Part shown: in pieces, positions 1-64,000 of the stretch | How the letters are laid out: the number at the start of each line of letters is the position of its first letter | Position numbering within the stretch: position 1 is the first letter of the stretch | Origin: Nitrospira sp. | GTDB taxonomy: Bacteria; Nitrospirota; Nitrospiria; Nitrospirales; Nitrospiraceae | DNA: 64,000 nucleotides | Assembly: GCA_029194535.1 (NCBI GenBank) | Contig: JARFXR010000002.1 | Coordinates: 806,001 to 870,000 of the forward strand | Direction of reading: 5' to 3' | The notes under the pieces: model-generated | What the model was told of the DNA's origin: nothing | What the model saw: only the letters and a program-made list of their open reading frames with translations | The model's database searches: none | Made by a program: the position numbers and the translations under genes

Positions 1-43
1 CCCCAAGCTCATCACTTTTCTCTAAAGCACTCAGCACACAACC

Positions 44-74
44 CTCAGCACTCGGTACTCAGCACTCCGCACTC
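44..74. repeat. Heptad tandem repeat upstream of hpnA
   Basis: Four in-phase 7-bp units of the form CTCNGNA (CTCAGCA, CTCGGTA, CTCAGCA, CTCCGCA) run up to four bases before the hpnA start codon. More related but out-of-phase units precede it. The same heptad family recurs before nuoB. The array occupies the place where a ribosome binding site would be expected, and no clear Shine-Dalgarno sequence is visible. Confidence 0.75.
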
Positions 75-77
75 TTT

Positions 78-1061
78 ATGAAGGTCCTGGTTACAGGCGC
101 GACCGGATTTGTCGGAGGCGCGGTGGCGCGCGCGCTGGTCCGCGCAGGCGTGAGCATCCGCGTGCTCGCCCGACCCGAATCGGATCTCCGGAATCTCGAA
201 GGCTTGGCGGTTGAACGGGTTGCCGGAGATTTGCGCGATCCGGCCTCGCTGCGCAAGGCCCTTGCAGGCTGCCGGCAGCTCTACCATGTCGCCGCCCACT
301 ACGCCCTCTGGGCCAAAGACCCGTCCATTTTTTATGACATCAACGTGACCGGCACCAGAAACATTCTGGAAGCGGCCCGCGCGGTCGGCATCGAGCGTAC
401 CGTCTATTGCAGTACGATCGGAGCCATCGGATTGCCTCCCGGAGGCGGCGTCGGCACGGAGGAGACACCCGTGTCGCTGGATCAGATGGTCGGGCACTAC
501 AAACGATCCAAGTACTTGGCCGAGCAGGAGGTCCGAAAACTGGCGAAGGACGGGCTGCCCGTGGTGATCGTGAACCCGAGCGCGCCTGTGGGAGCCGGCG
601 ACGTCAAACCGACGCCCACCGGACAAGTGATCGTCGATTTCATGAAAGGCCGCATGCCCGCCTATATTGAAACCGGCATGAACCTGATCGACGTCGATGA
701 CGTGGCGGCCGGCCACCTGCTGGCCATGGAGAAGGGCCGGCAGGGCGAACGCTATATTCTGGGAAACAAGAATCTGATGCTGCGCGAAGTCTTCGAGATC
801 CTCAACCGATTGACCGGGGTGAAGGCTCCCACCCTTAGGCTGCCGAGGCTTGCCGTGCTTCCGCTGGCGTACGGCAATCAATGGATCGCCGCGCTGACCG
901 GCCGGACACCGCGCATTCCCCTTGAAGGCGTGAAGATGGCCAAGTACAAGATGCACTATGATTGCAGCAAGGCCGTGCGTGAACTCGGCCTTCCGCAAAC
1001 GCCTCCAGAGGTGGCGCTGGAAAAGGCGGTGAAGTGGTTTAGATCTCATGGCTACGCCTAA
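78..1061 (+). CDS. hpnA: Hopanoid-associated NAD-dependent sugar epimerase (HpnA-like)
   Basis: 327 aa extended short-chain dehydrogenase/reductase. The Rossmann glycine motif GATGFVG is at residues 7-13 and the catalytic YxxxK (Y141, K145) follows a CST segment near residue 111. Sequence and length match the hopanoid-associated sugar epimerase family, whose members sit in hopanoid gene clusters and are thought to modify a sugar or polyol side chain; the exact substrate is not visible here. The neighbouring CruF-like carotenoid gene fits a role in isoprenoid membrane lipids. The start ATG follows a heptad repeat array rather than a clear ribosome binding site. A generic NAD-dependent epimerase/dehydratase is the fallback annotation. 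Confidence 0.8.
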   Translation: MKVLVTGATGFVGGAVARALVRAGVSIRVLARPESDLRNLEGLAVERVAGDLRDPASLRKALAGCRQLYHVAAHYALWAKDPSIFYDINVTGTRNILEAARAVGIERTVYCSTIGAIGLPPGGGVGTEETPVSLDQMVGHYKRSKYLAEQEVRKLAKDGLPVVIVNPSAPVGAGDVKPTPTGQVIVDFMKGRMPAYIETGMNLIDVDDVAAGHLLAMEKGRQGERYILGNKNLMLREVFEILNRLTGVKAPTLRLPRLAVLPLAYGNQWIAALTGRTPRIPLEGVKMAKYKMHYDCSKAVRELGLPQTPPEVALEKAVKWFRSHGYA

Positions 1062-1076
1062 TCGGATGCTTCAGTG

Positions 1077-1230
1077 GGTAGTGGGTCAGTTTCCTCTTGC
1101 GTCATGCCCGCGAAGGCGGGCATCCACTCCTCAATCACGACTCAATGCTGAGGAGAAGGCCTTGACTGGATTCCCGCTTCCGCGGGAATGACACACTTCA
1201 GTGCTTCTGATGGCAAACTGACCCACGACC
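1077..1230. repeat. MITE-like element with 16-bp terminal inverted repeats
   Basis: The ends (1077-1092 and 1215-1230) are inverted copies matching at 15 of 16 positions. Inside are two further hairpins built on GTCATGCCCGCG / GCGGGCATC and GGATTCCCGC / GCGGGAATGAC. There is no coding capacity. The left half recurs, diverged, at 11853-11950. This looks like a non-autonomous miniature element or structured intergenic repeat between hpnA and the carotenoid gene. Confidence 0.7.
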
Positions 1231-1264
1231 TTTCAGTGAGGCGAGTTGTAAGTCTTGAGTTTTG

Positions 1265-2095
1265 ATGGAACATTTCGATCTTCTCATCAAAACGGTTTTT
1301 CTCCGACCGTATGTCTTCATCTTCCTAGCCGGCTTCCTGGTCTCTGCGACTCCACTGATCGGCTGGTCGAGAACCTGGCGGCTCTGGCTGATCAGCTGGC
1401 TGACCGCTTTCCTGTGCGAGTTCTCTTCGACCAGAACAGGCCTCCCGTTCGGCTGGTACGTGTACACCGGCTCCACGGTCGGCCGGGAACTCTACATTTC
1501 CAACATTCCGTTCATGGATTCAATCTCGTTCAGCTTCCTGCTGTACGCCGCCTATTGCACGGCCTTGTGCTTTCTCCTGCCGCCTCAGGGAACCAACTCC
1601 GCCTCCCGCCTGCAACCGCTCCAGTTCGATCCCGCGGTCCGCAACGGTTGGCGGGTGCTCCTGCTGACGTCGCTGCTGTTCGCCGCGATCGACATGGTGA
1701 TCGATCCGGTGGCGTTGCAGGGTGACCGCTGGTTCTTGGGCAAACTCTACTACTATGCGGAGGACGGCGTTCACTTCGGCGTCCCTTTGTCCAATTACGT
1801 CGGCTGGATGGTGGTGGGCCTGATTTCCCTCGCCATCTATTTTCGGTTGGACCGCCGCCTGCCTCCCCTTGCCGCCCGGGACGGAACGGCGACCACCAAT
1901 CGAATCTTAATGGGAGTCGGCCTGTACTATGGAGTGCTGCTGTTCAATCTGGCCGTGACCTTCTGGATCGGCGAAACGACGCTCGGCCTTTCCGGCGTTC
2001 TGATGTTTTTTCCGCTCACCGTTCTGCTGATCCTCCGCCTCACGACGCCCCGCAAACCGCTGGTCGCTGGCAATGACCCGGCAGAATTTGTATAG
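1265..2095 (+). CDS. Carotenoid biosynthesis membrane protein, CruF-like
   Basis: 276 aa polytopic protein with about seven hydrophobic segments. It resembles the CruF/DUF422 carotenoid biosynthesis family, whose characterised members hydrate the 1',2' double bond of acyclic or monocyclic carotenoid ends. Acidic and aromatic residues are embedded in membrane segments, for example the stretch with E, S, R and G around residues 45-55 and a D in a hydrophobic segment at about residue 150. The start is taken at ATG 1265; an in-frame TTG lies one codon upstream. The stop is 12 bp before the cytochrome gene, so the two are probably co-transcribed. Family-level identification only. Confidence 0.65.
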   Translation: MEHFDLLIKTVFLRPYVFIFLAGFLVSATPLIGWSRTWRLWLISWLTAFLCEFSSTRTGLPFGWYVYTGSTVGRELYISNIPFMDSISFSFLLYAAYCTALCFLLPPQGTNSASRLQPLQFDPAVRNGWRVLLLTSLLFAAIDMVIDPVALQGDRWFLGKLYYYAEDGVHFGVPLSNYVGWMVVGLISLAIYFRLDRRLPPLAARDGTATTNRILMGVGLYYGVLLFNLAVTFWIGETTLGLSGVLMFFPLTVLLILRLTTPRKPLVAGNDPAEFV

Positions 2096-2107
2096 TGTTA
2101 ATCCAGT

Positions 2108-2722
2108 ATGAAAAAGCGGGTGATCGGAGTCGCCGTCGCGATCTGCCTCGTGACGTTGGGTATGATCGGATGGGTCGGCTACCAGCTCTTCACAACCGGC
2201 TTCAGCGCGAAGACGGAGCCTCATGCCCTCGAGGTTCTGATCGCCCGACAGATTCGCCATCTCGCCGTTCCCCTCGCCCAGCGAAACGCGCCGAATCCCG
2301 TGCCGCTGACTCCCACCGTCTTGAAAGACGCGCGGGCTCATTTTGCCGACCATTGCGCCATCTGCCACGCCAACGACGGCAGCGGACGAACGCCGATCGG
2401 CAAGAACGTCTATCCCAAGGCTCCCGATTTGCGCCGGACGGACACGCAGTCGATGTCGGACGGAGAGTTGTTCTGGGCGATCCACAACGGCATCCGCTTC
2501 ACCGCCATGCCGGCCTGGGGCGGCGACGAGCCTGAAAAGGATTTGGACAGCTGGAAACTGGTTCATTTCATCCGACACCTCCCCAATCTGACTCCGGAGG
2601 AACTCCATGAGATGAAGGGGCTCAACCCCAAGACCCGGCATGAGATGGAAGAGGAAGCCGCGAACGACAAATTCCTGGAAGGAGACGATGCCGCCGGAGA
2701 CTCCGACGGCCATCACCACTGA
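2108..2722 (+). CDS. Monoheme c-type cytochrome, membrane anchored
   Basis: 204 aa. Residues 5-27 form an uncleaved-looking signal anchor, placing the rest in the periplasm. A single heme c motif, CAICH, is at residues 83-87, and the likely axial methionine is M134 in the AMPAW segment, giving a class I cytochrome c fold of about 90 residues. The C-terminus is acidic and ends in three histidines. The gene starts 12 bp after the carotenoid gene. It probably carries electrons in the periplasm, but the partner cannot be told from the sequence. Confidence 0.85.
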   Translation: MKKRVIGVAVAICLVTLGMIGWVGYQLFTTGFSAKTEPHALEVLIARQIRHLAVPLAQRNAPNPVPLTPTVLKDARAHFADHCAICHANDGSGRTPIGKNVYPKAPDLRRTDTQSMSDGELFWAIHNGIRFTAMPAWGGDEPEKDLDSWKLVHFIRHLPNLTPEELHEMKGLNPKTRHEMEEEAANDKFLEGDDAAGDSDGHHH

Positions 2723-2757
2723 ATCATCATGCCTCATACATAAGGAGCGACCGACTT

Positions 2758-3114
2758 ATGATTCGACATCTGATGGTTCGACATCTGATCATGGCAGCGC
2801 TCGTCCTATTCTGCTCCGCCACCGCCTTCGCCCATGGGTCCGGCCAACACGTGCTCGGCACCGTGGCCGTGATCGACCGGGACCACATTCAGGTAAAAAC
2901 GCCCAAGGGCGAAACCGTGACGGTCAAGCTGACGAAAGAGACTCGATTCAAGGAGAAGGGCAATCCGAACTCGACGGAGTTACCCGTCGCGGGAGACCGC
3001 GTGGTGATCGACGCGATCAAGGAGAAGAAAGCCCTGATCGCGACGGAAGTCCATTTCTCTGCGGCGAAGAAAGCGGCCGCGGCGGCCGTACCGGCTCCGG
3101 CGCCGGCCCAGTAA
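2758..3114 (+). CDS. Small exported protein, DUF5666-like
   Basis: 118 aa with a signal peptide ending near AFA-HG (residues 1-25). The mature part has the alternating pattern of a small beta-barrel (GTVAVIDRDHIQVKTPKGETVTVKL, summarised as residues 34-60), typical of DUF5666-type or OB-like domains, followed by an Ala/Pro-rich tail. A short His-containing N-terminus (HGSGQH) could bind metal, but this is not established. A good AAGGAG-type ribosome binding site lies upstream of ATG 2758. Function unknown; it sits between a cytochrome and a holin-like membrane protein. Confidence 0.6.
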   Translation: MIRHLMVRHLIMAALVLFCSATAFAHGSGQHVLGTVAVIDRDHIQVKTPKGETVTVKLTKETRFKEKGNPNSTELPVAGDRVVIDAIKEKKALIATEVHFSAAKKAAAAAVPAPAPAQ

Positions 3115-3128
3115 GCGCAAGGAGCGAG

Positions 3129-3527
3129 ATGCAGACGGCAGCGGCGCGGATCTTCATAACCGGCATCGCCGTGTTCCTCGCGGTGGCGACCGTCCCTGGA
3201 ATCGAAGTGCGCGATATGGCGGCCGGTGTCGCCGCCGTCCTGGTGCTCACGATTCTCAATCTGTTGATCCGCCCGATCCTCTTGATCCTGACTCTGCCGT
3301 TGATCGTGCTGTCGCTCGGCCTCTTTCTGGTCGTCGTCAACGCGCTCCTGCTTGAATTGACCGCCTATCTGGTCAAGGGCTTCACCGTGTCGGGATTCTG
3401 GTCTGCCGTAGGCGGCGCGCTGGTGATCAGCGTCGTCACCAGCATCCTGAGCCTGTTCACCGGCGACTCTCGCCGGATCGAGGTGCGCCGCTCGGAGCCG
3501 CGCCCGCCCAAGATCATCAACCCGTGA
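3129..3527 (+). CDS. Phage holin family IV-like membrane protein
   Basis: 132 aa with four predicted membrane helices, including the Asn/Arg/Pro kink (LNLLIRPILLILTLPL, residues about 40-55) characteristic of the Phage_holin_4_2 (former DUF360) family. Members are widespread chromosomal membrane proteins of unknown role and are not evidence of a prophage. The ATG at 3129 has GGAGCGAG just upstream, and the C-terminus is a basic cytoplasmic tail. The gene follows the small exported protein after 14 bp. Confidence 0.7.
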   Translation: MQTAAARIFITGIAVFLAVATVPGIEVRDMAAGVAAVLVLTILNLLIRPILLILTLPLIVLSLGLFLVVVNALLLELTAYLVKGFTVSGFWSAVGGALVISVVTSILSLFTGDSRRIEVRRSEPRPPKIINP

Positions 3528-3668
3528 CGATGTCCAGGCCGCCTCTATGTCCACATCCAATATCGACCTCGGAAAAATATGAGAATCCGATGCTCGCGAA
3601 GAGTCTCGTCATTGAATTGCCGTGCCCGCATTGCTAGAATGCAGCCTCTTTTTTGAACGAACCACACC

Positions 3669-5489
3669 ATGCGATCGACTGTGACCCAGAGCAAAGCCCA
3701 GCCTGAAACGCACCTGCAACGGACCCTTACGTCGGTGTTGAACGATCTGCCGGTCGATTCCGCGCTGGCCGCCGTGTTCCATCAGGAGCAGGGGCCGCTG
3801 GTCGGTCATGCTGCGCGAGGTTTCACGTCTCGGGATGTTCACGCGATTCTCCGGACGCTATCGGCTCCGGCGCTTGCCGATGGGTCGTCCTCGCACGATC
3901 AGGACAGCGGCCGCACGATGCGGGTCCGCATGGTCACACCGGGGGCGAAGTCGCTCCTGAGCGTGCCGCTCAAGTACCGCAACCGCACCTACGGCTTCCT
4001 CGTGATCGGCCGAAAGGAAGGAGCGTCGTTCGCAAAAAAAGAAAAGGGCTTGATGGATCAAGCCAGCGACGACGTCACCAAAGCGTTGGATCGCGAAGGG
4101 CTGTTCAACATGAACGTGGTCCTCAGCCGCGCGTTGGTCTCGAACGAACCGGCCGCCGCGCCGCAATCAGCCGCCGACATGTTCGTCGCCCCCGTTTCGC
4201 AGGTTACGCCGGAGCTACAGGAAAAAATCACGGCGGCACTGACCGACGCCAACCACACCGTCTCCTTTGACCGCGCCTGGGTCTGCCACTACGACCCCAT
4301 CGCCGGCAACGTCGAAGTCCTCGGCTTGGCGGGCGACGTACGGGGCGAGCAGAAAGACGGCAAGAAAGACCTCAAGCCCGGCCATCGTTTGACCCTGGAC
4401 AGTTCGGCAGCCGGCTGGGCGATCCGCCATCGCAAACCCCGTGTGGATCATGACCTTGCTTCGACCCAAGGCCGCTTCCTGGACCACAAGCAGGTGTTCA
4501 AGGACCGCTTCCAATCTTCACTGGTCCTTCCCTTCTTCGTTCGCGGCCAGGTCGGAGGGACGCTGACGTTGGCGTCGCGGGAAGCCGGACGGTACCAACC
4601 GACGGATGCGCGCACGCTCGAACCGGTTATTCTCAAATTGGCGGAATTGCTTCAGGCTCCGTCCCCGCAGCCCAGTCCGGTCAAAAGCGACGCAGGCACC
4701 TCCGAAGCGCAGGGAGCCTCCGCCTCACCAAGCGCTCCTCCACTGGAGCCGTCGATCCGCAAACAGGAACGCCAGGCTGCGATCGGAGAATTCAGCGCGT
4801 TTCTTGCCACCGAGATCCGTGAGCCGCTCGGGTCCATCCGCGCGCAGTTGGAGGAAGTGACGGGGGAGGGCATTCTGGATTTCGACCCGCAAACCCGGGT
4901 GGAAAATGCCATGCGCGATTTGATTCGCGTCGAGGCGATCCTCAATGAGATTCTGGACTTCGCCAAGCCGCTCGAGCTCAACCGCCGGCTGGTCCGCATA
5001 CCCGAGGTCATCGAAAGCGCGCTGACCGTCGTCGCGACCGACTTGGAGGTCACACGGATCCACGTCACCAAGGAATACGCGCCGATCTTGGCGCCGGTCC
5101 GAGGCGACGAAGCCAAGCTCCAACAGGTGTTCCTGAGCATCTTCAAGAACGCCTGCGAGGCCATGACGCCCGGCGGGCAGCTCACGATCCATGTCAGCCA
5201 GCATCGAGCCGGCCGTGGGATCGAAGATCACATTCTGATCAAGAACGATGGAGCGCCGATTCCTTCGGAGATCGTCGACAAGGTCTTCGAGCCGTTCTTT
5301 ACGACCAAGCGCACCGGTACAGGCCTCGGGCTCGCCACCGTGAAAAAGATCGTCGAGGAGCACGGCGGGTCGATTACGATCGGCAGTGCGCCGGGCGAGG
5401 ATACCACCGTCACGATCCGCCTTCCGGGGGTGAGCCGCGGACCGGCATTCCGCCACCGAGGCCGGGGACGACGGCCGCCCCGCCGCTAA
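3669..5489 (+). CDS. GAF-domain sensor histidine kinase homolog lacking the H-box histidine
   Basis: 606 aa, cytoplasmic, no membrane segments. Two GAF-like domains (about residues 20-140 and 175-325) precede a DHp helix pair and a HATPase domain. In the H-box the usual AHEIRNPL is ATEIREPL, so the phospho-acceptor histidine is Thr381. The N-box (NACEAM) and the G2 lid (GTGLGL) are present, while the G1 box is atypical (NDGAPIP). ATP binding is plausible, but canonical autophosphorylation is not. No response regulator is adjacent. The Arg-rich C-terminal tail ends at a TAA that lies at the boundary of a REP-like repeat, so the tail may have been altered by that insertion. Confidence 0.8.
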   Translation: MRSTVTQSKAQPETHLQRTLTSVLNDLPVDSALAAVFHQEQGPLVGHAARGFTSRDVHAILRTLSAPALADGSSSHDQDSGRTMRVRMVTPGAKSLLSVPLKYRNRTYGFLVIGRKEGASFAKKEKGLMDQASDDVTKALDREGLFNMNVVLSRALVSNEPAAAPQSAADMFVAPVSQVTPELQEKITAALTDANHTVSFDRAWVCHYDPIAGNVEVLGLAGDVRGEQKDGKKDLKPGHRLTLDSSAAGWAIRHRKPRVDHDLASTQGRFLDHKQVFKDRFQSSLVLPFFVRGQVGGTLTLASREAGRYQPTDARTLEPVILKLAELLQAPSPQPSPVKSDAGTSEAQGASASPSAPPLEPSIRKQERQAAIGEFSAFLATEIREPLGSIRAQLEEVTGEGILDFDPQTRVENAMRDLIRVEAILNEILDFAKPLELNRRLVRIPEVIESALTVVATDLEVTRIHVTKEYAPILAPVRGDEAKLQQVFLSIFKNACEAMTPGGQLTIHVSQHRAGRGIEDHILIKNDGAPIPSEIVDKVFEPFFTTKRTGTGLGLATVKKIVEEHGGSITIGSAPGEDTTVTIRLPGVSRGPAFRHRGRGRRPPRR

Positions 5490-5553
5490 GGAGGTCAGGA
5501 ACCCTCTGCGCGAAGCGCCCTGCGGGTCGTGCCGACACATGGTTCCTGCGCCT
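5490..5553. repeat. REP-like palindromic repeat, copy 1
   Basis: About 64 bp imperfect palindrome with ends GAGGTCAGGAACC and GGTTCCTGCGCC and a shared core containing GCGCGAAGCGCCCTGCGGG. It begins immediately after the stop codon of the GAF kinase gene; the bases GCCGCTAAGG that include this stop also precede copy 2. Two more copies lie at 6177 and 6909. Confidence 0.8.
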
Positions 5554-5729
5554 TTGTTTCTCCTTGTGTCTTCAAACACATAGCCGCTGGACTCCTGGTC
5601 AACCCCGATTGCTTTCATCCTTGACAGAAGCCGGTATCCCTGGCTATGATCCGCCCACTTGATCAGGCCTTATCACACAGACCTATGTACGGCAATCCTT
5701 CACCCACCATCATTCAAAGGAGAAGGGGT

Positions 5730-6098
5730 ATGAAGCTCGTATTCGGCATTCTTGCAACAGCCTCCGGTGTGCTGTTTGCCCTATCCATGGCTTCGGCCAA
5801 TCCTGCAATGCTGCCCAAGCATGAGGGCTATCCGATGAAGAACAGCGGCAGTCCGGTCAACGGCCAGCCGACGGCCAATGATCCCGGCCAGACCAACGCG
5901 AGCGGCGAGAAGGCCGATCTCAAAGCCGCCGCATTCGACGATACGCATGTCAAGCAGGACCTTAAGAAGACGGACAATGATCGTATCACAGCCAGTCAGG
6001 GCGCCGGCCAGTTGCCCAAGGTCCAGGGTCCGCAGATCCAGATCGCGCCTCCGGTGACCTCTGCCACGAAGATCAGCGGAGACCGCAAGATCGACTAA
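5730..6098 (+). CDS. Small exported protein of unknown function
   Basis: 122 aa. ATG 5730 is chosen because AAAGGAGAAGGGG lies just upstream; an in-frame start 84 bp earlier would put residues before the signal peptide. Residues 1-21 form a signal peptide ending near ASA-NP. The mature protein is hydrophilic, rich in Gly, Asn, Lys and Asp, with no cysteines and no recognisable fold, and may be disordered. A strong hairpin terminator follows the stop, so it is probably a single-gene unit. No family recognised. Confidence 0.6.
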   Translation: MKLVFGILATASGVLFALSMASANPAMLPKHEGYPMKNSGSPVNGQPTANDPGQTNASGEKADLKAAAFDDTHVKQDLKKTDNDRITASQGAGQLPKVQGPQIQIAPPVTSATKISGDRKID

Positions 6099-6123
6099 CG
6101 CCTTCAGGCATGTAAGAACGGGC

Positions 6124-6163
6124 AGGGGGGACGTTGCGTCGACCGCAGCGTTCCCCCTTCTCA
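6124..6163 (+). terminator. Rho-independent-like terminator
   Basis: GC-rich hairpin with arms GGGGGACGTTGCG and CGCAGCGTTCCCCC (one-base mismatches in the middle) around a 5-base loop, followed by a moderately T-rich tail. It lies 26 bp after the small exported protein gene. Confidence 0.65.
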
Positions 6164-6176
6164 TTTGAGCGCCGCT

Positions 6177-6242
6177 AAGGGGGCAGGAACCATTTGCGCG
6201 AAGCGCCCTGCGGGTCGTGCCGGCAGATGGTTCCTGACCCCC
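6177..6242. repeat. REP-like palindromic repeat, copy 2
   Basis: About 66 bp palindrome with ends AGGGGGCAGGAACCA and TGGTTCCTGACCCCCT and the same core as copies 1 and 3. Its right end lies three bases from the stop codon of the minus-strand DNA glycosylase gene. Confidence 0.85.
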
Positions 6243-6245
6243 TCG

Positions 6246-6797
6246 TTATCCTGACGAAGCCGGTTCACTCGACAGCAAGCGAAATCGCCAAGGTTTTTTC
6301 GCCCAACTGCCCGCGTAATCCACACCGATGCGCGGGAACGTTCCGATGGGTGTCTTCCTCGTTCTCTTTTCCCGCTCTTCGAACCAAAGCTGCTCGCCGA
6401 TCGTCATGTCGAGCCGGTTCAGCGTCCGGTCGATACCGAGGGCGCGACAGACCCGACCAGGTCCGTCGATTAATAAGCCATCCAGTTGAATCGCCCGAAT
6501 CAGGACGGCGGCTGGAAAGTCCGGACGTTCCGTCACGACGTTCAGGCAATGGTACATGCCGTAGATAAGATACACGTATGAGACCCCCGGCGAGCCAAAT
6601 AGGACGTCGGTTCTGGCTGTTCGGCCTTTCGAGGCATGGCAGGCCTTGTCCGAGGGTCCCACATACGCCTCCACTTCGACGATCTTGCCGGCCAGCGTCT
6701 CCGTGCCGTTTTTCCGAATCAGGTACTTCCCCACGAGGGACCGCGCGACCGTCAGGGTCGGACGATTGAAATAGGCTTGTGACAGAACCGTCGGCAT
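6246..6797 (-). CDS. DNA-3-methyladenine glycosylase (AAG/MPG family)
   Basis: 183 aa. Matches the methylpurine-DNA glycosylase family along its length: ARSLVGKYLIRK near the N-terminus, the catalytic region with IVEVEAYVGPSDKACHA, the FGSPGVSYVYLIYGMYHCLNVV hydrophobic core (cited by its first and last few residues), and a conserved DGPGRVCRAL helix. The enzyme excises alkylated purines in base excision repair. ATG 6797 is preferred; an in-frame TTG at 6815 would add six residues, and neither start has a strong ribosome binding site. The C-terminus ends beside a REP-like repeat. Confidence 0.85.
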   Translation of the reverse strand: MPTVLSQAYFNRPTLTVARSLVGKYLIRKNGTETLAGKIVEVEAYVGPSDKACHASKGRTARTDVLFGSPGVSYVYLIYGMYHCLNVVTERPDFPAAVLIRAIQLDGLLIDGPGRVCRALGIDRTLNRLDMTIGEQLWFEEREKRTRKTPIGTFPRIGVDYAGSWAKKPWRFRLLSSEPASSG

Positions 6798-6908
6798 GGG
6801 AATGTTTGGTGACAAATGCTGAATGGTAACCGGCCGGGCGCTGCTCTTTCAATTCAACAGTTATCATTTGTCATTCCACATTCGCTGCATATCGGCCTTA
6901 GGCAGTAA

Positions 6909-6972
6909 GGGGGTCAGGAACCAATTGCGCAAAGCGCCCGGCGGGTCGTTCCGACAAATGGTTCCTGACCCC
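6909..6972. repeat. REP-like palindromic repeat, copy 3
   Basis: 64 bp palindrome with near-perfect ends GGGGTCAGGAACCA and TGGTTCCTGACCCC and a core containing GCGCAAAGCGCCCGGCGGG. Its right end lies four bases from the stop codon of the minus-strand TonB-dependent receptor gene. Confidence 0.85.
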
Positions 6973-6976
6973 GCTA

Positions 6977-9037
6977 TCAGAAATACCAGGCCAGGCCGCC
7001 CATGAAGAACCGCGGATTGCCCGGCACGAAATGAATATCGTTGACGCCGGTCGCTTCGTTTCGCAACCGCGATTCAAAATAGAAGATGGCCTGCTCCCAT
7101 TGGGTATCCAGAAGGTTTTGGACGAAGAGAAATGCCTCCAGGCGGCCGTAGGGCAGCTTGATCGGCAATCGATACCGTTCGGTCAGGTCAAAGTCGACCC
7201 AGGACGGGGCCTTCACACTGCGGTCCTCCGTCAGCGGGCGCACACCCATGTAGGTGGCCTGCAATTGCGAGGTGAGCGCCTCGGGCCAGTTCAACAGCAG
7301 GGCGCCATAGGCGGTCAGTTCCGGGGCCAATGGGATGGCATCACCATTGTTGAATTCCGCTTTCGTGTAGGCGACGTGACCGTTGAAATAGAGCGGCCCC
7401 CAGATCTGACCCCGTGCCGCCACTTCGACACCCCGACGGCGGGTGGGACCGCGGTTTTCCGTTGTCCCTTCGTCACCGACAAACACCAACTCCGATTGGA
7501 GATCGATCGCCCACAGCGAGGCAGTCAACATCACCCCCTCCGGACCCCAGGGTTGGGCGCGCAGACCGACCTCGTAGGTCTGCGCGCGAGCCAGCGGCAC
7601 TGCATCGATCGCCACAGCCGACCGCGCATCGTTGCTGTGATAGCCTTGCCCATAGTTGGCAAAGAACTCCGTCTTGAACCAAGGCCCCAACACGAGATTG
7701 GCCTTGGGCAAGACCATCCCGGATGTCTTACGACCGGCCGGCTGTTCTGCACAAGTACTGCATCGATTGTTCACATCGAACGTGAAAATCGGGGCACGAA
7801 GCCCTCCCGACAATCTCATCCAGATTGCCGGCTGGAGTTCGGCCTTGACGTAGGGCTCATAGGAAGCCTCAAGAATATCGCTGTCTGTGGTGAAACCGGT
7901 CGGCGCCCTGGTGGTTTGAGTCCCCAAGGTCGCATGGATGTCATCGACACGGGTTTGAAATCCGATCGTGCCCAAGCTGGGGATACCGAATATCTCCGCC
8001 CGCTGCTTATATCCAAGATCGCCTCCATAGATGCCTCGTCGGTCCGACTGCTGAATGCCGTCCCCATTGACCGGGTCGTTGAGAAAGAACGTGAAGTTCG
8101 TGAACAAATCAAACTTGTAGTACTGGCCGTAGGCGTTGGCGAAAAATGTCCCGGCGAACGGGGTGTCATAGTGATAATTCATGCGAAGCGTGGCCCTGGT
8201 GGTGTTTCCTCCTTCGGAGGGGTCGATCGCGCCGAAGCGGTCGAGGGAGCCGTCGTTGACAGCCCGGAGCGGAATTTCCCCTGATGCATTCCATTGGCCT
8301 TTTTGAAAGCTGCCGGTGAGCGCCAATTCATCACGGCTGGAAAAATTCGTCGTCATTTTTCCCAGCACGTTGGCCCGAAAGTACCGATTGTCGTTGAGGT
8401 AGGGCCCGTTCGTGTAGTAGGCCTCTCCGGCAAACAACGTGCGGACCTTATCCTTCGTCGGAGAGAGCATCAAAATGTATCGTTGAGTGTCGAACTGTCC
8501 CCAGGCCCCCTGAACGACTCCCTCCTTGACGACCTCGCGCGTCCGAAAGTTGATCGCCGCCGCCGTGTTAAAGTCGCCGTATTCAGGAAGATAGGCGCCC
8601 TTGGTGGCCTCCACTCCCTCGATCGTCTCCGGAATGATGAAGTTGAGATCCGTGTAGCCTTGACCATGGGCGTGGGAACGGAAATTGATCGGCATGCCGT
8701 CGGTGAAGAACGCCACGTCGGTGCCGTGGTCGGCATCGAATCCGCGCACGAAATATTGATCGGCTTTGCCGGCTCCGCCGGAATGTTCCACGGCGATGAA
8801 GCCGGGAATCAGCCGCAGCACTTGGGCCGGCCGACCCTGAGGCTGGAGGAGATACTCCTTGTCGGGAATAAATTGCTGCGAGGAAGCCGCGACCGGCCGG
8901 TCTCCGACGACCGAGACTTCCTGGATTTCGAGATCGGCCGCATCGGGATCGTGGGCGAGCGCCGGGGCGGGGCAAGCCATTACACCGGCAAGCATCATCA
9001 AGCAAGCCGGCGGATTCAGGATAGAAACACGGGCCAT
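6977..9037 (-). CDS. TonB-dependent outer-membrane receptor, probable nickel receptor
   Basis: 686 aa. Signal peptide (residues 1-28, ending ALA-H), a TonB-box-like segment near residues 37-45, a plug domain (about 48-165) with the conserved QYFVRGFDADHG region, then a 22-strand-type barrel ending in the outer-membrane signature GLAWYF. The gene lies downstream of nikR and a DUF3842 gene on the same strand, which suggests uptake of nickel or a nickel chelate across the outer membrane with energy from TonB. Substrate is inferred from context only; the plug has His residues (RSHAHGQGY) but these are not proof. The leader contains a strong nested hairpin and repeated TTCGTGG half-sites. Confidence 0.85.
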   Translation of the reverse strand: MARVSILNPPACLMMLAGVMACPAPALAHDPDAADLEIQEVSVVGDRPVAASSQQFIPDKEYLLQPQGRPAQVLRLIPGFIAVEHSGGAGKADQYFVRGFDADHGTDVAFFTDGMPINFRSHAHGQGYTDLNFIIPETIEGVEATKGAYLPEYGDFNTAAAINFRTREVVKEGVVQGAWGQFDTQRYILMLSPTKDKVRTLFAGEAYYTNGPYLNDNRYFRANVLGKMTTNFSSRDELALTGSFQKGQWNASGEIPLRAVNDGSLDRFGAIDPSEGGNTTRATLRMNYHYDTPFAGTFFANAYGQYYKFDLFTNFTFFLNDPVNGDGIQQSDRRGIYGGDLGYKQRAEIFGIPSLGTIGFQTRVDDIHATLGTQTTRAPTGFTTDSDILEASYEPYVKAELQPAIWMRLSGGLRAPIFTFDVNNRCSTCAEQPAGRKTSGMVLPKANLVLGPWFKTEFFANYGQGYHSNDARSAVAIDAVPLARAQTYEVGLRAQPWGPEGVMLTASLWAIDLQSELVFVGDEGTTENRGPTRRRGVEVAARGQIWGPLYFNGHVAYTKAEFNNGDAIPLAPELTAYGALLLNWPEALTSQLQATYMGVRPLTEDRSVKAPSWVDFDLTERYRLPIKLPYGRLEAFLFVQNLLDTQWEQAIFYFESRLRNEATGVNDIHFVPGNPRFFMGGLAWYF

Positions 9038-9060
9038 TGCTCCACCACATCCGCGTGATG

Positions 9061-9125
9061 TTCGTGGACCAACGGCCCACGAAGGTCTGGCGCGAAGGTT
9101 CGCGCGTTGTGTCAGACCTTCGTGG
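9061..9125 (-). promoter_or_regulatory. Nested hairpin and TTCGTGG dyad in the receptor leader
   Basis: Arms 9077-9089 and 9113-9125 pair over 13 bp (CCACGAAGGTCTG with CAGACCTTCGTGG) and enclose a second perfect hairpin (GCGCGAA/TTCGCGC, 9090-9105 on the plus strand). A competing dyad, TTCGTGG (9061-9067) with CCACGAA (9077-9083), shares one arm with the large stem, so the two cannot form together. It could be a terminator between DUF3842 and the receptor, an attenuator, or a NikR operator. Confidence 0.5.
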
Positions 9126-9151
9126 TCTGAGTGAGGAGAAAATCCGTCGGC

Positions 9152-9577
9152 TCAGGCGAGCGAGCCGACAGTCACTAGAAATTGGACTCGACGAAGCGAG
9201 CGGGCAATGAGGTGCTCAAGCTTATGCTCCTCCGTGCCGACGACTTCCACCTGTGCCTGATTGACCGGTAACAAGACCTTTTTGGCCCTCGCGCCCAAGA
9301 TCGCCCGAACGACAGCCGGCGTGACGTCTCCGACTGTGGCGCTCGCCAATACAAGATTGAGCGACAGGAGAATTACGTCAGCGGTCGGCACCGTTGCCAC
9401 GATGGCGCGTCCTCCGGCACCCACCTGCGCGGCACCGGCGGCCTTCATGGCCGTGGCAGCCGCTTGATTCGTGCCCAGCCCGATGATCTGATGGGCATCT
9501 CCCAACTGCGACTGGAGTCCGGCCACCAACCGGCGGCCCAATCCTCCGCCGCGCCCATCGATCACGCAGATGCGCAT
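9152..9577 (-). CDS. DUF3842 family protein
   Basis: 141 aa, single domain. Starts with MRICVIDGRGGGLGRRL, a Rossmann-like nucleotide-binding loop (GxGGG at residues 8-12), and contains the conserved segments IIGLGTNQAAATAM, GDVTPA and LLPVNQAQVEVVG of DUF3842. Function of the family is unknown. Its start lies within the last codons region of nikR (stop at 9580), so translation is almost certainly coupled and the protein probably serves nickel homeostasis. It is followed by the hairpin region and the TonB receptor gene. Confidence 0.75.
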   Translation of the reverse strand: MRICVIDGRGGGLGRRLVAGLQSQLGDAHQIIGLGTNQAAATAMKAAGAAQVGAGGRAIVATVPTADVILLSLNLVLASATVGDVTPAVVRAILGARAKKVLLPVNQAQVEVVGTEEHKLEHLIARSLRRVQFLVTVGSLA

Positions 9578-9579
9578 GG

Positions 9580-9996
9580 CTACACGAGCCCCTTCCCGGT
9601 CGTCGTCATCGTCAATTTACCGTGCTTGACGCCTTTGACACTCACCAAGGCGTCGGCGACCTGTCTGATCTCGGAGCCTTTGCCTTTTACGACGAGCACT
9701 TCGAGACAATGATCGTGGTCGAGATGCACGTGCATGCCGGACAGGATCTTTCCATGATAGTCATGCTGAATATCGGTCAGCTTGCTCGTGAGGTCGCGCA
9801 CATGGTGGTCGTACACGAAGGTGATGGTGCCGACCGTTTCCTTATCCTCATCCCACTCCTGCCCGACCAAATTGTCGCGGATCAGGTCGCGGAGCGCTTC
9901 CGAGCGGTTGGTGTAGCGGCGGCGTTGGATGTGCTGGTCGAACGTCTTGAGCAGCTTTTGATCGAGAGAAACGCCGAATCGTACCAGTTGCTTCAT
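9580..9996 (-). CDS. nikR: Nickel-responsive transcriptional regulator NikR
   Basis: 138 aa ribbon-helix-helix DNA-binding domain (residues 1-45) joined to an ACT-like nickel-sensing domain. The high-affinity Ni ligands are conserved with the spacing of E. coli NikR: H78, H89, H91 and C97 (H76, H87, H89, C95 in E. coli). The basic residues RRRYTNRSEALRDLIR match the RHH helix. ATG 9996 has a GGGGG/GGGAG purine run upstream. First gene of a minus-strand unit nikR-DUF3842-TonB receptor, implying nickel-dependent repression of the receptor. Confidence 0.93.
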   Translation of the reverse strand: MKQLVRFGVSLDQKLLKTFDQHIQRRRYTNRSEALRDLIRDNLVGQEWDEDKETVGTITFVYDHHVRDLTSKLTDIQHDYHGKILSGMHVHLDHDHCLEVLVVKGKGSEIRQVADALVSVKGVKHGKLTMTTTGKGLV

Positions 9997-10020
9997 CTCC
10001 CGTCCCCCTCGTTTATAGTG

Positions 10021-10064
10021 CCACGAATGTTATTTTAGTAGCACCACGATGCCGAGCCTGTCAA
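10021..10064 (-). promoter_or_regulatory. Candidate nikR promoter with possible NikR half-sites
   Basis: On the minus strand TTGACA (10059-10064) is separated by 18 bp from TACTAA (10035-10040), a plausible sigma-70 promoter for nikR. The plus-strand bases CCACGAA (10021-10027) and ACCACGA overlapping the spacer repeat the TTCGTGG half-site found upstream of the receptor gene. Confidence 0.4.
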
Positions 10065-10154
10065 CCGACGATTCTCGACCCTGAACGTCTTACGAGAGCT
10101 CGGTCCTGGTTGGATGTGCGTGAAATAGGAGAGGCTGCATCAGCCCTAGAGCGA

Positions 10155-11114
10155 TTACAGCATCTCGTTTTGGGGAGAGGAAACGACCAACAGCAAACAG
10201 CCTTCGTCGGTCCAGGTGTCGTAGTGTTCGGTCCCGGCCTCGGCACGATGATAGTCTCCAGCCGCCAATTCATGGCCGGCGATGTTGCAACCGCCCTGCA
10301 ACACATAGAGATCCTCCGCCTCCGTGTGACGATGCGGCGCGTACTTGGTACCCGGTGCAAAACGAAGGAGGGTCGCGGCCCTTCGAGAGGCCATATCGAA
10401 GGAGAGCACCTTGGCTTTCACTCCCGGTTCGATCTCTCGCCAGACTCCCTCCGCTGCTTTGATGAAGGTGAGCCCCTGGCCAGACTGCTGAAAACCGATC
10501 TTGGTGCCCGACAATCGAGAGGTCTCGGAACGAATTGGAATGGTCCGCAGGAGGCGCAAAAACGCCTTCCAGCAAAGCCGCAGCGACGTGTACAGTGTCA
10601 CGAGGAAGTGGCGCCAAGCATGCGCAAACCGATGAGGCGGCGAGCCCACACTGTCGTCAAGGAAACCTGCCCGACCTTCAGTTATCCGCCCTCCGCCTTT
10701 CGAAACAGGCGTCTCCACCAGACCGTCTGCTACGCCCTTGACATCAAGCGGGACATCCGCAGGCCCTCCGATCCGAGACATGAGCCGCTCCCGTACAGAA
10801 TCCCTGGGTGTGACAGGAACGCCCCCTAAGACCAGGGCATTCGCGGCCAACTCGAACTGTTCGCCTTCGCGAGCGGCTTCTTTCGCGACCCGGTTGACGA
10901 GGCGTTCACGCAGGCTTGACGGAGGCGGCACCGGAGCCAGCGAAGCGGCCAATGCTTCCGCGGTTGCTTGATACGCTCTCACGGCTTGGCGCACGAGAGC
11001 TGATTCCCCCGGAAGCCTCACCATGAAGGCCTGGCGGTCCTCAGGATCCAAGATCCCGAGGGCATGGAGCATCGCCTGTTCTTCCAATTCTTCCGGCAAC
11101 TTTGTCTCAGTCAC
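10155..11114 (-). CDS. Cupin-containing anti-sigma factor (RskA-like N-terminus, ChrR-like cupin)
   Basis: 319 aa, no membrane span. Residues 1-60 (LHALGILDPEDRQAF) resemble the N-terminal sigma-binding helices of RskA/ChrR-type anti-sigma factors, but the HxxxCxxC zinc motif is absent. The C-terminus (about 215-319) is a cupin with the metal-ligand set HRHTEAED and later histidines, as in ChrR. Its start overlaps the sigma factor stop by 4 bp, so the two are translationally coupled. Residues about 171-210 are encoded by a degraded copy of the 25.3-kb inverted-repeat element, forming an odd basic/hydrophobic linker between the two domains. The cupin probably senses an oxidant or metal. Confidence 0.75.
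   Translation of the reverse strand: MTETKLPEELEEQAMLHALGILDPEDRQAFMVRLPGESALVRQAVRAYQATAEALAASLAPVPPPSSLRERLVNRVAKEAAREGEQFELAANALVLGGVPVTPRDSVRERLMSRIGGPADVPLDVKGVADGLVETPVSKGGGRITEGRAGFLDDSVGSPPHRFAHAWRHFLVTLYTSLRLCWKAFLRLLRTIPIRSETSRLSGTKIGFQQSGQGLTFIKAAEGVWREIEPGVKAKVLSFDMASRRAATLLRFAPGTKYAPHRHTEAEDLYVLQGGCNIAGHELAAGDYHRAEAGTEHYDTWTDEGCLLLVVSSPQNEML
10485..10600. repeat. Remnant of the 209-bp inverted-repeat element, inside the anti-sigma gene
   Basis: On the minus strand, 41 bases beginning TCGCTGCGGCTTTGCTGG match the element at 25262-25470 at about 34 positions, including GGC-TTTTTGCGC-TCCTGC. The end CAGACTGCTGAAAA resembles the element's terminal repeat GCAGGCTGCGGAAAA. It is kept in frame within the coding sequence. 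Confidence 0.65.
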
Positions 11115-11710
11115 GACAGCAACCCACTCTCATAAGGCGCAAGGGCTTCCCGCAATTTGATCATACCCGATCTGATTCTCGTCTTCACCGTACCCAGCGG
11201 CAGCTGCAGTTTCGCGGCAATCTCACTTTGGCTTAAGCCATAGAAATAGGCGAGAGCGACGGCTTCTCGTTGCTCGGTTGTCAGCACCGCCAACGCCTGC
11301 TGGACATACCGCCGGCGCTCTTGCCCTTCCACGTTCTGTTCCGGCGTGTCATCGTCGCTGGCAAACAATTCGACGGCATCCAGCGATTCGATTCGCCCAT
11401 GTTCGGCCGCCCCGGCGCGAAACCGATCGATCGCCCTGGTGCGGGCCAGGGTCATCAGCCACGCTCCCGGCGCACCCCTGGTCGTGTCGTACGTATGGGC
11501 CTGACGCCACACTTGAGTGTAGACATCCAAGGTCACTTCTTCGGCAGCCTCGCGATTATCGAGTATCTTATAGATCATCCCGAATACTTGTGGACTCGTC
11601 CGATCATAGAACGTGGCGAGCGCGGTCTGATCGCCCTGCGCGGTCAGCGCGATCAGCTGGGCCAATTCTTGGTCTTGAGCCGCCCTGGTCGTTTCCAATG
11701 TCGGGATCAA
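11111..11710 (-). CDS. ECF-family RNA polymerase sigma factor (SigK-like)
   Basis: 199 aa with sigma region 2 (about residues 30-95: YDRTSPQVFGMIYKIL to WLMTLARTRAIDRFR) and region 4 (about 135-190, helix-turn-helix YGLSQSEIAAKLQLPLGTVKTR). Length and motifs fit a minimal extracytoplasmic-function sigma. The start is TTG 11710, with GGGGAGG about 10 bases upstream. The stop overlaps the cupin anti-sigma start by 4 bp. A shared motif (ATCC, 16-17 bp, CGTA) upstream of both this gene and the divergent hemoglobin gene suggests autoregulation and control of the divergent operon. Confidence 0.88.
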   Translation of the reverse strand: MIPTLETTRAAQDQELAQLIALTAQGDQTALATFYDRTSPQVFGMIYKILDNREAAEEVTLDVYTQVWRQAHTYDTTRGAPGAWLMTLARTRAIDRFRAGAAEHGRIESLDAVELFASDDDTPEQNVEGQERRRYVQQALAVLTTEQREAVALAYFYGLSQSEIAAKLQLPLGTVKTRIRSGMIKLREALAPYESGLLS

Positions 11711-12081
11711 TAGACGTTCCTCCCCGTAAACCTCTACGAGCCTACTGGGAGGATTGGATTTCTACGCTGCAGTTCGTCGCCAGGCTCGCACAGCGGAACA
11801 GCTTCCCCAATGACGCAATTGTATTCTGCTTTTCGGAAGGTCTCAACTATCGTGGGTAGTGGGCCGGTTTCCTCTTGCGTCATGGCCGCCCCCGATCGCA
11901 GTCGAGGGCAGGCTTCGGCGGGCATCCACTCCTCAACCAAGACTCCCCTCGGGCAAATCATTTTTGCAATCAGATCCGAACGAGAAGACATCTCGTAATG
12001 GAAAACAGGTCGACCACGGTCGCAAACGCAAGGGACAGCGTTCCATACATCAACCATTTTCTTCGACAGGAGGACAACACC
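11711..12081. promoter_or_regulatory. Divergent regulatory region with two candidate ECF promoters
   Basis: 371 bp without a credible gene. Minus strand: AAATCC (11756-11761) and CGTAG (11734-11738), 17-bp spacing, reading toward the sigma gene. Plus strand: AGATCC (11972-11977) and CGTAA (11994-11998), 16-bp spacing, reading toward the truncated-hemoglobin gene. Both resemble TGATCC/CGTA-type ECF promoters recognised by sigmas with ChrR-like partners. The middle (11853-11950) holds a partial copy of the 1077-1230 repeat. Confidence 0.45.
11853..11950. repeat. Partial copy of the 1077-1230 MITE-like repeat
   Basis: Shares GGGTAGTGGG, GTTTCCTCTTGCGTCATG and GGCGGGCATCCACTCCTCAA with the left half of the element at 1077-1230. 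A ~30 bp insertion separates the hairpin arms and the right terminal repeat is missing. Confidence 0.7.
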
Positions 12082-12555
12082 ATGAAGCACTCTCTCGCAG
12101 CATCCCTCGCGCTCATCGGGTTCGCGCTCAGCGTTACAGGCTGCAGCACTATGGAGTCGACGCCGAAATCAACGATGGCGGACACATCGCTGTATGACCG
12201 TCTGGGCGGCAAGCCGGCGATCACCGCTGTCGTGGATGACTTCGTCGGACGGGTCGCCGCAGATAACCGGATCAACGGCAAGTTCGCCAATACGGATATT
12301 CCTCGCTTGAAGACGCTGCTCGTTGAACAGATCTGCCAGGCCTCCGGGGGCCCCTGTACCTATACAGGCCGCAGCATGAAAGTCACCCATGCAGGCATGG
12401 GCGTCAGCAGCGCGGACTTCGATGCGCTCGTCGGCAATTTGGTCGCGACATTGAACAAATTCAAGGTTCCAGAGCGTGAAAAGAACGAACTGCTCGGCGC
12501 GTTGGGTCCCATGAAAACAGATATCGTCGAGCAGCCGCGGATGTCTATGAACTGA
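12082..12555 (+). CDS. Lipoprotein with group 1 truncated hemoglobin domain
   Basis: 157 aa. Residues 1-20 form a lipoprotein signal with lipobox VTGC (Cys21). The rest is a group 1 truncated hemoglobin: LYDRLGGKPAITAVVDDF at the start, the segment GPCTYTGRSMKVTHAGMGV carrying the likely proximal histidine, and a helical C-terminus. Such proteins bind heme and O2/NO. Membrane-tethered periplasmic versions are unusual compared with cytosolic ones. ATG 12082 follows AGGAGG. Probably the first gene of the operon reading to HupE and, by promoter motif, a target of the divergent ECF sigma. Confidence 0.85.
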   Translation: MKHSLAASLALIGFALSVTGCSTMESTPKSTMADTSLYDRLGGKPAITAVVDDFVGRVAADNRINGKFANTDIPRLKTLLVEQICQASGGPCTYTGRSMKVTHAGMGVSSADFDALVGNLVATLNKFKVPEREKNELLGALGPMKTDIVEQPRMSMN

Positions 12556-12601
12556 GACGCCTGTGCAATCGGCCGTGAGGTGTTGTGAGAGGAGGAAGTC
12601 T

Positions 12602-12832
12602 ATGAAATCGCGCATTCATCCATCTCTGAGCCTCCTGTTTGCCGTCGGACTCCTGTCCGGCTGCGGCGGGAACGACGGCGCATCGAGCCCAGCTGTCGTA
12701 TCAAGTGAAGCGACAGCGGCGCCGACCGACGATCAGCGCGCTCCGCAATCGGACGCGCTGACGCCGGCAGAGGTCGCCCAGGTCAATCAAGCCGGCACGG
12801 AACCTGAGCCCCCGAAGAAACCGGACATGTAG
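12602..12832 (+). CDS. Small lipoprotein, unknown function
   Basis: 76 aa. Start chosen at ATG 12602 with GGAGGAAG eight bases upstream. Signal peptide with lipobox LSGC (Cys21 or nearby), followed by a short, Ala/Thr/Pro-rich, probably disordered chain ending in KKPDM. No domain recognised. It lies between the hemoglobin lipoprotein and DUF4331 genes on the same strand with short gaps. Confidence 0.65.
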   Translation: MKSRIHPSLSLLFAVGLLSGCGGNDGASSPAVVSSEATAAPTDDQRAPQSDALTPAEVAQVNQAGTEPEPPKKPDM

Positions 12833-12875
12833 CCATCGCCGCCCGGGCGGTGGCTCTCGTCACAAGGAGACAACC

Positions 12876-14369
12876 ATGTTGATCCAGATACGATCACTCA
12901 TTCTGGCGGCACTGGTGCCGCTGATCGCCGCACCGGCTTTTGCCGCAAGCCATCGCGAAGCGCCGATGATCTCGAACGACCCGGCGGCGGACATCACCGA
13001 CTTCTATGTGTTCCGAAGCTGGCAGGATCCCGACAAGGCGATTCTGATCCTGAACGTGATTCCGAGCCAGGAACCGGGATCCGGCCCCAACTATTTCACC
13101 TTCGCCGACGACGTGCTGTACGAGATCCACGTCGACAACAACAAGAACAACATCGCGGCGAACATCGTCTACCAGATCCGGTTCAAGACCGAGATCCGGC
13201 AGCCGGGCAACGTGTTCCCGCTGGCCTATGTCGCGCTGCCTCCGATTACCGCGCTCACCGGCGGCGGATCCGAGGGATTGCTTGTCCGCCAAAGCTACAC
13301 GGTGACGGAGGTGCGATTCGGTCAGCAACCCAGAGACCTGGGGACCGGCCCGATGTACGCCGTCCCTTCGAACGTGGGAAGCCGAACGACACCGAACTAT
13401 GAACAGTTGGCGGTCAAGGGGGTGTTTCCCTTGAAGAACGGCGGACGCGTTTTCGCCGGACAGCGGGATGAAACGTTCTACATCGATCTCGGCGGCACGT
13501 TCGACACGCTCAATCTTCATGTGTCACCCATTCTCTCTCCCGCGGACGATGCGAATGACCACATCATCGTCGACGCGCCGGGCGCCGGGACGGCGGATAC
13601 CTTCAGCGGCTTCAACGTGAACACCATCGCCCTGGAGATTCCGATCAGCGACCTGACGGGCCCGAAGGGCAACAAGCTGATCGGCGCCTACGCCAGCACG
13701 AGCCGGCCGAAAGTCACGGTCATCAAGAAGGACGGCGATCGGCAGAACAGCGGTCGCTTCGTCCAAGTGGCGCGCATGGGCAATCCCCTCGTGAACGAAT
13801 TGATCATCGCGACGAGCATGAAAGACACATGGAATGCCACGGACGCGGAAGACGAGGCGAATTTCGTCTCGTTCTATTGCAATTCGGCGCTCGCGACGGC
13901 CTTGAACGCGGTGTTCGGGACCGGATTCCCGACGACGAATCGGGAAGATCTGGTCAACGCGCTGCTTCGCTACAGCCCAGGGCCGCCGGTCTGCGGCGGA
14001 GGAATCGGGAGCGAGACGCTTTCCGACCTCCTGCGGGTTGATTTGGGCGTAGCTCAGACCGCAGCGGACAGTCAGCGGCGGCTGGGTCCGCTGGCCCACG
14101 ACGCAGCCGGGAACCCGACGCCGGACAAGGCCGGCTGGCCGAACGGGCGGCGCCCCAACGATGATGTGACCGACGTCGCGCTGCGGGTCGTCGGCGGCAT
14201 CCTCACGAACCCTGCGACTCCGAACCTGGGGGACGGCGTGAACTTCAACGTCGGCTCAGTAGGCGGCAACAAAACGGCGAACGGCATCGCCACGGCGTTT
14301 CCGTTTTTGCCCACGCCGCACGACGGCCGCGACCGCCGGCACATTGATCCGCGAGAGCCCTCGAATTAG
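12876..14369 (+). CDS. DUF4331 family exported protein
   Basis: 497 aa with a cleaved signal peptide (residues 1-23, AFA-AS) and a mature start SHREAPMISNDPAADITDFYVF that is the hallmark of DUF4331. The protein is predicted to be periplasmic or extracellular, beta-rich, with only one cysteine pair near residues 330-370. Biochemical function of the family is not known to me. It is followed by tonB, a TPR gene and a HupE/UreJ gene on the same strand, a grouping that suggests a transport-related role. Confidence 0.8.
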   Translation: MLIQIRSLILAALVPLIAAPAFAASHREAPMISNDPAADITDFYVFRSWQDPDKAILILNVIPSQEPGSGPNYFTFADDVLYEIHVDNNKNNIAANIVYQIRFKTEIRQPGNVFPLAYVALPPITALTGGGSEGLLVRQSYTVTEVRFGQQPRDLGTGPMYAVPSNVGSRTTPNYEQLAVKGVFPLKNGGRVFAGQRDETFYIDLGGTFDTLNLHVSPILSPADDANDHIIVDAPGAGTADTFSGFNVNTIALEIPISDLTGPKGNKLIGAYASTSRPKVTVIKKDGDRQNSGRFVQVARMGNPLVNELIIATSMKDTWNATDAEDEANFVSFYCNSALATALNAVFGTGFPTTNREDLVNALLRYSPGPPVCGGGIGSETLSDLLRVDLGVAQTAADSQRRLGPLAHDAAGNPTPDKAGWPNGRRPNDDVTDVALRVVGGILTNPATPNLGDGVNFNVGSVGGNKTANGIATAFPFLPTPHDGRDRRHIDPREPSN

Positions 14370-14431
14370 GACGAGGCCCGGCGGGTGCCGCGCGCACGCG
14401 CGGCGCCTGCCGTGATGGCGAGGCGCAGGGC

Positions 14432-15475
14432 GTGACTGCAACGACCACAACAGGAGACGGGAGCCTCCACCGGTTCGAGGGATGGCTCCTCTCGCTCGTC
14501 CTTCATGGCCTTGTGCTTTTCGCTGCCCTGCCGCTGCTCCGTCGATTGCCGATCCAGATTCCTGCAGAACCGTTTCGCTGGGAGGTGACCCTCGTCCAAT
14601 GGGCAGAGATCGCCGCTGAACCGATGTATCCAACGCACATCACCGAGCAGATGGTGCCGACATCCATGGAGCCGGCGCCGCTCACGGCTCAGGTCGGCAA
14701 ACCGCTCGACAGGGCTGCCCATGCCGACAGTATCGTCCCTGTTCCCGCAACCCAGGAGGCGGCTGCCGTCGCAGCAATCCAGTCCATCGATCCTTTACCA
14801 ATCCCGGAACCCGCGGAACCGGTCTCTGCCTTTCAGGACAGCGCTGTGACGGCAGAGCCGCAGCCCTCGGCTCCGGCGCCGACCACAGCGCCGGTAGAAG
14901 CCGCCCCTGCCATGCGTCACAGGGGTCCGGCGCTACGCCAAGTAACCGAAGAGCCGGCCCAATCGATCCCGGCATCGGCAGAAGAATCCGCCACCGCGCT
15001 TCGGACAAGCGATCCACCGGTTCAATCGCCCGAGCCTGCAGCCGCCCCGACGCTGCAAGACCAGCCGGCGCCGACGGCGGTCGCAGCGGGCTCAGACAAT
15101 TCCAACGCTCCGTCCACAGAAGCCGTTCAAGGCGTACCACAAATAGTCTCCGGGCCCGCTCAGGCTGCCACTGCATCAACGGCGCGCGCAGACTACGGCT
15201 GGCTCCAGCGCGCGATCTTCCAGCGCTTGGAGGAGATCAAACGGTCCTCACGACCGTCGCTCGATCAGTCGCGTCCACTCAAGGTCTTGGTCAAAGCCGT
15301 CGTGTCGGATAAGGGCATGCTTGTGGAAAGTGAGGTGGTCAAGAGTTCCGGCCTCGATCGCATCGACCAGGAAGCGATGGCGCTCGTGCAACGGGCCTTT
15401 CCCTTGCAACTCGATCGTCTATTAGATCGTCAGCGGATCGTCCTGCGTATTCCAATCACCTATTCGCGAGACTAA
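14432..15475 (+). CDS. TonB family energy transducer
   Basis: 347 aa. One N-terminal membrane anchor (about residues 17-37), a long Pro/Ala/Glu-rich periplasmic spacer (40-245) and a C-terminal TonB domain (about 250-345: WLQRAIFQRLEEIKR, then KVLVKAVVSDKGMLVESEVVKSSG). Couples proton motive force through ExbB/ExbD, which are not in the window, to TonB-dependent receptors. GTG start at 14432. Second TonB of the window is at 30272. Located 62 bp after DUF4331 and 5 bp before the TPR gene, so it is likely dedicated to this system. Confidence 0.85.
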   Translation: MTATTTTGDGSLHRFEGWLLSLVLHGLVLFAALPLLRRLPIQIPAEPFRWEVTLVQWAEIAAEPMYPTHITEQMVPTSMEPAPLTAQVGKPLDRAAHADSIVPVPATQEAAAVAAIQSIDPLPIPEPAEPVSAFQDSAVTAEPQPSAPAPTTAPVEAAPAMRHRGPALRQVTEEPAQSIPASAEESATALRTSDPPVQSPEPAAAPTLQDQPAPTAVAAGSDNSNAPSTEAVQGVPQIVSGPAQAATASTARADYGWLQRAIFQRLEEIKRSSRPSLDQSRPLKVLVKAVVSDKGMLVESEVVKSSGLDRIDQEAMALVQRAFPLQLDRLLDRQRIVLRIPITYSRD

Positions 15476-15480
15476 CACTC

Positions 15481-16674
15481 ATGAATCGATCACGCTTTAT
15501 CGCGGTCTTGACGCTGCTCGCTTGGCTCGCGGTAAGCCACAGCGGTGAAACGACGGCTGAACCCTATCGTCCTGAACAAGCCGCACAGGTCCTCGAACGG
15601 CTCAGCTTCAAGCCGACTGATCCGGTTGAGCGAGAGGTCAGGGCGCTGAGGAACCGCTTGGCAGCAGACCCGCGCAACCTTGATTTGGCCGTACAATTGG
15701 CCGCTCGCTACATCGAACGGGGTCGATCGGAAGGTGATCCGCGTTTCCTAGGACAGGCCCAGGCGGTCCTGGCCCCATGGTGGAACGAACCGATGCCTCC
15801 GCCTGCGGCGCTCCTCCTGCGAGCGACAATCAGCCAGCACGGCCATGAATTCGACCGGGCCCTCGGCGATCTCGACCAGGTGCTGGTCGCGCAGCCGACC
15901 AACGCGCAAGCTTGGCTGACCAAAGCTGCGATTCTTCAAGTCCAGGCCCGCTATGATGATGCGCGTCGAGCGTGCCAGCCGCTGGGACGGCTCGCTCCTC
16001 GCCACGTGATCCTCACCTGCCTCAGCGACATCGCCGGTCTGACCGGCCAAGCGGCACAGAGCCAGGAGCTCCTCAGCGGGCTCCGCAACGATCCGAGGGT
16101 CTCAGTCCATGAAGGGATCTGGATCCGGACCGTCCTTGCGGAAATTGCAGCGCGCACCGGCGATGTCACAACCGGCGAGCAATATTTTTCAGAAGCCGTC
16201 AAGACCGGCGTGAAAGATCAGTACCTCTTAGCTGCCTACGCCGACTTCCTCTTGGATCAAGGCCGCCATCGAGAGGTCATCACCCTGCTCCAACACGAGA
16301 CGAGAGCCGACGGACTGCTCCTGAGGCTCGCGCTGGCCGAACAGGCGCTTGGCGCGCCGTCGGCAAAGGACCGCGTGGCGATGCTCGCCGCGCGATTTGC
16401 CGCTGCCCGCGAACGCGGCACCAACGTGCACGTGCGGGAAGAAGCGCGGTTCACGCTGGCCTTGCTGCGAGACCCGCACCGGGCGCTGCAGTTGGCCCAG
16501 ATCAACTGGCAGGTCCAGCGAGAACCGGCCGACGCCAGAATGCTTCTCGAAAGCGCGCTGGCAGCCGGCGACCATGAGGCAGCCAAGCCGGTGCTCGACT
16601 GGCTGAGCGCCAACCATGTTGAAGGCCTGCGCCTCCGCAAACTGGCGAAGCGATTCGAGGAGTACGACAAATGA
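15481..16674 (+). CDS. Exported TPR-repeat protein
   Basis: 397 aa with a signal peptide (residues 1-25) and repeated helix pairs typical of tetratricopeptide repeats (about residues 60-95, 115-180, 225-265, 330-380), giving a protein-binding periplasmic solenoid. Its stop codon overlaps the start of the HupE/UreJ gene (ATGA), and it starts 5 bp after tonB, so the three are one translation-coupled unit. Likely a scaffold or partner for the neighbouring transport proteins. Confidence 0.75.
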   Translation: MNRSRFIAVLTLLAWLAVSHSGETTAEPYRPEQAAQVLERLSFKPTDPVEREVRALRNRLAADPRNLDLAVQLAARYIERGRSEGDPRFLGQAQAVLAPWWNEPMPPPAALLLRATISQHGHEFDRALGDLDQVLVAQPTNAQAWLTKAAILQVQARYDDARRACQPLGRLAPRHVILTCLSDIAGLTGQAAQSQELLSGLRNDPRVSVHEGIWIRTVLAEIAARTGDVTTGEQYFSEAVKTGVKDQYLLAAYADFLLDQGRHREVITLLQHETRADGLLLRLALAEQALGAPSAKDRVAMLAARFAAARERGTNVHVREEARFTLALLRDPHRALQLAQINWQVQREPADARMLLESALAAGDHEAAKPVLDWLSANHVEGLRLRKLAKRFEEYDK

Positions 16675-17795
16675 ATAGCCTGATCCTTGCCCTCGTGGTA
16701 GCCCTCTTGAGCCAGCCTGCTTGGGCGCACAAACCCAGCGACAGTTATCTGGCGCTGACCGTTCAGGGCGACCGCATCCACGGCCAGTGGGATATTGCCT
16801 TGCGAGACTTGAACGACGCGATAGGATTGGATGCCGACAACGACGGGGCCATCACCTGGGGAGAGGTGCAGGCTAACCATGGCGGGATCGCGACCTACGC
16901 CCTCTCACGCCTGCGACTGCAGTCCCAGGGGGCCGCCTGCCGGACCGCCGTCACGGACCACCTTATCGACCGCCATACGGACGGCGCCTACGCCGTGCTT
17001 CGACTCACCGCCATGTGCCCGGCGAACATCATACAGCTGGCGATCGACTACCGCCTCCTCTTCGACTTGGATGCCCAGCACAAGGGGCTGTTGCGCCTGA
17101 CGCACAAGGACAAGACGCAGACGTCGATTTTCAGCCAGGACTCTCCCTCCAGGTCCTTCTCAATGGGAGACACCTCGGGCTGGCCGCAACTCGGGCAGTA
17201 CCTGCACGAAGGGGTCTGGCACATCTGGCAGGGATTCGATCACGTTCTGTTCTTGCTCGTGCTGCTGCTGCCGGCGGTGCTGGTGCGAGTCGATCGCCAC
17301 TGGCAAGCGGTTGAAGATCTTTCCTCCGCAGTCCGTGAGGTGGTCGCTATCGTGACGGCCTTTACTGTCGCTCATTCGTTGACCTTGAGCCTCGCTACAC
17401 TGGGGATCATTCAATTGCCCTCCCGCCTGGTCGAATCGGCCATTGCCCTCTCAGTCGCGATAGCGGCGCTTGCGAATCTATATCCGACCATGTTGCGTCG
17501 TCGCTGGTTCGTCGCCTTTGGGTTCGGCCTCATCCATGGATTTGGATTTGCCGGCGTCCTGTCCGATTTGGGGCTACCCCAAGACTCCTTGCTGCTGAGC
17601 CTGGTCGGTTTCAACGTCGGCGTTGAGATCGGCCAACTTGCCATCGTGGCCCTGTTCCTTCCGCTCGCCTATACCTTCCGTGAGGCTTCAACCTACCAAC
17701 CGATCGTGGTCCAGGCCGGCTCTGTCGTGGTCATGCTTGTGGCGCTGGTCTGGCTGGTCGAGCGCGCGCTGGATCTGAAACTGCTTCCTGCCTAA
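16671..17795 (+). CDS. HupE/UreJ-type permease with EF-hand-like N-terminal domain
   Basis: 374 aa. Signal peptide (residues 1-19, AWA-H), an N-terminal periplasmic domain with an EF-hand-like loop DADNDGAITWGE (residues 54-65), then a HupE/UreJ-2 membrane domain of about seven helices starting near residue 185 with HEGVWHIWQGFDHVLFL and the later FGLIHGFGFAGVL motif. HupE/UreJ proteins are nickel or cobalt permeases in hydrogenase and urease clusters; the larger UreJ-2 form is less characterised. Overlaps the TPR gene by 4 bp. With nikR nearby, nickel transport is possible but unproven. Confidence 0.8.
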   Translation: MNSLILALVVALLSQPAWAHKPSDSYLALTVQGDRIHGQWDIALRDLNDAIGLDADNDGAITWGEVQANHGGIATYALSRLRLQSQGAACRTAVTDHLIDRHTDGAYAVLRLTAMCPANIIQLAIDYRLLFDLDAQHKGLLRLTHKDKTQTSIFSQDSPSRSFSMGDTSGWPQLGQYLHEGVWHIWQGFDHVLFLLVLLLPAVLVRVDRHWQAVEDLSSAVREVVAIVTAFTVAHSLTLSLATLGIIQLPSRLVESAIALSVAIAALANLYPTMLRRRWFVAFGFGLIHGFGFAGVLSDLGLPQDSLLLSLVGFNVGVEIGQLAIVALFLPLAYTFREASTYQPIVVQAGSVVVMLVALVWLVERALDLKLLPA

Positions 17796-17983
17796 GCAGT
17801 CGCACGCCTCAAGGTCGTTGAGTCGAAAGCTCCGAGAAGGTCTCCGCTCTGCCGCCGGGCGGTTGCAAGCGGCGCCGACTCGGCTACGGATCGGCGTAAA
17901 CCGGTGAGTCCGCGCCCCCCGCTGCGGGAACGGATGCCGACGCACAGTGCCGGCGAAGCTGAGCGGGAAGCCGAGTCATTTCA

Positions 17984-19405
17984 CTACTCGCTGCGGACGG
18001 GAACGTAGAGTACCGTCCCCTGCCGGTTGACCAGCAGGAGGGCCAGATCGGTCGGCTTCATGGGATCGGCCAATCGCTGGAACGTGGAAAAGTTGGGAAT
18101 CGGCTGGCGGTTCAGCTCAAGAATCACGTCGCCGGGCTGCAGACCGGACGATTCCGCCAGGCTGCCCTCTTCAATGTCGGTCACGACTACTCCGCTGTTG
18201 ACGGGCAAATCCATCTGCCGAGCAAGCGGAGGCGTCACATCGTCGAAGACCACCCCCGACAGCGGATGTTGAGAGGTGGACGCTTCGGCCACGGCCGACT
18301 GACTGCGCTTGGTACGCTCCTTCGGCGCCTCCTGGACGATCATCTCCAGCTGTACCGGCTTGCCGTCGCGGATCACGTCGAGCCGATGTTTGCTGCCGAT
18401 GGCGGCGGCGGCCACCAGATTGCGCAGATGCCCGCTGTCCATCACGTCACGACCGTCGAAGCGCGCGATCACGTCCCCCCGCTTCAAACCGGCTTTTTCC
18501 GCCGATCCCTTGGCCTGCAAATCCGTGACGATGGCCCCCTTGACGTCGGGTAAGTGGAAAATTTTTCCCAACGTTGGCGAAACATCCTGGGTCGACGCGC
18601 CGAGGAATCCGCGCACGACCCGACCGGTCTTGATCAGGCTTTGCATCGCAGCCCGGGCCATGTTGCTGGGAATGGCGAATCCCACCCCCACGCTGCCTCC
18701 GGTGGGACTGGCGATGGCCGTGTTGATGCCGATCAGCTCGCCGTGGATGTTCACCAGCGCACCGCCGGAGTTTCCGGGGTTGATCGGTGCGTCCGTTTGA
18801 ATGAAGTCTTCGAAGTCGGCCACGCCCACGTCGGCTCGTCCTACCGCGCTGACGATGCCGAAGGTGGCCGTGCGGCTCAACCCGAGCGGGTTGCCGATGG
18901 CCAACACGAAATCGCCGACCGCCAGACGACCCGAATCGCCCCAGGGGACCGTCGGCAGATTCGTCGCCTGAATCTTCACGACCGCGACGTCGGTCTTCGG
19001 ATCGGTGGCGACGACCTTGCCCTTATATTGGCGGCGGTCGGCCAGCACGACCTCCACGTCCACGGCATCGGCCACGACGTGGTGATTCGTGACAATGTAG
19101 CCGTCCTGGGAGACGATGACGCCGGAGCCTTGCCCGTATTGTCGCCGCGCGGGTGGATCTTTGAACAGACCGAAGGGCAGGGTCTCGTCCGTGAACGCCT
19201 GGTCCTTCACCATGACGGTCGAGGCGATGCTGACGACGGCGGGAATGACCTTGGCCGCCGTGTCCTTGATCTGCTGCTGGAGATCGGAAACCCCGGTGAT
19301 GGGAATCAACCGGGCGCCGGCCCTCGCTTCGTCCATCGACAGCGCCGGCACCAGCACACAGGCGACCACGCAGAGCCATCCGGCACGCGATCGAGTCACG
19401 CGCAT
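17984..19405 (-). CDS. HtrA/DegP-family periplasmic serine protease
   Basis: 473 aa. Signal peptide (residues 1-29), trypsin-like domain with catalytic triad His in TNHHVV, Asp in KTDVAVVKI and Ser in PGNSGGAL, then two PDZ domains (about residues 275-360 and 385-470). Typical DegP/DegQ length. Degrades or chaperones misfolded envelope proteins. It lies downstream of the copper ATPase gene on the same strand with a 74-bp gap and could be part of the same metal-stress response. Confidence 0.92.
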   Translation of the reverse strand: MRVTRSRAGWLCVVACVLVPALSMDEARAGARLIPITGVSDLQQQIKDTAAKVIPAVVSIASTVMVKDQAFTDETLPFGLFKDPPARRQYGQGSGVIVSQDGYIVTNHHVVADAVDVEVVLADRRQYKGKVVATDPKTDVAVVKIQATNLPTVPWGDSGRLAVGDFVLAIGNPLGLSRTATFGIVSAVGRADVGVADFEDFIQTDAPINPGNSGGALVNIHGELIGINTAIASPTGGSVGVGFAIPSNMARAAMQSLIKTGRVVRGFLGASTQDVSPTLGKIFHLPDVKGAIVTDLQAKGSAEKAGLKRGDVIARFDGRDVMDSGHLRNLVAAAAIGSKHRLDVIRDGKPVQLEMIVQEAPKERTKRSQSAVAEASTSQHPLSGVVFDDVTPPLARQMDLPVNSGVVVTDIEEGSLAESSGLQPGDVILELNRQPIPNFSTFQRLADPMKPTDLALLLVNRQGTVLYVPVRSE

Positions 19406-19479
19406 CTCCTCAGCCGTTCCGTCGGGTTTTCAGGTCGAGAAACGCCTCGTAGCCTAGCATGGGCTCGGAACGGACGCAC

Positions 19480-22095
19480 TCATAATTCCACATGACGTAA
19501 TCTGAGCGCGTTGGAAATGACCGAGACGGAACTGAACGTCATGGCCGCGCTGGCGATCATCGGACTGAGCAGGAGTCCCCAGTGGGGATAGAGCAACCCT
19601 GCGGCGATCGGCACTCCGATCAGGTTGTAGGCAAAGGCGAAGAAGAGATTCTGCCGGATATTGCGCATCGTGGCCTGACTCAATCGCCTGGCCCGGACCA
19701 ATCCGCGGAGATCGCCTTTGACCAGCGTCACACCGGCGCTCTCCATGGCGATGTCCGTTCCGTTCCCCATCGCGATGCCCACGTCGGCGAACGCGAGCGC
19801 CGGCGCATCGTTGATGCCGTCCCCGGCCATGGCGACCACCCGCCTCTTCGACCGCAGCTCGGCGATGAGTGCGCCTTTTTGGTCCGGCAGCACCCCGGCA
19901 TGCACCGACTCGATCCCCAGCTGTGCGGCCACCCGGTCCGCCGTCGCGCGATGGTCGCCCGTGACCATGACCAGCTCGATACCGTCCTCTTTTAGCGCTT
20001 TCACGGCTTCCGCCGTCGTGGACTTGATCGGATCGGTGACGCCGAGCAACCCGCCGACCCGCCCGTCCGCCGCAACGAACAAGACCGTCTGTCCTTCGCC
20101 TCGCAGCGACGCGGCCTCCTCGTTTAACGTGCGCAGATCATCCTCGGATACTCCCGCCTCCTCCCGCAGAAAAGTCGCCGTGCCCACGGCGACACGGCGA
20201 CCCGACACCAGCCCGATCACCCCCTTGCCGGTCACGGATCGGAACTGTTCGACGGCCGCCGGAACGATGCCTCGGCGCTCCGCCCCGGCGACCACCGCGG
20301 AAGCCAGCGGATGCTCGCTGCTGCGTTCGAGACTCGCCGCCAGTTTCAACAATTCGTCGTCGGTCCAGGGAGGAGCAAACCGCACGGTCACCAGTTTCGG
20401 CCTTCCCTCTGTGAGCGTTCCGGTCTTGTCGACCACCACCGTATCCACGCGGCCCAGGATTTCCAGCGCCTCCGCCTTCTTGATCAAGACCCCGGCCGTC
20501 GCACCACGCCCGGTCCCCACCATGATCGACATCGGCGTCGCCAATCCCAACGCGCAAGGACAGGCGATGATCAACACCGCCACGGCGTTGACCAAGGCAT
20601 GGGCCAATCTCGGTTCCGGCCCCCAGATGGCCCACGCCAGCGCCGTAAGCGCCGCAACCGCCACGACCAGCGGGACGAAATAGGCTGCAACGACGTCCGC
20701 CACCCGTTGAATCGGCGCTCTCGTACGTTGTGCCTCGCCGACCATTTGAACGATGCGAGCCAACAAGGTGTCCCGGCCGACCAGCCGAGCTTCTATGAGG
20801 ATGCTGCCGGTCCCATTGATCGTTCCCCCGGTGACCCTCGTACCCGCCTGCTTCTCCACCGGCATCGGCTCCCCGGTAATCATGGACTCATCGACGGCGG
20901 TCGCCCCCTCGACGACAAGTCCGTCGACCGGCACTCGCTCTCCCGGACGTACTCGCAGCCGGTCTCCCACCTGCACGGTTTCGAGAGAAATATCCTTCTC
21001 AGTTCCATCGGTGCCGACCAGCCGGGCCGTCTTGGGAGCCAATCCAAGCAGCGCCTTCATGGCCGAGGTCGTCTGACTCCGGGCGCGCAGCTCAAGGACC
21101 TGTCCGAGGAGGACCAACACCGTTATCATGGCCGCCGCCTCGAAATACACCGCGACGGACCCGTCATGGAGGTGGAAGGACGCCGGCAGCAGCCCCGGCG
21201 CCACGGTCGCGACCATACTGTACGCATAGGCGGCACCGGTGCCGAGCGCAATGAGCGTGAACATGTTCGGCGCCCGATTGACGATCGAAGCCCATCCCCG
21301 CTCGAAAAACGGCCAGCCGCCCCAGAGAACCACGGGAGTTGCAAGCGCCCATTGGACCCAATTCAACAGGACGCCGCGGCCGGCCGCTCCGAATGGATCT
21401 CCCGGAATCATATGGGCCATCGCGAGCACCATCACGAGCGCAGCCGGACCCAGGCTGATCCAGAAACGTCGGGTCATGTCCAGGAGTTCGAGATTCGGCC
21501 CCTCGTCGAGCGAGACGACCTTCGGCTCCAAGGCCATGCCACAGATGGGACAAGCGCCCGGCTGGTACTCGAGCACCTCCGGATCCATGGGGCAGATATA
21601 TTCGATCGTCGCGCCGGCCGGTGCCGTGACGACCTGCGGCTTGCGCTGGGACGGAGGCACGAGATAAGAAGCCGGATCGGCCTGAAACTTGGCGAGGCAC
21701 CCCGTGGAGCAGAAGACGTATGTCTTGCCTTCGTGGACGTGCGACCCAGCCGCGGTCTTCGGCTGCACCGTCATTCCGCAAACAGGATCGATCTCGGCCC
21801 CTCCCGCCTCGGCAGGAGCCGGCATCATCATCTGCAACGGTTTCTTCTTTCCCAAGGAGATGAGACCGGCGGTCGGCGGCCGCAGGACCAAGTCCGGATC
21901 GGCTTTGAATGTGTTGAGGCAGGAGACGGCGCAGAAGTAGTAGGTCTTGCCATGATAATCGTACCGGCCCGCAGCCGTGGTTGGATCCACAGTCATTCCG
22001 CAGACCGGGTCGATCTCCGACCGAATCTTCTCGTCCATTCCATTACCTATAGTATGCCGACTTCCGCAACAGCCGCCCGTCGATCCAGGCACCAT
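19480..22095 (-). CDS. Copper-type P1B ATPase with two YHS domains
   Basis: 871 aa. N-terminal part has two YHS domains, each starting with IDPVCGMTV (about residues 28-70 and 101-145), and a heavy-metal binding segment [10 protein letters not shown]...[10 protein letters not shown] (about 165-192) instead of the common CxxC HMA domain. The ATPase core has eight membrane helices, the CPC metal site in [13 protein letters not shown], the TGE loop, phosphorylated DKTGT, the SEHPLA motif and GDGIND. Most consistent with Cu(I)/Ag(I) export. ATG 22095 has GGAGCGGG upstream; another ATG (MDEK) lies 57 bp in. Encoded directly downstream of a Cys-tailed ECF sigma gene. Confidence 0.92.
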
Positions 22096-22259
22096 GGTCC
22101 CGCTCCTTTCATCTTATACGGTCTGGTTGCTTAATGTCCCGTTCACTATGAGGACGGATGAGGCGGCGGGATATTACAGAGGGTCCGCCTGCGCAAAGGG
22201 GAACTTGCGAAAAGGCGGAAATGACACAGTGGCGGAAAGGAGAAGGGTAAGCTGGACGA

Positions 22260-22823
22260 CTATCCGCAGGCGCAGTTGAGGCAGCCGTGTCTGCTGCAGA
22301 TGCCGCAGGAGTCTTCAAGGGCAGCGCGTAAGGCCTGGCGGGCTCTGTGCAATCGAACCGTCAGATTGTTCCGGGATATCTTCAATGCTTCCGCGACAAG
22401 CGCCGGCGATTCCCCCTCAAGGTCGATACGCCTGATGAGCTCCGCATAGGACCCACGGAGTTGTGGGAGGAGCCGGTGTAGGCAGGCGCAGACCGTGGCT
22501 CTCACCTCATCCGGCGGCGGCTCCTGATGGTCGCCCGTAACCGTCAGCTCTCGGAGTAAGGCGTCGTTGCGACGCGTTTCGGCTCCTTGGGATCGATAAT
22601 AATCGATCAGCGCGTGGCGAAGGATGCGGTAGAACCATGCCACGGCGCTTTCCTCATTGTGTACCGCATGGTGACGTTCCACGGCCCGCATCAAGCTTTG
22701 CTGGAGGATATCGTCCACGACGGCTTCGTCGCCGAGCCGGCGGCTCAAGAACGACCGGAAAGCCGACTCGTGCGCAATCAGCCTTTGCACGACATCGCTC
22801 GGTTTTCTTTCCTTCTTCATCAT
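22260..22823 (-). CDS. ECF sigma factor with C-terminal cysteine-rich tail
   Basis: 187 aa: sigma region 2 (residues 15-85, with VVDDILQQSLMRAVE and AWFYRILRHALIDYYRS), region 4 (about 110-170, SPALVAEALKISRNNLTVRLHRAR), then a tail with the Cys pattern C-x2-C-x4-C-x2-C-x-C in the last 15 residues. No anti-sigma gene is adjacent. Such Cys tails suggest direct metal sensing, as in the copper-responsive CorE-type sigmas of Myxococcus; the exact subgroup is not certain. It lies directly upstream of the copper ATPase gene. An array of heptad repeats fills the gap between this start and the DsbA-like gene's stop. Confidence 0.82.
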   Translation of the reverse strand: MMKKERKPSDVVQRLIAHESAFRSFLSRRLGDEAVVDDILQQSLMRAVERHHAVHNEESAVAWFYRILRHALIDYYRSQGAETRRNDALLRELTVTGDHQEPPPDEVRATVCACLHRLLPQLRGSYAELIRRIDLEGESPALVAEALKISRNNLTVRLHRARQALRAALEDSCGICSRHGCLNCACG

Positions 22824-22826
22824 GTG

Positions 22827-22868
22827 TCACCCGTCACCGATCGCGTATCACTGATCATTCGTCATTTC
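22827..22868. repeat. Heptad repeat array between dsbA-like and ECF sigma genes
   Basis: Six in-phase 7-mers, mostly TCANNNN (TCACCCG, TCACCGA, TCGCGTA, TCACTGA, TCATTCG, TCATTTC). They fill the whole intergenic space and include the stop codon of the DsbA-like gene (22862-22864). Confidence 0.7.
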
Positions 22869-23518
22869 TTCACATCCGCGTCGAGAATGCTCCGGATAAC
22901 GGCAATGATATTGTCCGTCTTCATATTCTCGCCTTCGATCTTGATATTACCGTCGAGCAGCAATGTGGGCGTGGACTGAACCTTGATGCGTTCTCCCCAC
23001 TGCTTCCCGTCCTCGAAGGCTTTCGCCGGTTTCCCGCTGGCCAACCCCTCTTCGAACGCTTTGGGATCGAGGCCGACCTCCTTGATCAGCCCTTCGCGTA
23101 AGCTCCGATCCAATACCCCCGTGACCTTGTCCTGATGAATGGTGCGAAACAGCACCCGTTTCATTTCGTCGCCTTTGCCCATGATCTTCGCCTGTTCATA
23201 CATATCGAAGGGAGTCGGAAGCTTGTTGCGAAACACCGGAAAGCCGACCATGGTCGCCTCCAGCTTATTGCCGAATTCCTTCTGAAGGATCGGGAGACCG
23301 GCTTCATCGAAGTGATGGCAATGGGGACAATAAAAGTCGGCGAATTCGATGAGCTTGACCTTGCCGGGCTTGTGGGTGGACGGCTCGCCGTTCAAGAGTT
23401 CGAACTTGCCTTTTAGTTCAGGCGTTGCCGCCGTAGCGCCGTCGCTTGCGAGGACGCCGACACCCAACCAGATCGCCAGAACGCCGACCGCCCAATGCCA
23501 CCGAATTTTCTTCACCAT
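22862..23518 (-). CDS. DsbA-like thiol:disulfide oxidoreductase
   Basis: 218 aa. ATG 23518 is chosen because AAGGAG lies nine bases upstream; longer in-frame starts would precede the signal peptide. Signal anchor about residues 5-28, then a thioredoxin/DsbA fold with active site CPHC in FADFYCPHCHHF, helical insertion, and the cis-proline segment VQSTPTLLLDG. Likely an envelope thiol oxidoreductase, perhaps helping metal or cytochrome proteins. Same strand as the Cys-tailed sigma and copper ATPase. A TATAAT hexamer lies about 45 bp upstream. Confidence 0.85.
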   Translation of the reverse strand: MVKKIRWHWAVGVLAIWLGVGVLASDGATAATPELKGKFELLNGEPSTHKPGKVKLIEFADFYCPHCHHFDEAGLPILQKEFGNKLEATMVGFPVFRNKLPTPFDMYEQAKIMGKGDEMKRVLFRTIHQDKVTGVLDRSLREGLIKEVGLDPKAFEEGLASGKPAKAFEDGKQWGERIKVQSTPTLLLDGNIKIEGENMKTDNIIAVIRSILDADVKK

Positions 23519-23560
23519 ATCCATCCACTCCTTTCCTTGTCTCTCGACCGTAGAGTCCCC

Positions 23561-23566
23561 ATTATA
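23561..23566 (-). promoter_or_regulatory. Candidate -10 element for the DsbA-like gene
   Basis: Perfect TATAAT on the minus strand, 43 bp before the ATG. No good -35 hexamer is visible 17 bp upstream, so activator dependence is possible. Confidence 0.35.
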
Positions 23567-23594
23567 TCGAACGTTTCGAGGACATACCCTCTGA

Positions 23595-23600
23595 TATACT
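23595..23600 (+). promoter_or_regulatory. Candidate -10 element giving a leaderless slp-like mRNA
   Basis: TATACT ends six bases before the ATG at 23607. If used, transcription would start at or within a base or two of the start codon, giving a leaderless message. No Shine-Dalgarno sequence is present. Confidence 0.35.
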
Positions 23601-23606
23601 GCCGTC

Positions 23607-24113
23607 ATGTTCTTACAGGCAGCACCCGTGGCCCTGCTCTTTCTCGTCATCATGGGCTGCGCCTCGACCGAGCAGACCGATGACGCCCCTCAGGTCACCT
23701 TTCAGCAAGTTAAGGCTTCCCCGGATGCTTTCAAGGGGCAGTCGGTCATCTTCGGCGGCGAGGTACTCACGGCCAGACGGATGAAAGACGGCACGAGAGT
23801 CGAAATACTTCAGCTGCCCCTCGGCAGTTCCGGTTCTCCCGTGCATGACCTGACACAGTCACAGGGCCGCTTCGTGGCAATCCAGAAGGAATTCCTTGAT
23901 CCGGCCACCCTGCCCTATGGGACCAGAGTCACGGTAACCGGAGAGATGGCGGGATCAATCACGCTCCCGCTCGACGAAACCGAATACAACTATCCGATCG
24001 TCGAAACGAAACGACTGCGGGTCTGGTCCGATGCGACTCGGCCGGTTCCGCGATTCCGACCCTACTACGGTCCCGGCCCCTACTCGTCGCCCTATTGGAA
24101 CCCGTACTGGTGA
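23607..24113 (+). CDS. Slp-family outer-membrane lipoprotein
   Basis: 168 aa. Lipoprotein signal with lipobox VIMGC (Cys18), then a domain that resembles the Slp/YeaY family: VTFQQVKASPDAFKGQSVIFGGEVL, IQKEFLDPATLPYGTRVTVTGEM, and a Tyr/Pro-rich C-terminus with PYYGPGPY. Slp proteins are outer-membrane lipoproteins linked to starvation or acid stress in enterics. Transcribed divergently from the DsbA-like gene and convergently with a TPR gene. Confidence 0.78.
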   Translation: MFLQAAPVALLFLVIMGCASTEQTDDAPQVTFQQVKASPDAFKGQSVIFGGEVLTARRMKDGTRVEILQLPLGSSGSPVHDLTQSQGRFVAIQKEFLDPATLPYGTRVTVTGEMAGSITLPLDETEYNYPIVETKRLRVWSDATRPVPRFRPYYGPGPYSSPYWNPYW

Positions 24114-24118
24114 AAGGC

Positions 24119-24192
24119 TGAGGTTCAGGCTAAGGCTGAGCCGGCCACAATCCTTATTCTGAGCCTTATTCTGAGCCTTAACCTGAACCTCA
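24119..24192. terminator. Bidirectional inverted repeat between convergent genes
   Basis: Arms TGAGGTTCAGGCTAAGGCTGAG (24119-24140, 22 bp; key blocks GAGGTTCAGG and AAGGCT) and the near-complement at 24171-24192 (AGCCTT and CCTGAACCTC), with a tandem 12-bp repeat CTTATTCTGAGC in the loop. Placed between the slp-like and TPR genes and composed of 6-bp periodic units, it may serve as a terminator for both. Confidence 0.55.
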
Positions 24193-24202
24193 ACCTTGCC
24201 TC

Positions 24203-25249
24203 CTACCGCCCGCTCATGCCGACGATCCGTTCGACCCGATCGTCCCGCCCGCCGAGATTACGATACTTATGGTACTGGGCCAGCGCCTTGGGCAGATCTT
24301 TGCGATGGAGTTCGTAAAACACGCCCAGGTTGTAGTGGGCCTCCGCATATTCGGGTTTCAACTCCACCGCCCGTTGGTACTCGTGTTCTGCTTCTTCCAA
24401 CCGGTTCATGCTCGTATAGATGACCCCCAGATTCATGTGGGCCTCGGCATATTCGGGACGGTATCGGACGACTTCGAGGAACTCGCGCTCGGCCTCGGTG
24501 GGTTTGCCCTGGCTCCGTAGAATAAACCCCAAATTGTAGTGCGCATCGACCAGGTCCGGCTTGGCGGCGATGGCCTTCCGGTATGCATAAGCCGCCTCCA
24601 GCAGATCGTTGTTTCGTTCCGCCAGCCGGCCCGCCTGGTACCAGCCGTCCGCATGCTTCGGATGCGCCTTCGTCAGGCGGGCGAGGCTGTCGAGGGCGGC
24701 CTTGTTCTCCCCCTGCCGCTCGTAGAGCATCGCCAGTCCGAACAGTGCGTCCGATTGAGCGGGATCAATCGCGAGCAGCTCCTTATAGGCGGTCATCGCC
24801 GCCGGGATGTCGCGCCGGCCCTCATAGAGTTTGGCCAGGTCGAGATATGAATCCTCGTGCTTCGGGTTGATCTCGATCGCCCGCTTCAACGTATGTTCTG
24901 CTTCTGCGCTCTTTCCCTGCGCCAGATAGACTTCCGCCAAGTCGTTCAGCGCTTCCGGATAGGCCGGCTTGAGCTTGAGGGCGTGCGTCAATGCCTCGAT
25001 CGCCTCAGCCGGCCTCTTCTTGCTTTTGAAATAGATCTGCCCGAGCAGATGATACGCCTCGGCGGAGGGATTGTTCTCCAGCGTCTTGTTTACCGCTGCC
25101 AGCGCGCCGTCGGCATCGCCCGCCTTCAGGAGATCGGACGCCCGTTCAAGCGCGCGCTTGCCGGAATCGGCCGCGACGGCCAGGTCAATAGCGGGAAATG
25201 ACAGGAGGAGGAAGCACGCCAAAAGCAGATCGAATAGGAATGCGACCAT
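24203..25249 (-). CDS. Exported TPR-repeat protein
   Basis: 348 aa with an N-terminal signal peptide (residues 1-27) and about eight consecutive 34-residue TPR units. The consensus is visible in units such as AYYHLGQIYFKSK, ALNDLAEVYLAQG, AHMNLGVIYTSM and AHYNLGVFYELH. It forms a periplasmic protein-interaction solenoid. Monocistronic between the Slp-like gene and the 25.3-kb repeat element. Specific partner unknown. Confidence 0.82.
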   Translation of the reverse strand: MVAFLFDLLLACFLLLSFPAIDLAVAADSGKRALERASDLLKAGDADGALAAVNKTLENNPSAEAYHLLGQIYFKSKKRPAEAIEALTHALKLKPAYPEALNDLAEVYLAQGKSAEAEHTLKRAIEINPKHEDSYLDLAKLYEGRRDIPAAMTAYKELLAIDPAQSDALFGLAMLYERQGENKAALDSLARLTKAHPKHADGWYQAGRLAERNNDLLEAAYAYRKAIAAKPDLVDAHYNLGFILRSQGKPTEAEREFLEVVRYRPEYAEAHMNLGVIYTSMNRLEEAEHEYQRAVELKPEYAEAHYNLGVFYELHRKDLPKALAQYHKYRNLGGRDDRVERIVGMSGR

Positions 25250-25575
25250 ACGTGCTGATCTCTAGCAGGCTGCGGAAAAACTCATTTTGACCTCTGTCGC
25301 CGCCACAAATATCGAGGTAAGAGCCCACGCTGAACAGCCATGCAGGATGCGCAAAAAGGCCGTTCAGCAAGGCCACAGCGAGCGAAGAGGCGAGGCGTAC
25401 TCTGTGCCGCACGTTGAGCCTCTAAGCGATGCGAGAACGCCGCTGGCGGACTTTTTCCGCATCCTTCTAGATGCTGGACGGACGGTCAAGAGCCGATAGC
25501 TTGGACTATACGGTGAGGACGGCGTGAAATCAACACGACGAGGATCTCAACAAGGCGCCACTCTCCAATATCTGT
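25250..25575. other. 326-bp intergenic region holding the inverted-repeat element
   Basis: Mostly filled by the repeat element at 25262-25470. The remaining ~100 bp before the receptor stop codon holds no gene or clear terminator. Confidence 0.6.
25262..25470. mobile_element. Non-autonomous MITE-like element with terminal inverted repeats
   Basis: About 209 bp. Ends CTAGCAGGCTGCGGAAAAA (left) and, read on the minus strand, CTAGAAGGATGCGGAAAAAG (right) match at 16 of 19 positions and both start with CTAG. The interior has additional short inverted segments (TGCGCAAAAAGGCC near GGCGGACTTTTTCCGCA) but no ORF. A degraded relative is inside the anti-sigma gene at 10485-10600, which supports its being a dispersed mobile repeat. 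No transposase is nearby. Confidence 0.65.
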
Positions 25576-27924
25576 TCAGAACAGGCCCAGCGTGACGCCG
25601 CCGTAGATCGCCCGTCCGTAACCGGCGAAGAACAGCTGCTGCGCGGCCGCTTGCGCCGCCGTCTCGCCCGTGACGACCTGGCCGGAGGCGGCATACTTCA
25701 TGTCGGCGATGTTGTCCACCTGGACATACAACTTGGCGAAGCGGAACCAGGAGCTGTTCACCTCGATATTCTTGTGAATGTTCGCCGTCCCGATGAAATA
25801 GGACGGGATCCCGACGGTATTGTTGTTGTTCAAGAAATAGCTGTTGGCGTAGTTACCCTCAAGCCAGCCTCCCCACCCGCTCGGGTGATGGTCGTATTCC
25901 ACCTTGAGGTTCAAGATGTCCGTCGGCACGTTGGGAACCTTCTTGCCGTCCCGGCTCAGAAATCCCGCAGCGGTCCGGTCGGTGAAATTGGTGTAGGACG
26001 CATCGATGTGGGTATAGGCCCCGGAGAGGCGCAGGCCCGTCAACGGCCGCCAGTCATATGACGCTTCGATCCCGCGATACTGGGACGCGTCGGCATTGAC
26101 CGACGCCGTGTTGCCGCCCGAGATGGTCTGGGTGATGATCTCGTCCTTGAAGAACGTCCAGAATCCCACCAACTGAACGGTCAGATCCTTCGTGAGCTTC
26201 GATTCCGTACCGATTTCATTATTCCAGTTTTTCTGCGGCTTCAAATCGAAATTGGATCCCGGCAGTCCGGTAATCGGATCTCTGGTGAGCTGGCCGAACT
26301 GCGGAATCCCATAGCCGGTCGAGCTTCGGACCCAGTGGCGATAGGCCTCGGCCGGCTTCCAAGTGACTGAGGCTTCCGGCGCCCAATTCGTGAAGTTTCT
26401 GGTGAGGCTCGGCCGGCTCGCCACGGCGCCGGCGTTGTTGTAATTGATCGTGTCGATGCTCACCAGCGACTGCTCGAATCCGAGGCCCAGCGCCGCCGTC
26501 CACTTGGGCACGAATTCCAATTCCTCCCGCACACGGCCGCCGATATTGTTGATGCGTCCCCGGTTATTCTGGAGCAGCGTCCCTCTGGTTCCGTATCCGG
26601 TTGCAAGATTCTGAAAGGTGTTCCCTTCCTGTTCCATGTTGTTCAGGAAGAAGCCGACGTAGCTCTTGAGCGGCATCTGGCCGAGGCTGCCGTCGTGCCG
26701 GAGATCCGCGTAGGTCTTGTAGTTCGGATTCACGTTGTCGAAGATCTGGGAAAAATACTGATTGATGTCCTTCAGGTCATAGTCCGCTTCAATCGTCAGG
26801 ACCGTGCTGGCGTTCAACTGCCGTTCATACAGGCCTCCCACTATCGTCCGCCGATCGACGCGTCCTTGATTGAGGGCGACGGCATTGGCGCAGCCGGGAT
26901 TGTAGGTTCCAGAAGCGCAGGTGGTCTGCGAGCCTCCGGCCTGGCGATCGTCCGCAATGAACTGAGCCTGGGTCAGCCTAGTCGGCACCCGGGTGTCGAG
27001 CCAATTCGTGATCGCCTTGAAATAGAAACTCTGGCGGTCGTCGACGTTGAAACGGAAATTGAAGTTGAGTGTTTGCGTATTATAGTTGCTGTGTTGGATG
27101 AATCCATCTTCGGCCGCGTTGCTGGCGAACATGGAAAGATCGAGGCGGTCGGTATGCTGGCCGACGGCCAGCGCCTGTTTGAAGTAGCCGAACGAACCAC
27201 CGGAGACGAACGCCTCGACCCCGTTGATATCGCTGCCGCGTCTGGTCCGGAAATGCACCATGCCGCCGAGCGCGTAGTTGTCGTAGAGCGAAGAGGAGGC
27301 GCCGCGTGTGACTTCCACCGATCGCATGAACCAGGGATCCTGAATATCGAGCCGCGACAGGCCGTCGGACTGTGTTTGACTGATGCCGTCCTCGTACACC
27401 TTGATGTCGCGAATCGCAAACGCCGTCTTGGCGCCCATCCCGCGGATCATGATGCTGAAGTCTCTCGGCCCGTTCGCTTGCCGCAGCATGATGCCGGGCA
27501 GCGACTGAATGGATTCCTGCATCGTCCTGGTCGGCTGGGAGTCCGTCTCCGCCGACACCGTCGAAGATATCGACACCCCTTCAGGGCGCTTCTGTAGACG
27601 GTTGCTGACGATGCTCATGTCGGCGAGTTCGAATTCCGGGAGCGCCTCATGCGGCGATTCCGGCTCTTCGGCAGCCACGTGTTCTTTCACGATGGTCGGA
27701 CGCTCCGATTCCGGATCGGCCCGCTCCTTCTTTTGCTGTATCTCCTCGAGCTCGTGGAGAATCCCCTTGAGTTGCTCGCGCAATTCCTGCTCCCGCTGAG
27801 AAGGCGGTTCGGAGGCGGGCGTCTCCTGAGCCCACAAGCCGTTCCCGCAGACGGTGCCGACCGTCACCGCCAGGGCGGCGGCCGCCGACAGTTTTCGCAC
27901 CACGACCCCGATTCGTATGGACAT
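25576..27924 (-). CDS. TonB-dependent outer-membrane receptor
   Basis: 782 aa. ATG 27924 follows AAGGAG by nine bases. Signal peptide about residues 1-32 (LWA-Q), then a coiled-coil-like stretch (QREQELREQLKGILHELEE, residues about 40-65) not usual in receptors, a TonB-box-like region, a plug (about 95-215, with MIRGMGAKTAFAIRDI) and a large barrel ending GGVTLGLF. Last gene of a minus-strand unit with TonB, TlpA-like, Asp-box and His/Cys small proteins. Substrate unknown; copper or another metal is suggested by the neighbours. Confidence 0.85.
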   Translation of the reverse strand: MSIRIGVVVRKLSAAAALAVTVGTVCGNGLWAQETPASEPPSQREQELREQLKGILHELEEIQQKKERADPESERPTIVKEHVAAEEPESPHEALPEFELADMSIVSNRLQKRPEGVSISSTVSAETDSQPTRTMQESIQSLPGIMLRQANGPRDFSIMIRGMGAKTAFAIRDIKVYEDGISQTQSDGLSRLDIQDPWFMRSVEVTRGASSSLYDNYALGGMVHFRTRRGSDINGVEAFVSGGSFGYFKQALAVGQHTDRLDLSMFASNAAEDGFIQHSNYNTQTLNFNFRFNVDDRQSFYFKAITNWLDTRVPTRLTQAQFIADDRQAGGSQTTCASGTYNPGCANAVALNQGRVDRRTIVGGLYERQLNASTVLTIEADYDLKDINQYFSQIFDNVNPNYKTYADLRHDGSLGQMPLKSYVGFFLNNMEQEGNTFQNLATGYGTRGTLLQNNRGRINNIGGRVREELEFVPKWTAALGLGFEQSLVSIDTINYNNAGAVASRPSLTRNFTNWAPEASVTWKPAEAYRHWVRSSTGYGIPQFGQLTRDPITGLPGSNFDLKPQKNWNNEIGTESKLTKDLTVQLVGFWTFFKDEIITQTISGGNTASVNADASQYRGIEASYDWRPLTGLRLSGAYTHIDASYTNFTDRTAAGFLSRDGKKVPNVPTDILNLKVEYDHHPSGWGGWLEGNYANSYFLNNNNTVGIPSYFIGTANIHKNIEVNSSWFRFAKLYVQVDNIADMKYAASGQVVTGETAAQAAAQQLFFAGYGRAIYGGVTLGLF

Positions 27925-28035
27925 GACTGGACACTCCTTGCAATAAACGGATGCGGACAGACGGCCGGATGCGCCGCAGTCGGACGTCACCCCGCGAGCG
28001 TCGAGAACGGCCGACCAGACGATGACGATGGCCGG

Positions 28036-28359
28036 TCAGCGAGGAGGAGCGCGGGACAGGGAACCGGGGGAAGAAAAGCGGGCATGCAAGGTCAGGGTCA
28101 GCAGCGGCAACAACAGGAGGAACGTGAACCACAACTTTGCCGGCGCGATGAAGAGGCCGGCCACGGCGGGGTTCGCCTGACACGCCCAGGCGCACAAGGC
28201 GGAATGGGACACATGCGAGGGACTGTGATGCTGCGACGTCGTCGTAGAGGACGCGGTCGGCTCGGCGGTCGGCCCCGATAAACACGCAGCCGCTCCGATG
28301 GTCAGCACCAGATAGAGCACGGTCATGGCGCCGGCAAGAGGCGTAAGCAGGCTGGTCAT
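28036..28359 (-). CDS. Small membrane protein with His-rich loop and LCxWxC motif (paralog B)
   Basis: 107 aa: hydrophobic N-terminus (about 8-28), a His/Ser-rich loop (QHHSPSHVSHSA, residues 43-54), the motif LCAWAC (residues 55-60), a second membrane segment (about 70-92) and a basic tail. The start overlaps the TlpA-like stop by 4 bp, so it is translated from the same mRNA. The His loop plus CxxxC resembles the second small protein at 31510. A metal-binding or metal-delivery role is inferred, not shown. Confidence 0.65.
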   Translation of the reverse strand: MTSLLTPLAGAMTVLYLVLTIGAAACLSGPTAEPTASSTTTSQHHSPSHVSHSALCAWACQANPAVAGLFIAPAKLWFTFLLLLPLLTLTLHARFSSPGSLSRAPPR

Positions 28360-28922
28360 GGACGCTCTTCGAGGAGATGCCGTACGAGGGCGACCGATTC
28401 GTCGCTGTCCCAGGCCCTCGGTCCCACCGCTCGTCCGGACACCCGACCGTCCGGCGCGATCAGCACGGTTGTGGGTAGCCCCCGCACCATGAAGGTCCTG
28501 GACACCTCCTGATCCTCGTCGAAGAGAACCGGCAGGCTGATACCGAGTTGACCGAAAAACTGGCGAATACCCTGCGGATGCCGATCCGCCGTGACCGTCA
28601 GGATTTGGACCTGCGCGGGATCGAAGCGGGTCTGGAGCCGCGCCAACGACGGCATCTCCTCCTTACAAGGGCCGCACCAGGTTGCCCAGAAATTGAGCAG
28701 CACCACCTTCCCGGCCAAGTCCTGTGACCGGTACGACCGGCCGTCCAACGTGGTGAGATCGAACGGCGTGACCGACGCGCGGGTCGCCGATGGAGTGACG
28801 CGGAGCGCCGTAAACGGATCGGCGGTCGCCGCACCGGCCATGCCTGCGGGATCGGCGGCCACGAACATGAGCGCGCCGCCGATCAGTCCAAGACCGAGCC
28901 AACGCACCGCGTCACGGACCAT
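28356..28922 (-). CDS. TlpA-like periplasmic thiol:disulfide oxidoreductase
   Basis: 188 aa. ATG 28922 is supported by GGAGG six bases upstream and by the following hydrophobic signal anchor (about residues 5-25). Thioredoxin fold with active site WCGPC in LLNFWATWCGPCKEEMPSL and cis-Pro in RGLPTTVLIAPDG, typical of TlpA/ResA reductases. Its start lies inside the end of the Asp-box gene and its stop overlaps the next small gene, so it is central in a coupled operon. May keep the CxCC motif of the neighbouring Asp-box protein, or a metal site, reduced. Confidence 0.87.
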   Translation of the reverse strand: MVRDAVRWLGLGLIGGALMFVAADPAGMAGAATADPFTALRVTPSATRASVTPFDLTTLDGRSYRSQDLAGKVVLLNFWATWCGPCKEEMPSLARLQTRFDPAQVQILTVTADRHPQGIRQFFGQLGISLPVLFDEDQEVSRTFMVRGLPTTVLIAPDGRVSGRAVGPRAWDSDESVALVRHLLEERP

Positions 28923-30237
28923 GAGCGGCCTCCGCCTTTCCGACCGTCGTTTGCACCGGAGCCAACTGCATGGTCTGGACGACCAGCCGATGGGCGGGCA
29001 TCGCATGTTCTTTCCATCCGATGACGGCTGAACCCGACGCATTCACCGCTACCGTCGGAGTCTGTCCGTTTTTCTCGTTGACCTTCATCGGCGCGCTGAA
29101 GGATTCGCCGCGATCGAGGGATCGGCTGACGACGACCTCGCGGCGGACCGGCGATTGCTCTTCCCACACCACCACCACGCGCCCTTCGGAATCCACCGCC
29201 ATTTGCGGATGATCTGGGAACGTTCCCTTGGAGCGGTTCAGTTGCTGTTTGGGAGAAAAGGTCCGTCCCTGGTCGTCGGAGTAGGCCAGGTAGATCGACG
29301 GCGTCTCGTCTGCGCCCTCCGTGTACCACACGACATACAGGCGCCCCAACCGATCCACGCCGAGCGAAGCCGGACGATGCGGGCAGGCAGGGTACATCCA
29401 CCGATCGTGTCCCACAATGACCGGGGCGGAAAACGTGTCTCCCCCATCCGTCGATCGAGACACGACGATCTCGCGGACATGGCCTTCGAAGATTTTCCGC
29501 CAGGCAAGATAGACCACGCCGTCGCCGGAAGTCGCCAAGGCGGTGCGGCAGCAGACGCAGGTGTCGTCATCCACCTTGCGATTCTTAGTGAAGGTGCGCC
29601 CGTGATCCGCCGACTTGGCGACGAACGTCCCCGGCTCCTTCTTTCCCTCACGCCCATCGATCCATGCGACATGCACCGCACCGTCCGGGGCGACCTGCAT
29701 CGCGTCGAACGAATGATTGATCACCTGCCCATCGTCGTTGACCAGGACCGACGGGGCGAATGTGCGGCCTCCGTCACTGGAGCGGCTCAATCGGAGTTCG
29801 CTGGAGAACGGCTTGTCCGGGGTCATGTTCGGATGGGTCAGCGCCCAGGTCACGAAGACGTCGTTCCCGCGTATCACCAGCGCGGGCGCTTCTTGCCGGT
29901 AGTACGGATTCTCGGACGGGTCGTTGACCCGCGCCGGGGAACCGAGCGGGCCTCCCGGCTCCTCGGAGCGCGCAAACCGGATCGTCCGGATGTCTTTGTC
30001 CTCTTCGACCCAGGCGGCGTACACGATACCCGCCCCGTCGATCTGCACGGTCGGACCGACGACGTTCTTCACCTGATGAACCGTCACATGTTTGGAACCG
30101 AAGGCAGCCGGTGAACCGGACTCGCCGGCCCAGGCGATCGAGGCGAGCATCGAGAAGGTCGCGAGCCAGAGGGGAAGCCGTCCTAAAATCTGGCCCGAAA
30201 TCCGGGGTGATATTGGGCTGGTGTCGTGACACATCAT
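28912..30237 (-). CDS. Asp-box (BNR) beta-propeller protein with CxCC motif
   Basis: 441 aa, exported (signal peptide about residues 15-37). At least five Asp-box motifs of the S-x-D-x-G-x-T-F type are visible: SSDGGRTF, SADHGRTF, STDGGDTF, SDDQGRTF and SLDRGESF, giving a six-bladed sialidase-like propeller. Between blades is a cysteine motif, DDTCVCCRTAL, and later YPACPHRP; these residues are conserved-looking and suggest metal or disulfide chemistry rather than glycoside hydrolysis, and the sialidase catalytic Arg triad is not obvious. Context (TlpA, TonB, receptor) suggests metal handling. Confidence 0.7.
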   Translation of the reverse strand: MMCHDTSPISPRISGQILGRLPLWLATFSMLASIAWAGESGSPAAFGSKHVTVHQVKNVVGPTVQIDGAGIVYAAWVEEDKDIRTIRFARSEEPGGPLGSPARVNDPSENPYYRQEAPALVIRGNDVFVTWALTHPNMTPDKPFSSELRLSRSSDGGRTFAPSVLVNDDGQVINHSFDAMQVAPDGAVHVAWIDGREGKKEPGTFVAKSADHGRTFTKNRKVDDDTCVCCRTALATSGDGVVYLAWRKIFEGHVREIVVSRSTDGGDTFSAPVIVGHDRWMYPACPHRPASLGVDRLGRLYVVWYTEGADETPSIYLAYSDDQGRTFSPKQQLNRSKGTFPDHPQMAVDSEGRVVVVWEEQSPVRREVVVSRSLDRGESFSAPMKVNEKNGQTPTVAVNASGSAVIGWKEHAMPAHRLVVQTMQLAPVQTTVGKAEAAHGP

Positions 30238-30271
30238 GGCTTGTAGTTCTCGAGTCGCGAACCTCGCCGCA

Positions 30272-31378
30272 TCAATTCGCCAAGCTATAGACGATCGGCA
30301 GACTCACGACGATCTGCGGTTTTCCCAACTCATGCTTCATATGGAGCGGGCAAGCCAGCTTCACCGCCTCCATGGCCGCGGTATCGAGCACGCTGTGGCC
30401 GGAACTCTTCTGCACCGTCACCTCGGCCAGATGCCCGTCCGACCGAATGACCGCCTTCAGGACAACCTTGCCCTGCAATCCGTTCATGCGGGCGGAGTGC
30501 GGATAGCGTTTCAACTCGGCGACTCGCCGCCAGAGTGATTCGGCCAGCCACCGGTGATCCGCTTTGGCCTCCGGCATTCCGGTTGCGGCCTTCGCCGTGA
30601 CTTGCGGCGTCTCGACGGGGGCGGATGCCGACGCCGGTGAGCCCTCGGTGTACTGGGATGTCGGCACGGCAGCCGGAACACTGTGCTGGAGCGTGGTCTC
30701 GGCGGCCGGTGCCGGCATGGCGGGAGTCTCCGCCGGAGCGAGCGAGGGCGAGGGCGCGGCCACGGCGACCTGCTCAACCGCTTGGGCAGGCGTGGCCGGC
30801 GCGGAGGCTTCCACCGGGACGACCGGGCGATGCTGCGCCACCGCCGTCTCGGTATGCACCGGTTCCACAGGTTTCACCTCCACCGTAGCAGGGATCGTCG
30901 GCTCGGCGGTCGGAAGTTCCTCGACCTTCTGCGCGATCGGCTCGACTTTGTGCTGCGCGACCTCGACCTGACGCTCGACCGGCTCCGGCTTCTGTTGGGG
31001 CGGCGGTTCCACCTTTTGCTCGACCGGCCGGGGTGTCTCGATCACCGGATGGACCACTTGAACGCTTTCCTGGGGCGCGACGCGATGGACCGGCGTCTCA
31101 GGCGCAGGGGCGGGAGCGGGCGGAGCCGAGGTCGGTCGAGCCTCGGGTTGTACCGGCGTGACGACGGACTCGGTGTTGACCGGAGCGGGAGTCGGAGCAG
31201 GAGTCGGGGTCGGCGCCGGGGCATCGACGAGCGCCACCTCCCAATGGAACGTCTCTTTCTTCAACGCCGGGTCGAGCCGTGCCAGAAACGCCAGCGTCAG
31301 CCCAATCACCGCCGCGTGAAGCACGAGCGAGGCGCCCCACCCCGAGATGTGGAAGCGATTGTCGTGTGTGGAGGTCAT
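30272..31378 (-). CDS. TonB family energy transducer
   Basis: 368 aa. ATG 31378 has GGTGG/GGAGGT-type purines upstream; a longer in-frame start would lack a membrane anchor at the N-terminus. One membrane segment (about residues 15-35), a very long Pro/Ala/Val/Glu spacer (50-270), and a C-terminal TonB domain (about 280-368: WLAESLWRRVAELKRYPHSARMNGLQGKVVLKAVI, cited in part, then VTVQKSSGHSVLD). Lies between the His/Cys small protein and the Asp-box gene on the same strand, so it is presumably dedicated to the receptor at 25576. Confidence 0.88.
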   Translation of the reverse strand: MTSTHDNRFHISGWGASLVLHAAVIGLTLAFLARLDPALKKETFHWEVALVDAPAPTPTPAPTPAPVNTESVVTPVQPEARPTSAPPAPAPAPETPVHRVAPQESVQVVHPVIETPRPVEQKVEPPPQQKPEPVERQVEVAQHKVEPIAQKVEELPTAEPTIPATVEVKPVEPVHTETAVAQHRPVVPVEASAPATPAQAVEQVAVAAPSPSLAPAETPAMPAPAAETTLQHSVPAAVPTSQYTEGSPASASAPVETPQVTAKAATGMPEAKADHRWLAESLWRRVAELKRYPHSARMNGLQGKVVLKAVIRSDGHLAEVTVQKSSGHSVLDTAAMEAVKLACPLHMKHELGKPQIVVSLPIVYSLAN

Positions 31379-31509
31379 GGCCGAACCACCTTGGTTAATC
31401 AGCGAACGAATTGGTGCCGAACCCGACAACTTGTTGGAATCATCCACCGGCACAGCCACCTTCAGGTTGCGCCGAGCCGTACCGGCGTGGATGCGAGAAA
31501 TCGCGAGGC

Positions 31510-31809
31510 TTAGAGTGGAGGGCCCCGGGAAGGAACGACGGACGAGAGAACGGTTGGAAGATGATCGTGAGAGTACTGCTCGGTCTGAGCGATCGGAGAC
31601 CGCTCGACCAGGGGTGGCGCGACGGCTGCGTCCAACACATGACCGGCCACACACATCCAGGAACAGAGCGCCGTGCCGTGAGTGGCCTTCTGATGGTGTG
31701 CGTGCTGGGATTCGTGGGAGATTGATTGAGCGGACGCCAGCCCCCCCACCGTGAGGATACAGAAGACGACGAACCAGGCAACGGATTGTGCGACCACCCT
31801 GGGCATCAT
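31510..31809 (-). CDS. Small exported protein with His-rich loop and LCxWxC motif (paralog A)
   Basis: 99 aa with a signal peptide (residues 1-27, SA-QS). A His-rich stretch (HESQHAHHQKATHG) is followed by LCSWMC, the same arrangement as LCAWAC in the protein at 28036. The C-terminal half differs and has no clear second membrane helix. First gene of the cluster that includes tonB and the receptor. No characterised family recognised; a metal-binding role is inferred from residues and context. Confidence 0.62.
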   Translation of the reverse strand: MMPRVVAQSVAWFVVFCILTVGGLASAQSISHESQHAHHQKATHGTALCSWMCVAGHVLDAAVAPPLVERSPIAQTEQYSHDHLPTVLSSVVPSRGPPL

Positions 31810-32021
31810 TGAGAAACTCGACAGGAACTCGATCCGAATCGACCGGTAGGAATGTTACGGGACGCGCCGGGGAGGAGTCAAGACAACGCGGCGGTCGGGG
31901 TCGAATCTCGATAGGATTCGGAAAATGTTTGCTGTATACTGCGGGACGGCTTTCGACCCCAATCGTCGCGATCCATTAGGACATACGTAGACCAGGCCCG
32001 GCATCGGGCCTGAAATCGAAC

Positions 32022-34742
<2,721 letters not shown>

Positions 34743-34745
34743 GAA

Positions 34746-34954
34746 ACCAGGCTCGTTAGTCCTCTCCTGCTCAGACGCTCCGGCTCGACCGTACTAAGTC
34801 TCTTCCGGCTCAGCGGCGGAAACTTGTTTCGTTCCTCGCGTGGCGGAACGAAACGTCGAACATCCGCCGCTGTCGACCTTCGGCGACCGCCGGAATTCGA
34901 CAAGTACGGTGCCCTCGCCTCCGCGATCCGCGAAACCGGACTCACGAGGCCGGT
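34746..34954. repeat. Structured three-helix repeat, copy 1 (after secA)
   Basis: Nested helices: outer ACCGTACT (34788-34795) with AGTACGGT (34903-34910); middle GCGGCGGA (34813-34820) with TCCGCCGC (34863-34870); inner GTTTCGTTCC (34826-34835) with GGAACGAAAC (34845-34854). The flanks ACCAGGCTCG and AACCGGACTCACG are shared with copy 2, while helix bases differ in compensatory fashion. It starts three bases after the secA stop. Confidence 0.85.
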
Positions 34955-35012
34955 CAAGCAAGAGACGAAGAACCGCTCGAGTTGCTACGAGGAGCTGGCA
35001 GGGCCTAGACGG

Positions 35013-35054
35013 TTGACAGGGAAATCACACGGTGTATATCATCGTGTATATACA
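35013..35054 (+). promoter_or_regulatory. vapBC promoter with overlapping operator
   Basis: TTGACA (35013-35018), 16-bp spacer, TATATC (35035-35040). Overlapping the -10 is an inverted repeat TGTATAT (35033-35039) and ATATACA (35048-35054), also readable as GTGTATAT twice at a 12-bp period. This is the expected layout for autorepression by a VapBC complex. Confidence 0.65.
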
Positions 35055-35074
35055 TTCCGCTTGATGACATTGCT

Positions 35075-35320
35075 ATGACCTCTCGAAAAAAGACCAAACT
35101 CTTCATGAGCGGCAACAGCCAGGCGGTGAGAATTCCTCGCGAGTTCCAGTTAGAGGGTGACGAAGTCGAAATTCAACGAAGGGGCAATACGCTCGTCATC
35201 CGGCCGAAGAAGCAGACTTGGCAGCGCTTCGCGGAGTGTCTCGCCAGGTTTACCCCCGATTTCATGGAGGAAGGCAGAGTCCAGCCTCCCTTGCAGAAAC
35301 GCAAGCGGACCCTCGCATGA
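35075..35320 (+). CDS. vapB: VapB-type antitoxin (AbrB/SpoVT fold)
   Basis: 81 aa. N-terminal swapped-hairpin AbrB domain: KLFMSGNSQAVRIPREFQL with the signature GNSQAVRIP, then VEIQRRGNTLVIRPK, and a short C-terminal segment that would wrap the toxin. Neutralises the VapC toxin and represses the operon. Overlaps vapC by 4 bp (ATGA). Preceded by an operator-like dyad. Confidence 0.88.
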   Translation: MTSRKKTKLFMSGNSQAVRIPREFQLEGDEVEIQRRGNTLVIRPKKQTWQRFAECLARFTPDFMEEGRVQPPLQKRKRTLA

Positions 35321-35715
35321 AGGTGATGCTGGACACCAACATCTGCATCTATCTCATCAAGCAACAACCTCCTGCGGTCATTGAGCGATTCTTTTCCTAT
35401 CCAGTCGGCGACATCGGGATTTCCAGTATCAGTGTCTCAGAGCTGGCTTATGGAGTGAGTAAGAGTCGCCACTCCACCAAGAATCGGCTCGCGCTGGAGC
35501 AGTTTCTCGCCTCGCTGGAGGTGACCTCTTTCGACCGAGAGGCGGCCTTTTCATACGGTCGATTGCGATCCCAACTGGAACTGAAGGGGAGCCTTATCGG
35601 TTCGATGGATATGCTCATCGCCGCCCATGCGCTGAGTCTGGGAGTCCGGCTCGTCACCAACAACCTCAGGGAGTTCCGGCGCGTCCCAGGATTACGGGTC
35701 GAAAACTGGGTATAG
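35317..35715 (+). CDS. vapC: VapC-type PIN-domain ribonuclease toxin
   Basis: 132 aa PIN domain. Acidic residues expected for Mg2+ binding are visible: D6 in MLDTNICIYLI, E in SISVSELAYG, and D in GSMDMLIAAHA; the fourth position is in TNNLREF near the conserved RRVPGLRVENW end. The start codon at 35317 overlaps the vapB stop. VapC toxins cleave tRNA or rRNA. The stop codon is followed after one base by copy 2 of the structured repeat. Confidence 0.9.
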   Translation: MKVMLDTNICIYLIKQQPPAVIERFFSYPVGDIGISSISVSELAYGVSKSRHSTKNRLALEQFLASLEVTSFDREAAFSYGRLRSQLELKGSLIGSMDMLIAAHALSLGVRLVTNNLREFRRVPGLRVENWV

Positions 35716-35716
35716 A

Positions 35717-36063
35717 ACCAGGCTCGCTGCGCCCGCCTCTCTCCCGCGCGTCAATTCGACCGTTCTAGTCTCACACCTGCTTGGCATCGAAACTCGTTCC
35801 GTTCCATGCTTGCATGAACGGAACGTCGAACATCGATGCCACTCGCAAAAGGCGAGACGCAGTCGCTCGACAGAACGGTGCCCGAATTGCCGCAACGGTC
35901 GAGAGCCAGGCGCAGCGGGCGCGCAAGAGTAATGAAGATGGACGCCCATGTCGTCCGTCTCAGTCCGCATCCCTTCCAGGCGAGCCAAGATGGGTGGATA
36001 ACAAGAAGAGTGATTGTCCGAGCAGCCGCGATTCGCTGAACCGGACTCACGTGGCGGGCTTAG
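35717..36063. repeat. Structured three-helix repeat, copy 2 (after vapC)
   Basis: Same order of helices as copy 1: outer ACCGTTCT (35759-35766) with AGAACGGT (35872-35879); middle GGCATCGA (35783-35790) with TCGATGCC (35833-35840); inner GTTCCGTTC (35796-35804) with GAACGGAAC (35816-35824), with an extra ATGC/GCAT tip. The right flank AACCGGACTCACG is displaced by about 130 bp of extra sequence relative to copy 1. Confidence 0.8.
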
Positions 36064-36204
36064 GAGGCCGGAGAACCGACACCCCGAAAGGAAGAGCCTT
36101 GGCAGATTACATATGCATATGGAGGACAAACCGGACGCTGCAGCACTCGGGCAAGCCAGGAAGTCATTGTGTGGACAAGACGACACTTTCTCCCTGAAAT
36201 CACC

Positions 36205-36234
36205 TTGACTTAGCGTAGTTCCAACGGCTACTCT
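36205..36234 (+). promoter_or_regulatory. Candidate promoter for midA-nuo operon
   Basis: TTGACT (36205-36210), 18-bp spacer, TACTCT (36229-36234). It is the best sigma-70-like match in the region upstream of midA and the nuo genes. Confidence 0.4.
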
Positions 36235-36273
36235 AGCCCCCTCTTTTCTTGTGGTGACGGGTAAGATTTGCCC

Positions 36274-36304
36274 GACGGCTCTTGGTGTCTATACAAGAGC
36301 CGTC
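36274..36304 (+). promoter_or_regulatory. 11-bp hairpin in the midA leader
   Basis: GACGGCTCTTG (36274-36284) pairs perfectly with CAAGAGCCGTC (36294-36304), 9-base loop, not followed by a T-run. It overlaps the upstream TTG that would otherwise extend midA, arguing for the later GTG start. It may stabilise or regulate the leader. Confidence 0.5.
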
Positions 36305-36341
36305 GCCGGTGCGGCAGTTCTCGCAGCAAGGAGTGCCTCCT

Positions 36342-37607
36342 GTGGCAATCACAGGCCATCCACAACTCACGGCCGCCATCGTCTCGGAGATCACGTCGTC
36401 GGGTCCGATGCCCTTTGTCCGATTCATGGACCTCGCGCTCTATCATCCTCAGTATGGGTATTACATGCGTCCGCCCGAAGCGGGTACGGAGCGAATCGGC
36501 TGGTCCGGGGACTTTTATACAAGCTCGGACGTCCATCCCATTCTCGGGCAGACACTGGCCAGACAGGCGCAGCAGATCGACGCGCTGCTCGGACATCCCG
36601 ACCCTTTCACGGTCGTTGAAATGGGGCCCGGCAAGGGCCTGTTGGCTGCGCATTTCCTGTCCGCTTGTGAGGCAGAGGGATTCGATGTGTGGGGACGGCG
36701 CCTGCGCTACGTCTTGGTCGAACGAAGTCCCGCGATGCGCGCCGTCCAAGAGCATCACCTTCAACGCTGGTCGAGACGGGACGGGCTGGTCGCCTGGCTT
36801 GAGGACATGGCCCGTCTCCCTCAGGACAGGACGGTGGGTGTGATGTTCAGCAACGAGCTGATCGACGCGTTTCCCGTTCACCGCGTCGAAGTGTCCGGAG
36901 GGGTCCTCAAAGAACTGTTCGTGGACTACCAGGAGGGCCGGTTTGTCGAATGTCTCCAGCCACCGTCGGATCCGGCGCTTGCCGCGTACTTGGCGCGCCT
37001 CGACCTTGTCCTGCCGGAAGGCTATCGGACCGAAATCAATCTGCGCGCGCGCGACTGGATGGCCCGCGTGGCCGGCAGCCTTTCCCGCGGAGTGGTCCTC
37101 ACCATCGACTACGGACACTCCGCGCAGGACCTGTACGGGCCGGACCGCGCCAGAGGCACGCTGCTCTGTTACCACTCGCAATTGACGTCCGAGGATCCGT
37201 ATACGCGGGTCGGGCTCCAGGACATGACCTCCCACGTCGATTTCACCAGCCTGGCCTTGGCGGGACAGGAGGCGGGCCTTTCCCTGACGGGATTCACGAA
37301 CCAAATGAGTTTTCTCATGGGCCTCGGCGTTGAGGAACTGATCGGCCGGCTCGAACCGGAAAGTCCTGAGTTGTTCGCCGCCCTGCACTTGCTCCAACCC
37401 AACGGCATGGGCCGGACTTTCAAGATCTTGGTGCAGCACAAGGCCATGACGGAACCGCAACTCGACGGGTTGACCTTCAAACCATTCTTCGGTGACGCGC
37501 TCACGCCGGTCAGCGAGCCTCGCGGAGACATGGGTGAGCTGACGAATGCAGAATTGTCCTGCGCTTCAGGCTTCACGCTTCACGCTTCACGAGGCCCGCA
37601 TGGGTAG
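36342..37607 (+). CDS. MidA/NDUFAF7-family SAM-dependent methyltransferase
   Basis: 421 aa. GTG 36342 is chosen because AAGGAG lies eight bases upstream and the protein then begins where family members do. Family signatures: PFVRFMDLALYHPQYGYYM near the N-terminus, SAM-binding VVEMGPGKGLLA, then SNELIDAFPVH and TIDYGH. In mitochondria NDUFAF7 methylates an arginine of complex I subunit NDUFS2, the NuoD homolog. This gene overlaps nuoA by 8 bp, so a similar role on NuoCD is a reasonable inference. The extreme C-terminus is encoded by heptad repeats (GCTTCAC). Confidence 0.82.
   Translation: MAITGHPQLTAAIVSEITSSGPMPFVRFMDLALYHPQYGYYMRPPEAGTERIGWSGDFYTSSDVHPILGQTLARQAQQIDALLGHPDPFTVVEMGPGKGLLAAHFLSACEAEGFDVWGRRLRYVLVERSPAMRAVQEHHLQRWSRRDGLVAWLEDMARLPQDRTVGVMFSNELIDAFPVHRVEVSGGVLKELFVDYQEGRFVECLQPPSDPALAAYLARLDLVLPEGYRTEINLRARDWMARVAGSLSRGVVLTIDYGHSAQDLYGPDRARGTLLCYHSQLTSEDPYTRVGLQDMTSHVDFTSLALAGQEAGLSLTGFTNQMSFLMGLGVEELIGRLEPESPELFAALHLLQPNGMGRTFKILVQHKAMTEPQLDGLTFKPFFGDALTPVSEPRGDMGELTNAELSCASGFTLHASRGPHG
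37563..37590. repeat. Heptad repeats at the midA/nuoA junction
   Basis: Four in-phase 7-mers (GCTTCAG, then GCTTCAC three times) inside the last codons of midA, ending nine bases before the nuoA ATG. They replace a recognisable nuoA ribosome binding site. Confidence 0.8.
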
Positions 37608-37971
37608 CGAATCGGTTCCTGCAAATTATCTTCCGATCCTGCTGTTCATCGGGATTGCGATGGCGTTCGGCGCCGTCTCGCTGCTCGCCGGCCGCCTCGT
37701 CCGGCCGAGCCGGCCGTATCGCGCCAAGCTCAGCCCTTACGAGAGCGGCAGTCCCTTGTTTTCCGACGCCCGCATTCAGTTCCCGATGCGATACTACATC
37801 ATCGCCATGCTGTTCGTGATTTTCGATATCGAGGTCATCTTCATTCTGCCTTGGGCCGTGCGGTTTCAATCGTTGGGACTCCTGGGCTTGGTGGAAATGC
37901 TGGTGTTCATAGGGATTCTCTTGGTGGGACTCTGGTATGCATGGAAGAAGGGAGCGTTGGAATGGGACTGA
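37600..37971 (+). CDS. nuoA: NADH-quinone oxidoreductase subunit A
   Basis: 123 aa, three membrane helices. Characteristic segment YESGSPLFSDARIQFPMRYYIIAMLFVIFDIEVIFILPWA (quoted in part as YESG, FDIEV). Membrane subunit near the quinone channel of complex I. The start ATG lies inside the end of midA. First nuo gene of a complete set. Confidence 0.95.
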   Translation: MGSESVPANYLPILLFIGIAMAFGAVSLLAGRLVRPSRPYRAKLSPYESGSPLFSDARIQFPMRYYIIAMLFVIFDIEVIFILPWAVRFQSLGLLGLVEMLVFIGILLVGLWYAWKKGALEWD

Positions 37972-37972
37972 G

Positions 37973-38046
37973 CGGGTCCTGCCGCCGACCAGCCCAGCCG
38001 GCTTCGCACCCCGCCCGGTGTGTGGCCCCGCTGCAGGCGGCTGGGC
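37973..38046. repeat. Intergenic repeat between nuoA and nuoB (inverted copy before nuoL)
   Basis: About 73 bp that reappears in inverted orientation at 47838-47910; shared blocks include CGGGTCCTG, CGCCGACCAGCCC, TCGCACCCCGCC and CCCCGCTGC. Non-coding, function unknown. Confidence 0.75.
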
Positions 38047-38113
38047 GCCCAGGTCGCCGTCACCCGCTCATCTCATTCTTTGAGGGGTGTGGAGAAACAT
38101 GCCGAGGCCGGTC

Positions 38114-38141
38114 CTCGGCACTCAGCACTCAGCACTCAGCA
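38114..38141. repeat. Heptad repeats upstream of nuoB
   Basis: CTCGGCA followed by three exact CTCAGCA units, ending 15 bases before the nuoB ATG. Same family as the array before hpnA at 44-74. Confidence 0.8.
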
Positions 38142-38155
38142 CTGGAGCGAGCGCG

Positions 38156-38635
38156 ATGAGCTTTTTGGAACGACAGCTCGACGCGAACATCATTACGACC
38201 AATCTCGACGCGGTCGTGAATTGGGCCAGAAAGTCCGCCCTGTGGCCGATGACGTTCGGTCTGGCCTGCTGCGCCATCGAGATGATCGCCAGCGTCTCCT
38301 CTCGCTACGACATCGACCGGTTCGGGGCCGGCGTCTTTCGGGCCTCGCCTCGGCAGTCGGATCTCATGATCGTGGCCGGCACGGTCACGCGCAAAATGGC
38401 GCCGGTCATCCGCCGCATCTACGACCAGATGCCGGAGCCTCGGTATGTGATCTCCATGGGATCCTGCGCCACGTCCGGCAATCACTACAACAGCTACGCC
38501 GTCGTTCAGGGGGTCGATCAGATCGTGCCGGTCGATGTGTACGTCCCGGGCTGCCCGCCCCGTCCCGAAGCGTTGCTCGACGGGCTGCTGAAACTGCAGG
38601 AGAAGATCCAGCGGGAAAAAGTGTTCGTCAAATAG
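38156..38635 (+). CDS. nuoB: NADH-quinone oxidoreductase subunit B
   Basis: 159 aa peripheral subunit holding cluster N2. Ligand cysteines: adjacent CC in [10 protein letters not shown] in GSCATSG and C in [11 protein letters not shown] 38156 is preferred over an upstream in-frame ATG whose codons are in the heptad repeat region; GGAGCGAGCGCG precedes it. Confidence 0.95.
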
Positions 38636-38720
38636 CGGCGCGGGGAACGACATCGGAACAGCCTCGGGGAGATTCCTTCGCGGTGCCGCCCCGAGGCTTG
38701 TCGCCGATATAAAGTGTGTC

Positions 38721-40472
38721 ATGCAATCACTGATTGAAACGCTGATGACGCGGTTTCCCAAGGCCGTCCTGTCCGTCCAAGCGGACACGGAGCGATCGGA
38801 AGTCTCGATCGACGTCGCGGCGGAGCACATGCTCGAATTGAGCCGGTTCCTCCACGACGAGCCGGAAGCCTCGTTCAACCATCTCACCGATATCTGTTCC
38901 GTGGACTACCCGGAGGACCAACAGCGGTTTGAAGTCGTCTATCATCTCCATTCCCTTTCCAGAAACCGACGGCTCCGCCTGAAGGCGCGGCTGTCGGAAG
39001 CCAATCCGACGATCGCCTCCGTCACGCCCGTGTGGAAGGGCGCCGAGTTTCTGGAACGTGAAGTCTACGACATGATGGGCATACGCTTCGCCGGGCATCC
39101 GGACCTCCGGCGCATTCTCATGCCGGATGACTATGACGAAGGCTTTCCCTTGCGAAAAGACTTCCCTGCCGAAGGGCGCGGGTGGCGCAGCCAGTTCGAC
39201 TTCATTCCCCGGCTGGACGAGCCGCCGTCCGACTCCGCGGACAGCGAGATTCCCGAGAGCCAGAAGCAGGCCTTTCGGGCCGAGCAGGAGCGACCGGGGT
39301 CCCTGCGCCGGGAAGAACTGCTGCTCAACATGGGGCCGCAACATCCCAGCACGCACGGCGTGCTGCGCGTCGTCTTGGAATTGGACGGCGAACGGATCGT
39401 GAAGGCCACACCCGATCTCGGTTACCTGCATCGGGGAGTGGAAAAGCTTTCCGAAGGGCTGGCCTACATGCAGATCATTCCTCATACCGACCGGCTCGAC
39501 TACGTCTGCGCGATGGCCAACAATTACGCCTACGTGCGGGCCGTGGAGAAGCTGCTCGGGATTACGCTTCCGGAACGGGCGGAATACATTCGGACAATCG
39601 TGGCCGAAATGCAGCGGATCGTCGGACATCTGTTCTGGCTTGGCACGCAGGCGCTGGACATCGGCGCCATGACGGTCTTTTTCTGGACGTTTCGCGAGCG
39701 CGAGGTGCTGCTCGACCTGTTCGAGAAGCTCTGCGGCGCGCGCCTCACGCTGAACTACTATCGGATCGGCGGGGTGGACAGCGATTTGACGCCGGAGCTG
39801 ATCCAACGGCTCAAGACCTTCTTGGCGACATTCCCCGACATGGTAAGGGAATACGATTCGCTGATCGCCTCGAACCGGATCTGGCTCGGGCGGACCAAGA
39901 ATGTCGCGGTGATCTCGGCCGAGGATGCCATCAACTTCGGCTGCACCGGGCCGGTGCTGCGAGGATCGGGCGTCGCCTACGACATCCGCAAGGCCGAGCC
40001 GTACGGAGTGTACGACAAGGTCGACTGGGAAGTGCCGATCGGCAAAAAAGGCGATACCTATGACCGGTATTGGGTCCGGATGGAAGAAATGCGGCAAAGC
40101 GCGCGGATCATTCAGCAGTGTCTCGATCAATTGCCGCCCGGCGCGATCATGGCGGATGCTCCGCAGTACATTCCTCCGCCGAAGCCCCACGTCATGCGGG
40201 ACATGGAGAGTCTGATCCATCACTTCATCATCTTCACCCAGGGACTGAAGCCCCCGAAGGCCGAGACCTATTGCGGGACCGAGGCGCCGAAAGGCGAGCT
40301 GGGCTTCTTCATCGTCAGCGACGGCTCCGCCCGTCCCTATCGGCTGAAGATCCGATCCCCTTCGTTCGTACATATGGGCGCCTTCGACCACATGGCTCGA
40401 GGCTATCTGATTTCGGACATCATCACGATTTTCGGCACGTACGATATCGTCATGGGCGAGTGCGACCGCTGA
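38721..40472 (+). CDS. nuoCD: NADH-quinone oxidoreductase fused subunits C/D
   Basis: 583 aa fusion. Residues 1-180 are NuoC (30-kDa subunit, with EREVYDMMGIRFAGHPDLRRILMPDDY cited by ends), an acidic linker follows, and residues about 200-583 are NuoD (49-kDa, quinone-site subunit) starting near NMGPQHPSTHGVLR and including LDYVCAMANNYAYV and DSLIASNRIW. A fused CD is also found in E. coli. Possible target of the adjacent MidA methyltransferase. Confidence 0.95.
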   Translation: MQSLIETLMTRFPKAVLSVQADTERSEVSIDVAAEHMLELSRFLHDEPEASFNHLTDICSVDYPEDQQRFEVVYHLHSLSRNRRLRLKARLSEANPTIASVTPVWKGAEFLEREVYDMMGIRFAGHPDLRRILMPDDYDEGFPLRKDFPAEGRGWRSQFDFIPRLDEPPSDSADSEIPESQKQAFRAEQERPGSLRREELLLNMGPQHPSTHGVLRVVLELDGERIVKATPDLGYLHRGVEKLSEGLAYMQIIPHTDRLDYVCAMANNYAYVRAVEKLLGITLPERAEYIRTIVAEMQRIVGHLFWLGTQALDIGAMTVFFWTFREREVLLDLFEKLCGARLTLNYYRIGGVDSDLTPELIQRLKTFLATFPDMVREYDSLIASNRIWLGRTKNVAVISAEDAINFGCTGPVLRGSGVAYDIRKAEPYGVYDKVDWEVPIGKKGDTYDRYWVRMEEMRQSARIIQQCLDQLPPGAIMADAPQYIPPPKPHVMRDMESLIHHFIIFTQGLKPPKAETYCGTEAPKGELGFFIVSDGSARPYRLKIRSPSFVHMGAFDHMARGYLISDIITIFGTYDIVMGECDR

Positions 40473-40550
40473 GACAGGGGATATTGAAAGGAGTTCCGTT
40501 CATGGTTCGACAGGCTCACCGCGAACGAACTTCTGGGACGCAACGCTAGC

Positions 40551-40578
40551 TATTCGACATTCAACATTAGACCTTGAC
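40551..40578. repeat. Heptad repeats overlapping the nuoE start
   Basis: In-phase 7-mers TATTCGA, CATTCAA, CATTAGA, CCTTGAC. The TTG start codon of nuoE (40574) lies within the last unit. The preceding 50 bp contain a small hairpin (GTTCG/CGAAC) after an AAAGGAG that no longer faces a nuo start. Confidence 0.6.
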
Positions 40579-41131
40579 CGTTCAGGATGCCTACATGTTG
40601 ATGAAGAAATACAAGTCTGAGATCGAAAGCATCCTGAGCCGCTATCCGGTAAAACGGTCGGCGCTGATTCCACTGCTCTATCTGGCACAGCGGGATGAAG
40701 GCTACCTGACGGAAGCGGCAATGACCGAAATCGCCGGCCTCCTTCGGTTGACGCCGCCGCAGGTCTACGAGACCGCCACCTTCTATACCATGTTGAATCT
40801 CAAGAAGGTGGGGACGCACCACATTCAAGTCTGCAAGTCGCTAATGTGCGCGCTGGTCGGCTCGGACACCGTGATCGGCTGGATCAAGGCGAAGCTGGGT
40901 ATCGGGCCCGGCGAGACCACGGCCGACGGTCTGTTCACCCTGTCCGCGGTGGAATGCCTGGCGGCCTGCGGGACCGGCCCGATGATGCAGATCAACGACG
41001 CCTATTACGAACGGTTGACCGAGGAGAAGGTGGATCGGATTCTGGCCGATCTTCGCACGACCGGGTCGAGCGCGCTGAAGAGCGGGCCGTTCATGTGGCC
41101 GGAACCGCCGCCCGCGAAGCAGGGGGTGTGA
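40574..41131 (+). CDS. nuoE: NADH-quinone oxidoreductase subunit E
   Basis: 185 aa thioredoxin-like 2Fe-2S subunit. Cluster N1a cysteines: CKSLMC (about residues 88-93) and C-x3-C in VECLAACGTGP (about 129-133). The start is uncertain: TTG 40574 gives the length quoted, while ATG codons at 40595 and 40601 are alternatives; none has a clear ribosome binding site because the region is repeats. Confidence 0.92.
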   Translation: MTVQDAYMLMKKYKSEIESILSRYPVKRSALIPLLYLAQRDEGYLTEAAMTEIAGLLRLTPPQVYETATFYTMLNLKKVGTHHIQVCKSLMCALVGSDTVIGWIKAKLGIGPGETTADGLFTLSAVECLAACGTGPMMQINDAYYERLTEEKVDRILADLRTTGSSALKSGPFMWPEPPPAKQGV

Positions 41132-41182
41132 AGCGAGGCTCGTATCTCGTCGTTTGCGGAAACGAAATCTGAGAAGCCCTGC

Positions 41183-41210
41183 GCTTCACGAACGATGCTT
41201 CACGAAAGTA
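41183..41210. repeat. Heptad-like repeats upstream of nuoF
   Basis: GCTTCAC, GAACGAT, GCTTCAC, GAAAGTA in phase, ending five bases before the nuoF ATG. GCTTCAC is the same unit as at the midA/nuoA junction. Confidence 0.65.
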
Positions 41211-41214
41211 CACC

Positions 41215-42522
41215 ATGGCGAACCACGAACTGATTCTTCTGAAAAACATGATGCAACCCGGCTATACCGGCTCGCTTGCCGACTACGAGCGGGCGGGCGG
41301 CTATCAGGCGCTCAGAAAGACGCTCGGCAAGATCGCCCCGGTCGACGTCACGGCCATCGTCATGAAATCCGGGCTCCGGGGCCGCGGCGGAGCCGGCTTT
41401 CCGACCGGCGTGAAATGGGGTTTTCTTCCCAAGGATCACCAGGGTCCGCGGTATCTGTGCTGCAACGCCGACGAGAGCGAGCCGGGCACGTTCAAAGATC
41501 GGCAGCTCATGGAGCGGGATCCCCACCAGCTCCTGGAAGGCATCGTCCTGGCCGGCTACGCCATCGGGGCCGAAGCCACCTACATTTATATCCGGGGCGA
41601 GATGGTGCTGGGCGCCACAATCCTGGAGCGGGCGATCGAGGAAGCCCGATCGGCCGGCTATGTCGGCAAGAATATCCTCGGCACAGGCGTCACCGTCGAG
41701 ATCGTCGTCCACCGCGGAGCCGGGGCCTACATTTGCGGTGAAGAGACCGCGCTTCTCGAATCCCTGGAAGGCAAACGCGGCCTGCCGCGCGTCAAGCCTC
41801 CGTTTCCCGCCACGCACGGTCTATACAACAAGCCGACCGTCGTCAACAATGTGGAGACACTGGCGAACCTCCCGCACATTCTCAGTCGCGGCGCCGAATG
41901 GTTCGCGTCGATCGGCTCCCCGCCCAAGAGCACGGGCACGAGGATCTTCTGCGTCAGCGGACATGTGAAGCGGCCGGGCAATTACGAAGTGCCCATGGGC
42001 GTGACGTTTCGCGAGTTGATCTACGAACAGGCCGGCGGGATGCGGGGAGACAAACCCATCAAAGCCTTTATACCGGGCGGCGCGTCGGCGCCGTTTTTGA
42101 CCCCGGCCCATCTCGACGTAAAACTCGACTTTGAATCGGTGGCGGCGGCCGGCTCCATGCTGGGCTCCGGCGGCGTCACGGTGATGGAAGAAGGGACCAG
42201 CATGGTCTGGGCCGCGCTCCGGCTTATGGAATTTTTCTACCACGAGTCCTGCGGCAAGTGCACGCCCTGCCGTGAAGGCAGCTCCTGGCTGGTCCAGACC
42301 ATGCGCCGCATTGTAGCCAAACAGGGCCGGGCGCAGGATCTTGAAACGTTGACGGATCTGTGCAAGAACATCGCCGGCCGCACGGTCTGCGCCTTCGGCG
42401 ACGCCGAGGTCGCGCCCATCATGAGCACATTGAAACATTGGCGCCAAGAGTATGTGGCGCTGATTCACGAGGCGGAAGCGGCGAATCTCATCAAATCGAT
42501 CCCGGTGGGAGCAACGCGCTAG
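41215..42522 (+). CDS. nuoF: NADH-quinone oxidoreductase subunit F
   Basis: 435 aa NADH-binding subunit. FMN/NADH region with GRGGAGFPTGVKWGF and CNADESEPGTFKDR, and the N3 4Fe-4S motif ESCGKCTPCREG with the distant cysteine in GRTVCAFGDAE. Presence of E, F and G shows a NADH-oxidising complex I rather than a truncated 11-subunit form. Confidence 0.96.
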   Translation: MANHELILLKNMMQPGYTGSLADYERAGGYQALRKTLGKIAPVDVTAIVMKSGLRGRGGAGFPTGVKWGFLPKDHQGPRYLCCNADESEPGTFKDRQLMERDPHQLLEGIVLAGYAIGAEATYIYIRGEMVLGATILERAIEEARSAGYVGKNILGTGVTVEIVVHRGAGAYICGEETALLESLEGKRGLPRVKPPFPATHGLYNKPTVVNNVETLANLPHILSRGAEWFASIGSPPKSTGTRIFCVSGHVKRPGNYEVPMGVTFRELIYEQAGGMRGDKPIKAFIPGGASAPFLTPAHLDVKLDFESVAAAGSMLGSGGVTVMEEGTSMVWAALRLMEFFYHESCGKCTPCREGSSWLVQTMRRIVAKQGRAQDLETLTDLCKNIAGRTVCAFGDAEVAPIMSTLKHWRQEYVALIHEAEAANLIKSIPVGATR

Positions 42523-42533
42523 GGACGAATCTC

Positions 42534-45203
42534 ATGGCTGACGCTTCTTCAGAAACGGTCCGCTTGACCATCGACGGCATCTCCGTCACGGTCCCGAAGG
42601 GCACCCTCGTCATCGAGGCGGCGCGCCGGGTCGGCGTCATGATTCCGCATTTCTGCTATCACCCCAAGCTGAAGCCGGATGCCAACTGCCGAATGTGTCT
42701 GGTGGAAGTCGAGAAGATGCCCAAGTTGCAGACGTCGTGCAGCACCGTGGCGAGCGACGGCATGACCGTCCGCACGGCGACCACGGTCGTCCACGATGCG
42801 CACAAGTCCGTGCTTGAGTTCATCCTCGCCAATCATCCGCTGGACTGCCCGGTGTGCGACCAGGGCGGCAAGTGCGACCTCCAGGACTTTTCGCACGAGT
42901 ACACGGCAACGGCCAGCCGGTTCGCCGAGACCAAGCGCATTTTCCAGAAGGAGTATTTCAGCCCGCTGATCGAGACCCAGATGAACCGCTGCGTGCAATG
43001 CCTGCGCTGCGTCCGCTATTGCGACGAAGTGATGGACGTCAAGGCCCTAGCCCCCGTGGGTCGCGGCACCATGACCGAGATCAAGTCCTTCGCCGCACAT
43101 CCGCTCGATTGCGAGTTCTGCGGCGGCTGCGTCCAGATCTGTCCGGTCGGGGCGATCACCAGCCGGTTGTCGATGTACGAGTACCGGCCCTGGATGCTCA
43201 AGCGCGCCGATACGGTCTGCGCGTACTGCGGGGACGGCTGCCAGATCACCGTGCAAACGAAAGGCAACCAGCTCGTCGAAGTCAATTCGGCTCAGGGCGC
43301 CGGCCGTAACAACGGGGACCTCTGCGCCAGGGGATTTTTCGGGTTCCACGCGGCGGCCCATCCGGAACGGCTCACCAAGCCGTTGATCAGGCAGAACGGG
43401 GTACTGATCGAAGCCACGTGGGAGGCGGCGCTGCAGTTGACGGCCCAACGGCTGCTGGACATCAAGGCCCAGTCCGGTCCCCATGCAGTGGGCGGGCTGA
43501 TCTCCGGCCGTCTGACCAACGAGGAACTGTATCTGTTCCAAAAACTCTTGCGCCTCGCCGTCGGCACGAACAACGTGGACAGCAGCGCCCGTTACGGCCA
43601 CCTCAATGCCGTCAGGGCGATGCAGCGCGTCCAGGGCACGCACCGCTGGACGCTCGCTTTCGAGGACATCGTGCGCGCCGATGTCATATTATTGATCGGC
43701 ACGAATCTCACCGACGCAAATCCGATCACGGGCCTCAAGGTGAAGGAAGCGGTGAAAAAGCACCAGGCCGAGCTGGTGACGATCGAGTCCATGCAGCCGG
43801 CGATCGATACGATCAGCAATATCGCCAACCTGTCGCGCCACCATCTCTGCATGGGACCGGAACAGTTTCCGGCCGCCGTCCTCGGCCTCCTCAAGGCCGC
43901 GGTGGAGGGCAATCACATCGACGCCGCTCTGCGCGCGCAAGCGCCGGACTACGTCACAGCCCTGTCCCAACACCTGGGACAGCTCGCCTGGACGGAGGTG
44001 GCCGCCCGAACGGGAGCCTCCCAACAGCAGTTCGTCGAGATCGTCACGGCGCTTGCGCGCGGCCGGCGCGTCGTCGTCCTCGCCGGCCAAGGGCTCTTAC
44101 GCAGCCCCGGCGGGTATCACGCGAGCCTGAATCTTCTGGATCTGCTCCTCCTGCTCGGGAAAGCCGCCGCCCCGGGCTGCGGCTTCGCGCCTCTGGCCGA
44201 AGAAAACAACGACCAGGGGGCGGTCGAAATGGGGGCCGTGGCCGAATGGCTGCCGGGAGCCCTCGACGTGTCGGACGAGACGGCTCGAAAGCGGATTGCA
44301 CAGGTCTGGAAGGGGACTCCGCCCGATCAGCCCGGCGCGACGCTCATCGAGATGATCGAGCAGGCCGGGGCCGGTCGGCTCAAGGCCATGTTGATCGTCG
44401 GCGAAAATCCGGTGGCGAGCCTACCGGCTCATCTGGGTGTGAAGGACAAACTCGCAAAGCTGGACTTCCTCCTGTGTCAGGAACTGTTCCTCACGGAGAC
44501 CGCGTCATTGGCGCATGTCGTGCTGCCGGCCGCGTCCGCCTTCGAGAAAGCCGGCACATTCACGAACTCCGAAGGGCACGCACAAGCCGTCCGCCCTGCG
44601 ATCGAACCGGTCGGCGAAAGCCGCCCGGACTGGGACATCTTCTCGGCCCTGTCGATCTTGCTCGGCACGCCTTGGGAGTACGCAGACGCCAAAGATCTGC
44701 TGAAGGAAATCCGCAGCATCGTCCCCGGATATGGACCGCTCGGGCCGACACCCGTCTCGGCCAAGGTGGATCAGCAAGCGCTCGGCCGCTACCTCGCAGG
44801 GGGGTTTCGTCGGGACCTTGCCCACCGGTATACTCTGCCCCTCCCAACGAGCCGGCCGGCCGGTATGTTGACGTTGGGTCTCGTGCAGAGCCTGTTCCAT
44901 TCTGGCAAGCTGTCGATTCGTTCGAAAGGATTGGTTCAGGTGGAAGCCGCGGGTATGTTGCGGCTCAACCCCGAAGACGCGGCACAGTTGACCGTAAGCG
45001 CCGGAGACCGCGTCACGCTGTCCAATGAACGGGGTTCCTGCACGACGACCGTGAAACTGCTCGACCGCGTCCCACGTGGTTTCGCGTGGTTCCCCGATCA
45101 CTTCGCCCAGGACATGACTCAGTTATGCGAGATCACGATCGATAAGGAAACGAAGGTCCCGTCGTTCCGGGCGGCCCTCGTATCGGTCGTCAAGGTCGAG
45201 TAA
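42534..45203 (+). CDS. nuoG: NADH-quinone oxidoreductase subunit G
   Basis: 889 aa. N-terminal 2Fe-2S domain with [18 protein letters not shown], a 4Fe-4S domain with the His ligand and [13 protein letters not shown], two more 4Fe-4S sites ([11 protein letters not shown] and [15 protein letters not shown]), then a molybdopterin-type domain carrying an extra cluster motif CAYCGDGC with a distant cysteine in GDLCARG (N7-like). The C-terminal MopB fold is complete. Twelve bases after nuoF. Confidence 0.95.
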
Positions 45204-45220
45204 GAGAAGGGAGTGTTGTC

Positions 45221-46291
45221 GTGACCGAACTCAGCGTGCGTCTCGCCGTGTCGCTTGCTCAGATCGCCGCCGTCATGGGCGTCGTCATGTTGACGGTGAT
45301 GATCCTGACGTTGGCCGAACGAAAGGTGCTCGGCTGGATGCAGGATCGCATGGGCCCGATGGAAGTCGGTCCCTACGGCGTCCTACAGCCGATCGCCGAC
45401 GGACTGAAGCTCTTCTTCAAGGAAGACATCGTGCCGGCCGGGGCCAACAAATTCATGTTCACCCTGGCTCCCATTCTCGCGATGGTCCCCGCGCTGATCG
45501 GCTTTGCCGTGATTCCGTTCGGACCCGGCCAGACGTTCGAGTTCTTCGGAATCTCGGTCAAACCCTTCGTCATCAGCGACATCAACATCGGCATTCTGTA
45601 CATCCTGGCGTTCACCTCCATCGGCGCGTACGGCATCATCCTGGGAGGGTGGGCCTCGAACAGCAAGTATTCCCTGTTGGGCGGCTTGCGCTCCGCCGCC
45701 CAGGTCATCAGCTACGAACTCAACGTCGGGCTGGCCATTGTGGGCGTGCTGATCCTGGCCGGTTCCCTGAGCCTGGTCAAGATTGCCGAGGCCCAGAGCG
45801 GTGGGTTCTGGCACTGGTACGTATTCGCGTTTCCGGCGCCGCAGATCTTCGCATTCGTGGTCTACGTGATCTCGGCGGTCGCCGAAACCAACCGCGTGCC
45901 GTTCGACCTGCCCGAAGCCGAAAGCGAGCTCGTGGCGGGATTCTTCACGGAGTACAGCGGCATGCGGTTCGCGTTCTTCTTCATCGCCGAATACGCCAAC
46001 ATGGTGCTCGTGTCCTGCATCGCGGCCGTGATGTTTTTGGGCGGCTGGAACGCGCCCTACCCAGGAACGATCCTGGCGCAGGTCGGACTGCCGCAGGTCG
46101 CCTGGGCGGAAAACATCGCCTGGTTCACCGTCAAGACCTATGCATTTTTGTTTCTGTTCTTCTGGCTGCGCGCCACCCTGCCGCGGCTGCGCTACGATCA
46201 ATTGATGAAGTTCGGTTGGAAAGTGATGTTACCGATCGCGCTCGCGAACATCGTCGTGACTTCCATCGCCGTGTACTTCTTCCGAGGCTGA
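45221..46291 (+). CDS. nuoH: NADH-quinone oxidoreductase subunit H
   Basis: 356 aa, about eight membrane helices; GTG start at 45221 with GAAGGGAG upstream. Family motifs: [34 protein letters not shown] and [19 protein letters not shown]. Forms the quinone access channel with NuoB and NuoD. Confidence 0.95.
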
Positions 46292-46300
46292 CGAGGACGG

Positions 46301-46879
46301 ATGTCGACCGCACCGACTCAACCCGGCCCCAAACGCCATTCCCGGCTCGTCGAGTGGCTCAAGACCATCGTCTTCTACGAAATTCTCGTGGGGATGAAGG
46401 CCACCATGTCCCACTTGCTGCGCTACAGACCGATCACGGTCCAGTATCCCCATGAGAAGCGGGCGCTTCCCGACAACTATCGCGGGATGCTCGCGCTGCT
46501 CCGATACGACGACGGGACGGAGAAATGCGTGGGCTGCGATCTGTGCGAGGCGGCCTGCCCGTCGCGAGTGATCCGGGTCGTCAGCGCCGAAGTGCCGGGT
46601 GAGCCGACCAAGCGGTACTCAAAGGAATATTACATGGACATGACCCGCTGCCTGTTCTGCGGCATGTGCGTGGAGGCCTGTCCGGTCGACGCCCTCGGCA
46701 TGACGCAGGAGTTCGAGTGGGCGGTATACGACAAGCGCCAGTTGTACCTCAACAAGCAGCAGTTGCTCGCAATCGGCGACCGGTCCTTTCCGGTCCGGGA
46801 AAAGCGCCTGGAACTGCAGCATCGGAACGTGGCCTTCTTCAACGTGTCGTTCAGCCACGTGCCGCAGAAGCCGAACTGA
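46301..46879 (+). CDS. nuoI: NADH-quinone oxidoreductase subunit I
   Basis: 192 aa ferredoxin-type subunit with clusters N6a and N6b: CVGCDLCEAACP and CLFCGMCVEACP. N-terminal amphipathic helix at the membrane surface (KTIVFYEILVGMKATM). Confidence 0.95.
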   Translation: MSTAPTQPGPKRHSRLVEWLKTIVFYEILVGMKATMSHLLRYRPITVQYPHEKRALPDNYRGMLALLRYDDGTEKCVGCDLCEAACPSRVIRVVSAEVPGEPTKRYSKEYYMDMTRCLFCGMCVEACPVDALGMTQEFEWAVYDKRQLYLNKQQLLAIGDRSFPVREKRLELQHRNVAFFNVSFSHVPQKPN

Positions 46880-46908
46880 GCGCCGACACAGCCGCAGGAA
46901 CGGTGAGC

Positions 46909-47427
46909 ATGGAATCCTTGTTCTTTTTTTACTTTGCCCTGGTCATCGCGGTGACCTCGATTCTGGTCGTGACCCTGCATAATCCCATCTACAGCGCGCT
47001 GTCCCTGTTGATCATGTTTTTTCACGTCGCGGGGCTCTATGTGACGTTGCACGCGGAGTTTCTGGCGGCCGTGCAGATCATCGTGTATGCCGGCGCGATC
47101 CTGGTGCTGTACCTGTTCGTGGTGATGCTCCTGAATATCAAGCATGACGAGCGCTACCACCGCCAATGGCCCGTCGCCGCCCTCGTTGGGGGAATGTTGG
47201 TCCTCGAAGGAACGGTCCTGGCCCTGCTGAAGGGACAAGCCGGTCCCAGAACCGACTCCACGGAGACCGCGGCGGTGGAAGGGCTCGGCAACACCGAGGC
47301 GCTTGGAGACGTCCTCTATACCTCCTATCTGTTTCCGTTCGAAGTCGCCTCGCTGATCCTGCTGGTCGCCATGATCGGCGCCATCGTCCTCGCCAAGCGC
47401 GACATTCCGGAGTCGGCGGAATCATGA
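46909..47427 (+). CDS. nuoJ: NADH-quinone oxidoreductase subunit J
   Basis: 172 aa, five membrane helices; ATG 46909 with an AGGA upstream. Conserved [17 protein letters not shown] helix with the pi-bulge region typical of NuoJ. Stop overlaps nuoK start (ATGA). Confidence 0.94.
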
Positions 47428-47729
47428 CCCTCCCCCTGTCGTTCTATCTTATGCTCAGCGGTGTGGTGTTTCTGACCGGTCTGGTGGGTGTGCTGATCAG
47501 ACGGAACATCATCATCATTCTCCTGTCCGTGGAACTCATGCTGAACGCCACGAACATCAACTTCGTGGCGTTCTCCGAATATTTTCACCATGCCGCGGGG
47601 CAGGTCTTCGTCTTCTTCACCCTGACCGTGGCCGCGGCGGAGGTGGCGGTGGGACTGGCCATCATCATCGCGCTGTACCGTTCGAAGTCCACGATCAACG
47701 TAGACGAATTCCAGCTATTGAAGTGGTAA
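47424..47729 (+). CDS. nuoK: NADH-quinone oxidoreductase subunit K
   Basis: 101 aa, three membrane helices with the key buried glutamates in [16 protein letters not shown] and [11 protein letters not shown]. Small antiporter-related proton-path subunit. Overlaps nuoJ by 4 bp. Confidence 0.95.
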
Positions 47730-47837
47730 CCGATTCATGAGCCGAAACCCCGACCAGACTGTAAGGCTTGTGGGTGGCGTCGATCTGGGTGACATGCTCA
47801 CGCGTCCAAACACTGCCGCGCCAGGACGCGGCGTTCA

Positions 47838-47910
47838 CCAGGCGCCCGCAGCGGGGTCCCCATACCAGGCGGGGTGCGAGGACGGACGGGCTGGTCGGCG
47901 ACAGGACCCG
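47838..47910. repeat. Intergenic repeat before nuoL (inverted copy of 37973-38046)
   Basis: Read on the minus strand it aligns over ~72 bp with the repeat between nuoA and nuoB. It occupies most of the 198-bp nuoK-nuoL gap, which holds no gene. Confidence 0.75.
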
Positions 47911-47927
47911 CAAGCCGAACTTTCACA

Positions 47928-49823
47928 ATGACCTACGAACTCATCCCGCTCTTGCCCTTCGCCTCCTTCCTGATCCTCGGCCTCGGCGGCCATTGGATCC
48001 GGGACAAGGCTCACTTCATCGCCGTCCCGGCGGTCGCGGTCTCGCTCCTGCTGTCTCTGTTCGCCTTGCTCGACGTCGCCGACGGGCATCACACGACACT
48101 GCCGTTGTATACCTGGCTCAACTCCGGCACGCTGAATGTGCATCTGGGTCTGACCATCGACCGGCTCACCGTCGCCATGCTCATCCTCGTGACGGGCGTC
48201 AGCACGCTGGTTCACGTCTACACGATCGGCTACATGGCGGGAGAACCGGGATACGCCCGCTTCTTCAGCTACATCGCGCTGTTCACTTTTTCCATGCTGA
48301 TGCTGGTCCTGGCCGACAATTTCCTGCAGCTGTTCGTCTTCTGGGAAGCGGTCGGGCTCTGCTCCTATCTGCTGATCGGCCACTGGTACGAGCGGCCGTC
48401 CGCCTGTGCCGCCGCCACCAAGGCCTTCATCGTCAATCGCGTAGGGGATTTTGGGTTCATCCTGGGTTTGCTGCTGGTCTGGCTCACGTTCGGCTCGCTC
48501 GACTATTCCGAGGTCTTCGCCCGCGCGAAGGCCTCGGACGGCGCGACGCTGAACCTCCTGCATTCCTTCGGCGGGCAGTGGGACGTTCCGACGTTGACGG
48601 TCATCTGCCTGCTGCTCTTCGTCGGCGCGGTCGGCAAATCGGCGCAGGTCCCCCTGCACGTGTGGCTGCCGGACGCCATGGAAGGGCCGACGCCCATCTC
48701 CGCGTTGATCCATGCGGCCACGATGGTGACCGCGGGGGTGTTCATGGTGGCGCGCCTGGCCCCGCTCTACGACCTCGCCCCCGCGGCCGGCGTCGTGGTG
48801 GCCGTCGTCGGCGGGACGACGATGGTGCTGGGAGCCACGATCGCGCTCACCCAGACCGACATCAAGCGGGTCGTGGCGTATTCGACGATGAGCCAGCTCG
48901 GCTACATGATGATGGCCTGCGGACTGGGCGCGTACGCGGCCGGCATGTACCATCTCCTCACCCATGGGGCGTTCAAGGCGTTGCTGTTCCTAGGTTGCGG
49001 CTCCGTCATCATCGCGCTCCATCACGAGCAGGACATGCGGCACATGGGCGGCCTCAAAGACAAGCTGCCCGTCACCTACTGGACGTTTCTGATCGGCTCG
49101 CTGGCCTTGGCCGGATTTCCTCTCACCGCCGGTTTTTTCAGCAAGGACGCGCTCCTGGTGTCCGCCTGGGCTTCCGGACCGCTGGGGCAGCTGCTCGCCC
49201 TCTTTGGACTGCTGACGGCTCTCCTGACCGCGTTTTACAGTTTTCGATTGGTGTTCGTGACGTTCTGGGGCTCGTCGCATGTCGATGCGCATCACGCCTC
49301 CGCCGTCCACGAACCTTCGCCGACCATGACGGTGCCGCTGGTGATCCTGGCGATCTTCAGCATCGCTGCCGGCTACCTGGGCATTCCCGCGTTCCTCGAA
49401 CCGATGTTCGCCGGCGGCGGAGCCGACGCCCATCATGGCGGCTCGGCGCTGGCCATCATGCTGACCGCAACCCTGACCGGAGTGCTCGGCATCGCAGGGG
49501 CCTATTATGTGTACGTCGCCAACCCGGAACTCCCGAATCGATGGGCGGGGCAGTGGGCGTCGCTGTATCAGCTGTCCCTCAACAAATGGTACGTCGACGA
49601 AGCCTACGATCGCGCCATCGTCACGCCGACCGTAACCGCCGCGCGCGAACTGTGGAAGCGCGTGGACGTCGACGTCATCGACGGCGCGGTCAACGGCGTG
49701 GGCCGCGCGATCGCCTGGGGAGGTTGGGTGTTGCGGCTCATTCAGAGTGGACAGACCCAGCACTACGCCTTGGGCATGGCGCTGGGCGTGGTCGTGATGG
49801 TGACCGTGTTTCTCATGTGGTAG
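47928..49823 (+). CDS. nuoL: NADH-quinone oxidoreductase subunit L
   Basis: 631 aa antiporter-like proton-pumping subunit with about 16 membrane helices and the long C-terminal lateral helix region. Motifs: FFSYIALFTFSMLMLVLADN, FWEAVGLCSYLLIGHWYE, GKSAQVPLHVWLPDAMEGPTPISALIHAATMV (cited in part), and the discontinuous helix lysine/histidine sites. ATG 47928 is chosen as the codon at the start of the homologous region. Confidence 0.95.
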   Translation: MTYELIPLLPFASFLILGLGGHWIRDKAHFIAVPAVAVSLLLSLFALLDVADGHHTTLPLYTWLNSGTLNVHLGLTIDRLTVAMLILVTGVSTLVHVYTIGYMAGEPGYARFFSYIALFTFSMLMLVLADNFLQLFVFWEAVGLCSYLLIGHWYERPSACAAATKAFIVNRVGDFGFILGLLLVWLTFGSLDYSEVFARAKASDGATLNLLHSFGGQWDVPTLTVICLLLFVGAVGKSAQVPLHVWLPDAMEGPTPISALIHAATMVTAGVFMVARLAPLYDLAPAAGVVVAVVGGTTMVLGATIALTQTDIKRVVAYSTMSQLGYMMMACGLGAYAAGMYHLLTHGAFKALLFLGCGSVIIALHHEQDMRHMGGLKDKLPVTYWTFLIGSLALAGFPLTAGFFSKDALLVSAWASGPLGQLLALFGLLTALLTAFYSFRLVFVTFWGSSHVDAHHASAVHEPSPTMTVPLVILAIFSIAAGYLGIPAFLEPMFAGGGADAHHGGSALAIMLTATLTGVLGIAGAYYVYVANPELPNRWAGQWASLYQLSLNKWYVDEAYDRAIVTPTVTAARELWKRVDVDVIDGAVNGVGRAIAWGGWVLRLIQSGQTQHYALGMALGVVVMVTVFLMW

Positions 49824-49858
49824 GAGGACGGCTGTCCGGCTTCGGCGGCGCATGACTC

Positions 49859-51418
49859 ATGACGGCTGATTTCCCCTGGCTCACCTTCCTGATATTCCTG
49901 CCTCTGGCCGGAGCCGCCGCGCTCTGCCTGGTCAAGGACGAGAGTGTGAAGTGGGTCGCGCTGGGGACCACGCTGGCGGATTTCGCGGCCGCGCTGCCGC
50001 TCTGGTGGCATTTCGATGCGCAGTCGAGCCAAATGCAGTTCGTCGAACACGTCGCCTGGATTACCACGCCTCCGATTCACTACAGCCTCGGCCTCGACGG
50101 CATCAGCCTCCCGCTGGTCCTCATGACGGCCGCGCTGATGCCCCTCTGCGTACTGGTTTCCTGGACTTCCATCACCATGCGGGTCCGCAGCTTCATGGCT
50201 ACGCTGCTGCTCATGGAGACCGCGATGATCGGCGTCTTCGCCGCGCTCGACTTCGTGCTGTTCTACGTGTTTTGGGAGGCCATGCTGATTCCGATGTATT
50301 TACTGATCGGCGTGTGGGGCGGGCCCAATCGCCTGTATGCCGCCATCAAATTCTTCCTCTACACGCTGGCGGGCAGCCTGCTGCTCCTGGTCGCCATCCT
50401 CGTCCTGTATTTCTACGGCGGACGGACCTTCGACATTCTTGCCCTCAGCCAGGTGACCTATCCGGCCTCGCTTCAGATCTGGCTCTTCCTGGCCTTCTTT
50501 GCCGCCTTCGCGGTGAAAGTACCGATGTTCCCGTTCCACACATGGCTGCCCGACGCCCATGTGGAGGCGCCGACGGCGGGCAGCGTCATCCTCGCGAGCG
50601 TACTGCTGAAGATGGGGACCTACGGCTTTCTCCGGTTCAGCCTCCCGATGCTGCCCGATGCCTCCCGCGACATGACGGCGGCGATGGTGCTGCTGTCGAT
50701 CGTCGCGATCATCTACGGCGCCTATATGGCGCTCGCGCAGGCCGATCTCAAGAAGCTGATCGCCTACTCCAGCGTCAGCCACATGGGATTCGTCACGCTC
50801 GGGATCTTTGTACTGAACCAACAGGGTATCGAAGGTGCCGTTCTGCAGATGGTCAACCACGGCATCACCACGGGCGCCCTGTTCCTCTGCGTCGGCATCA
50901 TCTACGAACGGACGCACAGCCGGCTGATCGCCGACAACGCCGGTCTGGCCAAACCGATGCCGCAATACGCGACGCTGCTCGTGATCTTTTCGCTCTCTTC
51001 GATCGGCCTGCCCGGCACCAACAGCTTCGTGGGGGAATTCCTCGTGCTGATCGGCACGGTGCTCTGGAGCAAGGCCGCGACGGTGATGGCGGCCCTCGGC
51101 ATCATCCTCGCGGCTGTCTACATGCTCTGGATGGTGCAGCGCGTCGCCTTCGGCATCCCGTCGCCGGCGCAACTGCCGAAGCTCACCGATCTGAATCGGC
51201 GCGAGTTTGCCATTCTCGCCCCATTGGTGGTGCTTGTCTTCTGGATCGGCGTCTATCCGAATCCCTTCGTCAACCGCATGCACGCAAGCGTGACAAAAAC
51301 CTTGGACGTGATGGCCCGGACGAAGGTCGCCCCGGCGACACATCCCTCCGCCTCGGCGCCAACGCCGGCGCAGGTCACCACCGCGGATCTTCGAACAGGG
51401 GAGGGCCGTGGACGATGA
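49859..51418 (+). CDS. nuoM: NADH-quinone oxidoreductase subunit M
   Basis: 519 aa antiporter-like subunit, about 14 helices. Motifs: GLDGISLPLVLMTAALMP, FWEAMLIPMYLLIGVWGG with the key Glu, and VKVPMFPFHTWLPDAHVEAPTAGSVILA with the key Lys. Stop overlaps nuoN start (ATGA). Confidence 0.95.
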   Translation: MTADFPWLTFLIFLPLAGAAALCLVKDESVKWVALGTTLADFAAALPLWWHFDAQSSQMQFVEHVAWITTPPIHYSLGLDGISLPLVLMTAALMPLCVLVSWTSITMRVRSFMATLLLMETAMIGVFAALDFVLFYVFWEAMLIPMYLLIGVWGGPNRLYAAIKFFLYTLAGSLLLLVAILVLYFYGGRTFDILALSQVTYPASLQIWLFLAFFAAFAVKVPMFPFHTWLPDAHVEAPTAGSVILASVLLKMGTYGFLRFSLPMLPDASRDMTAAMVLLSIVAIIYGAYMALAQADLKKLIAYSSVSHMGFVTLGIFVLNQQGIEGAVLQMVNHGITTGALFLCVGIIYERTHSRLIADNAGLAKPMPQYATLLVIFSLSSIGLPGTNSFVGEFLVLIGTVLWSKAATVMAALGIILAAVYMLWMVQRVAFGIPSPAQLPKLTDLNRREFAILAPLVVLVFWIGVYPNPFVNRMHASVTKTLDVMARTKVAPATHPSASAPTPAQVTTADLRTGEGRGR

Positions 51419-52902
51419 CCTCGTTCGGTCCGGATCTGCTCGTCATCCTTCCCGAACTCATCGTGATCGGCGCCGCCTGCCTCATCTTGGTGCTCGATCC
51501 ACTGACGGAGGCTCCGAAGAAGGAATGGCTCGCCTGGATCAGTTTGGGCGCGTTGGCCCTCTGCATCGGGTTGACGGGCGGACAGATCGGGATGCTGAAC
51601 CTGCGCGTCCTCGCCTTCAACGATCTGGTCGTTGTGGACGCCTATGCCCGATTCTGGAAGCTGCTGCTGTACGTTGTGACGGGACTGACCATCCTCATGT
51701 CGATGCCCTATTTGAAAATCGAGCGGCTCCAACTCGGAGAGTACTACGGCTTCATGCTGCTGGCCCTGTCCGGCATGCTGGTCATGGTATCGGGCGCCGA
51801 TCTCCTGACCATCTATCTGGGAACGGAGTTGATGTCGCTGTCGCTCTACGTGATGGCGGGACTCAAGCGTTCGTCGCCCCGCTCGTTGGAAGCCTCGGCC
51901 AAGTACTTCGTCCTGGGCGCGTTCTCCTCGGGGCTGCTGCTGTACGGCATTTCCCTGCTCTACGGAGCGACCGGCGGCACCAAACTGGCGAGTATTGCGA
52001 GCGCGATCGGAACCAGAGGATTCGAGGATCCGCTGCTCATGGTCGCGACCGTGCTGCTCACCGTCGGCTTCGGCTTCAAGTTGGCCGTGGTGCCGTTCCA
52101 CATGTGGACGCCGGACGTCTATGAGGGCGCCCCGACCTCAGTGACCGCCTTCATGGCGGTCGCCTCAAAGGCCGCAAGCTTCGCCGCGTTCCTCCGGGTC
52201 TTCGTGGAAGGCCTCGGAGGGCTGAGAACCGACTGGTCCGGGTTGTTCCTGATCCTCTGTCTCGCCACGCTCATCCTCGGCAACGTCGTCGCCATCGTCC
52301 AAACCAACTTCAAACGCATGCTGGCCTACTCCAGTATCGCGCATGCGGGCTATGCGCTGATCGGCGTGGTCGCAGCCGCGCGCGGAGCCGGCGAGTCCGG
52401 CGGCGCCTCAGGGCTCGCCGCCGTCATGCTGTATCTCGTCGTCTACGCCTTCATGACGCTCGGGGCCTTCGCGATGATCGGCCTGTTTCGCCGGGGAGGC
52501 CTAGAGGGCGAAAATATCGAGGACTTCGCGGGTCTGGCCAAACGTCAGCCGCTGGCGGGGTTTTTGATGCTCGTCTTCATGGTCTCTCTCGCCGGTATTC
52601 CGCCGACGGCCGGGTTCATCGGAAAGTTCTACGTCTTCATGGCGGCCGTGGAGGCGGGATTGACCTGGCTCGCCGTCGTGGCCGTAATTTTCGCCGCCGT
52701 GTCCGCCTACTATTACATGCGGGTCGTGATGGTCATGTACATGCGCGAGCTGGAACCCACGACCGCCGAGGCTCCCAGGCTGCTTCCCTCTCCGGCGTTG
52801 TCCATCGTTCTGGCCTGCGCTGCGGCGGGCGTCATCATCTTCGGACTCTTCCCCAGCACGCTCGCGAGCCTGGCGCTGCAATCCGTCCTTGCCCTCAAGT
52901 AG
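51415..52902 (+). CDS. nuoN: NADH-quinone oxidoreductase subunit N
   Basis: 495 aa antiporter-like subunit, about 14 helices. Motifs: YLGTELMSLSLYVMAGLKR, FKLAVVPFHMWTPDVYEGAPTSVTAFMAVASKAA and LAGIPPTAGFIGKFYVF. Last gene of the nuo operon. Confidence 0.95.
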   Translation: MTSFGPDLLVILPELIVIGAACLILVLDPLTEAPKKEWLAWISLGALALCIGLTGGQIGMLNLRVLAFNDLVVVDAYARFWKLLLYVVTGLTILMSMPYLKIERLQLGEYYGFMLLALSGMLVMVSGADLLTIYLGTELMSLSLYVMAGLKRSSPRSLEASAKYFVLGAFSSGLLLYGISLLYGATGGTKLASIASAIGTRGFEDPLLMVATVLLTVGFGFKLAVVPFHMWTPDVYEGAPTSVTAFMAVASKAASFAAFLRVFVEGLGGLRTDWSGLFLILCLATLILGNVVAIVQTNFKRMLAYSSIAHAGYALIGVVAAARGAGESGGASGLAAVMLYLVVYAFMTLGAFAMIGLFRRGGLEGENIEDFAGLAKRQPLAGFLMLVFMVSLAGIPPTAGFIGKFYVFMAAVEAGLTWLAVVAVIFAAVSAYYYMRVVMVMYMRELEPTTAEAPRLLPSPALSIVLACAAAGVIIFGLFPSTLASLALQSVLALK

Positions 52903-52980
52903 GCGCCCGCGAGACTCCGTTCGTGCAAGAACGGCTCGCCCGTGCTAGTGTGAACGATTCCTCACGTCTGCGAGTCCGTC

Positions 52981-53841
52981 ATGGAAATCTGGCGACTGCT
53001 GGGCAGTCTCATACGGTCGTTTCTCCGGCACGGGTGCGGCAGCCTTGCCGCATCTCTGGCATTTTTTTCGCTGCTCTCTCTGTTTCCGCTCGTCTTCTTG
53101 CTGCTCTACGGCGTGAGCTTCGTCGTGAGCCACGATGTGATCGGAGGTCAGGTCCTCCTGAGTTTTCTCAAGGGCTTCCTGCCCATTCTCGGAGCACGGC
53201 TGGCGGAAGAGTTGCAGCGGGTGGCCGAGATGGAAACCGTGCGTTGGTTGGTCTTTCTATCCTTCGCGTGGTTCGGCACGCTGGTTTTCTATGAGCTCGA
53301 CTACACGCTCAACGTCGTCTTCGACAGCACCACACAACGCCATCCGCTCATTTCCATCGTCATCTCCGTGACCTTGCTCGGGGTCGTCGGCCTGCTGCTC
53401 ATCGTGTCCTACGTGGCAACCCAGTCCGTGGACATCCTGGTGGCATACGCGCCGCGCCTGTGGGGCCTGGACTTTCTGGCCTTGGCGGCGCACGACTTCT
53501 TCCTCACCTACACGCTGCCCTTTGCCCTGGCCTTCCTCACCGTGACCGCGCTCTATCGCTACGTCCCGCGCCGCCGCCCCGCCTGGCGTGAGGCCATGAT
53601 CGGCGCACTGACCTTCAGCCTGCTCTGGGTCGCCGCCAAGTTGCTCTTCATCACGTACCGGGACTATGCCACGGTGTACACGGATCTGTACGGCTCCCTG
53701 CTGGAAGTCGTCCTGCTGTTGCTGTGGTTGTACTATTCGGCCAGTCTCTTCCTGTTCGGAGCCGTCGTCGCTCGTTCACTGCAGCCGCGGCTTCAGACGA
53801 CCGGAGTCGCCGCCCTCAATCGGCCGCCATCCGCACTCTGA
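52981..53841 (+). CDS. YihY/BrkB-family membrane protein
   Basis: 286 aa with about six membrane helices and the family's N-terminal SLAASLAFFSLLSLFPLVFLL segment and C-terminal YGSLLEVVLLLLWLYYSASLFLFGAVVA (both cited by their key parts). Once misannotated as ribonuclease BN; the true function is a membrane protein, possibly a transporter. Start 78 bp after nuoN; probably a separate unit. Confidence 0.85.
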   Translation: MEIWRLLGSLIRSFLRHGCGSLAASLAFFSLLSLFPLVFLLLYGVSFVVSHDVIGGQVLLSFLKGFLPILGARLAEELQRVAEMETVRWLVFLSFAWFGTLVFYELDYTLNVVFDSTTQRHPLISIVISVTLLGVVGLLLIVSYVATQSVDILVAYAPRLWGLDFLALAAHDFFLTYTLPFALAFLTVTALYRYVPRRRPAWREAMIGALTFSLLWVAAKLLFITYRDYATVYTDLYGSLLEVVLLLLWLYYSASLFLFGAVVARSLQPRLQTTGVAALNRPPSAL

Positions 53842-53937
53842 CGCCCGTCCGATCGCGCCCTCTGTCGGCTTGTGGGCTTTTTCTGGCGAGGGGTCTGCTT
53901 CCTGGCTAGAATGGTCCACACAACGGAGGGATCCAGG

Positions 53938-55296
53938 ATGTCCGACGACTTCGGAAAAGAATTCATGATGTTGGGGGGCACCATCGCGGGCTTCGTGGTG
54001 GCGATGCTGACACTCATGGAAAAGCTCCTGGACATACAAAACCGCCTGAAGACCAAACGGGAGTCCCGAAGCGCTCCCTCGTCCGGCGAAAAGTCCTGGT
54101 CTGAAGCCGCGCCTTCCATTGATTTCTTCTCGGCCAAACCGCTCCGGGGCACGTCCTACCTGCTGATGTATGAGACCGGCGTCATCGTCGCAGCGGGCCT
54201 CCTGTTGAATTACGTCGGACTCACCCTGAGCCGCCATCTGGAGAGTATTCTTTTCCTGGATATGACCGGCACGGCGCTGGTGGCGTTCCTGCTCGGACCC
54301 TGGTGGGGCGCCATCGCGGCCCTCATGTCGAATTCGATCGTCAACTGGCTGCTCTATCCGGAGGCCGGCGCGGACGTCGTGATCTTTCCCTGGTCTCTGG
54401 TGAGCATGACCGGCGCGTTCTACTGGGGCTGGATGGCCAGGAAGGCGGGTTTTCGCAAGTACCTCAGGACCGGGAAAAGTTCGGCCCTTTCTCACGCTTG
54501 GTTTCTCTACCTCTTCGGCGTCGGGGGCGCGGTCGTGATGAGCCTCCCCGGCACGTTCGTCCAGGCGGCGCTGCAGGAACATTCGGTGTTTTCCCTCAAT
54601 CCCGAAGTCGCCGAAACCCTCAGTGTGAGAGTCCTGCAATGGGAGCGGGCGGCGCACGAATACATTGAATCTCTCTTCGGACTGACATGGGCGGAGAGCG
54701 TCAGCTGGTGGGTCGTGAACTGGTTCCAGAACTGGGTCCGCTATGTGCCGGACAAGACCATGAGCGCCGCGATCGCGCTGGTCGTCCTGAAATACGGCTA
54801 TCCGTTGTTCGAACGCGAGCTCATCCACGGCGGCCCGGACGGGGAACAGCCCCGGGACGAGCGGATTCTGCCGCTGATTCTGGGACTCATCTATGCCCCG
54901 TCGTTCGCAACGCTGTTGAGCAGCGATCTCTATCAAGGTTCCGCGTACTGGCCGCTGTGGGCCATGCCCTGGGCGTTTATCACGTTGGGATATTTCCGCC
55001 TGCGGTATTGGGGGCCGAGCAATGCGACCTTGAACGACGCCCGCCTCCAGCGCGCGGAACGTTACGCCAGGGCCTTGAAGCCCATCGGGAAGGAAGCGTC
55101 CTATGAATTCTGCCGACGGCTCACGTTCGCCACGCTGATCGCCAGCCTGCTCTTCGCGCTCTGCCTTCCGGTCCTGTTGATGGATTTCTATCGGGTGACG
55201 TTCAAGTTCTTTTGCGTCGTTTACGGATTCCTCCTCGTCGTTCACCTCATCCGCATCGCGATCGCGCAGAACATCTCGGTCGCTCGAGCGGACTGA
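53938..55296 (+). CDS. Polytopic membrane protein, ECF-transporter S-component-like segment
   Basis: 452 aa. ATG 53938 is chosen because GGAGGGATCCAGG lies upstream. About nine membrane helices. The central part (about residues 75-190: LFLDMTGTALVAFLLGPWWGAIAALMSNSIVNWLL in part) resembles the membrane S component of energy-coupling-factor vitamin/metal transporters, with the typical D-T-G and LLGPxxG pattern. A long periplasmic insertion follows (residues about 200-290). No ECF ATPase genes are adjacent, so the identity and substrate are unknown. Confidence 0.6.
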   Translation: MSDDFGKEFMMLGGTIAGFVVAMLTLMEKLLDIQNRLKTKRESRSAPSSGEKSWSEAAPSIDFFSAKPLRGTSYLLMYETGVIVAAGLLLNYVGLTLSRHLESILFLDMTGTALVAFLLGPWWGAIAALMSNSIVNWLLYPEAGADVVIFPWSLVSMTGAFYWGWMARKAGFRKYLRTGKSSALSHAWFLYLFGVGGAVVMSLPGTFVQAALQEHSVFSLNPEVAETLSVRVLQWERAAHEYIESLFGLTWAESVSWWVVNWFQNWVRYVPDKTMSAAIALVVLKYGYPLFERELIHGGPDGEQPRDERILPLILGLIYAPSFATLLSSDLYQGSAYWPLWAMPWAFITLGYFRLRYWGPSNATLNDARLQRAERYARALKPIGKEASYEFCRRLTFATLIASLLFALCLPVLLMDFYRVTFKFFCVVYGFLLVVHLIRIAIAQNISVARAD

Positions 55297-55325
55297 TCGC
55301 GCCGGCACCGGGGCGCTGACCGCCG

Positions 55326-56477
55326 TCAACTCTTGCGCAATTGAAGAAAGCGGGCCACCGACGACCGCGTAATCAACCCTATCGGACCGCCTTCCTCCGT
55401 CACAACCAGGCGATCCCAGCCTTCCTGAATCATCCGGTCCAGCGCCTGCCTGACGGACCAGTCCGCCGGAATGAACAGTGCCTCGGTCGAGGGTCGCATG
55501 ATCTCGCGGACGGTTTTCCACGCCCACAGCGCCTGCGGGACGGCCTGCACGTCGTCCGCCGTCACGATGCCGACGATCCGTTCATACTCCGTCACGGGAA
55601 ATCCGCTGAATCCGTAGGCGACGAAAAAGTCGTCCACGGCGCCCTGCAGGGAGAGGCCCGGAGAAATCGACACGACGTTGCGGATCATGACGTCACGGAC
55701 CCTGGTGGCGTCGAGCATGATGCGGAGGCCGACTTGACGGCGGGCGCTCCAGGCCGCGCCGGACAGAAACACGCCGATGAACAGGAGCCACCCGCCGTTG
55801 CCGGCCAGGGAGGGATCCAGCGCGCCGGCGACCGCGCCGCCGATGAGCAGCGCGCCGAAGCCGGCAAGAACGATACCGAACAGGAATCCGACGGTCGCGG
55901 CCTGACCGGTCGCCCGATGAAAGTTTTTCCCCCAAGCCCACAGACCGGCGCGCAGGACACGGCCTCCGTCCAAGGGGAAACCGGGGAGAAGATTGAACAG
56001 CCCAAGATTGACGTTGACGATGCCCAGCAACCCTCCGAGCACGGCGAATCCCTGCGCGCCGGAATGATGGAGCACCGACTCCGCGACGATCGACCCACCG
56101 AGGCACAACAGGCCCAGCGCGAGGCTGACGACCGGGCCGGCGATGGCGATCAGAAATTCCGCCCGAGGACTCGGCGGCTCTTTCCCCATGTGGGCGACGC
56201 CGCCGAAGATGAACAGCGTAATCTGCCCGATCGGAATCTGGTACCGCTGGGCCACGTACGAGTGGCCAAGCTCGTGCAGGACCACGGAAAGGAACAACAG
56301 CAGTGCGGCCGCCGCTCCCATACCCCAATATCGTTGACCGGAGAGGCCGGGCAAGGTCTCGGGCAGATAGCCCGTGGCCAGCGTCCAGCTGACGAACACG
56401 AAGACCAGAAACCACGACAGGTGTACACGGATCGGAATACCAAGGGCTCGACCGATTTCGAAGGTAGGCATGGACAT
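55326..56477 (-). CDS. Site-2 protease family metalloprotease with two CBS domains
   Basis: 383 aa; start taken at ATG 56477 (MSMPTFEIGR), with an alternative ATG two codons later. Zinc motif HELGH (residues 68-72) in a membrane helix and the partner motif LDGG (in FPLDGGRVLRAG) mark an M50/S2P intramembrane protease. Two CBS domains occupy the C-terminal third (about residues 270-383), probably binding adenine nucleotides to regulate activity. Substrate unknown; such proteins often cleave membrane-anchored regulators. Confidence 0.88.
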   Translation of the reverse strand: MSMPTFEIGRALGIPIRVHLSWFLVFVFVSWTLATGYLPETLPGLSGQRYWGMGAAAALLLFLSVVLHELGHSYVAQRYQIPIGQITLFIFGGVAHMGKEPPSPRAEFLIAIAGPVVSLALGLLCLGGSIVAESVLHHSGAQGFAVLGGLLGIVNVNLGLFNLLPGFPLDGGRVLRAGLWAWGKNFHRATGQAATVGFLFGIVLAGFGALLIGGAVAGALDPSLAGNGGWLLFIGVFLSGAAWSARRQVGLRIMLDATRVRDVMIRNVVSISPGLSLQGAVDDFFVAYGFSGFPVTEYERIVGIVTADDVQAVPQALWAWKTVREIMRPSTEALFIPADWSVRQALDRMIQEGWDRLVVTEEGGPIGLITRSSVARFLQLRKS

Positions 56478-56542
56478 ACCGTCACGGTAGCAGCGGGTGA
56501 ATTCCGGCGTCAACTCTCAGCCGTTGGGGTATACTGGCAGAC

Positions 56543-57253
56543 ATGTCGAAGCATGCCGCATGCGTCGGTCTGGCCCTCGCTCCGGCGCTGATACTCTTCA
56601 CCGCCGGTGCCTCGGCCCTTGCCCAGGTCATCACGTCCGGGCCGGCGTTCTGTCCCGGCGTCGCGCTCACTTTCGACCTCTGTCCAGTGCGCGGGGCCGG
56701 CGGCTACGATCAACGACTGATCGACTATCTGGTCGAACATCGAATCGCCGCGACCTTTTTCATGTCCGGCACCTGGATGGCAAAGCACGAAGAGCGGGTC
56801 AGGGAACTGCTCGCGGTCCCGTTTTTCGAGGTCGGGACGCACGGGCAAGTCCATGCCCATCTCCCGACACGTTCGCCGGAAGGCCAGAAACAGGAGATTC
56901 TTGGTCCCGTCACGCTGTTGAAGACGAAATACGACCGCCGGGCTCCGCTCTTTCGGCCTCCCTACGGTGAATACAACGCAGAGACCGTGGATCTCGTGAA
57001 AGCTCTGGGGCTTCGGTTCATTCTCTGGAGCGTCGTCTCAGGCGATCCGGACCCGGCGCTGTCCGCGGACCAGATCGAACGCCGGCTGTCGCGCCTCACC
57101 AAACAGGGCAGCATCATCGTGATGCACGCCAACGGCAAGGGCGCGCATACCTATGAAGTCGTCACCCGCCTCTACGAACAGATCCTACCGCAACGGCACC
57201 TGACACCGATGACCGTCAGCGACGTCCTGACCTGCGCCCCGGCCGTTCCATGA
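56543..57253 (+). CDS. NodB-type polysaccharide deacetylase
   Basis: 236 aa, signal peptide (residues 1-27, ALA-Q) and a NodB domain. Motif 1 is TFDLCP (residues 43-48) rather than TFDDGP, so the usual metal-binding second Asp is Leu46. Motif 2 H-x3-H is present as H100 and H104, and motif 3 is RPPYGEYN (residues 138-145). Catalytic Asp45 is kept. Likely acts on an exported polysaccharide or peptidoglycan, possibly with altered metal use. Its stop overlaps the acetyltransferase start (ATGA). Confidence 0.83.
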   Translation: MSKHAACVGLALAPALILFTAGASALAQVITSGPAFCPGVALTFDLCPVRGAGGYDQRLIDYLVEHRIAATFFMSGTWMAKHEERVRELLAVPFFEVGTHGQVHAHLPTRSPEGQKQEILGPVTLLKTKYDRRAPLFRPPYGEYNAETVDLVKALGLRFILWSVVSGDPDPALSADQIERRLSRLTKQGSIIVMHANGKGAHTYEVVTRLYEQILPQRHLTPMTVSDVLTCAPAVP

Positions 57254-57723
57254 ACCCCGCCGCCGTCAGAGCCATGAGGCCGGAGGATCGCGAGCCCGTC
57301 ATCCGCCTGCTGCTGGAGTCCGACCCATGGAAGCGGCTGGGGCATACCGCCGCCGATTGGGACCGCTATTTCTCTCCCCTCCCGCCGAGCCGCGAGAGCT
57401 ACGTCGTGGAACAGGGCGGCACCGCCGCCGGCATCGCAGTCGTCCGCCAGAAGTTTCTCCTCGGCGATTATCTGGATCTCTTGGGCGTGGCGGAGACGGC
57501 CAGAGGTCTGGGCCTCGGATCTCGATTGCTGGCGCATGTCGAAGCGCTGGTCTTCGCCCGCGCGAAGAATCTCTTCATCTGTGTCTCCGATTTCAACGAA
57601 CCGGCCCGACGGTTTTACCGGAAGCACGGTTATCAGGAGATCGGCGCGATCCCCGATCTTCTCATTCCCGGCTCCGCCGAGGTGCTCCTCAGAAAAACCA
57701 CCGGACCCTGCATGCGGGAGTGA
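57250..57723 (+). CDS. GNAT-family N-acetyltransferase
   Basis: 157 aa single GNAT domain. Acetyl-CoA loop LGVAETARGLGLGSRLLAHVE (residues about 78-98), and the C-terminal NEPARRFYRKHGYQEIG segment with the conserved aromatic pattern. Translationally coupled to the deacetylase. Substrate unknown. Confidence 0.85.
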   Translation: MNPAAVRAMRPEDREPVIRLLLESDPWKRLGHTAADWDRYFSPLPPSRESYVVEQGGTAAGIAVVRQKFLLGDYLDLLGVAETARGLGLGSRLLAHVEALVFARAKNLFICVSDFNEPARRFYRKHGYQEIGAIPDLLIPGSAEVLLRKTTGPCMRE

Positions 57724-57733
57724 GGAACCAACC

Positions 57734-58132
57734 ATGCGTATCGTCAAGTTTCTCCACACCAGAATGCGCGTCAGCGACCTGGACCGGACGATCCGGTTCT
57801 ATACGGAGGTCCTGGGCCTGGACGTGCTGCAACGAAAGACATCCCCTCGTGGTTCGCAACTGGCGTTTCTGCGGGTGCCCAACAGCGACGAACTGATCGA
57901 GTTGACGAGCTTCCCGCCCAGCGGCCCGGTCCACGTGCAGGCAGATCTCGTCCATTTGGCCTTCCAGGTCGACAATCTGGAGGACACGATCGCCGCGCTC
58001 GGCGCCAAGGGTGTGCCGATCACGGACGGGCCCACCACCACGTCGTCGGGCAGCCGGTTCATCTTCATCGACGCCCCGGACGGCTACGAGGTGGAGCTCA
58101 TCGAGCGGCCGGCCGGCGTGAACATCGTGTAA
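57734..58132 (+). CDS. VOC-family protein (glyoxalase I-like)
   Basis: 132 aa. Paired beta-alpha-beta-beta-beta modules: MRVSDLDRTIRFYTEVLGLDVLQR, ELIELTSF, then HLAFQVDNLEDTIAAL and EVELIE. His, Glu, His, Glu metal ligands of glyoxalase I are plausible at H8, E55/E57, H75 and E121. Could be lactoylglutathione lyase or another vicinal-oxygen-chelate enzyme; the activity is not settled by sequence alone. A ribosome site AGGAACC is weak. Confidence 0.82.
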   Translation: MRIVKFLHTRMRVSDLDRTIRFYTEVLGLDVLQRKTSPRGSQLAFLRVPNSDELIELTSFPPSGPVHVQADLVHLAFQVDNLEDTIAALGAKGVPITDGPTTTSSGSRFIFIDAPDGYEVELIERPAGVNIV

Positions 58133-58234
58133 ACCTGTCGAAGCCCGCCGTACCTCAAGCGTCAAACAGCGACCCGATCGTCGAACTCCCCGCATTGACC
58201 GCTTGGCTCCCTCCGAAGTACCTTCTTCCCGATT

Positions 58235-58262
58235 GACGTATGCCGCATGACGATCGACGGAC
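58235..58262. repeat. Heptad-like repeats upstream of the dapF-like gene
   Basis: GACGTAT, GCCGCAT, GACGATC, GACGGAC in phase. A good AAAAGGAG ribosome site follows before ATG 58286. GACGTAT also appears before uvrC. Confidence 0.6.
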
Positions 58263-58285
58263 GTCTTTGAAAAGGAGCGCGCGCG

Positions 58286-59155
58286 ATGAAGAACGGATTC
58301 TTTCGGGGACACGGCCTTGGGAACGATTATCTCGTCATGGATCCCAAGGAACTGACCTTCTCCCTGACGCCTCGTAGCATCAAGCGGATCTGCGACCGCA
58401 ATTGGGGGCTCGGCAGCGACGGCATCCTCGCCATCGTCCCGACGAGGCAGGCCGATTTCGGCCTTCGTATTTTCAATCCGGACGGCAGCGAAGCGGAAAA
58501 GTCCGGGAACGGGCTTCGCATTTTCGCGCGTTACCTGTATGCGACCGGCCGCACAAAACAAACCCGCTTTACGGTGGAGACCAAGGGCGGCCTGGTGAGC
58601 ATCGCCTTGCACCTCGACCGCCACGGGGACGCGGCCTCCGCCACCGTCGAGATGGGCCGGGCCACGTTCGATCCGGCTGCGCTCCCCTGCACGCTGAGCG
58701 CCGGCGAATTGCTCCGGGAGCCGATCGACGCGGCCGGACGTTCGCTCCGTTTCACCGGAGTCAGTGTAGGCAATCCTCACTGCGTCATCTTCAAACCGGC
58801 GGGCGAATCCTGGTCGCGGGAGGAGCTGCTGGCGCTCGGACCGGCATTGGAACATCACGCGATCTTTCCCAAGCGGACTAACGTGCAACTGGCCGTTCCG
58901 ACCGGTCCGACTCACCTCTTCATCCTGATCTGGGAGCGGGGCGCAGGAGAAACGCAGGCGTCCGGTTCCTCTTCCTGCGCCGCGGCTTCCGCCGCGGTCC
59001 GACTGGGCCTCGTGCGATCTCCGGTCACCGTCAACATGCCGGGCGGAGCGCTCACGATCAAGGTCGCGCGGGACTTCGGCCTGACCATGAAAGGACCGGT
59101 CGCCGAGGTGGCACGCGGCGCGCTGAGCCCGTCGTTCGTGCGCGGGCTGAAGTAA
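58286..59155 (+). CDS. DapF-like protein missing one catalytic cysteine
   Basis: 289 aa diaminopimelate epimerase fold, two pseudo-symmetric domains. The first active-site motif, usually N-x-D-G-S-x4-C-G-N-G-x-R, reads NPDGSEAEKSGNGLR, so the catalytic cysteine is Ser73. The second cysteine is present (Cys231 in SGSSSCAA). Start ATG 58286 with AAAAGGAGCG. True DapF interconverts LL- and meso-diaminopimelate for peptidoglycan using two cysteines; with one, racemisation by the usual mechanism is doubtful. It could be an inactive or repurposed paralog, or a lineage variant. Confidence 0.72.
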   Translation: MKNGFFRGHGLGNDYLVMDPKELTFSLTPRSIKRICDRNWGLGSDGILAIVPTRQADFGLRIFNPDGSEAEKSGNGLRIFARYLYATGRTKQTRFTVETKGGLVSIALHLDRHGDAASATVEMGRATFDPAALPCTLSAGELLREPIDAAGRSLRFTGVSVGNPHCVIFKPAGESWSREELLALGPALEHHAIFPKRTNVQLAVPTGPTHLFILIWERGAGETQASGSSSCAAASAAVRLGLVRSPVTVNMPGGALTIKVARDFGLTMKGPVAEVARGALSPSFVRGLK

Positions 59156-59161
59156 GATACT

Positions 59162-59189
59162 CGTCAATCGTCATTCGTCGAACGCCGCT
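59162..59189. repeat. Heptad-like repeats after the dapF-like gene
   Basis: CGTCAAT, CGTCATT, CGTCGAA, CGCCGCT in phase, starting a few bases after the stop codon. Confidence 0.65.
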
Positions 59190-59236
59190 CGGAAGAAACG
59201 AACGCCCCGTTCCTGTTATCCTTACACGTGTCGAAC

Positions 59237-59264
59237 GACGGTTGACGTATGACGGATGACGTTC
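59237..59264. repeat. Heptad repeats spanning the uvrC start
   Basis: GACGGTT, GACGTAT, GACGGAT, GACGTTC in phase; the uvrC start codon (59249) is inside the array, so the first codons of uvrC are repeat-derived. Confidence 0.7.
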
Positions 59265-61060
59265 TTCAATCGAAGCTGGCCCGCCTTCCGAACCAACCGG
59301 GTGTCTACATTTTCAAGGACGCGGCGGGCGAGGTACTGTATATCGGAAAAGCCGCTGTGTTGACCGATCGCGTGCGCTCGTATTTCCAGAAGGGCGGCGA
59401 CCATTCTCCTAAGACCGCCCTGCTGGTCGGTCTGATCGCCGATCTAGAAACGATGGTCACGCGCTCCGAACTCGAAGCGTTGATCCTCGAGAGCAATCTC
59501 GTCAAACGCCAACGGCCCCGGTTCAACGTGGTCCTCCGCGACGACAAGCAGTACCCCTACCTCCGGCTGCCGGTCAAAGAAGACTTCCCCCGCCTGTCGA
59601 TCGTCCGCCGGGTGCAACGGGACGGCGCCTTGTACTATGGACCTTACACGCCGGCCGGCGCGTTGCGGGAGACGTTGAAGGTGATCAGAAGGGTGTTCCC
59701 CCTGGCCACCTGCGCCATCGACATCGACGGCACGGCCGAACGCGCCTGCATCGAATTCGAGATCAAACGGTGCATGGCCCCCTGCACCGGCAATCAATCC
59801 AGAGACGAGTACCATGCGATCGTCAAACAGGTGCGCCACTTCCTGGAGGGACGGGACCGCGAGTTGTTGGACGAGCTCCGAGCGGGCATGGAGGCCGCGG
59901 CGGAGCGGGAAGATTTCGAAGAGGCGGCGCGCCTGCGCGACCGCATGTTCAAGATCGAGCGAACCCTCGAGCGGCAGCGGATCACCCAGACGGTCTCGGT
60001 CGATCAGGATGTCATCGGCATCGCACGACTGGGCGCCTCGGTGGACCTTCAACTCCTGTTCGTGCGGGGAGGGCTCTTGATCGGGCGGAAAGACTTCTTC
60101 TGGCCCCATGCCGCCGACACGCCCGACGACGAATTGGTGGTCGCCGCCATCGAGCAATTCTACAACAAGGACGGCCTGCCGCCGGCCGAGCTGCTGGTCC
60201 CGGTGGACATTCCGGATGTCGGCTTGATCACCCGGTGGCTGTCGGAGAAGCGGGGGGAGGCCGTGCGGGTGCTCGTGCCCGAACGGGGTGCGAAACATCA
60301 GCTGGTGAAGCTGGCCGAAGAAAACGCCGCGTCATCGGCGACCGACCATCTGCGCGATGAAGCGATCGACCGCCAGGCAGGCGAGGAACTTCGGCGGCTG
60401 TTACGGCTCGACCGGGCGCCCGTCCGCATCGAGGGCTTCGACATTTCCAACACCATGGGCGCCCAATCCGTCGCCTCCATGGTCGTGTGGGAAGAGGGCC
60501 GCATGAAGAAGGCCGATTATCGGAAGTTCAAGATCACGACCGTCGAAGGAGCCAACGATTTTGCCAGCATTCGGGAAGCCGTCTCACGGCGATACGGCGG
60601 CATGGAACACTTGGCGCGCCCCGACCTCGTCCTCATCGACGGCGGACTGGGTCAGTTGGCCGCCGCCATCGAGGGGCTCAAGGAGGTCGGGGAGGACCGG
60701 CTCCCCGTGATCGGCCTGGCGAAGGCGCGCGGCGAAAAGGACGAGCGCGTCTACCTGGCGGGGCGGAAGAACCCGGTACCCCTGAGAGGACAGTCGCCGG
60801 CCACCCATTTGCTGCAACGGATTCGCGACGAAGCGCACCGTTTCGCCGTGTCGTTTCATCGCACGTTGCGCGGCAAAGCACTTTTGTCGTCGAAATTGGA
60901 CCAGATCATCGGGATCGGCGAGATCAGACGCGCGCGCTTGCTCAAACGATTCGGCAGTGTCGAGCGAGTGGCCGCCGCCAGCGACGACGACCTGCGGAAA
61001 TCGGGGATCGACGAGCGGACGGTTGCGGAGCTTCGCAAAGCGCTTCCCGACGCTCGGTGA
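59249..61060 (+). CDS. uvrC: Excinuclease ABC subunit C
   Basis: 603 aa. N-terminal GIY-YIG nuclease (GVYIFKDAAGEVLYIGKAAVLTDRV in part), UvrB-binding UVR motif (about residues 208-240), the UvrC RNase H-like endonuclease domain with DISNTMGAQSVASMVVWEEGR and VLIDGGLGQLAA, and a C-terminal helix-hairpin-helix. Makes both incisions in nucleotide excision repair. The ATG is within a heptad repeat array. Confidence 0.95.
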   Translation: MTDDVLQSKLARLPNQPGVYIFKDAAGEVLYIGKAAVLTDRVRSYFQKGGDHSPKTALLVGLIADLETMVTRSELEALILESNLVKRQRPRFNVVLRDDKQYPYLRLPVKEDFPRLSIVRRVQRDGALYYGPYTPAGALRETLKVIRRVFPLATCAIDIDGTAERACIEFEIKRCMAPCTGNQSRDEYHAIVKQVRHFLEGRDRELLDELRAGMEAAAEREDFEEAARLRDRMFKIERTLERQRITQTVSVDQDVIGIARLGASVDLQLLFVRGGLLIGRKDFFWPHAADTPDDELVVAAIEQFYNKDGLPPAELLVPVDIPDVGLITRWLSEKRGEAVRVLVPERGAKHQLVKLAEENAASSATDHLRDEAIDRQAGEELRRLLRLDRAPVRIEGFDISNTMGAQSVASMVVWEEGRMKKADYRKFKITTVEGANDFASIREAVSRRYGGMEHLARPDLVLIDGGLGQLAAAIEGLKEVGEDRLPVIGLAKARGEKDERVYLAGRKNPVPLRGQSPATHLLQRIRDEAHRFAVSFHRTLRGKALLSSKLDQIIGIGEIRRARLLKRFGSVERVAAASDDDLRKSGIDERTVAELRKALPDAR

Positions 61061-61088
61061 GGGGTCCGCCGGTCCCTGATTGAGTCGG

Positions 61089-62531
61089 TCAGTACACAAA
61101 TCGGAGGCTCACGATGCCCAGCTGGACCGAGCCATCGTACCGCCCGTCGACCGTCGGATAGAGATTGCCTGTCACGGTCCGCGATTCGTAGAGCCACGCC
61201 TGGTATGCGGCATCCACCCCGATCGCCTTCGGCAAGAGCCATGATCCTCCCCCGCACGGGATCATCCCCAGAAAACGACCGCCCTCGCGGCACAGAAAGC
61301 CGCCGCCGATCGAGATCGTATTGGCCGTCAATGACGCCGTGGCGGGATTGAACGTCTGGTCGGGCACCGGATTCTGTGTTCGAGTGTATCCGCCCCGAAG
61401 GGCGACGTCCCAATGACGCAACCATTCGGGGCGGAGCCACTTGTACTCGGTCCCCACGGCCACAACCGGCACATTGTTCCACTGTTGCGGAAGGGGCAGG
61501 GTCGCACCGTTCGACAGATGGATGTCGAGATTTTTTGCCGATGTCCAGCCGACATACTCGAGGTCGACCTCCAGCTTCCACTCCCGCTCAACGGTCCGGA
61601 TGGGCCACAGCGCAATCCCGCCGGAGAAAATTTGCGGCAACCCCAGGCTCGTGGACGCGTCCGCGGCTTTGGCCCCATTGACGAGGAGGGCGCCGTTGAG
61701 CGGCAAGACCGCCTGGCTGTGATACACGAATCCGATCGAGAGGACCGGCAGGCCTTCGGCGCTCTTGAGCGGTGTATAGAGGAGACTGGCAGCGAACCCA
61801 ACGGCGGTGCCGTTGCCATACATTTCCAACGAGGCCCCGGCCGGAATTCCTGCCACTCCCGGCGACACCTGTTGCAACTGGGCGTGACCTTCACCGAGAA
61901 AGCCGGCGAACGTATAGATATCGGCGTTGACGCCGACGGAGAGTGAATCGGTGACTTGATAGGCCACAGTCGGCTTGATATCGATGAGCGGCAATGTCGC
62001 GGCCGTGACCACGGTATTGAACGGTCCGTCCGTGGGATAGCGCGTATTAAGCCCAAAGGGACTGGTCACGGCGATGCCGACCGTGGCTGCGGACAGTCCG
62101 GTCAGGCCGACAGCTCCGAGATTGGCACTCAGATAGAAATGGCTGGGAGGTGGGATCGCGATGCTGCCGCCCAGATCGCCGTGAGTCGTGGCCCCCGTTG
62201 AACCGGCAAAATTGATGGACCCACCAACCAGCGCTGTCCCCATGTAGGCCTGAATGCCCGAGACTTGCGTCAATCCGGCCGGATTGTAGTGGATGGCGGA
62301 GGGATCATCGGCCTGCGCGACGAAGGCATTGCCCTGGCCTGCTGCGGCGGCTCCCTGTGGCTGGAACCGCAAGGCTTGGGCTTGGACGGGAGAAGCAGAA
62401 ATACAGAGACCCCATCCAAAAATGAATACGATGACGAGGACCGGGACCCGTCGCCATCGTAGGAGCGGTTGAGGAGCGGCTCGGGCTGTATGGACTGAGT
62501 TAGGGCCGCTTGGACTAGGGCCGAAGGACAC
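61089..62531 (-). CDS. FadL/OmpP1-family outer-membrane transporter
   Basis: 480 aa. Long N-terminus before the signal peptide (hydrophobic 30-48, ending AQA), then the FadL signature with GAAAAGQGNAFVAQADDPSAIHYNPAGLTQ near the mature start (NPAG motif) and a 14-strand barrel ending in GIVSLRFVY. Transports hydrophobic compounds such as long-chain fatty acids or aromatics. Start is GTG 62531 by length; a later start closer to the signal peptide is equally possible. Confidence 0.85.
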   Translation of the reverse strand: MSFGPSPSGPNSVHTARAAPQPLLRWRRVPVLVIVFIFGWGLCISASPVQAQALRFQPQGAAAAGQGNAFVAQADDPSAIHYNPAGLTQVSGIQAYMGTALVGGSINFAGSTGATTHGDLGGSIAIPPPSHFYLSANLGAVGLTGLSAATVGIAVTSPFGLNTRYPTDGPFNTVVTAATLPLIDIKPTVAYQVTDSLSVGVNADIYTFAGFLGEGHAQLQQVSPGVAGIPAGASLEMYGNGTAVGFAASLLYTPLKSAEGLPVLSIGFVYHSQAVLPLNGALLVNGAKAADASTSLGLPQIFSGGIALWPIRTVEREWKLEVDLEYVGWTSAKNLDIHLSNGATLPLPQQWNNVPVVAVGTEYKWLRPEWLRHWDVALRGGYTRTQNPVPDQTFNPATASLTANTISIGGGFLCREGGRFLGMIPCGGGSWLLPKAIGVDAAYQAWLYESRTVTGNLYPTVDGRYDGSVQLGIVSLRFVY

Positions 62532-62609
62532 TATCTTTGCGCTCCGCTCAATATCGCAATAGGAAGACCGATGTGTTATGCTTCAACACCGCTAGATCTG
62601 GAGGCGACG

Positions 62610-63428
62610 ATGGCACATTCCCCCAAGAAGCAGCCCTTCCCGCGACATGTCTTCGACGCTATGTCGAAATCCGAATGTCAGAACTTTATCGAAGTGCTTC
62701 ACTACACGACTCAGGCGCAGACTCCGGACGATGTCCGTGACGTCCTGCTCCGTTTTCAAGAATATTTTCCCTTCACGCGCACATTGGGAGGACTCGTCCG
62801 TCTCGGCACGGGTGGCACCTTTGCAGGGTTCGCCAATATTGTCAATGGGAGCTATCCGGACGAATGGCTGTACTTGTATTGGAAGAGCGGGTACGCCGAA
62901 ATCGACCCGGTCTTCACGTCGGCCTTACGCTCCCCCGGCACACAACATTGGCGCGCCACCTATCAGCACATGACCACGGAGAAACAACAGGAATTCATCG
63001 CGACCGCGAGGCAGTTCGGACTCGGCGATGGTATTACGACCGGCTCGGTCGATCAGGCCTGCGGATTGGCGACCTTCTGTTCGTTCGCCAGCGATCAGGC
63101 TCTCGATGCCGAGCGTCTGATTCCTCTCGTCGAGTATATGGGGTATCACATCCACATGGCCCTGATGCGCACGGCGCCGAAGAGTCTTCGAGAAACGGAT
63201 CGATGTGTCAAAGAACTCTCGCCGCGGGAAGTCACCATCCTCAATTGGATGAAAAACGGCAAGACGAACTGGGAAATCGGCAAAATTCTCGGCGTCAGTG
63301 AACGAACGGTCCGTTTCCACATCGAAGGGATCTTTGCCAAGTTGGAAGTCACCTCTCGATCACAGGCTGTTGCCACGGCCATCGAGCACGGTCTCCCCGC
63401 GCTTCACGGCCTTCCGACTGCCAGTTAA
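62610..63428 (+). CDS. LuxR-type quorum-sensing transcriptional regulator
   Basis: 272 aa. ATG 62610 follows GGAGG by five bases; an upstream in-frame ATG would add 13 residues. N-terminal autoinducer-binding-like domain (about residues 20-175) with the W, Y, D-P and W set in WLYLYWKSGYAEIDPVF and QHWRATYQ, and C-terminal LuxR HTH (about 200-265: LSPREVTILNWMKNGKTNWEIGKIL, ERTVRFHIEGIFAKL). Convergent with a LuxI homolog 31 bp away, so it is likely the cognate receptor for its acyl-homoserine lactone. Confidence 0.88.
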   Translation: MAHSPKKQPFPRHVFDAMSKSECQNFIEVLHYTTQAQTPDDVRDVLLRFQEYFPFTRTLGGLVRLGTGGTFAGFANIVNGSYPDEWLYLYWKSGYAEIDPVFTSALRSPGTQHWRATYQHMTTEKQQEFIATARQFGLGDGITTGSVDQACGLATFCSFASDQALDAERLIPLVEYMGYHIHMALMRTAPKSLRETDRCVKELSPREVTILNWMKNGKTNWEIGKILGVSERTVRFHIEGIFAKLEVTSRSQAVATAIEHGLPALHGLPTAS

Positions 63429-63459
63429 CCGCTGTTAAAACCGAGCGGCGTGCCTAGGT

Positions 63460-63999
63460 CTACGCCGCCAGAACCAATCGCCGCCCTCCCGCCAATTCCG
63501 CGTGAAGCCCATCCGTAGAATTCTCTGAGCTCAGGCTCGGCCGCGTCTCAGCGATGCCGCAGTCGGTGAGCCACCGCAACATGTCAGGGCGTTGCACCGC
63601 CGCCTGACATCGAAATTCATCCAGATCGAGCAACGCGCCGATCGACGACACTTCGGCGGGAGGCAAGGCGACAGGCGCTCCGATGGAACGGCAGGGCCAA
63701 CCCATTCGTTCCACGACCCGCAACAGCCTGTGCTCGACGACCATATAGGTGTAACGGACATCATGGGCCACACACCACTGATACATCCCCTTAAAGATCG
63801 TGCGCACCAGCTTCGCCGAAAGACCTCGGTCGGTAATATCCGGGTCGACGCTCAACCTGGTAATTTCCGCGGTATCCAGCTCTTTCCGTACTTCGTGTTG
63901 TCCCACGAGACAGGCGCTGAATTCGCTTTCCAGCATGAACGGCACCGGGGCCTGCGTCATCCGAACCAAGCCCAGAAGGGTCGAGTCGGCGGAAAACAC
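63460..63999 (-). CDS. LuxI-type acyl-homoserine-lactone synthase (5' end beyond window)
   Basis: At least 179 aa; the start is not in the window. Contains the LuxI core: the AEITRLSVDPDITDRGLSAKLVRTIFKGMYQWC region (E-x-S/T-R-L motif), then GWPCRSIGAPVAL, matching the GNAT-like fold that makes acyl-homoserine lactone signals from SAM and acyl-ACP or acyl-CoA. The expected upstream catalytic residues are probably outside the window. Paired with the convergent luxR gene. Confidence 0.82.
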   Translation of the reverse strand: MFSADSTLLGLVRMTQAPVPFMLESEFSACLVGQHEVRKELDTAEITRLSVDPDITDRGLSAKLVRTIFKGMYQWCVAHDVRYTYMVVEHRLLRVVERMGWPCRSIGAPVALPPAEVSSIGALLDLDEFRCQAAVQRPDMLRWLTDCGIAETRPSLSSENSTDGLHAELAGGRRLVLAA

Positions 64000-64000
64000 T

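Follow-up and report, generated by a model that had tools for sequence, protein, structure and literature searches.

The closest described relatives of the locus considered here are the anglerase (Ang-1)-HupE/UreJ-2 proteins (PMC12537917), which share with it a β-sandwich domain beginning at His1 and fused to a PF13795 permease. The crystallised Ang-1 domain (RbAng-1a) binds Cu with a Kd of 74 nM, tighter than Ni (220 nM) (PMC12537917), and the HupE/UreJ proteins tested so far are Ni importers (cited in PMC12537917 and PMC11247825). The main text of PMC12537917 is silent on DUF4331, on a TPR protein as partner, on ECF control and on any NicO counterpart bearing a His1 domain. At the outer membrane, the NikR-regulated TonB-dependent nickel receptors (FrpB4, FecA3, Bll6948 and others; PMC11247825) likewise have receptor and NikR genes together; the present locus also has a candidate NikR-box-like site, and its receptor has relatives that adjoin HoxN and hydrogenase genes. 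Unlike those systems, the block here adds an ECF sigma/anti-sigma pair and an anglerase-HupE permease with DUF4331 and TPR proteins. RpoE-ChrR of Rhodobacter offers the regulatory parallel of an ECF sigma gene overlapping a cupin_7 anti-sigma gene and carrying its own promoter motif.

The window, meaning the whole stretch of DNA analysed, comprises 64,000 nt from Nitrospira sp. (assembly GCA_029194535.1, contig JARFXR010000002.1, positions 806,001-870,000, forward strand). Four open reading frames that an earlier note had read as a DUF4331-TonB-TPR-HupE/UreJ unit were confirmed, all on the plus strand and head to tail. Their tight spacing was borne out as well, with 62 bp between DUF4331 and TonB, 5 bp between TonB and TPR, and a 4-bp ATGA overlap between TPR and permease. 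The features of the extended locus are as follows.

6977..9037, minus strand: TonB-dependent receptor, cleavage predicted between A and HDPD (Plug domain, 5e-14)
9152..9577, minus strand: DUF3842 protein (PF12953, 3.5e-36), in roughly half the Nitrospira loci
9580..9996, minus strand: NikR nickel-responsive regulator (NikR_C, 1.1e-34; NF003381 above cut-off)
10018..10044, minus strand: NikR-box-like element GTGCTAC-N13-GTGGCAC (pattern scan of the genome)
10091..10115, minus strand: ECF-type promoter motif upstream of nikR (motif and matrix scan)
10155..11114, minus strand: anti-sigma factor with ChrR-like cupin (Cupin_7, 1.4e-19)
11111..11710, minus strand: ECF sigma factor, overlapping the anti-sigma gene (~75-88% identity across Nitrospira)
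11735..11759, minus strand: ECF-type promoter motif upstream of the ECF gene (motif scan)
11974..11997, plus strand: ECF-type promoter motif of the globin-lipoprotein-DUF4331-TonB-TPR-HupE unit (motif scan)
12082..12555, plus strand: truncated globin (Bac_globin, 9.9e-17), in a minority of Nitrospira loci
12602..12832, plus strand: small lipoprotein, conserved across Nitrospira (lipobox LSGCGG recognised by eye)
12876..14369, plus strand: DUF4331 exported protein, predicted mature start A-S-H-R-E-A-P (PF14224, 4.5e-103)
14432..15475, plus strand: TonB, GTG start, with Pro/Ala-rich linker and TonB C-terminal domain (Pfam; S-x3-H)
15481..16674, plus strand: exported TPR protein (TPR_17 and TPR_14 above cut-off)
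16671..17795, plus strand: HupE_UreJ_2 permease with N-terminal anglerase-like domain (PF13795, 5.6e-52)
16728..17171, plus strand: Ang-1-like periplasmic domain, beginning at the predicted His1 (Foldseek/structure match to 9GCE)
16830..16865, plus strand: EF-hand-like loop DADNDGAITWGE, conserved in homologues
17220..17243, plus strand: HX5DH motif in the permease (H184, D190 and H191 invariant)

The truncated globin and the small lipoprotein, both 5' of DUF4331, appear to be co-transcribed with it, since a conserved promoter motif lies upstream of both. Downstream of the unit, the window also encodes a heavy-metal P-type ATPase (19480-22095), which is also close in a few relatives.

The four-gene unit is more than a chance grouping, because it recurs at 26 other Nitrospira loci and, without TonB, in other phyla. 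Independent occurrence of the families, lacking a shared neighbourhood in other genomes, would have spoken against the earlier note; instead the neighbourhood is conserved well outside Nitrospira. Its conserved core is DUF4331-TPR-permease; TonB is an addition seen in Nitrospira, and not at every locus. The TonB assignment itself holds (TonB_2 22.6 bits against a cut-off of 22, E 1.1e-4; just under cut-off for TonB_C, 20.9 against 24.6, and TIGR01352, 26.4 against 27.1), and the S-x3-H of the membrane helix, SLVLH here, was present in 6/6 relatives checked. TonB is thus encoded in the unit as claimed but is no fixed part of it: the gene is missing at several Nitrospira loci (L028, L030, L035, L039, L040, L057) and outside the genus, so that we rejected it as a core component. 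At L026, L028 and L039, a TonB sits in the nikR-receptor operon instead.

DUF4331 was present in 20 of 198 sampled Nitrospirota genomes and occurs in at least four phyla. A metal permease adjoins it in 19 of the 20 (HupE_UreJ_2 in 15, NicO in 4). The permease is not tied to DUF4331 in turn, as about half of the Nitrospirota genomes bearing HupE_UreJ_2 are without it. HupE adjoins DUF4331 in 11 proteobacterial plasmid records, and NicO lies within ~3 kb of it in all eight strongly matching actinobacterial plasmid records (Streptomyces, Streptomycetaceae, Embleya, Nonomuraea); in the annotated example a TPR gene lies between the two. Pseudoalteromonas sp. CF6-2 is among the carriers of the module. 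Two Ni/Co permease families, HupE and NicO, fill one slot beside DUF4331-TPR in three phyla, those other than Nitrospirota being sampled only via plasmids. DUF4331 was absent from the viral contigs searched, which had just two HupE-like loci, both partial.

The DUF4331 protein matches PF14224 over its full length (346 bits against a cut-off of 27; profile positions 2-421 of 421). The mature DUF4331 proteins are predicted to start with [A/S]-S-H, which is an ATCUN Ni/Cu motif, and His occupies predicted mature position 3 in 48/48 loci; here and throughout, cleavage sites were called by the -3/-1 rule and alignment only, with no dedicated predictor. ATCUN sites bind Cu(II) tightly. No relative was found by sequence among solved structures, no paper in the literature searched mentions DUF4331, and the structure model, built from 15 close sequences only, has a pLDDT of 28. 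We know of no enzyme activity or fold for the family. The best reading of the sequence evidence is that DUF4331 may serve as a periplasmic metal binder.

In the permease, the C-terminal PF13795 domain scores 176 bits against a cut-off of 24.5, and the predicted cleavage, between A and H in 36/36 loci (-3/-1 rule), leaves a histidine as first residue. The top fold match of the periplasmic domain is 9GCE (Foldseek E 7.3e-6; Z 12.7, rmsd 3.0 over 135 aligned residues; model pLDDT 81.7). The periplasmic zinc proteins ZrgA and PA4063 (8F1B, 7BGO) resemble the domain in fold (Z 10-11) but, unlike it, stand alone without a HupE permease fusion. A search of solved structures with the permease sequence returned no relative and weak EF-hand-only matches. 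The EF-hand-like loop pointed out earlier was verified: D54 and E65, the residues at loop positions 1 and 12, do not vary among 13 diverse homologues. Comparison of the HupE and NicO His1-domain profiles gave a colinear match that starts at His1 and takes in the EF-hand loop (P 7e-5 at a probability of 35%, with 0.44 for the reversed control), which is suggestive, not proof, of homology between these domains. The NicO versions beside DUF4331 carry His-rich loops resembling those of efflux pumps. Another NicO-type protein is encoded in this genome, so HupE is not the sole candidate nickel permease; the genome search gave no match to CbiM or HupE_UreJ (PF04955).

The search for a linked receptor gene, proposed as a check, yielded the TonB-dependent receptor encoded here with NikR. 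Receptor and NikR belong to a conserved Nitrospira block in which the receptor adjoins nikR at nearly all loci, and the predicted mature receptor begins with His in 26/27 Nitrospira. A receptor-like stretch downstream of HupE at L041 was not taken as an intact receptor. Relatives of the receptor lie 4-5 kb from HoxN and hydrogenase on Cupriavidus pHG1, beside HoxN and hydrogenase in Bradyrhizobium, next to NikR and hyp genes in Afipia and to NikR and HoxN in Paraburkholderia, near HupE in Hymenobacter and beside DUF4331-TPR in Adhaeribacter. The NikR-box-like site precedes nikR and not directly the receptor, and its pattern occurs nowhere else in the 3.98 Mb genome; the site is exact and in the same place at 17 related loci. 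Its half-sites are 7-mers spaced by N13 and read, according to species, as either direct or inverted repeats; the published delta-proteobacterial NikR signal is GTGTTAC-N13/14-GTAACAC (PMC545781). No such site was found at the DUF4331 operon itself, and an Rfam search of the nikR-receptor intergenic region gave nothing meaningful.

What joins the two sides is an ECF-type promoter motif, which stands in front of nikR and the DUF4331 operon as well as the ECF sigma gene. The pattern ATCCRA-N12/13-CTCGTA has 3 matches in the window against 0.02 expected, and 5 genome-wide, where the backwards control has none. With nikR sites left out of its training, a matrix placed the motif upstream of nikR in 16/27 loci, always at 86-94 bp, with a background of 1.35% of random 150-mers. 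Unlike in RpoE-ChrR, the anti-sigma factor falls far below the ChrR model (TIGR02451, 29.4 bits against 124.5), its N-terminal sequence contains no HxxxCxxC zinc motif, and the predicted targets are metal genes.

Based on this collective evidence, the unit is understood as a module that probably gathers nickel-type metals; we assign a probability of roughly 0.6 to its being an envelope module for acquisition of a nickel/cobalt-class transition metal, most likely nickel. The receptor encoded with NikR would carry either free or chelated metal through the outer membrane, using energy from TonB in those loci that have one; in the periplasm DUF4331 would bind the metal at its N-terminal ATCUN site, [A/S]-S-His, and the TPR protein would be a putative scaffold. 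The ECF sigma factor, as presumed reader of the motif and responder to a presumed signal, would together with the cupin anti-sigma turn on nikR and the DUF4331 operon along with its own gene, while NikR would sense internal nickel and limit the nikR-receptor side. The metal import pathway suggested earlier is thus supported in its receptor, periplasmic partner and permease, because the neighbourhood is conserved, receptor and NikR are linked, and two Ni/Co-type permease families interchange; the inward direction we infer. The genome encodes a urease, hence the host needs nickel. Matches to NiFe hydrogenase were N-terminal fragments only and were not accepted as hydrogenases.

Copper instead of nickel is an unlikely alternative, according to which DUF4331 and the His1 anglerase would collect Cu for the envelope or its enzymes while the NikR-receptor genes are mere neighbours. 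The tight hold of ATCUN sites on Cu(II), a matter of general chemistry, would agree with it, as would the P-type ATPase after the unit and the mainly Cu-binding character of RbAng-1a (PMC12537917). A further point against the nickel reading is that, among the loci seen, only those of Nitrospira have nikR linked to the unit. However, both permease families are known for Ni/Co, the common promoter motif links the operon to nikR, the receptor relatives sit with nickel genes, and the ATPase is not adjacent to the unit in most relatives.

We consider it rather improbable that the locus mounts a metal or oxidative stress response, in which excess metal is removed or buffered and the permease is an exporter, a role open to NicO/RcnA-type proteins. 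A stress trigger is suggested by the ECF sigma factor with its cupin anti-sigma, and the globin present in the operon of some species and the efflux-like loops of the NicO versions fit as well; against these stand the TonB-dependent receptor and the NikR-box-like site, hallmarks of uptake, and the Ni import by tested HupE/UreJ proteins noted above. Improbable as well is a secreted structural or enzymatic DUF4331 protein devoid of metal role and grouped by co-regulation only. Several Rhodobacterales do have DUF4331 within a type II secretion cluster without the permease, and the family has no known enzyme activity or fold, but the sharing of one slot by two different Ni/Co permease families and the invariant predicted His3 argue otherwise.

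Lastly, under the preferred reading of nickel-class acquisition, we tentatively suggest that DUF4331 could represent an undescribed periplasmic or exported metal-binding family with a processed N-terminal ATCUN site that, with TPR, hands Ni/Co-class metal to interchangeable HupE_UreJ_2 or NicO permeases, each with an N-terminal-His capture domain. If true, a dedicated ECF sigma factor in Nitrospira would control a chain of N-terminal histidines that runs from outer-membrane receptor to inner-membrane permease. The proposal gives DUF4331, without literature in the search made, a concrete and cheaply testable function. Through it the anglerase permeases, which were named only recently, gain DUF4331 and TPR as candidate partners and a tie to NikR, an ECF sigma factor and TonB-dependent receptors. 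For the nitrite-oxidising Nitrospira, with a urease in the present case, the proposal would describe a possible way of gathering nickel across the envelope.

All four genes that the earlier note had grouped proved to be real open reading frames on the forward strand, at the positions given there, and match the Pfam families DUF4331, TonB, TPR and HupE_UreJ_2; the first two gaps between them measure 62 and 5 bp, and the last pair overlaps by 4 bp. They stand among the following features:

6977-9037 (-), TonB-dependent receptor
9152-9577 (-), DUF3842 protein
9580-9996 (-), NikR
10155-11114 (-), cupin anti-sigma factor
11111-11710 (-), ECF sigma factor
12082-12555 (+), globin
12602-12832 (+), small lipoprotein
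12876-14369 (+), DUF4331 protein
14432-15475 (+), TonB
15481-16674 (+), TPR protein
16671-17795 (+), HupE_UreJ_2 permease

Besides this genome (3.98 Mb), 26 other Nitrospira loci, a few without single members or truncated at contig ends, have the block in two divergent halves, receptor-(DUF3842)-NikR-cupin anti-sigma-ECF sigma and (globin)-lipoprotein-DUF4331-(TonB)-TPR-HupE. Identity to the window proteins is 75-88% for DUF4331, about 61-71% for TPR and HupE, and only about 40% for TonB. The TonB gene, counted earlier as a dedicated member, is present in the window, yet it is better understood as an accessory moving between the two halves, since it is absent from the DUF4331 operon in 6 of these loci and placed between nikR and the receptor in L026, L028 and L039. 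Further along the window, beyond a DegP-like protease, the stretch 19480-23653 encodes a P-type ATPase of the heavy-metal type, another ECF sigma factor and a DsbA-like protein; only in a few relatives (L024, L025, L027, L035, L057) do these genes directly follow the unit.

The linked receptor gene that the earlier note asked about is the TonB-dependent receptor of the conserved block. The window receptor is ~30-37% identical to plasmid receptors, found 4-5 kb from HoxN and hydrogenase (Cupriavidus pHG1), beside NikR and hyp genes (Afipia), or adjoining HoxN together with either hydrogenase (Bradyrhizobium) or NikR (Paraburkholderia acidisoli); others have HupE nearby (Hymenobacter) or cobalamin genes within a few kb (Methylorubrum). 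A relative in Adhaeribacter adjoins DUF4331-TPR. On the Hymenobacter plasmid (L116), three DUF3500 genes, not DUF4331, accompany HupE and a related receptor; DUF3500 is possibly an analogous partner family.

The two halves share a promoter motif, ATCCRA-N12/13-CTCGTA. Footprinting showed it in either orientation in the region that separates the ECF gene from the DUF4331 operon, and a third copy precedes nikR (3 matches in the window against 0.02 expected; 5 genome-wide, 0 for the backwards control). A matrix trained on the ECF and DUF4331-operon promoter types only scored at least 11, as do 1.35% of random 150-mers, before ECF (25/25), lipoprotein (20/26), globin (7/7) and nikR (16/27, always at 86-94 bp), and never before receptor (0/27), DUF4331 itself (0/27), TPR (0/25) or HupE (0/25), the loci being related and the counts not independent. 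From motif position and the auto-promoter pattern, we infer that the motif is recognised by the ECF factor of the block. The genome's only two further exact copies, C1:338834 (+) (L075) and C1:1865562 (-) (L076), have nearly identical spacers; viewed by eye, their surroundings held no recognised metal gene. Between the nikR promoter and start codon sits GTGCTAC-N13-GTGGCAC, its sole match genome-wide, resembling the published NikR signal GTGTTAC-N13/14-GTAACAC (PMC545781). In a same-family genome (L106, G147) for which no DUF4331 match was reported, a NikR-box-like site persists near an 80-aa HupE_UreJ_2 fragment; the locus may have decayed there.

In relatives, a conserved three-hairpin leader (window 9063-9128 (-)) separates DUF3842 from the receptor gene. 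Two of its loops, GAUGAG and CUCAUC, are complementary and might form a kissing interaction. L026 carries the leader twice, the additional copy lying ahead of another, distant receptor. The leader matched nothing in Rfam. The leader model R1 scores 72-101 bits in 14 loci (L024, L026, L028, L030, L031, L034, L035, L039, L040, L057, L059, L063, L064, L065) but gives a weak match of 21 bits in the window, where the region folds with z = -7.0. It is a candidate, putatively metal-responsive RNA.

After the DUF4331 signal peptide, [A/S]SHREAP is found in 48/48 loci from Nitrospirota, Proteobacteria, Actinomycetota and Bacteroidota. By rule-based assignment, A or G occupies the predicted cleavage position in 47/48, and cleavage there would leave X-Ser-His, a predicted ATCUN site. 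Such sites bind Ni(II) and Cu(II). The same rule-based procedure predicts N-termini A|H for HupE (36/36), A|HP[M/L]GN for NicO (5/5) and A|HDP for the Nitrospira receptor (26/27).

The transmembrane part of the permease has an invariant H-x5-D-H, the HupE/UreJ signature. The AlphaFold2 model of the permease (pLDDT 81.7) best matches 9GCE, the crystal structure of the N-terminal His1 domain (Ang-1, anglerase) of a HupE/UreJ-2 protein, both by Foldseek (E 7.3e-6) and by VIA-align (Z 12.7, rmsd 3.0 over 135 residues), followed by the zinc proteins ZrgA and PA4063. Ang-1 binds Cu and Ni via His1 and is proposed to fish for metal and then feed the permease (PMC12537917). Because Ang-1 prefers copper in vitro, copper is a possible metal of the module. 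Nickel is the most likely one, as indicated by NikR, by the relatives of the receptor and by both permease families, HupE and NicO, and the genome has urease.

Outside Nitrospirota, in phyla sampled via plasmid records only and hence in a picture biased toward megaplasmids, DUF4331-TPR-HupE recurs in Comamonadaceae, Lichenicola, Marinobacter and Pseudoalteromonas, the last with ECF sigma and anti-sigma immediately upstream; Paraburkholderia hospita has TPR-HupE-DUF4331. On Sulfitobacter, Paracoccus, Marinovum and Jannaschia plasmids (L048, L070, L073, L074), DUF4331 and one small gene lie inside type II secretion clusters without a permease, three with an adjoining prepilin peptidase gene, which suggests that DUF4331 is secreted there.

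Other Nitrospirota families (L052, L053, L055, L056) and Streptomyces anulatus (L071) fill the permease slot with NicO, from a family of nickel/cobalt transporters. Like HupE, NicO has His1 as its predicted mature start, and an EF-hand-like stretch comes next. Among Nitrospirota genomes with DUF4331, HupE is adjacent in 15/20 and NicO in 4/20; NicO lies within about 3 kb in 8/8 actinomycete plasmid records with a strong match. The converse fails, about half of the HupE_UreJ_2-bearing Nitrospirota genomes being without DUF4331. No other single clue to function is as strong as this exchange, in one slot, between two Ni/Co permease families. The evidence supports a metal acquisition module, in which transport would, by receptor, NikR and HupE precedents, proceed as uptake.

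Follow-up and report, generated by a model that had tools for sequence, protein, structure and literature searches.

The present study describes a family of long imperfect palindromes, here called R1, starting from two copies that enclose a vapBC toxin-antitoxin pair in a 64,000-nt window of a Nitrospira genome (G000), the window being the whole stretch of DNA that was analyzed. The patterns detected are explained best, and in our view with moderate confidence, by a Nitrospiraceae-specific interspersed palindromic repeat that probably serves as a hairpin at the 3′ ends of genes and, in a secondary role, provides homology through which toxin-antitoxin genes are gained and lost.

All features of the locus are on the + strand. 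The stop codon of the host gene secA (32022–34742, an open reading frame of 906 aa) abuts the first copy, c1, a full palindromic element at 34743–34957 that scored 132.4 bits with the covariance model described below. Its outer arms (34746–34762 and 34938–34954) pair from the fourth nucleotide past the stop and surround the model core (34782–34919), in which inverted repeats delimit an inner part at 34811–34872 with a middle helix (34811–34820/34863–34872), an inner helix (34826–34835/34845–34854), and an asymmetric internal loop, AAACTTG../..GTCGAACA, whose columns are conserved in alignments A2 and A3. The gap between c1 and vapB contains a predicted sigma-70-like promoter of vapBC (TTGACA-18-TATCAT, 35013–35042), in a stretch that is also conserved in genome G004. 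The vapB-type antitoxin gene (35075–35320, MazE/AbrB fold, PF04014) and the vapC toxin gene (35317–35715, PIN domain, PF01850) are followed by the second copy, c2, a full closed palindrome at 35716–35920 (115 bits) with 25-nt outer arms (35722–35746 and 35896–35920) and a model core at 35753–35888. The sequence-only reading of this region had started the two repeats 3 nt past the secA stop and 1 nt past the vapC stop, and both positions were confirmed: the secA TAG (34740–34742) is followed by GAA and then by ACCAGGCTCG from 34746, and after the vapC TAG (35713–35715) ACCAGGCTCG begins at 35717. The shared blocks it named were all found on direct reading, as were the seven paired changes it counted between c1 and c2, that is, one in the outer helix (ACCGTACT/AGTACGGT in c1 versus ACCGTTCT/AGAACGGT in c2), five in the middle helix (GCGGCGGA/TCCGCCGC versus GGCATCGA/TCGATGCC), and one in the inner helix (GTTTCGTTC/GAACGAAAC versus GTTCCGTTC/GAACGGAAC). 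Its two copies are real, but c2 ends near 35920, and the region up to 36063 also takes in a separate relic, to which the block AACCGGACTCACG near 36038–36051, previously taken as the c2 end, belongs. This relic (36015–36058) is identical at 34 of 44 positions to the 3′ end of c1 (34910–34953), compared with a maximum of 27 in 5000 shuffles, and is most readily understood as what is left of another c1-type copy. The cores of c1 and c2 are only 57% alike and represent different subtypes.

The R1 covariance model was built from ten copies, with both c1 and c2 in the seed alongside homologues from other genomes, and describes an element of approximately 190–215 bp with a 137-nt core inside the outer arms. 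Each of the seven genomes from the genus contained BLASTN relatives of the repeats which, with the model scores of 132 and 115 bits, indicates that the repeat is not due to chance. The model matched 46 of 60 Nitrospiraceae genomes at 1–18 copies per genome, including 15 in the genome of the window and 18 in G007, although these counts rest on a search with stricter filters that may miss weak copies, and several of the sampled assemblies are incomplete. Copies inside one genome were mostly ≤80% alike. The covariance-model search that had been proposed from the sequence did return further copies in the genome and family with helices kept. In a phylum-wide sample strong scores were confined to Nitrospiraceae, and weak matches in five genomes outside that family (E 1e-5 to 1e-6, 37–44 bits) are probably chance. 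The exact inner-hairpin core pattern, searched in approximately 85,000 species genomes, was present on 18 contigs, all from Nitrospira/Nitrospiraceae; a 13-mer core motif, allowing a single mismatch, gave only chance-looking matches beyond c1 and c2, and a plasmid collection contained no R1 and a single match, to the vapC gene. There was no Rfam match at gathering score, which agrees with the earlier statement that no named family was known for the repeat, and the best match at a relaxed threshold was a chance microRNA (22.6 bits versus 79). A description of these repeats was not found in the open-licence literature, where absence is no proof of novelty, and R1 is apparently an undescribed family of Nitrospira-type bacteria. 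Some copies are clustered. Three same-orientation copies at L057:3022-5357 (G000:C1, approximately 1795.0–1797.4 kb) have small gene pairs between them, one of which is a Gp49/HI1420-type addiction module and the other unnamed, and two of the three copies are followed by an extra repeated stretch of approximately 150 nt; L054:1174-1967 has three tandem copies approximately 330 nt apart with gene-free spacing, L080:3077-3345 has two adjoining gene-free copies, and L022 (G003:C1:1509896) has near-identical palindromic units in tandem with R1-like 3′ ends.

Gene neighbors were taken from a simple gene finder of our own and Pfam, with key host genes confirmed by Pfam. For 43 copies a stop codon lies no more than 80 nt upstream, and 40 of these are oriented like the gene that it ends; the excess at stop codons for which the sequence-only reading had proposed to look is therefore a strong concentration. 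The model core begins 26–55 nt past the stop in 37 of the 43, and the stretch from stop to core is taken up by the outer arm, whose complement lies beyond the core (median arm score 28 versus 14 for shuffled partners, null maximum 22), with the first arm pair ≤4 nt from the stop in 19/43. The nearest called gene start was 71 nt or more from the core. Most copies were placed behind housekeeping genes, and gene ends that recurred as hosts across genera were those of purC, tenA, sahH, sucC, purQ, methylmalonyl-CoA mutase, glnE, and crtC, while the 3′ end of secA carries R1 in ten genomes from six genera. Since a near-symmetric hairpin should act in both orientations, a simple 3′-end stabilizer does not account for the sense bias, which points to directional insertion or to a signal that depends on orientation. 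Two other palindrome families were observed at the same gene ends. Family B (GGCRTCGCCATGATGCGACG...CCACGCACTCCTATAA...CGTCGCAATGCCGTCGYGCGTGG) lies directly behind the secA stop in G001, G004, G021, G010, and G040 (L098, L099, L103, L106, L107) with locus-specific complementary outer arms, and family C (core GTGCTCGCAGAACGCGCACGATCAGAATGTGCTCGTTCGATGCGCGCAGT) lies directly behind the purC stop in many genera without R1 there (L188, L189, L195, L198, L202, and L205–L209; alignment A4), with arms that differ yet pair. At secA and purC, different hairpin families thus replace each other at one gene end; the core patterns of B and C were absent from the window.

Seven intervals of approximately 0.7–1.5 kb bounded by R1 copies were found regardless of content, and five of these contained VapBC, RelE/HTH, Gp49/HI1420-type, BrnT/CopG (below the Pfam cut-off), or Fic genes, with the other two containing genes without a Pfam match. 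Within the genus, 5 of 50 PIN-domain matches were ≤2 kb from R1 compared with approximately 0.6 expected from copy number and genome size, an expectation that ignores that both favor intergenic ground. At msrB, the RelE/HTH genes of G044 stand between two elements that are 95% alike including the arms. In G014 the first element is present and, after approximately 110 nt of different sequence, the second is reduced to its 3′ arm, a relic comparable to that at 36015–36058. As a general description, the earlier proposal of a cassette with a toxin-antitoxin pair fails, given that most copies are behind housekeeping genes and that in a search of the 60 genomes vapC homologues in G002, G044, G045, G022, and G059 had no R1 nearby; for the latter reason, travel of vapBC with the element was rejected. 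What survives of it is that copy pairs tend to enclose such genes. On the sequences, the association of R1 with toxin-antitoxin genes is real at some loci, and R1 is no dedicated carrier.

The secA 3′ region was also read in relatives, among Nitrospiraceae genomes with SecA identity of 78–97%. The nearest relative of c1 was the inverted secA element of G006, and those of c2 were secA-adjacent elements of G044 and G056, from another genus (84% and 82%), which the c2 outer arm also resembles. Because all of these c2 relatives are secA-adjacent, c2 has the appearance of an old secA element, although its present place is behind vapC. Both element types at the query locus are types found at secA in relatives, and vapBC probably ended up between secA and the older c2, with a c1-type relic left on the right. 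In G004, an 85%-identical vapBC occupies the same place at secA; a different palindrome family precedes it, 45 bp left over from a c2-type 3′ end lie on its left, and R1 is missing on its right, as opposed to G000 where c2 is on the right. Toxin-antitoxin-like genes were also found directly behind secA without R1, namely MazE-like antitoxins in G029 and G035 and a HicB-like protein in G024, the assignments in G024 and G029 being weak or by sequence look. Across genera this region hosts varied toxin-antitoxin-like genes (VapBC, HicB-like, MazE-like) with or without R1 (L102, L117, L118, L099), and it appears as a dynamic insertion hot spot. Occupied/empty comparisons at secA and purC yielded no clean empty site.

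An alternative explanation could be that R1 acts as a site of recombination on folded DNA, similar in principle to attC but not of an integron, where a recombinase acting on the hairpin inserts gene-plus-element units, especially toxin-antitoxin pairs. This would be consistent with fixed orientation behind stop codons, with the toxin-antitoxin or Fic content of most R1-bounded intervals, with the near-identity of the G044 copies flanking RelE/HTH, with the c2 sequences lying on opposite sides of vapBC in G004 and G000, and with pairing at the DNA level, discussed below. We nevertheless consider it unlikely, as most copies stand behind single-copy housekeeping genes rather than cassettes, vapC homologues of other genomes have no R1 beside them, R1 ends have no conserved core box, and homologous recombination or deletion between repeats gives the same patterns. 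Resemblance to integron attC sites is clear in the hairpin right behind the cassette-gene stop, the constant orientation, the DNA-level fold, and the toxin-antitoxin pairs between copies. R1 differs, however, in its housekeeping neighbors, in lacking the RYYYAAC and GTTRRRY boxes (each in 1/43 copies and both together in 0/43, compared with 0.5 and 1.6 in shuffled sequence), and in lacking a co-occurring IntI. The integron integrase TIGR02249 was over cut-off in only 5 of 41 genomes (G004, G017, G029, G031, G036), did not track R1 copies, and had no match over cut-off in G007 with its 18 elements. An attC identity was therefore rejected for want of both boxes and integrase, as the sequence-only reading had maintained. 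In the genome of the window, an integron-integrase-like gene is interrupted by a stop codon and scores below the TIGR02249 cut-off (G000:C1:1021699-1022229, L217).

Like ERIC, NEMIS, and REP, R1 is a single imperfect palindrome that occurs in multiple copies, which are dispersed and mostly intergenic. The ERIC/IRU and NEMIS/Correia elements are likewise small (approximately 100–155 bp), interspersed, and mostly intergenic, and ERIC is co-transcribed and acts on the upstream mRNA in an orientation-dependent way (PMC2229807). R1 is longer than these and restricted to Nitrospiraceae, with its start at the stop codon and a core loop that stays unpaired between variable arms; the arms at its ends are complementary without conservation of sequence. 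REP/BIME elements are also extragenic palindromes, many near 3′ ends, and REPs ≤15 nt from a stop codon have been reported to affect translation (PMC12306157), but they are short and high-copy whereas R1 is approximately 200 bp with 1–18 copies. No R1 was found within 1.5 kb of eight Y1 transposase loci, and G005 and G006, both incomplete assemblies, had 7 and 9 copies with no Y1 match; a REP/RAYT system was rejected because R1 is not linked to Y1 transposase genes. Rho-independent terminators share a hairpin behind the stop codon, but R1 is approximately 200 bp and without a T-tract, four T occurring in the 3′ flank of only 3/43 copies and at neither c1 nor c2 on the + strand, so that an intrinsic terminator was rejected as well. 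Overall, R1 is set apart from ERIC, NEMIS, and REP by stop-codon anchoring, sense bias, and arms that are free in sequence but paired.

R1 could instead be a decayed non-autonomous transposon (MITE/REPIN) without current function, its positions reflecting insertion preference and purifying selection. Dispersal with restriction to one family, subfamilies at different genes, and the presence at one gene end of different subfamilies or other palindrome families across genomes are compatible with this. It is improbable to about the same degree as a recombination site, given that core loop and helices have persisted through divergence between genera, that the same gene ends (secA, purC, tenA) are occupied in many genera, and that neither a terminal-repeat/target-site-duplication signature nor linked Y1 transposases were seen. 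Mobility of R1 is suggested by dispersal only, because comparisons gave no clean pair of empty and filled sites with a target-site duplication, R1 has no linked transposase, and copies inside one genome have mostly diverged to 80% identity or less.

Pairing was assessed across 80 distinct copies, where standard pairs filled 86% of pair cells compared with 66% after shuffling and 31–41% after sliding, and 29 of 31 pairs change on both sides; these statistics lean upward since the alignment was fitted to the model. Independent mafft/RNAalifold runs recovered the same main outer and inner helices. In the outer arms the sequence varies from copy to copy and complementarity stays, while the loop AACTYGTT.. 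/ ..TTCGAACA is conserved, unpaired, and mismatched across the family. Strong covariation, sense orientation behind stop codons, and a conserved unpaired loop might indicate a structured non-coding RNA or a cis-regulatory 3′-UTR RNA selected for its fold. In a selected RNA, G-U is expected to far outnumber A-C among non-Watson-Crick pairs on the transcribed strand. In R1, the two best helices (P2 and P5) had 26 G-T versus 16 A-C and the outer arms leaned to A-C (17 versus 37), and three random samples run through a single pipeline gave GT:AC counts of 19:17, 19:9, and 22:13, compared with 177:13 for RNase P of 29 Nitrospiraceae genomes in the same pipeline, i.e. a ratio of approximately 1–2 versus 14. 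Such near-symmetric counts, unlike those of RNase P, argue against selection on R1 as RNA and for pairing kept at the DNA level; with several copies inverted and no Rfam match, we regard an RNA as quite unlikely. Identity with an Rfam structured RNA was rejected, there being no curated model match and no preference for G-U wobble. The compensatory pairs had been taken as strong evidence for a selected RNA or single-stranded DNA fold, and of this the RNA part falls while helices kept family-wide, with pairing at the DNA level, remain.

Compensatory changes in R1 are no evidence for RNA, since in addition to the wobble symmetry they may arise as single template-switch mutations. Compensatory multi-base changes are possible in one template-switching event (PMC8794818), and template switching is able to invert a spacer between inverted repeats (PMC8604942), which fits the inverted R1 copies behind secA in G002, G006, G007, and G010. 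At L020 the 3′ half is nearly the reverse complement of the 5′ half. Template switching would account for the covariation, the inverted secA copies, and L020, but not for the family-wide persistence of the mismatched loop. The unpaired loop is thus the best candidate for something selected, and pairing is perhaps kept at the DNA level partly by template switching.

A more far-reaching version of the recombination-site explanation is a non-integron cassette system of Nitrospiraceae, in which R1, B, and C would share sites and an enzyme recognizing the unpaired loop would use stop-anchored hairpins to add, flip, and remove units of gene plus hairpin, chiefly toxin-antitoxin pairs, by recombination; we think this very unlikely. 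Chance similarity of c1 and c2, or simple local duplication of one hairpin, has only their proximity in its favor and is refuted by the 15 copies in this genome, the homologues in 46 of 60 genomes, and the difference in subtype.

Returning to the interspersed 3′-end repeat that we favor, each copy would form one long DNA hairpin or cruciform, with a core with unpaired loop and variable complementary arms. Read through into mRNA, it could give a 3′-end hairpin beside the stop that, by analogy with ERIC and REP, may affect decay or translation of the upstream gene. Template switching during replication would homogenize the arms, keep the palindrome, and at times flip the core, selection or a binding protein may keep the loop unpaired, and duplicated copies would provide homology for insertion and loss of segments such as toxin-antitoxin pairs.

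We know of no other bacterial palindromic repeats that form long sense hairpins starting at the stop codon with arms free in sequence but paired, nor of any in which unrelated hairpin families exchange at the same gene ends. R1 is also a warning case, in that strong covariation, usually taken as proof of an RNA fold, is here wobble-symmetric and points to DNA. For the family itself, R1 adds a repeat family to environmentally important nitrifiers, and the excess of toxin-antitoxin genes between its copies makes gain and loss of such genes through the repeats a testable proposition.
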